In this document: positions 1 to 23,903 of the stretch, piece by piece
How the letters are laid out: the number at the start of each line of letters is the position of its first letter
How positions within the stretch are numbered: position 1 is the stretch's first letter
Virus record (IMG/VR): IMGVR_UViG_3300009008_003208
Span: 1 to 23,903 of that record
Reading direction: 5' to 3' (one strand)
DNA: 23,903 bases
Origin: a virus
Notes under the pieces: model-generated
What the model was told of the DNA's origin: nothing
The model's database searches: none
What the model saw: the letters and a program-made list of their open reading frames with translations, nothing else
Program-made: the position numbers and the translations under genes

Positions 1-167
1 GAGCGGAGGTTCACGTAGAGCCCGTTCTTGTGCAGGTGGGCACGCCAGCCTGATCCGTCCGACGCGGAGAGGTCCACCGTCCACCCCTGCGACGTGAGCC
101 ACGACACGAGGGTCTGGAGAAGGTTCGTGGGGGAGGAGCTGATGCCTGTCTGATAGGAAGCGGCCAT
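1..167 (-). CDS. Tail-tip/fibre-type protein, N-terminal fragment (cut by window edge)
   Basis: An open frame starts with ATG at 167 and runs off the left edge, giving about 55 residues (MAASYQTGISSSPTNLLQTL at the start). It begins 3 bases after the stop of the preceding tail gene, so it is probably translated as the next cistron of the tail operon. Its first 25 residues resemble the start of the upstream 531-residue protein: both have a TG-x2-S segment, then a short helix with two leucines, then Trp/Phe-Leu-Thr and a glycine. This suggests a shared N-terminal module for joining the tail tip. No function can be given for the missing part. Confidence 0.6.
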   Translation of the reverse strand, partial: MAASYQTGISSSPTNLLQTLVSWLTSQGWTVDLSASDGSGWRAHLHKNGLYVNLR

Positions 168-170
168 GGG

Positions 171-1766
171 TCAGTCCAGTGCTATCGCGAGGAAGTCATC
201 GCGGTCGGTGCGGAAGACGTCGTGGAGCGCCATCCAGTCGACTACGCCCACGCGGACCATGGTCTCCGCCGTGAGTCCCTGCCCGCTCACGCAGGCCACG
301 CCGGAGAGCTGACCGATGGTGTTGGGGACAGCAGAGTTCAGCATGACCGGCCAGAGCGTGTAGCTCTCGTCGATGTTCGGATCGAGAAGCGTGAGGCCGC
401 AGGCATAAGGCCAGAGGATGCCGCGGTTCACGAAGTAGGGGCTCCCGTCGTTCTGCCGGCCCGCGAATCCGCGCCAGCCTCCCTCCAGGCCGCGAGCTCG
501 CATCTGATGCCACTCGGGTTCGGTGTTGGTCGTCGTCCCCGGATCCGAGTGAGTGAACGCCCGATGTTTGATCGTCACGTTCGACCAACGCCAATCCGTC
601 GACTCCCACTGCGGCCTCGTCGGGCCGAAGGCGAGGGATCCTCCGAGCGCGATCGGATACGGCCATTGCCCAGGCGAGAAGAAGGGCTCGATGAGTCCGA
701 GATAGCCGAGCTCGTACTGCGTGTTGAGCTTCGCGACGATAAGCGCTCTGCGGCCGTCGGCGACGAACCAGTAAGGGATCGAGTCATTCCAGAGGGGCAT
801 GTAGAGCTTGCTGTGGTGCCCGGCCTGTTCGCGCCAGAGCGACGTCGCGAGATAGGCATCGAAGGCGGCGAGCTCCCAGTTGAAGTAGTCGGCGTCCTGC
901 CGTTCGAAGGCGTGAATGCCGCAGAGGATCTCGGAATCGCCGTCGTTCCCCGGTGCCTGCCAGATCGTCTGCGAGAACGCAGCGTCCACGCCATCGGAAC
1001 GGAGGAGGCGCATGGCTCCCATGTAGAGCCAGGCCGTGCTGGGAAGCTCCGTGATGTGCAGCCGGTATCTGGTCGCCGAGACGGGGGAGGCGATCTCGAA
1101 GGTCTTGATCGCAAGCTCCGTCCAGTCCGTGATGCCCGAGCGCGAGTCCAGGTTCTCCCATGAGTCGCCGTCCCAGTACTGGAACGTCCACGACTTCGGC
1201 AGGTAGTTGGAGTAGTAGTCCATGAACGAGGCGATCTGGTAGCTCGCGATCGTCTCGGACTCGAAGAAGGTGAACTCCACGTTCTGCGGCACTGTGATCG
1301 GGGACTGGACACGCCAGTAGGAGTCCGACGTGCCGTTCTTCCCGTCGACGATGTTCTGGACTGCCTTGATGCCTGTGTTTCCCTGGGTCGCCTCGACCCG
1401 GGCCCCGAGCGTCTTTCGGAGACCCACCCACGGTGGCGCCGTTGAAAGCGTGAAGGCATCGCCGCTCACGAACGGCGTGCCGCCGGCTGAGATCAGGAAC
1501 TCGAGCTTCGCGTGAGCGAACGGAGTGCCGACCGTGGCCGGACCGATGGAGCCGGAGACCGAGCCCACGACATCGAAGGAGCTCGAGGATGTGGCCGTGA
1601 TTGTGAACGTCTCGGCGATTGACGAAGCCCCGCCGGAGTAGCCGGTCAACGTTCCATCTCCGGTGCCCGAATAGGCCAGCCCGAAGGCGGAGCCCTTCGC
1701 CGTGAGGAACGCGTGCAGCCGGTCCAAGAGGTCCGCGTAGTTGCTCGCTGTGCCGGTCGTGAACAT
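171..1766 (-). CDS. Tail-tip/fibre protein with discoidin-like (F5/8 type C) domain
   Basis: This 531-residue protein lies directly downstream of the tape measure gene, 2 bases after its stop, where siphophages encode distal tail proteins. Residues 133-257 look like a discoidin (F5/8 type C) beta-sandwich: a variable first strand pair, then a PKSWTFQYWDGDSWENL segment, a W-T-E-L strand, and a closing R-Y-R-L strand. Such domains bind carbohydrate or other surface ligands. The N-terminus (1-30) resembles the start of the next gene. Residues 60-110 are rich in Ser, Gly and Thr. The C-terminal half is rich in Trp and Tyr and has no family I can name. I infer a host-binding or tail-tip role from position plus the discoidin-like segment. 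There is no signal peptide and no transmembrane segment. Confidence 0.75.
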   Translation of the reverse strand: MFTTGTASNYADLLDRLHAFLTAKGSAFGLAYSGTGDGTLTGYSGGASSIAETFTITATSSSSFDVVGSVSGSIGPATVGTPFAHAKLEFLISAGGTPFVSGDAFTLSTAPPWVGLRKTLGARVEATQGNTGIKAVQNIVDGKNGTSDSYWRVQSPITVPQNVEFTFFESETIASYQIASFMDYYSNYLPKSWTFQYWDGDSWENLDSRSGITDWTELAIKTFEIASPVSATRYRLHITELPSTAWLYMGAMRLLRSDGVDAAFSQTIWQAPGNDGDSEILCGIHAFERQDADYFNWELAAFDAYLATSLWREQAGHHSKLYMPLWNDSIPYWFVADGRRALIVAKLNTQYELGYLGLIEPFFSPGQWPYPIALGGSLAFGPTRPQWESTDWRWSNVTIKHRAFTHSDPGTTTNTEPEWHQMRARGLEGGWRGFAGRQNDGSPYFVNRGILWPYACGLTLLDPNIDESYTLWPVMLNSAVPNTIGQLSGVACVSGQGLTAETMVRVGVVDWMALHDVFRTDRDDFLAIALD

Positions 1767-1768
1767 CG

Positions 1769-4342
1769 CTAGATCCCCAGGGCCGAGCGCACCGCCCGGC
1801 GGTTGTTGCTGAGAGCGCGGATCAGGATCCGCTGGCCTGTCGGCGTGTCCATCTCGCGCAGGACCAGTCCATCCTCGAGGCCGAGTACGAGCCGCCCGTT
1901 CAGGACCCCGCCGTCGTCCGCGACAGCGCCCTTCTCAACGAGGCCTCCCTCCGCGAAGCGCGTGGCGGGAACGTCGGCGATCACAGGCGTGGACACGAGA
2001 GAGCGCACACCCTGGCGGTTCAAGTCCTCGAGGTGCTTGAGCACACCAGGCTGCCGGACGACGGCCGCCCGCACGACGTACTCCTCGTTCGAGAGCCAGA
2101 CGAGGTTCGAGTCGGACGTCCCAGTACCGCGCCCGCGGAAGAGGCCGCCTTCCGCCTTGGCCTCGGCGCCTTCGCCTCCGACGACGCCGCCCTCGCCGAA
2201 GAGCCCCGCGATCTTCTTCACGATCGCGGTGGCGATGAGCTGCGCCGCGAGCCTCCGGAGATCAGCGATGATGGCGAGTGCCATGTCGCGGAAGGCGTCC
2301 TTGAGGGACTTCGAGCCCTCCATGCCCTTGTCGAGGAAGTCCGTGAGGGCATCGGTCGCGGAGTCGAGCGCCGTCTCCTTGAAGCGCCCGAACGAGTCGG
2401 CCGACGCCTGCACGGAGTAGTCGATCTCCCGGATGGCGGCCGCGAAGCTCTGGGCCTGTGCGATCTTCTCAGGGTCTCCCGTGGCCTCGGCAGCGGCCTC
2501 GAGTGCCAGCGCGAGCTCCTTCAAGGTCTCGATCCGGCCCTCCTCGAGCGCCAGGATCTGCACCTCCGCCTCGAACTGGGAGAGGAGCCCGGCCGGCGTG
2601 CGTGCTTCCACTTCCGCCCTTGCGGCCTCGAACTCCGCGAGCGCGGCCTCGGCATCGCGTTTCGCCTCCTCGAAGTCCGCGCCCGCCTCAAGCGCCGCCC
2701 GGAGGCGTGCGAGCACGGCCTCGCGCTTCTCGTCGGAGGTGCCCTGCTTCCTGAGCAGAAGATCCGCCTGTTCGATCTGCTCCTCGAACCCCAGCCGCTC
2801 GGCCTCGATGCGCTTCCCTTGGGCCTCGAGCAACGTCTTCTCAAGAGCGATGCGCTCCCGGGCGATGCTCCTGACGGTCTCCCGCTCCTCGAACAGGAGC
2901 GCACCGACCGCGTTCTCGTGCTCGAGCCTGGCCTTGGCGAGCGCCGCGTCGACCTTCTTCTCTTCCTGCAGGCGCATGCCGGGATCCGTCATCTCATCCA
3001 GGAGCCCGCGCTTCTGCTCCAGGACCGCGAGCTCCTCCTCATACGCGCGGTCGACGATCGCGCGTCGGTCGGCGTAGTAGGTACGGATGTCCTTCAGGCC
3101 CTCCTCGAACGCGCGCTTCTCGGCCGCGCTTCGCAGGCTGGCTGCGGTCTTGGCAAGCGCGAGCTCCCGGTCGAGTGCCATCTGGAGCGCCTGGGCGCGC
3201 TTCGCGGCGAGCTCGGCCGCTTCCTCTTCGATCTCGCCCTCGGCTCCCGTCGTCGTTTCTCCTTCGGCTCTGGGCGGAGGCGTGGACACCGCGAGCTCGA
3301 AGCGCCCTTTCATGCGTTCCCGGATGTTCTCGGCCTCCCTGCCGGCGAACCGACCGAACGTCTGCATGTGCCGCCGCGCGCTGTCGAGGTCGCCGCGAAT
3401 GAGGTCCACGAGACTGCGGATCCCCGCGTCAATCGCACTCATCATCATGCCGAGGTACGTCCCCGCGTAGTCGAAGCCGGCCGAGACTACGGCGACGATC
3501 CACTTGATCACCCGCCCGATGCCCGCACCGAACGACTCCCACGCGTCCGTAGTCTGTGCGAGGTCTCCGCTGATGGTCTGCAGGGCCTGCGATACCTCGG
3601 GCACAAGACCGGCCGCCAGGCGCGTGCCCAACCCCTCGGACTGCGCCTTGAGCAGTTCGAAGTCGTCCTTGATGCGCTCTGCGGACGCCGCGAGGTCGGT
3701 ATCGATGAGCACACCGAGCTCGCGCGCCCGTTCGATCACAGCTCCGAGGCCCTCGTCCGCGAGGTCTTTCATGGTGGGGATCAGGTTCGAGCCGGAGCGG
3801 CCGAAGATGTCCATGGCCGCCTTGCCGCGCTGGATCGGGCTGGGAAGGGCGGTGATCCGCTGCGAGATCAGCTCGAAGATCTCAACGGCGTCCTTGCCCT
3901 TGAAGTCCGCAAGCGTGAGGCCGAGGTCGCGGAATGAGGCGATCGCCTTCGGGTTCCCGGCCGCGGCGTCGCCGATGTATTTGTTCTGCTTGGCGAGTGC
4001 CTTGGCCACTTCCTCAAGGCTGGAGCCGGAGATCCTGGCGACGAGATGGAGTGCGGAGAGGTTCTCTACGGCGGCGCCGACACGCTTCCCGGTCTTGGCG
4101 ATCGCGTCGGCGGCATCGACGGCGCCACGGATCCATCGCTGGAACTGGTGGACGCCCAGCGCTAGCCCTAGGCCGCCCAGCAGGTTCCTGGTGCTTCCGA
4201 GGATGCGGTTCAGGCCCTGGAAGCCGCGCGACTGCTTCTGGGCCGTTCTCTGCGATTCGGCCTGAACGCGCTTGAGCGCCGCGACGACCTCCGCGACGCC
4301 TTCAGCCGAGAGTCTTACCCTGACGTCGGGCCTACCAGCCAT
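1769..4342 (-). CDS. Phage tail tape measure protein
   Basis: This 857-residue protein is the longest in the tail operon. It has the expected layout of a tape measure, the scaffold that sets tail length and is ejected with the DNA. Residues 1-250 resemble the N-terminal part of tape measure proteins (a helical stretch, then GRSGSNLIPTMKDLADEG around 181-198). A hydrophobic segment lies at about 278-302. Residues about 370-580 are long, charged, coiled-coil-like helices. A second hydrophobic helix spans about 686-715, and a Gly-rich C-terminal part carries SNEEYVVRAA at about 751-760. The start overlaps the end of the chaperone G-T reading frame by 11 bases. At roughly 0.15 nm per residue, the general rule for this family, the tail would be near 120-130 nm. 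Confidence 0.95.
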   Translation of the reverse strand: MAGRPDVRVRLSAEGVAEVVAALKRVQAESQRTAQKQSRGFQGLNRILGSTRNLLGGLGLALGVHQFQRWIRGAVDAADAIAKTGKRVGAAVENLSALHLVARISGSSLEEVAKALAKQNKYIGDAAAGNPKAIASFRDLGLTLADFKGKDAVEIFELISQRITALPSPIQRGKAAMDIFGRSGSNLIPTMKDLADEGLGAVIERARELGVLIDTDLAASAERIKDDFELLKAQSEGLGTRLAAGLVPEVSQALQTISGDLAQTTDAWESFGAGIGRVIKWIVAVVSAGFDYAGTYLGMMMSAIDAGIRSLVDLIRGDLDSARRHMQTFGRFAGREAENIRERMKGRFELAVSTPPPRAEGETTTGAEGEIEEEAAELAAKRAQALQMALDRELALAKTAASLRSAAEKRAFEEGLKDIRTYYADRRAIVDRAYEEELAVLEQKRGLLDEMTDPGMRLQEEKKVDAALAKARLEHENAVGALLFEERETVRSIARERIALEKTLLEAQGKRIEAERLGFEEQIEQADLLLRKQGTSDEKREAVLARLRAALEAGADFEEAKRDAEAALAEFEAARAEVEARTPAGLLSQFEAEVQILALEEGRIETLKELALALEAAAEATGDPEKIAQAQSFAAAIREIDYSVQASADSFGRFKETALDSATDALTDFLDKGMEGSKSLKDAFRDMALAIIADLRRLAAQLIATAIVKKIAGLFGEGGVVGGEGAEAKAEGGLFRGRGTGTSDSNLVWLSNEEYVVRAAVVRQPGVLKHLEDLNRQGVRSLVSTPVIADVPATRFAEGGLVEKGAVADDGGVLNGRLVLGLEDGLVLREMDTPTGQRILIRALSNNRRAVRSALGI

Positions 4343-5047
4343 TCCTGCGCCGTCCTCTCAGGATCTCGGGGACCGCAGGAGGACGTGGCCTTGAGCCCTT
4401 CCCGTAGTGCGGGGCCATCACGCACCAGCAGAGGAGCCGGTGCCGGTAGTCCTCGAGCGCCGCCGTTCGCATTCTCACGCGGTAGGAGTCGAGAGCCGCC
4501 CGGAGAGGCCAGCGGAAGATCCGTTCCGCGTGTTCGTGGTCCCCTTGGCCGAGCTCGAGGACGAGCCCTGTCCAGGACCCGTAGCGCCCGGGCTCCGTCG
4601 GCCCTTCCTCGTGCTCGGGACCGCCCCGTCTGAGGACGTCATCGAAGTCCGCAAGGAGACGATCCCGCTCTCGACAAAAGGGATGAGAAGCGAGAGCACG
4701 AGGCCATGGATCTTGTCCTTGTCCTCGGGCTTCTTGAGCCCGCCGATGAACCGCGCGGTCTCCTCGGCCATCTCCCGGGTCCAGGCCTCGCCAGGGTCCC
4801 TTCCGCGCGGGACCGCCTCCTCTGGAACGAGAAGGCATCCGAGGATCTCGAGGATGGCTGCGCTCTCGACCGCCGCCTCAAGCAGCCTGCGCGCGAAGCC
4901 TTCCGGGCTCTCCCCTGGCTCTAGGGTGACCTCGTCGAGCCGCGCCCGCTTGACCAGCGCGAGGAACCGGAAGTCCTGCTCGACGGTGGACTCCTTGATC
5001 GTGAGGAACGTCCGTCTCCCGAGAACGTGCTTCTCGGTCATCGCCAT
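4332..5047 (-). CDS. Tail assembly chaperone, G-T fusion made by -1 frameshift
   Basis: Lambda-like phages make a short chaperone G and, by rare -1 slippage, a longer G-T that recruits tail tube subunits to the tape measure. Here translation starts at 5047 (ATG overlapping the major tail stop as TGATG), reads 124 codons to 4676, slips back one base on CCCTTTT (4676-4682), and continues in the -1 frame to TAG at 4332-4334, giving about 238 residues. After the slip the protein reads CRERDRLLADFDDVLRRGG and ends with a Tyr/Trp/Cys-rich segment (YRHRLLCWCVMAPHYGKG) that looks like real protein. In the -1 frame the upstream part is only an Arg/Gly-rich shadow. Position between tube and tape measure genes fits exactly. 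The fusion product is inferred; the heptamer and both frames are seen. Confidence 0.87.
4475..5047 (-). CDS. Tail assembly chaperone G (unshifted product)
   Basis: Reading straight through from ATG 5047 to TGA at 4475-4477 gives 190 residues. The first 124 are well-formed (MAMTEKHVLGRRTFLTIKES, then an acidic helical region) and match a G-type chaperone in size. The 66 residues after the slippery site are rich in Ser, Thr, Gly and Arg and look like unselected read-through of the other frame. A second ATG at 5041 is also possible. I chose 5047 because it couples to the upstream stop. The longer frame reported upstream of 5047 overlaps the major tail gene and is not the real start. Confidence 0.8.
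   Translation of the reverse strand: MAMTEKHVLGRRTFLTIKESTVEQDFRFLALVKRARLDEVTLEPGESPEGFARRLLEAAVESAAILEILGCLLVPEEAVPRGRDPGEAWTREMAEETARFIGGLKKPEDKDKIHGLVLSLLIPFVESGIVSLRTSMTSSDGAVPSTRKGRRSPGATGPGQGSSSSSAKGTTNTRNGSSAGLSGRLSTPTA
4676..4682 (-). promoter_or_regulatory. Programmed -1 ribosomal frameshift site (slippery heptamer)
   Basis: Read on the minus strand the heptamer is CCCTTTT, in phase as C_CCT_TTT. This fits the X_XXY_YYZ rule for -1 slippage. Both tRNAs can re-pair after the slip (CCT to CCC, TTT to TTT). It sits at codons 123-124 of the chaperone, and the -1 frame becomes protein-like from exactly this point. I could not assign a downstream stimulatory structure with confidence. 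Confidence 0.87.
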
Positions 5048-5814
5048 CACGCGATCCTGATGAGCCTGTAGTGCGGCTCGTTGGGGTGGTTCGCAGCGTC
5101 GGACTCGATGTCGCCGGTCAAGGTGAAGCTCGCGTATTCGTCGGCGATGAACCCGATCGCCCCGTCGGCTCGGACCGAGGCCCGCCAGATCTCGCACTCG
5201 TACTTGGGCCCTCGCGCGGGATCGCCGATGAACCGCAGATATCCCTTGATGGAGGTCTGGTTCATGCCGCGAATGGTGGGGAGGGCGATCGTCTCGTATG
5301 TGAAGTCGACCTCGATGTCCGTGTCGTCGGTGATGTCGCCGCCCTCGACGATGTAGATGCGGCCGCTCACGGCGTCGACCTTGTAGTCGTCGTCCACGAC
5401 GTAGGTAGGCGTACCGCCTGAGCCGGTCACCGTCACGAGGCTTACGTCACGCTTCGTGAGCGGGTAGTAGCGGCCCTGAAGAACGCTGTCGATCTCCTCC
5501 GCCGTGACCGAGGAACCGGTCTGTGTGAGCGTCGCGGTGTCCCCGAAGAGCGCCATCGCGAGGTTCTCCTTCGAGAACTCGTCCCCGACGATCCTGAGCG
5601 CGAGCGTGGTCCTCAAGACGTCCGAGGCGATGAGGTCCGCCGCCTTGTCCGCGCTCGAGTACTTCTTGATGTCCTCGGAGGTTGGAGTGATCTCGAAGGT
5701 CGGGCAGTTGCCGAGGAAGAACTCGCCCGTCCTAGCGCCGCTCGTATCGAACCGGTCGAAGTAGATCTTCCCCCGGCCGAGCAGGATGTTGTTGCCGTTC
5801 ACAACCTCGGGCAT
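5047..5814 (-). CDS. Major tail (tube) protein
   Basis: This 255-residue protein starts at ATG 5814, preceded by a strong AGGAGG on the minus strand. It lies immediately upstream of the tail chaperone pair, the standard place for the siphovirus tube subunit. The sequence is beta-rich: an N-terminal NNILLGRGKIYFDRFD segment, then ITPTSEDIKKYSS, a typical pattern of tube proteins in which the subunit is described by strands and short loops, and a C-terminal FTLTGDIESD. I infer that the protein polymerises into the hollow tail tube around the tape measure. A Thr/Val-rich stretch (residues about 125-165) may be an inserted loop or Ig-like extension. The stop overlaps the next start by one base. 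Confidence 0.88.
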   Translation of the reverse strand: MPEVVNGNNILLGRGKIYFDRFDTSGARTGEFFLGNCPTFEITPTSEDIKKYSSADKAADLIASDVLRTTLALRIVGDEFSKENLAMALFGDTATLTQTGSSVTAEEIDSVLQGRYYPLTKRDVSLVTVTGSGGTPTYVVDDDYKVDAVSGRIYIVEGGDITDDTDIEVDFTYETIALPTIRGMNQTSIKGYLRFIGDPARGPKYECEIWRASVRADGAIGFIADEYASFTLTGDIESDAANHPNEPHYRLIRIA

Positions 5815-5844
5815 GGTTTCCTCCTGGCGGTGCGGTCCGCGGCC

Positions 5845-6315
5845 CTACGCCACGGCTTCCGCGTCGTCCGCCCGTGACTGGTACTCGATCCGAAACGTCA
5901 TCGTCGCCCGGCAGAACGATGTCTCGCCCTGCTCGTACTCGAACTTCGTGCCGACCTCGTCCGCCGGTTGGTTCGCGAGTCCGCCGAAGTTGCCGGCCGC
6001 TCCGAACGCCTTCGTCGCCCAGGCGAGGATGGGATCGGCCGCCTTGTCCGGCTCGGCGCCCTCGTCGGCCTTCGTAATCACCTCGATGTTCAAGATGAGC
6101 GTCCGACGGACGATGGGGCCACGGCTCGTGCCGCCGGCCTTGTAGTCGCGCATCGTCTCGACAGTCTCCGCCGCCTGGTAGACGGTGAGTGCCGGGAGCT
6201 GGTCGGCGCTCGGGGAGTCGAGTCGCGTGCGCACGGGCGCGGGGACACCGGAGGGAGCTCCGGTTCCGAGTGCCGTGACGGCCGAGGCGACGATCTGCTC
6301 GCGGATCGTGCTCAT
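5845..6315 (-). CDS. Tail terminator-like protein (gpU-type)
   Basis: This 156-residue protein is encoded between the head-tail joining protein and the tube protein, where lambda-like phages carry the tail terminator that caps the tail and binds the head. It begins with a helix (MSTIREQIVASAVTAL) and a LPALTVYQAAETVE strand. An RRTLILNIEVITKAD strand follows, and it closes with TMTFRIEYQSR. This is the alpha/beta layout of minor tail protein U-type families. Its ATG overlaps the stop of the upstream gene (ATGA), and a GAGG sequence lies just before it. Identification is by fold-like pattern and position, not by a diagnostic motif. Confidence 0.72.
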   Translation of the reverse strand: MSTIREQIVASAVTALGTGAPSGVPAPVRTRLDSPSADQLPALTVYQAAETVETMRDYKAGGTSRGPIVRRTLILNIEVITKADEGAEPDKAADPILAWATKAFGAAGNFGGLANQPADEVGTKFEYEQGETSFCRATMTFRIEYQSRADDAEAVA

Positions 6316-6620
6316 GGTTTCCTCAATGCGACGCGCGTCATCGCTCCGTCTCCGTAGGTGAGAACCTTCAAGACCACGTAGTCGGTGCCGTCCACGGTGA
6401 CCGGCACGCCCGAAGCGAGGCCGGGAAGGGCCCCGCTCCGGACGTGGACGGTCTCGTCAGCCGCAACGACCGCTGGCATCTCGCCTCCCAGGATCTCCAC
6501 GGCTTCACGATCGAGGAGCCCGGTCACGGTCACATCGCCCAGCGTCACGGCCACGCCGCCTCCGGCCTCCTCGAGATCGGCCAGCATCGCCGCGACGTCC
6601 GCTTCACCGAGAACCGCCAC
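6312..6620 (-). CDS. Head-tail joining protein (gpFII-like)
   Basis: This small protein (102 residues) starts with GTG at 6620, two bases after the upstream stop. It has an N-terminal helix (EADVAAMLADLEEAGG) followed by beta strands (VAVTLGDVTVTGLLD, TVHVRSGALPGL, PVTVDGTDYVVLKVL) and ends RVALRKP. This pattern is typical of the head-tail attachment proteins of the lambda FII type, which sit between the connector and the tail terminator. The GTG start is supported by tight spacing and by the coding pattern beginning there. Function is inferred from pattern and order. Confidence 0.7.
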   Translation of the reverse strand: MAVLGEADVAAMLADLEEAGGGVAVTLGDVTVTGLLDREAVEILGGEMPAVVAADETVHVRSGALPGLASGVPVTVDGTDYVVLKVLTYGDGAMTRVALRKP

Positions 6621-6622
6621 GG

Positions 6623-7012
6623 CTAGCTCGCCTTCTTGATCCCGATGAACTCCGCGCCGAAGTCGAACGAGGGTGTCGTTCCGGCGATGGTCCCGACCAC
6701 GCGGACGTACCGCTTGAGATCGGAGACGTTCACCTTGAGGACCTGGACGCCGGCGGTGCCCGCGACGTCGGTGACCTGCGTGAATGTCCCGCCGGTCACG
6801 TCGGCGTAGGTGGAGTCGTCGTCCGAGTGCTGGAGCTTCGCATCGAGCGTCGGCGTGGTGCCCGTGCCCGCGGATGCGTTGAGCACGGCGAGCGCGACGC
6901 CCTCGTAGTCGAGGACGTCGATCCCCGTGCCCTCGACGGTCGCGTCGTAGCTGGCCGCCGGAACGAGCACGAGTCCGAGGGTCTGCGCCAGTGCGTTCAG
7001 AAGATGGGTCAT
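6623..7012 (-). CDS. Small virion protein, possible capsid decoration/cement
   Basis: The chosen start is ATG 7012, giving 129 residues. It is preceded by GGGAGG and the TAA of the upstream gene. A longer frame reaches 7261 but overlaps that gene and reads as Arg/Pro-rich shadow. After a short hydrophobic N-terminus (MTHLLNALAQTLGLVLVPAA) the protein is beta-rich, with TPTLDAKLQHSDDDSTYADV and a VTDVAGTAGVQVLKVNV strand, and ends FDFGAEFIGIKKAS. Proteins with this pattern lie next to phage capsid genes. I infer a structural or capsid-stabilising role, but see nothing that proves it. Confidence 0.6.
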   Translation of the reverse strand: MTHLLNALAQTLGLVLVPAASYDATVEGTGIDVLDYEGVALAVLNASAGTGTTPTLDAKLQHSDDDSTYADVTGGTFTQVTDVAGTAGVQVLKVNVSDLKRYVRVVGTIAGTTPSFDFGAEFIGIKKAS

Positions 7013-7016
7013 TCCG

Positions 7017-7325
7017 TTACCTCCCGCCGGTCTTGGGCCGGCGCCTGCGCGTGCTCTTGGGTGGTTTGGTGTCGGGGTCCCGGCTCTCCAACTCCGGGTC
7101 CGCATGTGCAACGACGGCGGGCCCCGCGCCCTCGTCTGTCTCTGGCGGGGGCTCGGGCTCGCCCAGGATGATCCGGGCGTAGCCCATGCGGACCTTCTTC
7201 CTCGCGTCCGCGATGGAGAGGTCCCTCGGGGCCACGAGGACCTGCCCGGGGAAGACGTCATTCCCTTCGCCGCCCAGGCAGTGCCCCGTCGTGATCTCGA
7301 TCGTGATCTTCACTTGGTCAGCCAT
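7017..7325 (-). CDS. Small phage protein with basic, Pro-rich C-terminal tail
   Basis: This 102-residue protein follows the capsid gene by 8 bases, with an AGGGGGG just before the start. The first 60 residues (MADQVKITIEITTGHCLGGE, then PGQVLVAPRDLSIADARKK) form a compact alpha/beta unit. It resembles the small domains encoded between capsid and connector genes in many siphophages. Residues 60-102 are Pro/Glu/Asp-rich and end in a cluster of Arg and Lys (STRRRRPKTGGR), perhaps a disordered nucleic-acid-binding or assembly tail. I do not recognise a specific function. Confidence 0.65.
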   Translation of the reverse strand: MADQVKITIEITTGHCLGGEGNDVFPGQVLVAPRDLSIADARKKVRMGYARIILGEPEPPPETDEGAGPAVVAHADPELESRDPDTKPPKSTRRRRPKTGGR

Positions 7326-7333
7326 GCGCCCCC

Positions 7334-8698
7334 CTACGAGATCGTGGCGCCCGTGCCCTTCACGAACGACTCGCCTCTACGGACGGCCGTGTCGCCCATC
7401 GAGTAGCTCGTGATGAGGATCTGGCCGCGCGCCGCCTTGGTTACGACGTCGACGACGATCTCGAGGTCATTTCCCCACATGCCGATCAGGAGGTCGTTCC
7501 AGTTGCCGAAGATGAGCCCGTGCTCGTTCGAGCCCGCGCCGAGCGTCTTCGAGATCTGGTTTGTGGTCCGGCCGGGGTAGCCGCCGAGCTCGCCCTCGCG
7601 GTACGTGCCGACCCAGAGGAAGACGGGGTAACCGGACACAACCGGCGTGCGCTTGAGCACGCCCGCCATGAGCGGGGTGGTCATCCAGGAGAGGGACCCG
7701 AGGTCGGCGTTCTTGTCCGCGACGAGGGCGGGCATCGTGGTGATGTCCTCGAGGTCCGGGACACCGCCCACGGGATGCGACTGCACGTCGGCCGCCGAGT
7801 AGATGCCCACGGGCTGCTTGTCCGTGCCCTTCCCGTGCAGCGCCCCGAGGTCGAGCGCCAGGCCGTGCCCGGTCGCGAGGTCGCTCCGGATGTCGGCCTC
7901 GACGTCGATCGAGGACATGACAAGCAGCTGGCGCGGGATCTGGACCTGGCCGATGAGCGTCTTCGGGGAGAGGGAGACGTACCCGTACGCGGGCTCCGAC
8001 TGCGGGGCGTCCGCCGGAGGGTTCTCCTCCATCCACGTGACGGAGGGCGCCCCGGTCTTCTTGTTGAAGTAGACGACGCCCTGAAGGCCGGGGAAGAGCC
8101 GCGCGCCGGCCACCAGCACGAGGGCGCGGTTCCTCAGGAGGTCGATCATGTCGGGCATGACCTGCTGGCCGACGAGGGTCGCCCCGCCGGTGGGCTGCGT
8201 CGTGCCGAGGACGCGCGCGCCGTCCAGCCCGAGCTCATCGTCGCCGCGCATGCGCCACGGGACGAGGATCCCGCCATGGTCCGCGCCCGTGCGGTGCTTG
8301 GCGAGCTCCTCGTGGACCTCAGCCTCGAGCCCGTCGTACCGGCTCCGCTTGCCGTCCATGATCTCGGCCTGCATGCGGATCGCGCGGTGGACCGAGTAGC
8401 GCTTCTTGTCCTTAGCCGGCATCGCCTCGAGCGACTCAGCCGACGGCTGGCCCGGGCCGCGGGTTCTGACGGCGTTCAGGATCTCTCGCGAGACTTGGTC
8501 GGGTGTGAGGCCCCGGCGGATCCACCCGGCCGCCTTGTCGGTCATCCCGTGTGCCTGGGCCATCTCCATGATCTCGGCCGCCTCGGCTCCTCTGTCGCGG
8601 ACCTCGACGTGCTCGGGCGGAGTCTCCTTCGGCGTGGCCACGACCTCGGGCGGCTTCGCCGGGGTCTCGGTGGGCTGCGTTCCTGCTGCCGTGCTCAT
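7334..8698 (-). CDS. Possible nested capsid-only product from an internal start
   Basis: Within the protease-capsid fusion, in the same frame, ATG at 8698 (Met208) would give a 454-residue protein made of the delta-domain-like segment plus the capsid. It is preceded by GGAAGGAG (8707-8714) with an 8-base gap, better than the site before the full-length start at 9319, where no strong Shine-Dalgarno is visible. Dual production would give excess capsid over protease. This parallels nested protease/scaffold genes such as lambda C/Nu3, but it is inferred from sequence and may be coincidence, since the bases also encode T-E-G-E. Confidence 0.55.
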   Translation of the reverse strand: MSTAAGTQPTETPAKPPEVVATPKETPPEHVEVRDRGAEAAEIMEMAQAHGMTDKAAGWIRRGLTPDQVSREILNAVRTRGPGQPSAESLEAMPAKDKKRYSVHRAIRMQAEIMDGKRSRYDGLEAEVHEELAKHRTGADHGGILVPWRMRGDDELGLDGARVLGTTQPTGGATLVGQQVMPDMIDLLRNRALVLVAGARLFPGLQGVVYFNKKTGAPSVTWMEENPPADAPQSEPAYGYVSLSPKTLIGQVQIPRQLLVMSSIDVEADIRSDLATGHGLALDLGALHGKGTDKQPVGIYSAADVQSHPVGGVPDLEDITTMPALVADKNADLGSLSWMTTPLMAGVLKRTPVVSGYPVFLWVGTYREGELGGYPGRTTNQISKTLGAGSNEHGLIFGNWNDLLIGMWGNDLEIVVDVVTKAARGQILITSYSMGDTAVRRGESFVKGTGATIS

Positions 8699-9319
8699 CG
8701 TGCATTCTCCTTCCGTGGCCGGTTCCTCGACCGTGAGCTCAATGAGATCGACGTCCGCCGCGTCGGCGCGGCCGAAGCCGACCTTGTGGTCCGCCGGGAT
8801 CGGTTCGGTAGAGACCTCGTAGGGCATCCACGTGCATCGGTAGGTGGCGATGCCGGTCTTCTTGTCCTTCGAGACCATCTCCATCGAGAGGACCTGGTAG
8901 CCGACCGACACCGTCGCGATGTGCCCCTCGCGGAGCATCGTCTCCTGCTCTTGGCCCAGCGGAATGGATGAAAAGCTCGCCATGCCTCGCAGGCGCTTGC
9001 GCTTCTCGTCGAGCTCGACGTCCGTTACCGAGCCGAAGTGCATGAGCCGCTGGTGTGACTTGATGAGGGGGAGACCGTTCTTCGCGCGGGAGAGGTCGAC
9101 GTCGCCCGGAGCGTGGGAGAGGATCTCGTCATAGTCCTCCCACGTGTCCCACGAGAACCGGCGGACGGGCTCTTCGCTCGAGAAGGAGACGGGATAGAGC
9201 CGGACCTCGTCCTCGCCGCCGTCCGCGCGGGATTCGAGCTCCACGTCGAAGTCGCGGTACTGGATGCGCGGCACCTTGATGGTGCGCGTCTTCCTCGTGT
9301 CGATCGGTGCGTTGCTCAT
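7334..9319 (-). CDS. Prohead protease-major capsid protein fusion (HK97-like)
   Basis: One 661-residue frame joins two proteins that are usually separate. Residues about 20-205 resemble HK97-type prohead proteases (peptidase U35): a His motif LPLIKSHQR (H89), a Ser motif TVSVGY (S138), and MPYEVSTEPIPAD with a candidate acidic residue. A Pro/Glu-rich linker and a helical delta-domain-like segment (about 208-340) follow. Residues about 340-661 form an HK97-fold capsid protein (VWYF-poor N-arm, YGYVSLSPKTLIGQVQIPRQ around 445-463, and a C-terminal GMWGNDLEIVVDVVTKAARGQ). The protease matures the capsid by cutting the delta domain. The gene heads the minus-strand late operon. An internal ribosome binding site and ATG (8698) may also yield the capsid part alone. 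Confidence 0.93.
   Translation of the reverse strand: MSNAPIDTRKTRTIKVPRIQYRDFDVELESRADGGEDEVRLYPVSFSSEEPVRRFSWDTWEDYDEILSHAPGDVDLSRAKNGLPLIKSHQRLMHFGSVTDVELDEKRKRLRGMASFSSIPLGQEQETMLREGHIATVSVGYQVLSMEMVSKDKKTGIATYRCTWMPYEVSTEPIPADHKVGFGRADAADVDLIELTVEEPATEGECTMSTAAGTQPTETPAKPPEVVATPKETPPEHVEVRDRGAEAAEIMEMAQAHGMTDKAAGWIRRGLTPDQVSREILNAVRTRGPGQPSAESLEAMPAKDKKRYSVHRAIRMQAEIMDGKRSRYDGLEAEVHEELAKHRTGADHGGILVPWRMRGDDELGLDGARVLGTTQPTGGATLVGQQVMPDMIDLLRNRALVLVAGARLFPGLQGVVYFNKKTGAPSVTWMEENPPADAPQSEPAYGYVSLSPKTLIGQVQIPRQLLVMSSIDVEADIRSDLATGHGLALDLGALHGKGTDKQPVGIYSAADVQSHPVGGVPDLEDITTMPALVADKNADLGSLSWMTTPLMAGVLKRTPVVSGYPVFLWVGTYREGELGGYPGRTTNQISKTLGAGSNEHGLIFGNWNDLLIGMWGNDLEIVVDVVTKAARGQILITSYSMGDTAVRRGESFVKGTGATIS
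8707..8714 (-). promoter_or_regulatory. Internal Shine-Dalgarno site in the capsid fusion gene
   Basis: Read on the minus strand the bases are GGAAGGAG, followed by 8 bases and ATG 8698. This is a near-ideal match to the 16S rRNA tail and to the preferred spacing. An out-of-frame ATG at 8705 is too close (1 base) to use it. It decides the nested capsid start if used. Confidence 0.6.
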
Positions 9320-9409
9320 GCGTCCACTGATGACGCATCCGAGAAGAGCGCACCAAACTAAATGTCATTTAGGTTGGTCGGCCTTCTCGCGGTGTGTCAG
9401 CGTGACCGC
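9320..9409. promoter_or_regulatory. Divergent intergenic region with probable promoters
   Basis: This 90-bp gap separates the minus-strand capsid operon from the plus-strand gpW-like/portal genes. It should carry promoters in both directions, and it is more AT-rich at 9353-9377 than the flanks. I could not fit a good -35/-10 pair in either direction. The main feature is the palindrome annotated separately. The position is inferred to be the switch point between two late operons. Confidence 0.5.
9353..9377. repeat. 25-bp imperfect palindrome at the divergence point
   Basis: The left arm CCAAACTAAAT (9353-9363) and the right arm ATTTAGGTTGG (9367-9377) pair at 10 of 11 positions around a GTC centre. 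The only mismatch is A9357 opposite G9373. The AT-rich core stands out in GC-rich DNA. It could be an operator for a dimeric regulator of the two divergent operons, or a recombination site. It also overlaps an upstream ATG (9362) of the plus-strand gene, which argues that the true start is the later one at 9410. Confidence 0.6.
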
Positions 9410-9967
9410 ATGACACAGGAGCTCACATCACTTCCTGAGTCGTTCGCGGCCGGCACGACGGTGAAGTACCGGAGACGGTTCACCGACTACCCGGCAAGCG
9501 ACGGCTGGACGCTCAGGCTCCATCTCGCGGGTGCTAGCGTGCTCGCCAAGACCGCCGACGCGGACGGCGACGACTTCATCCTGACGATCGCCGCGGATGA
9601 CACCGGAGGCGCGTTCGCTGCCGGGCTCTACAAGTGGGTGGAGCGCGTCAGCAACGCGGCGGGGGAGGTCTACGAGGTCGCGTCGGGCATCGTCACGATC
9701 CTTCCGAACCTCGCCGAGGCGACTGAGGGAAGCGAGCAGGAGTGGCTGGAGCGGGCCATCGCCGCCCTGAAGTCGCACATCGAGGGGCGGCTGCCCACGG
9801 CGATGGAGTCCTACCAGATCGCGGGCCGCGCGGTCTCCAAGATGCCGGTCAAGGAGGCCGTCGACCTCCTCACGAGCCTCGAGTCCCGCCTCGCGCGCCT
9901 GAAGAACCCGAACTTCGTGACCCGGCCAGTGCTCGTCTCGTTCACCGGAACGGGGTTTGACCGATGA
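9410..9967 (+). CDS. gpW-like head-tail connector protein with an extra N-terminal domain
   Basis: The chosen start is ATG 9410 (MTQELTSLPESF), giving 185 residues. An earlier ATG at 9362 lies inside a palindrome and adds a poorly coding 16 residues. Neither start has a strong ribosome binding site. Residues about 1-105 are beta-rich (VKYRRRFTDYPASDGW, GLYKWVERVSNAAGEVYEVA, GIVTILPNLAEA). Residues about 110-185 resemble gpW: LERAIAALKSHIEG, SYQIAGRAVSKMPVKEAVDL and LESRLARLKNPNF. Lambda gpW plugs the portal after packaging and is encoded next to it, as here. The stop overlaps the portal start as ATGA. I infer a two-domain version of gpW. The N-terminal domain is unknown. Confidence 0.7.
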   Translation: MTQELTSLPESFAAGTTVKYRRRFTDYPASDGWTLRLHLAGASVLAKTADADGDDFILTIAADDTGGAFAAGLYKWVERVSNAAGEVYEVASGIVTILPNLAEATEGSEQEWLERAIAALKSHIEGRLPTAMESYQIAGRAVSKMPVKEAVDLLTSLESRLARLKNPNFVTRPVLVSFTGTGFDR

Positions 9968-11538
9968 CGCGGCGGCCCTTCCATCAGCGGCTGGGCCGGG
10001 CGTTCCGGCTTGCCTGGCGGGAGGTCCGGGGCGCAAGGGGCGTCTTCGACGGGGCAGGCGTCCACCGGCTCCTGCTCGACTGGATCGCGCAGTCCCGCAC
10101 GGCGGACGACGAGATCCGTGGCGACATCAGGCTGCTCCGCGCCCGGGCACGCGAGCTCGGGCGGAACAACAGCTACGTCAAGCGCTACTTCCGGCTGCTC
10201 ACGAACAACGTGATCGGGCCCATGGGGATCAAGCTCCAGGCTCAGGCGCGGAGGGACGGAGAGCCGGACGCGGAGGTGAACGCCGCCATCGAGGCCGCGT
10301 GGAACGACTGGGCGAACTCGCCGGTCACCGTCGATGGCAGGCTCACGCTCCGCCGGTTCGAGAAGGTCATCCTGAAGACGATGGCCTGCGACGGCGAGGC
10401 GTTCGTGCGGCTTTGGAGAGGGTTCGAAGGGAACCCCCACCGCCTGGCCGTCCAGGCGATCGACGCAGATCTCATCGACGAGACCTTCAACCGTCCGCGC
10501 AGGGGGAGCGAGAACGAGATCCGGATGGGCGTCGAGGTCGACGCGCTCTCCCGGCCGGTCGGGTTCTGGGTGTGGAACAAGGGCGCTGCGTCCATCGTAG
10601 ACATCATGCGCGAGCGCTACTTCGTGCCAGCCTCGGAGATGCTCCACCTCTATGACCCCGAGCGCGTGAACCAGACCCGCGGGGTCACGTGGGTCCACTC
10701 GGTCATGGTTCCCGCGCACATGCTGAACGCCTACGAGGAGAGCGAGGCGGTCGCCGCGCGCATCGGCGCCTCGAAGATGGGCCTCTTCGAGAAGCGGTCG
10801 GACTCGGTGGTGGGGGACCTTGCGAGCGACGCGAGCCCGGCTGGGATGGAGGCCAACCCCGGCACGTTCGAGATCGTCCCTGACGGCTACGAGTTCAAGG
10901 CGTGGGAGCCCGAGCATCCGACGGCGCAGTTCCCGGCCTTCATCAAGCAGATGCTCCGCAAGATCGCCTCCGGGTTCAGTGTGTTCTACAACGTGCTCGC
11001 CAACGATGCCGAGGGCGTGAGCTACTCCACGATGCGTAGCTTCGCGCTCGTCGAGCGCGACGACTGGCGTTCCATCCAGCAGGACCTCATCGACATGTGG
11101 CGGCGGCCGCTCTACTCCGCGTGGCTCGGAATGGCGCTTCTGTCGGGAACGCTCAAGCTCGGTTCCCGCGATCCGTCACGGTACACGGCCGTCAGGCATA
11201 GGCCTAGAGGCTGGCAGTGGATCGACCCGGAGAAAGAGGCGAAGGCGGCCGTGCTCTCGATCCAGAACGGGCTCGGCACGCGCACCGGGTTCCTCGCCGA
11301 GAAGGGCGAGGACATCGAGGACGTGTTCGCCGAGCTCGCACGAGAGCAGGCGCTGGCAGAGCAATACGGCATTGCAATCTCGGAAGGCGCGGGTGCGTCC
11401 GAGGAGAAGCCCGAGAGCGAAGAGGATGAGTCCGCAGAGACACAGAGCCCCGGCGGGAACGGCGACGGGAGCAAGGCGGGCCCAGCCGTCTTGACCGGGC
11501 GGCATCAGGGTGTAGTGGCAGTGAGGCCGGGCGCGTGA
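9964..11538 (+). CDS. Portal protein (lambda gpB-type)
   Basis: This 524-residue protein has the lambda-type portal pattern. It starts with a basic N-terminus, then an Arg-rich helix pair (RARELGRNNSYVKRYFRLL, about 61-79), NNVIGPMGIKLQAQ, a FEKVILKTMACDGEAFVRLW core, LAVQAIDADLIDET, and VFYNVLANDAEGVSYSTMRS with ERDDWR after it. The portal is the dodecameric ring at one capsid vertex through which DNA is packaged and ejected. The last 60 residues are acidic and low in complexity (Glu/Ser/Gly-rich), a likely disordered tail. It overlaps the gpW-like gene by 4 bases, which suggests coupling. It points away from the capsid gene, which is unusual. Confidence 0.95.
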   Translation: MTRRPFHQRLGRAFRLAWREVRGARGVFDGAGVHRLLLDWIAQSRTADDEIRGDIRLLRARARELGRNNSYVKRYFRLLTNNVIGPMGIKLQAQARRDGEPDAEVNAAIEAAWNDWANSPVTVDGRLTLRRFEKVILKTMACDGEAFVRLWRGFEGNPHRLAVQAIDADLIDETFNRPRRGSENEIRMGVEVDALSRPVGFWVWNKGAASIVDIMRERYFVPASEMLHLYDPERVNQTRGVTWVHSVMVPAHMLNAYEESEAVAARIGASKMGLFEKRSDSVVGDLASDASPAGMEANPGTFEIVPDGYEFKAWEPEHPTAQFPAFIKQMLRKIASGFSVFYNVLANDAEGVSYSTMRSFALVERDDWRSIQQDLIDMWRRPLYSAWLGMALLSGTLKLGSRDPSRYTAVRHRPRGWQWIDPEKEAKAAVLSIQNGLGTRTGFLAEKGEDIEDVFAELAREQALAEQYGIAISEGAGASEEKPESEEDESAETQSPGGNGDGSKAGPAVLTGRHQGVVAVRPGA

Positions 11539-11558
11539 CCCGGTGAAGGAGATGAACC

Positions 11559-11981
11559 ATGAGCGCACTGTCCGACTATCTGGAGGCGAAGTACCTGGAC
11601 CACACCTACAACGGCGTCTCGTTCACGCCGCCCGCGGGCGTCTACATCGCGCTCTACACCTCCGACCCGACGGACGCAGACATGGGGACCGAGGTCTCGG
11701 GCGGGGGATACGCAAGGGTCCTCGTGAACCCCAGCGGGGGAGGAGCGCCTGAGTTCAACATCGCGGTGACGGACGGGGACGGCAAGCTCGTTGACAACGC
11801 CGACAGCATCACGTTCCCGACAGCCACGGCCGCCTGGGGTACCATCACGCACTTCGGCGCCAAGGACGCGGCCACCGGCGGGAACCTGCTCCACCACGGC
11901 GCGCTTGATGAGCCGCAGGTCGTCAACACGGGCGGGACCCTCAAGATCGCGGCCGGGGACCTGAAGCTGCGTATGGAGTAG
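11559..11981 (+). CDS. Small virion protein of a tail-fibre-annotated family
   Basis: This 140-residue protein begins at ATG 11559 with GAAGGAG eight bases upstream. The sequence SALSDYLEAKYLDHTYNG, then GVYIALYTSDPTDADMG, then TATAAWGTITHFGAKDAATGG, then ALDEPQVVNTGGTLKIAAGDL is very typical of a small phage family usually annotated as tail fibre or virion protein. It is all-beta. Its place next to the portal and before the repeat protein suggests another structural or adhesion part. I do not know its exact position in the virion. Confidence 0.7.
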   Translation: MSALSDYLEAKYLDHTYNGVSFTPPAGVYIALYTSDPTDADMGTEVSGGGYARVLVNPSGGGAPEFNIAVTDGDGKLVDNADSITFPTATAAWGTITHFGAKDAATGGNLLHHGALDEPQVVNTGGTLKIAAGDLKLRME

Positions 11982-12026
11982 CCGCACTGCGGCAGGCTCT
12001 CGAGGCCGCCGGGGAAAGTCACCGCC

Positions 12027-13187
12027 ATGATCTACATCGCGACGCTCCCGTTCCTGGAAGCCAAGAGCGGGAACATCACATACACGCCGCCATCCTCTTA
12101 CGTCGCCGCCACCGGCTCCGACGAGTGCCAGACCGGTCAGAGCATGTTCTCTGACACGAACTGGCGTGCGTTCTTCAGCTTCAACACCGCTAGCATCCCC
12201 AACAACGCGCAGATTGAGTTCGTGGGGTTCCTGATCTACCTCTCCAAGTACCAACCCTTCGGCATGCCCCAATACTACCGGCTCAAGTTCTCCATCGGCA
12301 CGTTCATCGGGGGAGCGCTCGACGGGACGGCAGAGGAGTTCAACGCCGGCACCTTGATGGTTACGCTGGACTCGAAGCCCGCCCACGGGACGCTCGTGGA
12401 TCTCGATGAGGACGGACACGGTCCCGAGGCGTACGTCAATCTCACCGGCGAGACCGACGTCAAGGTCTGGGACGACAGCACCCAGGGGAGCGGTGACCCG
12501 TCGTGGGGCATCGACTTCAACCGCAAGTACTCGAAGTGCAGGCTCCACATCATGTACACGATCCCGGAGGCCACGGCCACGGGACGCGGGTATGCGGGCG
12601 CTTCCGCGACCGTCACGGCGTCCGGCGTAGCCACGGTGACCGGGGTAGGAGCCGCTGCGGCCGCAGCGACTGTGACGGCCAGCGGGTCCTCCATCGTCAC
12701 TGGACGCGGATTGGCGGAGCTCGTTGCGTCCGTTGCCGCAGCCGGCGCGGCGACGACTACCGGTGTGGGGACTGCCGATGCGGTGGGATCGGTCACGGCT
12801 GTCTGCGCCTCTACGGCCACGGGTCGCGGCTCGGCACACGTGGTCCCAGTCGTTACCGCTGCTGCCAGTTCTACCGTGACTGGCCGGGGAGAAGCAGAAG
12901 CCGCCGCGACGGTTCTGGCACTCGCGGGGGCGACATCAACAGGACGCGGGACGGCACTCTGTGATGCGTGGACGGAGGAGCCGACGGCGTCCGCGATTGC
13001 GACAGGCCGCGGGATCGCGAGTTGCCGTCTCACCGCCGTCTGGTTCGAGCCCCTGGCGCGACACTTCGGAACCAGGTCTGTCGGGGCCTCGCATGCTCGG
13101 GCTAGGGCGGTGGCGTGGGCCCACAGCCGGTCGCTGCGGTGCGACCCGGAGGACGCCTGGGTCCGTGGACCGAGGAGGCTCCACTGA
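12027..13187 (+). CDS. Virion/adhesion-type protein with 20-residue TGRG repeats
   Basis: This 386-residue protein has two parts. Residues 1-180 form a beta-rich domain (YIATLPFLEAKSGNITYTPP, then FRLKFSIGTFIGG) ending in CRLHIMYTIP. From about residue 181 an Ala/Thr/Val/Gly-rich region repeats every 20 residues with TGRG or TGVG at 185, 205, 225, 245, 265, 285 and 305, then once more at 326. The linkers follow the pattern A-x-A-x-V-T-A-S/A-G. The C-terminal 50 residues (from about 335) are Arg/His/Trp-rich and less regular. Repeats like these build fibres or stalks. It follows small structural genes and precedes lysis genes, so I infer a tail or adhesion protein. The stop overlaps the next start by one base. 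Confidence 0.65.
   Translation: MIYIATLPFLEAKSGNITYTPPSSYVAATGSDECQTGQSMFSDTNWRAFFSFNTASIPNNAQIEFVGFLIYLSKYQPFGMPQYYRLKFSIGTFIGGALDGTAEEFNAGTLMVTLDSKPAHGTLVDLDEDGHGPEAYVNLTGETDVKVWDDSTQGSGDPSWGIDFNRKYSKCRLHIMYTIPEATATGRGYAGASATVTASGVATVTGVGAAAAAATVTASGSSIVTGRGLAELVASVAAAGAATTTGVGTADAVGSVTAVCASTATGRGSAHVVPVVTAAASSTVTGRGEAEAAATVLALAGATSTGRGTALCDAWTEEPTASAIATGRGIASCRLTAVWFEPLARHFGTRSVGASHARARAVAWAHSRSLRCDPEDAWVRGPRRLH
12567..13031 (+). repeat. Coding tandem repeats, 20-residue (60-bp) unit, about 8 copies
   Basis: Eight copies encode the TG-R/V-G motif, with the first seven in exact 60-bp register and the eighth shifted by one codon. The bases diverge while the residues stay, so purifying selection at protein level is likely. 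The exact count per strain may vary by slippage or recombination. Confidence 0.85.
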
Positions 13188-13567
13188 TGTCCGACCTTAC
13201 AGTTGAGATCACGGGGTTCGTGGTAGGCGATGACCTGGAGGTACGCCGCACCGTGACTGATCTCCCAGCCGCCATCGATACCGCGTGGCTCACAGTCAAG
13301 CACCATCCGAGACAGCCCGACAGCGACGCGAAGCTCCAGAAGAGGATCACGACGACGGACGTGCCGGGGACGGGTCAGATCGTGGAAGCAGGCGGGCCGG
13401 GTGTGGACGGGGACCTGCGGTTTGACCTAACGCCGGCGGACACCACGAACGTCGGCAGCAAACGCTACGTCCACGACATCCAGATCAAGCTCGTGACGGC
13501 CAAGATCTACACGATCGAGAAAGGCACACTCCAGCTCGCGGCCGGCGTCACCGAGACAACGACGTAG
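13187..13567 (+). CDS. Small phage protein, beta-rich, unknown
   Basis: The chosen start is ATG 13187 (MSDLTVEITGFVVGDD), with GAGGAGG upstream and a one-base overlap with the previous stop. A longer frame from 13115 overlaps the repeat gene and lacks support. The 126 residues are beta-rich, with an opening TVEITGFVVGDDLEVRRTV, a central KHHPRQPDSDAKLQKRITT and a closing VHDIQIKLVTAKIYTIEKG. It loosely resembles the first domain of the gpW-like gene (a repeated beta domain with an R-R-T pattern near the N-terminus). Its role is unknown. Position between fibre-like and lysis genes suggests a virion accessory part. Confidence 0.7.
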   Translation: MSDLTVEITGFVVGDDLEVRRTVTDLPAAIDTAWLTVKHHPRQPDSDAKLQKRITTTDVPGTGQIVEAGGPGVDGDLRFDLTPADTTNVGSKRYVHDIQIKLVTAKIYTIEKGTLQLAAGVTETTT

Positions 13568-13606
13568 CCGGGCACCCGCTGGAACCCGCCAGGAGGGAGG
13601 GGTGAC

Positions 13607-14101
13607 ATGACAAGCCGAGATCTCTTCGAACGAGCGATCGAGATCGTTCTCGCGCATGAGGGGGAGACGTACACGGATCACCCGAACGATCACGGCGGTG
13701 CGACGAAGTATGGCATCTCCCAGCGATTCAATCCCGACGTCAACGTGCGAGAGCTCACTCGCGCGCAGGCCATCGAGGTCTACTGGGAGCGGTACTGGCG
13801 CGGACGCCGATACGAGCAGCTTCCGGGAGCCGTTGCGATCAAGGTCTTCGACCTCGCCGTGAATCTCGGGGAACGGACCGTGATCTCCTGCCTGCAGCGA
13901 GCCCTGCGCGCCTGCGGCATCCGAGTGAAGATCGACGGGCGCCTCGGGCCGGAGACCTGGGATGCGGCTGGTCGAGCGGATGAAACAGTTCTCCTGGCAG
14001 CTCTGCGTTCGGAAGCCGCCGGCGAATACCGGCTTCGTGTCGCGCGAGACGCGGATCAGGCGACGTTCCGTAACGGTTGGCTCAATCGGGCCTACGCCTG
14101 A
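13607..14101 (+). CDS. Endolysin, glycoside hydrolase 108-type muramidase
   Basis: This 164-residue protein carries the EGG-type motif of family GH108: AHEGETYTDHPNDHGGATKYGIS, with the likely catalytic Glu at residue 18. It hydrolyses peptidoglycan to release virions. The C-terminal part (about 100-164: KIDGRLGPETWDAAG and LRSEAAGEYRLRVARD) matches the peptidoglycan-binding half seen in this family. No signal peptide is visible, so it needs the holin encoded next door. AGGAGGGAGG precedes ATG 13607. The stop is 11 bases before the holin start. Confidence 0.92.
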   Translation: MTSRDLFERAIEIVLAHEGETYTDHPNDHGGATKYGISQRFNPDVNVRELTRAQAIEVYWERYWRGRRYEQLPGAVAIKVFDLAVNLGERTVISCLQRALRACGIRVKIDGRLGPETWDAAGRADETVLLAALRSEAAGEYRLRVARDADQATFRNGWLNRAYA

Positions 14102-14112
14102 GAGGAGAGACG

Positions 14113-14514
14113 ATGCTCGGAACCATCATCGGAATCGTCGGGAAGATCGCGGGCTCGGTCGCCGAGCGCATCTTCCCGGACCCGGAGAATGAGCTCAAGC
14201 GCGTCGAGCTGCAGCAAGCGCTCCAGGCCGCCGTCCTCGAGCGCACCTCCGAGATCGAGAAGGCAGCTGCCGAGGTCGTGAAGGCCGAGGCGCAGGGCCA
14301 GAACTGGCTCCAGCGCACCTGGCGGCCCATTACGATGCTCGTGTTCGTCGCGCTCATCGTCGCCCGCTGGCTCGGCTGGTCAGCTCCCAACCTGACCCAG
14401 GCCGAGGCTCTGAAGCTCTGGGACATCGTCGAGATCGGACTCGGCGGCTACGTCATCGGCCGGACGGCGGAGAAGGTGCTGCCTGGGCTGGTGGACTCGC
14501 TGAAGAGGGGTTGA
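14113..14514 (+). CDS. Holin, 3TM-type family
   Basis: The start is ATG 14113 (MLGTIIGIVGKIAGSVAERI), with GAGGAGAGA just upstream. A longer frame from 14077 overlaps the endolysin. The 133 residues have one hydrophobic helix near the N-terminus, a charged central helix, then a WLQRTWRPITMLVFVALIVARW transmembrane segment, and a third helix (WDIVEIGLGGYVIG) before a basic tail. The W-R-P-I-T-M motif is typical of the 3TM-type phage holin family. It would open the membrane for the upstream GH108 enzyme. The two genes form a lysis cassette and end the plus-strand structural block. Confidence 0.85.
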   Translation: MLGTIIGIVGKIAGSVAERIFPDPENELKRVELQQALQAAVLERTSEIEKAAAEVVKAEAQGQNWLQRTWRPITMLVFVALIVARWLGWSAPNLTQAEALKLWDIVEIGLGGYVIGRTAEKVLPGLVDSLKRG

Positions 14515-14659
14515 ACGAGCGGCCCCGGAAGCACGGGAACGACCTTCAGAAGGGAGAGACCCCGCAACCGCTACGTGCTGTCCGCGACTCCTGGAGCATG
14601 CCTGTGGGCCCGGTCGAATCGTCGACCGGGCCTCTTGCTGATATTGCGGGCACGTAATC
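14515..14659. other. Non-coding stretch between holin and defence cluster
   Basis: There is no credible gene here. It contains the terminator-like hairpin (14607-14632). A tRNA-like T-arm was considered and rejected. This is the likely seam between phage late genes and the defence cluster. Confidence 0.6.
14607..14632 (+). terminator. Terminator-like hairpin after the lysis genes
   Basis: A perfect 11-bp stem (GGCCCGGTCGA and its complement) closes a 4-base loop ATCG. It is followed by TCTTG, which is a weak T tract. It lies about 90 bases after the holin stop and 28 bases before the -35 box of the next gene. I infer an end to the late transcript or an insulator for the next cluster. Confidence 0.7.
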
Positions 14660-14688
14660 TTGACGACGGATCTCGGATGATATAGCAT
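14660..14688 (+). promoter_or_regulatory. Sigma70-like promoter of the XRE regulator and R-M cluster
   Basis: TTGACG at 14660-14665 and TAGCAT at 14683-14688 are separated by 17 bases. They match the -35 and -10 consensus at 5 and 4 of 6 positions. The start codon of the XRE gene follows about 40 bases after the -10. Read by eye only. Confidence 0.5.
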
Positions 14689-14691
14689 CTG

Positions 14692-14709
14692 CAAGTCGTT
14701 CCAGACTTG
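14692..14709. promoter_or_regulatory. Candidate operator: inverted repeat CAAGTC-N6-GACTTG
   Basis: CAAGTC (14692-14697) and GACTTG (14704-14709) form perfect 6-bp arms with a 6-base spacer. It sits at the presumed transcription start, just after the -10, and before the XRE coding region. XRE-family dimers bind such repeats, and controller proteins of restriction-modification systems use symmetric boxes at their own promoters. I infer autoregulation. Confidence 0.5.
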
Positions 14710-14727
14710 GGACGGTGAGGAGAATCG

Positions 14728-14955
14728 ATGCAGACGCCAGGGCACAAGCTCCCGACCCTTGTGAAGTCGATCCGAAAGCAGCTTGGCATGAGTCAAGAGG
14801 ATCTGGCGCGTGCGCTGAATGTGAGTTACGCCACGGTCAACCGGTGGGAGAACGGCAAGGCAAGACCCTCCAAGCTGGCCAGAGCTCAACTTGATGCCTT
14901 CTGCGCGAGGATGATTGAGGAAGGAAGACTGCAGTTGCCCGTTGATGTACGGTGA
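14728..14955 (+). CDS. XRE-family helix-turn-helix regulator
   Basis: This 75-residue protein has one helix-turn-helix fold: LVKSIRKQLGMSQEDLARAL, then NVSYATVNRWENGKARPSKL. The GxSQEDLAxxLxVSxxTVxRWExGxxxPS pattern is diagnostic of XRE. It is preceded by GTGAGGAG five bases before ATG. It stands 75 bases upstream of hsdR in the same direction, so it may time or tune the restriction genes like a controller protein, though such control is better known in type II systems. It is short and has no other domain. Confidence 0.85.
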   Translation: MQTPGHKLPTLVKSIRKQLGMSQEDLARALNVSYATVNRWENGKARPSKLARAQLDAFCARMIEEGRLQLPVDVR

Positions 14956-14971
14956 CACCCGGGACCAGGTC

Positions 14972-14977
14972 TACAAT
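14972..14977 (+). promoter_or_regulatory. Possible second -10 box before hsdR
   Basis: TACAAT matches the -10 consensus at 5 of 6 positions and is 53 bases upstream of the hsdR start. The best -35 partner, GTGACA at 14952-14957, is only 14 bases away, shorter than usual, so this promoter would be weak or would need an activator. A small ATGT-CGA-ACAT palindrome overlaps the -10. Confidence 0.3.
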
Positions 14978-15030
14978 GTCGAACATGACGGTGCACGAGG
15001 GTTCTCGCCACGAAAGGGGCCACGCCGCGA

Positions 15031-17391
15031 ATGAATGAGGCCGACACCTGTCGTCGCTACGTGGTTCCCAAGCTTCAGGAAGCAGGCTGGGACGACGAAC
15101 CACATCGCATCAACGAGCAGGTGACCTTCACGGACGGGCGTATCGTCGTGTCTGGACGCAAGGGCCATCGTCGACCGGGCAAGCGTGCTGACTACATCCT
15201 CCGCTACCGGGCGGACATGCCGATAGCCGTGGTTGAGGCCAAGCCCTCCTACGCGACCCCTGGCCAGGGGCTGCAACAGGCGAAGGAGTACGCAGAGATC
15301 CTCGGCCTCAAGTTCGCCTATGCCACGAACGGTCGCGGCATCATTGAGTTCGACTACACCACCGGCCGGGAAAGAGAGGTCGATGTCTTTCCCGAGCCGG
15401 ACGAGCTGTGGGCGCGTGTCACGGCCGCTGAGTCCCTAGCCTCCGAGGCCGTGGAGACGCTCCTCACTCCCGCCTACCGCCTCGCTGGGAAGTCCCCACG
15501 GTACTACCAGGAAATCGCCATCAATCGCGCCGTTCAATCCGTGCTCCAGGGACGACGTCGGATTCTGCTCACCATGGCCACGGGGACGGGCAAGACCTTT
15601 GTAGCATTCCAGATCTGCTGGAAGCTCTGGTCTTCCCGCTGGAACCGGACGGAAGAGTACCGCCGGCCACGCATCCTCTATCTGGCCGACCGGAACATCC
15701 TGGTAGATGATCCCATGGCCAAGACCTTCACAGCATTCGGTGACGCGCGCTGGAAGATCACCGGCGGCGTCGCCAACAAGAGCCGGGAGATGTATTTCTC
15801 CATCTACCAGGCAATCGCACGCGACGATCGCCGCCCGGGTCTTTACCGCGAGTATGCGCCCGGGTTTTTCGATCTGATAGTCGTGGACGAGTGCCACCGT
15901 GGAAGTGCCAAGGATGAGAGCAACTGGCGGGAGATCCTCGAGTACTTCAGCCCGGCCTTCCAGATTGGGATGACTGCGACGCCCCGTCGAGATGATAACG
16001 CGGACACTTATCGGTACTTCGGCGATCCGGTCTACCAATACAGCCTGCGCCAGGGCATCGAAGACGGTTTCCTCGCCCCCTACCGCGTTCACCGAGTGAT
16101 CACATCCTGGGATGCAGCTGGTTGGCGTCCCAGCCACGGGGACCTGGACCGCTTCGGTCGCGAGATCCCGGATGAGGAGTATCACACCAACGACTTCGAG
16201 CGGGTGGTATCACTGCGCGCGCGGACGGAGGCGGTCGCGCGCCACGTAACCGAGTACATGAAGAAGACAGACCGCTACGCCAAGACCATCGTGTTCTGTG
16301 TGGACCAGGAGCACGCCGACGAGATTCGTCGTGCCCTGAACAATCTGAACGCGGACCTCGCACGAGCGCACCCTGACTTCGTGTGCCGAGTGACATCGGA
16401 TGAGGGCGGGGTAGGTCGAGGGCACCTAAGCAACTTCCAGGATGTGGAGAGGCGCACTCCGGTGATCCTCACCACCTCGCAGATGCTGACTACCGGAGTG
16501 GATATGCCGACGGTGCAGAACGTAGTTCTCGTCCGCGTCATCAAGTCGATGACCGAGTTCAAGCAGATCATCGGGCGGGGCACACGTGTTCGCGACGACT
16601 ACGGCAAGCTGTTCTTCAGCATCTTGGACTACACAGGCTCGGCGACCCGCCTGTTCGCCGATCCCGACTTCGACGGAGACCCCGTCATTGAGACGGAACA
16701 ACGGATCGACGAAGAAGGCCGGCCCACCGAGGGCGAGGTTGTGCTTACTCCCGAAGAGCCGTGGGAAGATATGGAGCGAGTTGCGGAGTCGGAGATTCCT
16801 TTCGGGGAAGACCGCCCGCGTAGGAAGTACTACTTCGACGGGGGTCATGTCGAGATCGCGTCTCATTTGGTCTACGAGCTCGACGCCGACGGCAAGCAAC
16901 TTCGCGTGATCAGCTTCACCGACTACACAGCTGAGCGGGTGCGGACTCTCTTCACCAATGCAGCGGACCTCCGCAAGGGGTGGGCTGACCCGGACCGTAG
17001 GACGCAGATCATCGACAGACTAGCGGAGCGCGGAATCGACTTCGACCAGCTGGCGGAGGCGGCGAATCAACCTGGCGCAGATCCCCTCGATCTCCTCTGC
17101 CACTTCGCGTTCAATGCTCCTCTAAGGTCGCGACGCGAACGGGCGCAGCGCCTCCGCTCTGAGAAGAAGGACTTCTTCGAGCAGTACGGACCGGAGGCTA
17201 GGGAGATCCTAAACGAATTGCTGGACAAGTACACGGAGCACGGCGCGGCGCAGTTCGTCGTGCCCGATGTGCTGGAGGTGCCCCCGATCAGCGAACGAGG
17301 CAATGTGATCCAGATCGCCCGCTATTTCGGAGGCGAGGACAGACTGGCAAGGGCCGTCAGGGAGTTACAGACGCTACTGTACGCGGCATAG
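15031..17391 (+). CDS. hsdR: Type I restriction enzyme R subunit (HsdR)
   Basis: This 786-residue protein is the motor and nuclease subunit of a type I restriction complex. It translocates unmodified DNA and cuts it at a distance. An N-terminal PD-(D/E)xK nuclease is visible (RADYILRY with D54, then AVVEAKPSY with E69 and K71). Superfamily 2 helicase motifs follow: Walker A ATGTGKT at 183-189, DECH at 286-289, TATP at 315-318, and IIGRGTRVRDDYGK around 513-525 as motif VI. The C-terminal 270 residues are charged and resemble the EcoEI-type R C-terminus, which contacts the methylase core. It is compact but within the range for EcoEI-like R. It is followed by hsdM nine bases later. Confidence 0.97.
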   Translation: MNEADTCRRYVVPKLQEAGWDDEPHRINEQVTFTDGRIVVSGRKGHRRPGKRADYILRYRADMPIAVVEAKPSYATPGQGLQQAKEYAEILGLKFAYATNGRGIIEFDYTTGREREVDVFPEPDELWARVTAAESLASEAVETLLTPAYRLAGKSPRYYQEIAINRAVQSVLQGRRRILLTMATGTGKTFVAFQICWKLWSSRWNRTEEYRRPRILYLADRNILVDDPMAKTFTAFGDARWKITGGVANKSREMYFSIYQAIARDDRRPGLYREYAPGFFDLIVVDECHRGSAKDESNWREILEYFSPAFQIGMTATPRRDDNADTYRYFGDPVYQYSLRQGIEDGFLAPYRVHRVITSWDAAGWRPSHGDLDRFGREIPDEEYHTNDFERVVSLRARTEAVARHVTEYMKKTDRYAKTIVFCVDQEHADEIRRALNNLNADLARAHPDFVCRVTSDEGGVGRGHLSNFQDVERRTPVILTTSQMLTTGVDMPTVQNVVLVRVIKSMTEFKQIIGRGTRVRDDYGKLFFSILDYTGSATRLFADPDFDGDPVIETEQRIDEEGRPTEGEVVLTPEEPWEDMERVAESEIPFGEDRPRRKYYFDGGHVEIASHLVYELDADGKQLRVISFTDYTAERVRTLFTNAADLRKGWADPDRRTQIIDRLAERGIDFDQLAEAANQPGADPLDLLCHFAFNAPLRSRRERAQRLRSEKKDFFEQYGPEAREILNELLDKYTEHGAAQFVVPDVLEVPPISERGNVIQIARYFGGEDRLARAVRELQTLLYAA

Positions 17392-17400
17392 GGAAAGAAC

Positions 17401-18972
17401 ATGGCGAAGCGCAGAAGGAAATCACAGGAACCCAAGACGACGGCTGAAAGACTCGGTCACATCATCAAGTCCTGCCGCAACATAATGCGCAAGGACAAGG
17501 GCCTGTCCGGAGACCTCGACCGCCTGCCGCTCCTCACGTGGGTGATGTTCCTCAAGTTTCTCGACGACATGGAGGAGATTGAGGAATCCAGGGCCAAGAT
17601 GCGGCGTGCCAGGTACAGGCCGACTATTGAAGCACCCTACCGCTGGCGCGACTGGGCCGCTCAGGAGAGCGGGATCACCGGGCCGGAGCTAGTTGCCTTC
17701 ATCAACCAAGACGAGGCCGTCAGACCTGACGGCTCAAGGGGTCCAGGCCTCTTCACGTACCTGAGCGGGCTGCAGAACGGTCCAACCAGTCGCAAGCGGG
17801 TGATCGCAAGTGTCTTCAGCCGTCTAACGAACCGTATTCAGTCCGGCTATCTGCTTCGGGACGTCATAAACGCTGTCAACACGATCCACTTCGAGTCCAA
17901 GGACGAGCTCTTCACCCTCGGCCATCTTTACGAGTCCATGCTGCGGGAAATGCGGGACGCGGCAGGAGACTCGGGCGAGTTCTACACGCCGCGCCCAGTG
18001 GTCAGGTTCATGGTCGAGGCAGTCAACCCGCTCCTCGGGGAGGTGATTCTGGACCCGGCCTGCGGGACAGGCGGGTTCCTTGTCGAGGCATTCAACCATC
18101 TAAGCAAGCAGGTGAAGACCGTCGAGGATCGAAAAGCGCTTCAGCAGCAATCGATCTTCGGCGGAGAAGCCAAGCCTCTGCCGTACTTGCTCTGTCAAAT
18201 GAACCTCTTGCTTCACGGGCTTGAAGCGCCGCGGATTGACCCAGAGAACAGCCTACGGTTCCCGCTCAACGAACTCGGCGACCGTGACCGCGTTGACGTG
18301 ATACTCACCAATCCGCCATTCGGCGGAGAGGAGGAGCGTGGCATCCTCAGCAACTTCCCAGAGGACAAACAGACCACTGAAACTGCCTTGCTCTTCCTCC
18401 AGCTCATCATGCGCAAGCTCAAGCGCAGGCCGAGACCCGGTCGAGCGGCAGTTGTCGTGCCCGACGGGACGCTCTTCGGTGACGGCATCTGCGCTCGGAT
18501 CAAGGAGGAACTGCTCACCAACTTCAACCTTCACACGGTCGTCAGGCTTCCACAGGGCGTATTCGAGCCGTACACACCCATCCAGACGAACCTGCTGTTC
18601 TTCGACCGGGCCCATCCCACGGACGTGATCTGGTACTACGAGCATCCGCTGCCCGAAGGACGTAAGAAGTACACGAAGACCAGTCCGTTGGAGTCGGAGG
18701 AGCTGGTGGACCTCCTGAAGTGGTTCAACGCTCGTAGCCGGCAGGAGAGCGCCCATGCTTGGAGAGTCGAGGCGCGGGATGTCCTTGCAAACGGTTGCAA
18801 CCTCGATATCAAGAATCCGCGCGGGGCGGAAGCCCTTGAGCATATCCCGCCCAAGCAGCTCGCGGCGAGCATCGCAGACAAGAACAGACTTGTCGGCGAG
18901 ATCCTAGAGGAGATCAGGTCTGTCTTGGACGAGCCCGTAGCCCCTGCCGGGGGAAGCGACGATGGCGAGTAG
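17401..18972 (+). CDS. hsdM: Type I DNA methyltransferase M subunit (HsdM)
   Basis: This 523-residue N6-adenine methyltransferase acts with HsdS to protect host sites. An N-terminal helical domain (about 15-140; LTWVMFLKFLDDMEE) is typical of HsdM. Catalytic motifs follow: EFYTPRPVVRFMVEA at 196-210, DPACGTGGF (SAM binding) at 218-226, and NPPF (catalytic) at 304-307. The C-terminus (about 480-523) is helical and charged for contact with S. No premature stop is present. It starts 10 bases after the hsdR stop and overlaps hsdS by 11 bases, so the three subunits are coupled. It looks active. Confidence 0.98.
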   Translation: MAKRRRKSQEPKTTAERLGHIIKSCRNIMRKDKGLSGDLDRLPLLTWVMFLKFLDDMEEIEESRAKMRRARYRPTIEAPYRWRDWAAQESGITGPELVAFINQDEAVRPDGSRGPGLFTYLSGLQNGPTSRKRVIASVFSRLTNRIQSGYLLRDVINAVNTIHFESKDELFTLGHLYESMLREMRDAAGDSGEFYTPRPVVRFMVEAVNPLLGEVILDPACGTGGFLVEAFNHLSKQVKTVEDRKALQQQSIFGGEAKPLPYLLCQMNLLLHGLEAPRIDPENSLRFPLNELGDRDRVDVILTNPPFGGEEERGILSNFPEDKQTTETALLFLQLIMRKLKRRPRPGRAAVVVPDGTLFGDGICARIKEELLTNFNLHTVVRLPQGVFEPYTPIQTNLLFFDRAHPTDVIWYYEHPLPEGRKKYTKTSPLESEELVDLLKWFNARSRQESAHAWRVEARDVLANGCNLDIKNPRGAEALEHIPPKQLAASIADKNRLVGEILEEIRSVLDEPVAPAGGSDDGE

Positions 18973-20113
18973 CTGGCCGAGAGTGCCCATTGGTGAAGTC
19001 GCACACCCCGTTCGACGTCCGGAGAGTCCTGTTCCGGGACACGGATATCGGCAAATCGGGGTCCGCCTCTGGGGAAGAGGCGCGTACGAGCGAGAGATGC
19101 TCGACGGCTCAGCGACGCGGTACTCCGTGCTCTATCGCGTCGAGGCTGACGACATTATCGTCAACAAGATATGGGCTCGCCATGGCAGCGTCAGTGTAGT
19201 TCAGGATGGTCTCGCAGGATGCTACTGCTCGGGGGAATTCCCCCTCTACAGGCCGAACTCATCGGCCTTGCTACCGCGGTGGTTCTACTGGATTACAAGA
19301 GCGCGTTGGTTCTGGTCTGCCTGTGAGAGCGCTTCGCGGGGCACTACTTCCAAGAGCCGCATCCGCCCGGAAGCCTTCGCTGCAATCAGCATTCCATTGC
19401 CGGACCCAGCAGAGCAGGAACGTCTCATCGTCAAGCTCGATACCTTGGCGACAAAGCTGGAGCACGCCCGCGATAGCTATCTGCAGATGGAACAGGAAGC
19501 CGAAGCCCTTCTCCGCAGTGTTATTGCGCGGATCGTCTCAGGTGCACCTCTGCGCAAGATGGATGACGTGGCGCCGCTGGTACGCCGCCGAGTCGCGATT
19601 CGCCCGGGCGAGGAGTATCCTGAACTCGGCATTCGTTCCTTCGGGAAAGGGACGTTTCACAAGCCCGCACTCGACTTCCTGAGCGTTGGCACGAAGCGGC
19701 TCTTCTGCATAGAACCCGGCGATCTCCTTTTCAGCAATGTCTTCGCGTGGGAGGGAGCAATCGCCGTTGCCGGACCAGAGGACGAAGGGCGCTTCGGGTC
19801 ACATCGTTTCATCAGCTGCGTGCCGAAGGAAGGAGTCGCAATTCCGGAGTTCCTGTGCTTCTACTTCCTGACGAGGGCGGGACTTCGGAGAATCGGCGAG
19901 GCCGCGCCGGGGGGAGCCGGAAGGAACCGGACCCTCGGGCTTGCGAAGCTCGCGGAGATTGAGGTTCCCGTCCCGGAATACGACAAGCAGATCTGGTTCA
20001 ACCGCCTCCGGGCGAAGGTGAGCGAGATGCTGGCGTCGCAGCGGGACGCGGAAGCCGAACTTGACGCCATGCTGCCGTCGATCCTGGACAAGGCGTTCGA
20101 AGGGGAACTGTAG
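18962..20113 (+). CDS. hsdS: Type I specificity subunit (HsdS)
   Basis: This 383-residue protein sets the recognition sequence. Two target recognition domains (about 1-145 and 195-335) are each followed by a helical coiled region (about 150-192 and 340-380). The two domains resemble each other: IGVRLWGRGAYER...VNKIWARHGSVSVV and LGIRSFGKGTFHK...LFSNVFAWEGAIAVA share positions. Each probably reads one half of a bipartite target. It has both domains, so it is full-length. It starts 11 bases inside hsdM. Translation likely depends on coupling plus a GGGGGAAG upstream. Confidence 0.95.
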   Translation: MASSWPRVPIGEVAHPVRRPESPVPGHGYRQIGVRLWGRGAYEREMLDGSATRYSVLYRVEADDIIVNKIWARHGSVSVVQDGLAGCYCSGEFPLYRPNSSALLPRWFYWITRARWFWSACESASRGTTSKSRIRPEAFAAISIPLPDPAEQERLIVKLDTLATKLEHARDSYLQMEQEAEALLRSVIARIVSGAPLRKMDDVAPLVRRRVAIRPGEEYPELGIRSFGKGTFHKPALDFLSVGTKRLFCIEPGDLLFSNVFAWEGAIAVAGPEDEGRFGSHRFISCVPKEGVAIPEFLCFYFLTRAGLRRIGEAAPGGAGRNRTLGLAKLAEIEVPVPEYDKQIWFNRLRAKVSEMLASQRDAEAELDAMLPSILDKAFEGEL

Positions 20114-20204
20114 ACACAGCACGAGCAGGAACACTGGCAAGTCAAAAAGGGCTGGTTGATTCGTTCCTTGAGAGGCCAGAGACGAGAAGACGAAAGACAG
20201 ACTC

Positions 20205-21236
20205 ATGAATGTCCGTGAAGCCGCGATTCGGGTGCTCCAAGAAGCAGGAGAGCCCTTGCACTCGAAGGAGATTACAACCCGAATACTCAAGGCTAAGCTC
20301 TGGGAATCAGATGGCAAGACCCCGGAAGCTACGGTCAACGCTGCGCTCTCGGTCGACATCAAACGTAACGGCGATCGATCGTCCTTTGTCCGCCTATCCC
20401 CAGGCGTCTTCGCTCTTCGCGACGCAGCTGCGACCGGGCGGAGCCGAGACACCAGGACCTCAGCCCGCAAGGGCAGGAAACAGAGGTACTCATTCACAGA
20501 CGCTGCCCAGCGTGTTCTAGAGCGCTTCGGCGACAAGCAGCCCATGCACTATCGGATCATCACCGAGAAGGCGCTCGAGCAAGGCTGGCTGGCCACCGAA
20601 GGGAAGACCCCTGAGGCAACGATGTACGCCCAGATTCTGACTGAGATCCGTCGCTATCAGAAGCGTGGTGAGCAGCCCCGGTTCGTACAGCACGGCAAGG
20701 GATATGTGAGCCTCTCCCGGTGGATGGGTCGCGGCCTGGCATTCGAGATCGAGCAGCATAACAAGAAGGTCCGACAAGCTCTCCTGAACAGACTCCTTAA
20801 GATGAGGTGGGAGGAGTTTGAGGAGCTCATCGCTCGCATGTTAGCGGAGATGGGGTTTGAGGAGATCGAGATGACAGGCCGGGGCGGAGATGGAGGCATC
20901 GATGTGCGAGCCACTCTCGTTGTTGGTGAGGCCATTCGTACCCGGATGGCTGTGCAGGTGAAGAGGTGGAAGAGAAATGTACAGGCACCAGTCGTCCAGC
21001 AAGTTCGAGGCAGCCTTGGGGCCCATGAGCAGGGCCTTATCGTCACCACGAGCGACTTCTCCCCGGGAGCGCGTCGCGAGGCGGCTCGGCCAGACGCGAT
21101 CCCTGTTGCACTGATGAACGGAGAGCAGCTGGCCATTCTACTCGCAGGCAACGGGATCGGGGTCGTACGCCGGTCCCACGACCTGATAGATCTCAGCGAC
21201 GATGATGACGAGAGCGATGCTCATACAGAGCTCTAG
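20205..21236 (+). CDS. Mrr-type restriction endonuclease with two HARE-HTH-like domains
   Basis: This 343-residue protein has three parts. Residues 1-75 and 95-175 are two related winged-helix units. The first has AAIRVLQEAGEPLHSKEIT, WESDGKTPEATVNAALS and FVRLSPGVFAL. The second has AAQRVLERFGDKQPMHYRIIT, WLATEGKTPEATMYAQIL and FVQHGKGYVSL. This is the HARE-HTH pattern, a module often found with Mrr and chromatin proteins. Residues about 200-320 form an Mrr catalytic domain with FEELIARMLAEMGF, GGDGGIDV (D233), and AVQVKRW (Q251, K253). Mrr-type enzymes often cut modified DNA (type IV restriction), so this may target invading DNA with foreign methylation. The C-terminal tail is acidic (SDDDDESD). 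It lies 91 bases after hsdS and is likely in the same cluster. Confidence 0.85.
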   Translation: MNVREAAIRVLQEAGEPLHSKEITTRILKAKLWESDGKTPEATVNAALSVDIKRNGDRSSFVRLSPGVFALRDAAATGRSRDTRTSARKGRKQRYSFTDAAQRVLERFGDKQPMHYRIITEKALEQGWLATEGKTPEATMYAQILTEIRRYQKRGEQPRFVQHGKGYVSLSRWMGRGLAFEIEQHNKKVRQALLNRLLKMRWEEFEELIARMLAEMGFEEIEMTGRGGDGGIDVRATLVVGEAIRTRMAVQVKRWKRNVQAPVVQQVRGSLGAHEQGLIVTTSDFSPGARREAARPDAIPVALMNGEQLAILLAGNGIGVVRRSHDLIDLSDDDDESDAHTEL

Positions 21237-21319
21237 CATCATGGTGCTCGTGCGCATCGGGAGTGGTCACGTGCCCGCGTCGGAGCACTGAGGATCCAGC
21301 AAGCAGAGAGGCCACGTTG

Positions 21320-22411
21320 ATGACAGCTCCGAAGGAGACAGTCTGGAGCCTCGACCCGCACACCGCAGCCAAGCATGAGATCCTGCGATGCTATCTCCAA
21401 GCGTGGTTCCCGATCCTCAACAGCTATCATGATCGCATCATCTACATCGATGGCTTCGCGGGGCCTGGGCGGTACGAGGGCGGAGAGCCAGGTTCGCCCA
21501 TCATTGCTCTGGATGTCGCAGCTAGCCACCGACGACACCTGTCCGGCGAGTTGGTGTTTTGGTTCATTGATGAGCGCGAGGACAGAATAGAGCACTTGAA
21601 GAAAGAGCTCGCGGGGAGGACGGTGCCCCGCCATTTCAGAGTGCAGGCGGAAGCAGGCAAGTTCCACGAGAAGGTCGGCCCCGTGTTGGAGTCCCTAGAG
21701 TCGAACAAGGCCAGCATCGCTCCCACGTTCGCGTTCATAGATCCGTTTGGCTTCTCTGGCATTCCGTTCTCCCTGATACAGCGCCTGCTCAAGCAACGAC
21801 GTTGTGAGATACTGATCACATTCATGGTCGACGCGCTGAATCGCTTCCTTGAGCATCCTAGGGACGGCGTGGTCCAGCACATCGTTGACGCCTTTGGCAC
21901 TGATGAGGCCATCCAGATTGCCAGAGACGGCGGCGACCGGATCGTTGGGCTGCGGACGCTGTACCAATCGCGACTGCAGCAAGCCGCCGAGTACGTCCGG
22001 TACTTCGAGATGAAAGACCGGACCAACCGTACTCAGTATTACTTGTTCTTCGCGACGAACCACGAACTGGGGCACCTGAAGATGAAGGAGGCGATGTGGC
22101 GAGTTGACCCAGATGGCGAGTTCCGATTCTCAGACGCCACGGATCCGAACCAACGGGTCCTATTCGAAGCTGACCACACGCGGCCGCTCGTCTCGCAGCT
22201 ACGAAACGAGTTCGTGGGCAGGGGGATCGTCACCGGAGTCCAGGTGCGCACGTTTGTAGAAGACAGGACAGCGTACCTGAAGAAGCACATGACGAAGGCC
22301 CTCCGTGAAGAAGAGGATGCTGGGCGCATCACAGGTGAACGCACCAAGGTCGGCGGGGGTGCTCGAAGAGCCAACACGTATCCCGATGACGTGAGGCTTA
22401 GGTTCCTGTAG
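21320..22411 (+). CDS. tcmP: Three-Cys-motif partner protein TcmP
   Basis: The chosen start is ATG 21320 (MTAPKETVWSLDPHTAAKHE), giving 363 residues. A longer frame from 21263 adds poorly coding sequence, and a GAGAGG precedes 21320. The TcmP family is named because it is often encoded next to a Gp37/Gp68 three-cysteine protein, as here. The sequence shows a methyltransferase-like fold: a helix, then YIDGFAGPGRYEGGEPGSP (about 42-60), WFIDEREDRIEHLKKEL, and AFIDPFGFSGIPF (about 138-150). The C-terminal third is charged. The function of the pair is unknown to me. Location beside restriction genes suggests defence or nucleic-acid modification, which is inference only. Confidence 0.9.
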   Translation: MTAPKETVWSLDPHTAAKHEILRCYLQAWFPILNSYHDRIIYIDGFAGPGRYEGGEPGSPIIALDVAASHRRHLSGELVFWFIDEREDRIEHLKKELAGRTVPRHFRVQAEAGKFHEKVGPVLESLESNKASIAPTFAFIDPFGFSGIPFSLIQRLLKQRRCEILITFMVDALNRFLEHPRDGVVQHIVDAFGTDEAIQIARDGGDRIVGLRTLYQSRLQQAAEYVRYFEMKDRTNRTQYYLFFATNHELGHLKMKEAMWRVDPDGEFRFSDATDPNQRVLFEADHTRPLVSQLRNEFVGRGIVTGVQVRTFVEDRTAYLKKHMTKALREEEDAGRITGERTKVGGGARRANTYPDDVRLRFL

Positions 22412-22509
22412 TGTCAGGAGCCCGATCGCACCAGAAGCTCGATGTCCCCACGACGGAGATACGCAGGCCCTTTCCTAGTGGGGTCAGGTAACAAGCGAAC
22501 GGAGAGCCC

Positions 22510-23244
22510 ATGAGCAAGGAATCGGCAATCGAGTGGACCGACTCCACATGGAATCCGGTGACCGGTTGCACTAAGGTCAGCCCGGCCTGCAAGAACTGCT
22601 ATGCTGAGACCTTCGCAGAGCGATGGAGAGGAATCCCCGGCCACCCCTACGAGCAAGGCTTCGACCTGCGTCTCTGGCCTGATCGTCTCGAGCTTCCCCT
22701 GGCCTGGAAGAAGCCTCGCATGATCTTCGTCAACAGCATGAGCGACCTGTTCCACGAGGAGGTTCCCTACGCGTTCATCGCGAGTGCATTCCGTACGATG
22801 GAGAAAGCGTCGTGGCACGTGTTTCAGGTTCTCACCAAACGGTCTGAGAGACTGGCCGAACTCGCTCCCAGACTGGCGTGGCCTCCCAATGTGTGGGCCG
22901 GCGTGTCGATTGAGACGGCTGACTACCTCCAGCGAGCAGATCACCTTCGTGAAGTGCCGGCGGCGATCCGATTCCTGTCGCTGGAGCCACTGCTGGGACA
23001 CCTGGGCGCCATCGATCTATCTGATATCGACTGGGTGATCGTAGGCGGAGAGAGCGGGCCTCGAGCTCGGCCCATGGAGGCGGCTTGGGTAAGAGACATC
23101 CATAGACAGTGCCGCCGAGAAGGCGTTCCGTTCTTCTTCAAGCAGTGGGGGGGCACACAGAAGAAGAAGAACGGGCGTAGCCTGGACGGCCAGACCTGGG
23201 ATGGAATGCCGAACTACCGTGCGCTGAGTGTGATGACGCCCTGA
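22510..23244 (+). CDS. DUF5131 (phage Gp37/Gp68) three-cysteine protein
   Basis: This 244-residue protein begins MSKESAIEWTDSTWNPVTGC, typical of the Gp37/Gp68 family. Three cysteines, C20, C27 and C30, follow the pattern C-x6-C-x2-C. Radical-SAM enzymes use a related C-x3-C-x2-C to hold a 4Fe-4S cluster, so a radical or metal centre is plausible but unproved. FVNSMSDLFHEEVPYAFI, WHVFQVLTKRSERL, WAGVSIET, and WVIVGGESGPRARP are further family hallmarks. It lies 98 bases after TcmP in the same direction, the usual pairing for these families. The ribosome binding site is CGGAGAG. Confidence 0.9.
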   Translation: MSKESAIEWTDSTWNPVTGCTKVSPACKNCYAETFAERWRGIPGHPYEQGFDLRLWPDRLELPLAWKKPRMIFVNSMSDLFHEEVPYAFIASAFRTMEKASWHVFQVLTKRSERLAELAPRLAWPPNVWAGVSIETADYLQRADHLREVPAAIRFLSLEPLLGHLGAIDLSDIDWVIVGGESGPRARPMEAAWVRDIHRQCRREGVPFFFKQWGGTQKKKNGRSLDGQTWDGMPNYRALSVMTP

Positions 23245-23255
23245 GTCGGGTTCGC

Positions 23256-23864
23256 CTACCCAGTGTGTTCAACCAGCTCCTGGAACCGAATCCTCTGCTC
23301 GGCAGGACTCGCCAGTGCCACCACAGCACGCAGTGAACGCTCGCTGATCTCAGGCCGACCGACCGTCTCCGACATTGCCAGTATATGTTCTCGGATCTCC
23401 GGCGCCAGCCGCAGCAGAGCCATGATCTGGGTCACCCGAGCCCGCGTGATTCCCTCGCGCCGTGCAATCGCTGCCTGGGTTTCGACCTCGCCCGCGTCAA
23501 GCTGGAGCTGCCACTCAAGGGCCATTTGGAGGAGTTCAACCACTCGGGGCGTCTTCGGCTTCCTCGGCGGCTTGGGCTTGCCCCGAGGCTCTGGCAAGGC
23601 GCTGATGACCTTGTCCGCGGCCACCCTCCGCGTGAGCGTGCCCAGGTTGCCCTTCTTGAACGCCCCCTTCGGGCCTAGCGTGACCTCGACCGTCTGGTCG
23701 CAGTAGGTCGCGCCGACCGCGCCATCTCTACCATCCAGGGCCACGTGCCGAATCCGGAACCAGACCTCTGTCTGGGCCCGGCCCCGCCTGCGTCGAATAC
23801 TGTTACATTCGGGGAGCCAGATTGCAGAAAGGCCCCAGTCCTGATAGACCGGGGCCTCTGTCAT
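23256..23864 (-). CDS. HTH protein of the type found beside serine recombinases
   Basis: The frame gives 202 residues from ATG 23864, with AGGAGA four to five bases upstream. Residues about 115-175 form a helix-turn-helix: VETQAAIARREGITRARVTQIMALLRLAPEIREHIL. Proteins with this ARVTQIM pattern are often encoded next to large serine recombinases. A Lys/Pro-rich segment lies at about 93-105. The N-terminal 40 residues are odd because a strong hairpin occupies codons 3-12, so the real start may be further in, for example at a GTG inside HVALDG. It is convergent with the DUF5131 gene, with only 11 bases between stops. I infer a role in integration or its regulation. Confidence 0.6.
   Translation of the reverse strand: MTEAPVYQDWGLSAIWLPECNSIRRRRGRAQTEVWFRIRHVALDGRDGAVGATYCDQTVEVTLGPKGAFKKGNLGTLTRRVAADKVISALPEPRGKPKPPRKPKTPRVVELLQMALEWQLQLDAGEVETQAAIARREGITRARVTQIMALLRLAPEIREHILAMSETVGRPEISERSLRAVVALASPAEQRIRFQELVEHTG
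23830..23857. terminator. Terminator-like hairpin at the right end of the defence cluster
   Basis: The 7-bp stem AGGCCCC/GGGGCCT extends by three more pairs (GTC/GAC) past one mismatch around a CTGATA loop. Minus-strand T's (TTTCTG) follow it in one direction and CTCTGT in the other, so it may act both ways. It resembles the hairpin at 14607-14632 in its GACCGGG-GCCTCT side. It overlaps codons 3-12 of the HTH gene if that gene starts at 23864. Confidence 0.5.
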
Positions 23865-23903
23865 TGGTCTCCTGGATCCTCGCGACGGATCACCTCACGA
23901 GCA

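Follow-up and report, generated by a model that had tools for sequence, protein, structure and literature searches.

A conserved internal Shine-Dalgarno site and start codon in phage protease-capsid fusion genes suggest two nested products from one gene

The fusion gene and its domains

The window, by which we mean the whole 23.9-kb virus record analysed here, carries on its minus strand a single open reading frame that starts with a prohead protease, continues with a helical scaffold (delta) domain and ends with an HK97-fold capsid protein (Table 1), in agreement with the first-pass annotation, which had described protease and capsid as one frame. The capsid part contains a Phage_capsid domain (PF05065) at residues 379-656 (E-value 5.6e-30, 105.1 bits against a Pfam cut-off of 24.2), and its best PDB fold match in Foldseek is the capsid of roseophage R4C (8gta_A, E-value 1.7e-19), with the HK97 capsid (1ohg) also matched by fold; domain and fold together identify it as an HK97-fold major capsid protein. 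The protease part matches Peptidase_S78 (PF04586) at residues 61-176 (E-value 4.5e-5), with 24.1 bits against a cut-off of 21, and has the conserved catalytic histidine and serine expected of an S78 prohead protease. For the capsid part, phmmer gives an E-value of 1.3e-29; for the fusion, PHROGs returns phrog_617 (2.6e-84), labelled major head / major head and protease protein. The NCBIfam family NF045541 (prohead protease/major capsid protein fusion) has the same domain order and is matched in part (residues 39-307, E-value 7e-45), but at 153.8 bits the window protein falls far below the family cut-off of 525 and is not a member; the homologues from R4C, VP882, ECO1230-10, Mica, phiHAP-1 and S-LBS1 score 170-202 bits.

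Domain boundaries were taken from an AlphaFold model built with 79 sequences (pLDDT 80), an earlier model from 12 close sequences (pLDDT 32) having been set aside. In the model, the protease fold, predicted with a pLDDT of about 80-95 over most of its length, ends with a last strand at residues 192-199. Confidence then drops below 50 at residues 204-237, the stretch that contains Met208, and a second low-confidence stretch at 366-386 precedes the capsid. Met208 is placed at the boundary between protease and scaffold, just past the last protease strand, so that translation from this codon would yield a product of 454 residues consisting of scaffold plus capsid.

Table 1. Features of the fusion gene in the window
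Feature	Position	Strand	Basis or remark
Protease-scaffold-capsid fusion gene, full-length product	7334..9319	(-)	single 661-aa ORF
Prohead protease domain, residues 10-199	8723..9292	(-)	Pfam, homologue conservation, AlphaFold model
His89 of protease	9053-9055	(-)	conserved in at least 90% of 79-90 homologues
Ser138 of protease	8906-8908	(-)	invariant in 79-90 homologues
Hypervariable linker, low confidence, residues 200-242, contains SD and Met208	8594..8722	(-)	alignment, pLDDT
Internal Shine-Dalgarno (SD) GGAAGGAG	8707..8714	(-)	sequence; 8-nt spacer to ATG
Internal start codon ATG, Met208, followed by STAAGTQ	8696..8698	(-)	in frame
Putative internal product, scaffold plus capsid precursor, 454 aa	7334..8698	(-)	sequence and family conservation
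Helical scaffold (delta) domain, residues 243-341	8297..8593	(-)	model helices, pLDDT mostly 85-90
Mature HK97-fold capsid, residues 379-661	7337..8185	(-)	Foldseek, phmmer
Gly379, aligned with N-terminus of R4C virion capsid chain	8183..8185	(-)	predicted maturation cleavage region, low-confidence loop 366-386

A Shine-Dalgarno site within the frame

The SD sequence that the first-pass annotation had reported 8 nt upstream of the in-frame Met208 lies exactly there, and its duplex with the anti-SD CACCUCCUUA has a computed energy of -8.8 kcal/mol. The SD before the first ATG of the gene reaches only about -2.5 to -3.0 kcal/mol, which bears out the earlier statement that the internal site is the stronger of the two and places the first ATG among the most weakly marked starts of the window's structural genes. 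The SD of the major tail gene has an energy of -10.3, and the other genes in the window mostly lie between -5 and -12, which indicates that the virus does use SD sites. Relatives sit in metagenome-assembled genomes (MAGs) labelled Krumholzibacteriia, Verrucomicrobia, Fibrobacter and others, and in two of these MAGs, which carry close relatives, the canonical 16S tail CACCTCCTT is present.

When the codons of the window gene were shuffled synonymously with the residues fixed, about 63% of the draws produced an equal or better SD, and the window sequence by itself was dropped as evidence for an internal site. Since the codons of Glu-Gly-Glu tend to resemble an SD, the one in the window, considered alone, could be due to chance. 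RNA folding at the internal site is unremarkable (z 0.2), Rfam returned no structured RNA element, and a consensus search of positions 8500-9700, which covered sigma-70-type promoters only, found none that could give a separate capsid mRNA.

One base past the SD, an out-of-frame ATG opens an 89-aa frame (8436-8705, minus strand). It arises from a TGC codon in the window, where the closest relatives have CGC. The relatives lack this ATG, and the small frame is probably meaningless.

Conservation across homologous fusions

Homologues with identities down to about 30% were gathered from four viral scans, one genome scan and annotated phages. In a first set, all 76 distinct genes and all 18 isolated phages had an in-frame ATG in the linker. 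The isolates with a linker ATG include Vibrio phage VP882, Halomonas phage phiHAP-1, Dinoroseobacter phage R4C, Rhodobacter phage RcCronus and Escherichia phage ECO1230-10, as well as the Pseudomonas phages Persinger and PPpW-3, Burkholderia phage Mica, Achromobacter phage Mano, Xanthomonas phage Murka and Synechococcus phage S-CBS3. Among the matches listed, 233 of 234 distinct homologous fusions have such an ATG; methionine is fairly common in these proteins, and its presence alone is moderate evidence, weaker than that of methionine together with an SD. In L150, the sole fusion lacking the ATG, a correctly spaced AGGAGG (-10.3) precedes a GTG instead.

The SD itself could be evaluated with no choice of start in linkers that contain a single methionine. 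In 55 clusters of these (70% identity) its mean energy is -7.7, as compared to -2.8 for the remaining in-frame ATGs of these genes, which number about 1,200 (p about 2e-21), and across 41 clusters (60% identity) it exceeds synonymous shuffles in strength (Wilcoxon p 2e-8), the clusters in both statistics being not fully independent. The shuffle test is conservative, because the encoded residues are themselves already under selection. A profile of 7-mer pairing with the anti-SD has one peak, of -5.6, at positions -13 to -7, where controls are at about -0.6, and is flat elsewhere. Once the relatives are counted, the combination of internal SD and start codon is far beyond chance.

The conservation is that of a site in a region that otherwise diverges. 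At 15 close loci the linker varies by insertions, deletions and substitutions, yet the pattern xEGERxM(S/N) stands out, and in a 12-sequence alignment, one member of which is only 61% identical, no column from residue 184 to residue 244 is invariant except G204, E205 and M208. In a Jilinvirus-like clade, sequence conservation restarts exactly at the internal methionine. Codons 203 and 204 are GAA GGA in all 18 close relatives, although in those genes GAA accounts for 24% of glutamate codons and GGA for 10% of glycine codons; only 16% of invariant columns in close genes use a single codon, and codon 204 is the sole column frozen as GGA among 46 invariant glycines.

Conservation in homologues had been named beforehand, in the first-pass annotation, as a point on which its proposal could fail, and the proposal withstood this check. 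Start and SD are kept across the 234 fusions and the encoded residues are not: up to and including the start methionine they read, for instance, EGERTM, KEKEM, KDKGVEM, IRGAEM or FEDSRM, and in one gene the start is GTG. This bears directly on whether a peptide signal around Met208, such as a protease cleavage site or a linker motif, is what is conserved, with the resemblance to an SD a by-product of Glu, Gly and Lys codons. Close relatives do share Glu-Gly-Glu-Arg, and processing is known for fused proteins of this type, but processing is known to occur some 170 residues further along the chain, the residues differ family-wide while the property of the DNA stays, and synonymous codons are constrained. 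The GTG-bearing gene, with valine and AGGAGG where the others have methionine, keeps the start codon and not the amino acid, which a peptide motif would not explain. We consider a peptide signal very improbable.

The same observations weigh against the site being a vestige, that is, the old ribosome-binding site of a once-separate capsid gene, retained after fusion and no longer of consequence. Unfused adjacent genes do exist: in Cellulophaga phage phi39:1, the genes for a 200-aa protease and a 439-aa capsid protein overlap by 1 nt. A vestige would be expected to decay, yet the site is still present in the 234 genes, at identities as low as about 30%, within linkers that are otherwise dissimilar, rare codons are frozen, and the change to GTG preserves a start codon. 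We looked for close relatives without the fusion in which the capsid would begin at this position and found none; the unfused phages AS1, phiKO2 and phi39:1 have other delta domains. Such a relic is, in our estimate, highly unlikely.

None of the 234 genes has a stop or a frameshift in the linker, while the rest of the linker is not kept, and this openness of the frame indicates that the fusion product is retained as well; a long form of no use would be expected to have lost its frame in some lineages. Together, an unbroken frame and a conserved second start argue that both products are under selection, with the qualification that the scans contributed their best 80 matches each and that such ranking favours uninterrupted matches.

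Some isolates depart from the general pattern. The Synechococcus phages S-LBS1 (L108) and S-CBS3 (L115) keep the internal ATG without an SD (0.3 and 2.4 kcal/mol), as might be expected in a host that relies less on SD sites. The internal SD is weak in Murka, Mica and Mano, and the 5' SD equals or exceeds it in strength in Persinger, Mano and S-LBS1. A good 5' SD combined with a weak internal SD, as in the last three, is what would be seen if full-length chains were all that matters, each subunit bringing one protease and the internal site being used too little to count; virions, which show just the mature capsid and cannot distinguish its precursors, are compatible with this as well. However, the SD contrast strongly favours the internal start in the window and its close relatives, and a T=7 shell with some 415 proteases would, we reason, have far more than it needs. 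We regard a full-length-only gene as improbable.

For two fusion genes, those of phiHAP-1 (L117 425-2233) and MQ-4 (L121 362-2332), the true start may lie upstream of the annotated one; in phiHAP-1, protease homology already extends ahead of the annotated ATG.

Comparison with known systems

The closest structural counterpart is the R4C capsid gene (vBDshSR4C_006), whose product is a 629-aa protease-scaffold-capsid fusion, only about 30% identical to that of the window. Its Met189, behind an SD, aligns with window Met208, and its Gly362 with window Gly379, so that R4C residues 362-629 are equivalent to window residues 379-661. In the virion structure (PDB 8gta) the capsid chain comprises residues 362-629 and is present in 415 copies (PMC10276861). 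The chain starts well past the internal methionine, and residues 1-361 are missing from the virion model. The structure paper uses neither the word protease nor the word cleavage and does not treat the fusion or the internal start (PMC10276861). In the window virus, a 454-residue species or an N-terminus beginning STAAGTQ, which the first-pass annotation had proposed to look for in proteomic data, would probably be missed in virions even if the proposal is right: maturation as in R4C, with a cut at the equivalent of residue 379, would remove both candidate N-termini, and a virion test would mislead.

Tailed phages and herpesviruses must place few proteases among hundreds of shell subunits. The usual solution is separate genes or nested protease/scaffold genes, whereas in the present gene protease and capsid are joined in a single chain. 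The protease gene C of phage lambda has an in-frame internal start from which the nested scaffold product Nu3 is made, and herpesvirus UL26/UL26.5 combines a protease-scaffold precursor with an abundant nested scaffold form. The herpesvirus arrangement differs from the window's in using nested transcripts, not an internal ribosome site, and a separate capsid gene. HK97 gp4/gp5 resembles the window protein in its S78 protease, delta-type N-terminal capsid scaffold, capsid fold and maturation cleavage, but these are encoded by two genes, while the window has one frame, in which a second start appears to govern the ratio.

Mu I/Z is an established case of an in-frame internal start within a protease gene, and another has been proposed in gene 27 of the Pseudomonas Mu-like phage PaMx73 (PMC4378225). 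These genes and lambda C/Nu3 have in common with the window an SD-preceded internal start, which in the window falls where the protease domain ends, a short form free of protease, in the window a predicted one, and a C-terminal part common to both forms, by which the long form can join assembly. They differ in the nature of the short product, which is scaffold only, the capsid gene being separate; in the window, and likewise in the homologues used, the frame runs on through the capsid, to position 7334 in the window, and the short product would be scaffold plus capsid.

Another protease-scaffold-capsid lineage, found in Gram-positive phages (L283 24521-26710, from Lactobacillus phage SA-C12; L284; L286) and unrelated to the window's, also has an SD-preceded in-frame start past the protease domain. 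These starts, located at the protease end, are TTG163 in SA-C12 (-12.1), TTG196 in VFW (-10.2) and ATG184 in S-CoN_Ph8 (-12.2). In SA-C12 the capsid is fused too, and a further candidate start, ATG376 (-8.9), lies at the point at which the separate capsid gene of VFW and S-CoN_Ph8 begins. This solution may have evolved on more than one occasion.

A probable mechanism for setting protease dosage

On the basis of these data, we propose, with a probability of roughly 0.86, that the gene yields two nested proteins from one mRNA, a long minor and a short major form. Ribosomes would only rarely start at the first ATG, with its weak SD, to give the 661-aa protease-scaffold-capsid chain, and would frequently start at Met208 to give the 454-aa scaffold-capsid chain without protease. 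Long and short chains would co-assemble via their common scaffold and capsid parts into a shell in which short chains predominate and the less numerous long ones carry the protease inside. The fused protease would then remove everything before about Gly379, namely the scaffold, or the scaffold plus the protease, leaving identical mature capsid subunits. An excess of short over long chains is suggested by SD strength, the first SD being weak in the window and its close relatives. That an internal start produces a chain without protease had been anticipated by the first-pass annotation; the conservation of the site supports this part of the claim, but the product would be scaffold (delta) plus capsid and not, as supposed there, capsid alone.

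We consider it likely that the widespread 'major capsid protein' genes of this kind are dual-product genes with an obligatory, universally conserved internal site, in which the relative strength of the two starts sets the dose of protease. The searchable literature, a scope outside which most subscription papers fall, yielded no description of such a start in fusions of protease and capsid, nor any proteomic or profiling data showing both products in cells. If the proposal is true, the conserved second start would solve the protease dosage problem and explain the evolutionary stability of the fusion, and hundreds of genes now described as 'major capsid proteins' would have their annotation corrected. 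Expression from the internal start alone would be predicted to give protease-free shells.

Other features of the window

Two divergent operons share the head genes: those for connector and portal lie at 9410-11538 on the plus strand, and protease-capsid and tail genes at 171-9319 on the minus strand, an arrangement that recalls P2. Of the ORFs examined in the 23.9-kb fragment, none was recognised as a terminase gene. Between the connector/portal and protease-capsid genes lies a 27-bp dyad, ACCAAACTAAAT-GTC-ATTTAGGTTGGT (9352-9378), the arms of which form 11 of 12 pairs in the window and 12 of 12 in many relatives. It is conserved in close relatives within variable surroundings; two relatives (L010, L015) differ at and beside the centre, and a third (L041) has a changed sequence that is still a dyad. 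The dyad probably serves both head operons as a common operator or late-activator site. For the connector, ATG 9410 is the probable start; the listed ATG at 9362 falls inside the dyad.

Beside the phage genes, at 15031-23244 on the plus strand, are ORFs that look like defence cargo. Judged by eye, they comprise what reads like a type I restriction-modification set (15031-20113) and an Mrr-like nuclease (20205-21236); a further ORF (21263-22411) has a sub-threshold match to GMT-wHTH.

What the first reader, a model, noticed from the sequence alone, without database searches (positions are those of the whole stretch)
20205..23244. Layered defence cluster: type I R-M, double-HARE Mrr and a TcmP/DUF5131 pair
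Downstream of an intact hsdRMS set, in the same direction, lie an Mrr-type nuclease with two HARE-HTH-like domains, then TcmP, then a Gp37/Gp68 three-cysteine protein. All appear complete. Type I R-M blocks unmodified DNA and Mrr-type enzymes often cut modified DNA, so they cover opposite invaders. The role of TcmP with DUF5131 is not established to my knowledge. Finding it here hints at a defence or DNA/RNA-modification role.
Basis: partly seen in the sequence, partly recalled or inferred. Interest (0 to 1): 0.85.

Follow-up and report, generated by a model that had tools for sequence, protein, structure and literature searches.

The report
Prophage-borne methyltransferase and radical-enzyme pair
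A bacterial virus genome carries ordinary DNA-cutting defence genes next to a widespread but untested two-enzyme pair, one methyltransferase-like and one radical-enzyme-like, that probably modifies nucleic acids and may help the virus's host fend off rival viruses.

Summary
Downstream of an intact type I R-M set (15031-20113) lie, on the same strand and without internal stops, a double-HARE Mrr nuclease, TcmP and DUF5131 (20205-23244). The window is a virus record, so this is phage cargo. The three-layer cluster is not a conserved unit: no other locus I fetched has this Mrr, and methylase genes near TcmP do not clearly exceed chance (3 seen, 1.2 expected in one sample; 0 of 25 in another). The conserved unit is TcmP plus DUF5131. 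In two clade samples, 44 of 46 TcmP genes adjoin DUF5131; the other two sit at contig ends. Gene order varies, and one natural fusion exists. TcmP is predicted to be an RlmJ-fold methyltransferase; DUF5131 folds most like spore photoproduct lyase, a radical-SAM DNA-repair enzyme. DUF5131 is constant (54% mean identity), TcmP variable (23%). In viral contigs the commonest named neighbours of pairs are repressors and integrases; those of solitary DUF5131 are DNA methylases and replication proteins. Best reading: a mobile nucleic-acid modification pair, possibly defensive. PADLOC already lists it as unvalidated candidates (PDC-M30/M41), so this locus is a new member of a known but unexplained kind.

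The parts
15031..17391 (+). hsdR, type I restriction subunit (EcoAI/FtnUII family)
   Evidence: NF046051 1055 bits, cut-off 550; DECH box and no internal stop
17401..18972 (+). hsdM, type I methyltransferase subunit
   Evidence: PF02384 E 1.4e-64; NPPF motif at residue 304
18962..20113 (+). hsdS, type I specificity subunit
   Evidence: PADLOC Specificity_I E 2.4e-100
20205..21236 (+). Mrr-type nuclease with two N-terminal HARE-HTH domains
   Evidence: PF05066 two stretches, PF04471 E 2e-29; GGDGGID and QVK motifs; PADLOC PDC-S02 E 1.8e-35
21320..22411 (+). TcmP, predicted RlmJ-fold SAM methyltransferase with a probable C-terminal winged helix (frame open from GTG 21263)
   Evidence: TIGR04474 223 bits; weak PF22560 GMT-wHTH, 22.8 bits against a cut-off of 27; AF2 pLDDT 94.8; RlmJ Z 16.5
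22510..23244 (+). DUF5131 (Gp37/Gp68), predicted radical-SAM-type enzyme with CX6CX2C motif
   Evidence: PF07505 E 4.8e-101; AF2 pLDDT 91.5; spore photoproduct lyase Z 14.0

Best explanation
TcmP and DUF5131 form one functional module: a two-enzyme nucleic-acid modification system carried here as prophage cargo. SHOWN by computation: DUF5131 is predicted to have a radical-SAM-type fold with three invariant cysteines, closest to spore photoproduct lyase. TcmP is predicted to be a class I methyltransferase of the RlmJ fold, with an invariant Lys in its first helix and an invariant Asp in motif IV, the kinds of residue that are catalytic in RlmJ. In two clade samples TcmP was not found away from DUF5131 except at two contig ends, whereas DUF5131 often occurs alone. 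DUF5131 is conserved and TcmP is variable. INFERRED: DUF5131 does the constant chemistry, a 5'-deoxyadenosyl-radical reaction on a base or sugar, more likely in DNA because solitary viral copies sit among DNA-methylase and replication genes. TcmP works with or after it, methylating an exocyclic amine or choosing the target. INFERRED, less sure: because viral pairs often sit by repressor and integrase genes and some cellular pairs sit beside CBASS, R-M or Hna genes, the module serves the resident element by acting against rival phages. The type I R-M and Mrr genes next to it are independent cargo.
For: Adjacency: 24 of 25 TcmP genes in 289 genomes (Alphaproteobacteria) and 20 of 21 in 188 genomes (Myxococcota) adjoin DUF5131, the two exceptions lying 138 and 65 bp from a contig start. 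One natural DUF5131-TcmP fusion (L033, 534 aa). Structures; K18, G48 and D141 in 85 of 85 TcmPs of alignment A8; catalytic residues of RlmJ from passages of PMC3814359; all six sub-cut-off TIGR04474 matches in Alphaproteobacteria are RlmJ relatives, 31-43% identical to the E. coli protein. Constancy: 54% against 23% mean identity, DUF5131 higher in 190 of 190 comparisons of 20 pairs, Mantel r 0.52. Context: viral; cellular. PADLOC candidates PDC-M30/M41. In 100 P. aeruginosa strains PDC-M30 was predicted in 32, 68.8% of them phage-resistant, where the authors called a system prevalent in resistant strains from 52.5% (PMC10855318, passages); this is a correlation across strains that carry many systems.
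Against: No experiment shows any activity. R-M enrichment is not significant (3 against 1.2, P 0.12) and nil in the alphaproteobacterial sample (0 of 25). There, PADLOC hits near pairs come from few proteins and the Pfam families listed are metabolic or generic. TcmP lacks the full DPPY motif (it has DPFG; 13 of 85 relatives have DQ) and could be a non-catalytic binder. DUF5131 misses the canonical CX3CX2C spacing and the general Pfam radical-SAM profile. DNA versus RNA is open: RlmJ and Trm1 act on RNA, spore photoproduct lyase on DNA. The RlmJ link is weak by sequence (E 0.03) and aligners place TcmP K18 a few residues away from RlmJ K18. The fusion is one MAG sequence. Tail, portal, terminase and DNA-helicase proteins also occur beside viral pairs.
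Confidence: 0.5

Rival explanations
1. The pair is a tRNA/rRNA modification module (like Trm5 plus TYW1 on tRNA G37) that mobile elements carry to tune or protect translation, for example against RNA-targeting defences, rather than to attack phages.
For: TcmP resembles the RNA methyltransferases RlmJ and Trm1, and one Trm1 from a fetched genome has the same kind of motif, DPYG; DUF5131 also matches RlmN and TYW1 (Z 11.7 and 9.3). The Trm5/TYW1 precedent is recalled. Loss of the m6A-RNA methylases RlmF and RlmJ reduces T5 infection of E. coli (PMC11619597, abstract and outline).
Against: Solitary viral DUF5131 genes lie among DNA methylase and replication genes; the best fold match acts on DNA.
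Confidence: 0.25
2. The pair is an R-M-like or toxin-antitoxin-like addiction module: one enzyme makes damaging radical lesions in nucleic acid and the other protects or repairs.
For: Adjacency is strict although order and orientation vary, as in type II R-M gene pairs (recalled); a methyltransferase-like protein is one partner.
Against: DUF5131 often occurs without TcmP (28 of 73 viral loci counted as paired or solitary with adequate flanks; 24 of 47 alphaproteobacterial genes, some of them partial), so TcmP is not needed to survive it; TcmP was seen without DUF5131 only at two contig ends.
Confidence: 0.12
3. The pair makes a diffusible antiviral nucleotide, as viperins make ddhCTP, with TcmP processing the product.
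For: Viperin-like enzymes are among the next structural matches after spore photoproduct lyase (Z 11.7).
Against: Spore photoproduct lyase ranks clearly higher (Z 14.0); a C-terminal winged helix in TcmP (weak Pfam match) suggests nucleic-acid binding.
Confidence: 0.07

Closest known systems
PADLOC candidate systems PDC-M30 and PDC-M41
   Same: Both components match: TcmP to PDC-M30A (E 7.1e-57), DUF5131 to PDC-M30B (6.6e-109) and PDC-M41B (7.3e-113)
   Different: Listed as unvalidated candidates, without a mechanism in the passages seen; here the folds, dependency direction and phage context are added
RlmJ, 23S rRNA m6A2030 methyltransferase
   Same: Best structural match (Z 16.5 for RlmJ, 16.8 for its homologue 2oo3), motif I, GSP loop, Lys in first helix and motif IV Asp
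   Different: Motif IV is DP(F/Y)G in most instead of DPPY, long forms have a C-terminal extension (probable winged helix), and TcmP is patchily distributed and paired with DUF5131
Spore photoproduct lyase
   Same: Best structural match of DUF5131 (Z 14.0, 194 residues, 2.8 A)
   Different: 12% identity, CX6CX2C spacing; lesion repair untested
Radical SAM mobile pair protein A (TIGR04471)
   Same: Weak sequence relative of DUF5131 (72 bits), also found on plasmids
   Different: Far below its cut-off of 355 bits
Type I R-M plus Mrr (type IV) restriction
   Same: Neighbouring window genes are ordinary members
   Different: No conserved linkage to the pair

Membership tests
TcmP (TIGR04474) | Score over curated cut-off | tested here: met
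   223 bits against 53
TcmP (TIGR04474) | Next to a three-Cys-motif protein | tested here: met
   DUF5131 98 bp downstream, CX6CX2C
PADLOC PDC-M30 | Both component models match adjacent genes | tested here: met
PADLOC PDC-M30 | PADLOC's own system rules and cut-offs | not tested
   rules not available in the tools
RlmJ family | RlmJ-type methyltransferase fold | tested here: met
   Z 16.8-15.8 for the ten RlmJ-family entries, next entry 14.5
RlmJ family | Catalytic Lys in first helix and Asp of motif IV | tested here: inconclusive
   K18 and D141 in 85 of 85 TcmPs; motif IV Asp aligns with that of RlmJ but K18 is a few residues off in sequence alignments
RlmJ family | DPPY motif IV | tested here: not met
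   window has DPFG; DP in 72 and DQ in 13 of 85, Gly at the fourth place in 80 of 85
Radical SAM superfamily | Radical-SAM-type barrel | tested here: met
   AF2 model matches many radical SAM enzymes at Z 8.5-14
Radical SAM superfamily | Canonical CX3CX2C cluster motif (spacing recalled) | tested here: not met
   CX6CX2C instead; all three Cys invariant in A9, 69 rows
Radical SAM superfamily | 4Fe-4S cluster and SAM cleavage | not testable with these tools
   needs protein chemistry
Spore photoproduct lyase | Closest fold | tested here: met
   Z 14.0 against 11.7 for the next group
Spore photoproduct lyase | Repair of spore photoproduct | not testable with these tools
   needs assay
rSAM_mob_pairA (TIGR04471) | Score over curated cut-off | tested here: not met
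   72 bits against 355
Viperin | Closest fold | tested here: inconclusive
   Z 11.7, in the second group
Type I R-M | Complete hsdR, hsdM, hsdS | tested here: met
Mrr type IV restriction | Mrr catalytic domain with GGDGGID and QVK motifs | tested here: met
   PF04471 102.5 bits against 21; motifs
Mrr type IV restriction | Cuts modified DNA only | not testable with these tools
   needs assay

The most novel reading that the evidence does not exclude
A radical-chemistry immune or immunity-like system: DUF5131 uses a SAM-derived radical to install, remove or destroy a nucleic-acid modification, and the fast-diverging TcmP, an RlmJ-fold methyltransferase, supplies target choice, so that lysogens mark or attack invading phage nucleic acid in a way unlike known restriction-modification or viperin systems.
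Probability: 0.2. Interest if true: 0.85.

Novelty: new member of a known kind. Interest (0 to 1): 0.5.

Why it matters
TcmP and DUF5131 occur in bacteria, archaea, plasmids and phages, and one database counts them as defence candidates, yet no mechanism was found in the papers searched. Predicting a methyltransferase that relies on a radical-SAM-type partner turns an anonymous pair into a testable nucleoside-chemistry question. The contrast between pairs near repressor and integrase genes and solitary copies near replication genes gives a ready experimental comparison.

Tried and rejected
A layered unit with Mrr: phmmer of the window Mrr at E 1e-5 against my simple gene calls from the 285 loci then held found only the window's own copy. 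Enrichment by N6-methylase distance: 3 of 47 loci against 1.2 expected, not significant (42 genomes behind 43 of the 80 loci; matches with E above 1e-8 left out, so a weak match 7 kb from TcmP in G002 is not counted); 0 of 25 in the alphaproteobacterial sample. A TetR distance control was abandoned because its list of matches was cut. Alphaproteobacterial PADLOC scan at E 1e-10, 149 of 156 neighbours of 20 pairs (one dropped as a misread frame over a DUF5131 gene, six by sampling) against 149 of 151 genes from 20 other places in the same genomes: 93 against 18 families, but many families come from one or two proteins and the case list is cut at 25, so I do not count it as enrichment; Pfam tallies show no restriction family among the first 25 of 137 for cases or of 148 for controls. 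A complex model through the fusion L033 was dropped because the mixed alignment laid TcmP rows over the DUF5131 half. Single-sequence PDB searches gave nothing useful for either protein. Scanning viral contigs with the window TcmP alone found no relative. Neighbours of 32 solitary DUF5131 loci (gene calls missed DUF5131 in 5) share no dominant alternative partner in blastp clustering; the largest clusters hold two.

Literature: DUF5131 in 0 papers. 'Three-Cys-motif partner' together with TcmP in two papers (20 of 394 papers holding either term were listed, the others listed using TCMP for other things; passages of the two); the term three-Cys-motif also in PMC7387457, seen only in a listing. 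PDC-M30 in two papers, PDC-S02 in four, PDC-M41 in none (passages of one). Further searches for a radical-SAM defence system of this kind listed nothing that looked relevant by title or start of abstract. 'Role not found' rests on these searches of open-licence papers only.
Full report
WHAT IS THERE. The window holds, on the + strand, hsdR (15031-17391), hsdM (17401-18972), hsdS (18962-20113), a double-HARE Mrr nuclease (20205-21236), TcmP (21320-22411, open from 21263) and DUF5131 (22510-23244), all without internal stops. The window is a virus record with a capsid-protease fusion, lambda-type portal, tape measure and endolysin, so the whole set is phage cargo. GC is 66.8% up to 14500, 60.7% over the hsd genes and 59.5% over Mrr-TcmP-DUF5131, which fits acquired cargo.

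THE PAIR IS THE CONSERVED UNIT. In 289 genomes of the class of G001, a Novosphingobium (Alphaproteobacteria by recalled taxonomy), TcmP passes its cut-off in 23 genomes, 25 genes; DUF5131 in 44 genomes, 47 matches. In 188 genomes of the phylum of G003, a Sorangium (Myxococcota, recalled), TcmP occurs in 19 genomes, 21 genes; DUF5131 in 34. TcmP lies within 1.2 kb of DUF5131 in 24 of 25 and 20 of 21 cases; the two misses start 138 and 65 bp from a contig start. Among the 80 genome loci kept as most similar to the window's DUF5131, out of 581 or more (so not a random sample), 69 are paired: 39 TcmP first, 26 DUF5131 first, 2 divergent, 1 convergent, 1 fused (L033). Of the rest, 4 are solitary with adequate flanks and 7 lie at contig edges. 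Of 80 viral loci found by DUF5131, 45 are paired (20 of them convergent), 28 solitary with adequate flanks and 7 at edges; of 9 viral loci found by TcmP, all 9 are paired. So TcmP depends on DUF5131, not the reverse, and linkage is kept although order is free.

WHAT THE PROTEINS ARE. The AF2 model of DUF5131 (pLDDT 91.5) is closest to spore photoproduct lyase (Z 14.0, 194 residues, 2.8 A), then viperin-like enzymes and RlmN at 11.7; Foldseek ranks the lyase first at E 5e-4. The three cysteines (CX6CX2C) are invariant in 69 rows. The general radical-SAM Pfam profile did not appear at E 0.1, so the assignment is structural. The AF2 model of TcmP (pLDDT 94.8) matches the ten RlmJ-family entries first (Z 16.8-15.8), then drops to 14.5. 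RlmJ is also the best methyltransferase hit of the TcmP profile among PDB sequences, though weakly (E 0.03; one unrelated bZIP chain scores E 0.022). All six sub-cut-off TIGR04474 matches in Alphaproteobacteria are RlmJ relatives, 31-43% identical to the E. coli protein. K18, G48 and D141 are present in 85 of 85 TcmPs of alignment A8. Passages of PMC3814359 show that RlmJ needs Y4, H6, K18 and D164. The Asp of motif IV lines up by sequence; the Lys does so only by motif context, since aligners put it a few residues off. Motif IV is DPFG; a Trm1 protein from one fetched archaeal genome has DPYG (L287), which hints at an exocyclic amine as target. The window TcmP also shows a weak C-terminal winged-helix match (PF22560, 22.8 bits, below its cut-off of 27).

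ASYMMETRY. In alphaproteobacterial pairs selected through TcmP, not through DUF5131, 20 of 23 loci had both genes long enough to compare. Mean pairwise identity is 54% for DUF5131 and 23% for TcmP; DUF5131 is higher in 190 of 190 comparisons, and the two identity tables correlate (r 0.52, 0 of 2000 permutations reach it). In the similarity-selected set of 120 pairs the correlation is weaker (r 0.16, 0 of 1000). A constant chemistry with a diverging partner fits TcmP as the target-choosing or second-step enzyme.

CONTEXT IN VIRUSES. Of 54 viral pairs, 48 passed my simple gene calls; 150 of the 255 genes within three genes of them were scanned with PHROGs. The largest families are a transcriptional repressor (10 members), integrases (5, 4, 3 and 2), transcriptional regulators (5), metallo-proteases (5) and a CI-like repressor (3); tail proteins (4, 4 and 2), DNA helicases (4 and 2), a DNA methyltransferase (3), portal and terminase (2 each) occur too (families can share members, 25 of 141 shown). 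Of 162 genes around 28 solitary viral DUF5131 genes, 150 were scanned: DNA methyltransferases, DnaB-like helicases, primases and replication initiators lead, and no integrase or repressor is among the 25 of 121 families shown. Gordonia phage Easley shows the first arrangement clearly: immunity repressor, TcmP, DUF5131, peptidase, HTH protein, integrase.

CONTEXT IN CELLS. 53 of the 80 genome loci passed the gene calls. Of 245 genes within 2.5 kb of these pairs, 150 were scanned and hit 110 PADLOC models at E 1e-25, including CBASS cyclase and phospholipase, capP, type I restriction and specificity subunits, a type III methylase, SIR2 and a ZorD-like helicase; 150 of 168 genes at least 6.5 kb away in the same loci hit 29 models. 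The counts are of models; from the 25 shown of each I read at least ten proteins against three or four. Of 13 annotated plasmid or phage regions read, three show recognisable defence genes close by: CBASS-like genes in S. meliloti, a type ISP R-M enzyme in Leptospira biflexa and N6 methylases in Rhizobium; a fourth has DUF262 genes. The others show mobile-element genes, helicases and hypothetical proteins. TcmP also lies next to Hna in S. meliloti (PMC12445080, passages).

RESULTS AGAINST A DEFENCE LINK. N6-methylase genes lie within 20 kb of TcmP in 3 of 47 loci where 1.2 are expected (P 0.12) and in 0 of 25 in the alphaproteobacterial sample. Near alphaproteobacterial pairs the Pfam families listed are metabolic or generic, and the PADLOC difference rests on few proteins. 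No other fetched locus carries this Mrr.

VERDICT. The R-M and Mrr genes are ordinary. The pair is a member of PADLOC candidate systems PDC-M30/M41; such candidates are described as not experimentally validated (PMC10855318, passages). My evidence gives it a likely biochemical identity and an order of dependency, not a proven function.

Noticed in passing
L033 9977-11581: One open frame of 534 aa in a Caldilineales MAG fuses DUF5131 (residues 9-251) to TcmP (265-517); the only fusion seen.
   Followed up: partly
L004 5329-9119 and L011 5334-9140: In two haloarchaeal plasmids TcmP pairs with a divergent radical SAM protein, with a second radical SAM gene on the opposite strand beside it.
   Followed up: no
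L020 3008-3490, L109 8897-10001, L118 4079-4588: Three solitary DUF5131 genes lie near a small protein that looks like DUF488 (name recalled); among loci with TcmP it was found only in L064, 2.7 kb away.
   Followed up: partly
L037 11191-12378: A solitary DUF5131 in a Nitrospira MAG sits near what looks like the N-terminus of a Cas9 (recalled resemblance).
   Followed up: no
L016 7935-11473: A P. aeruginosa plasmid has two different TcmP genes flanking a DUF5131 that reads as two separate open frames.
   Followed up: no
L045 10001-12911, L067 9998-12904, L013 6101-9323: Two TcmP genes accompany one DUF5131, suggesting several partners per radical enzyme.
   Followed up: no
23256-23864 (-): Last window gene, convergent with DUF5131, carries a ParB-type HTH and matches a PHROG recombinase family.
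   Followed up: no
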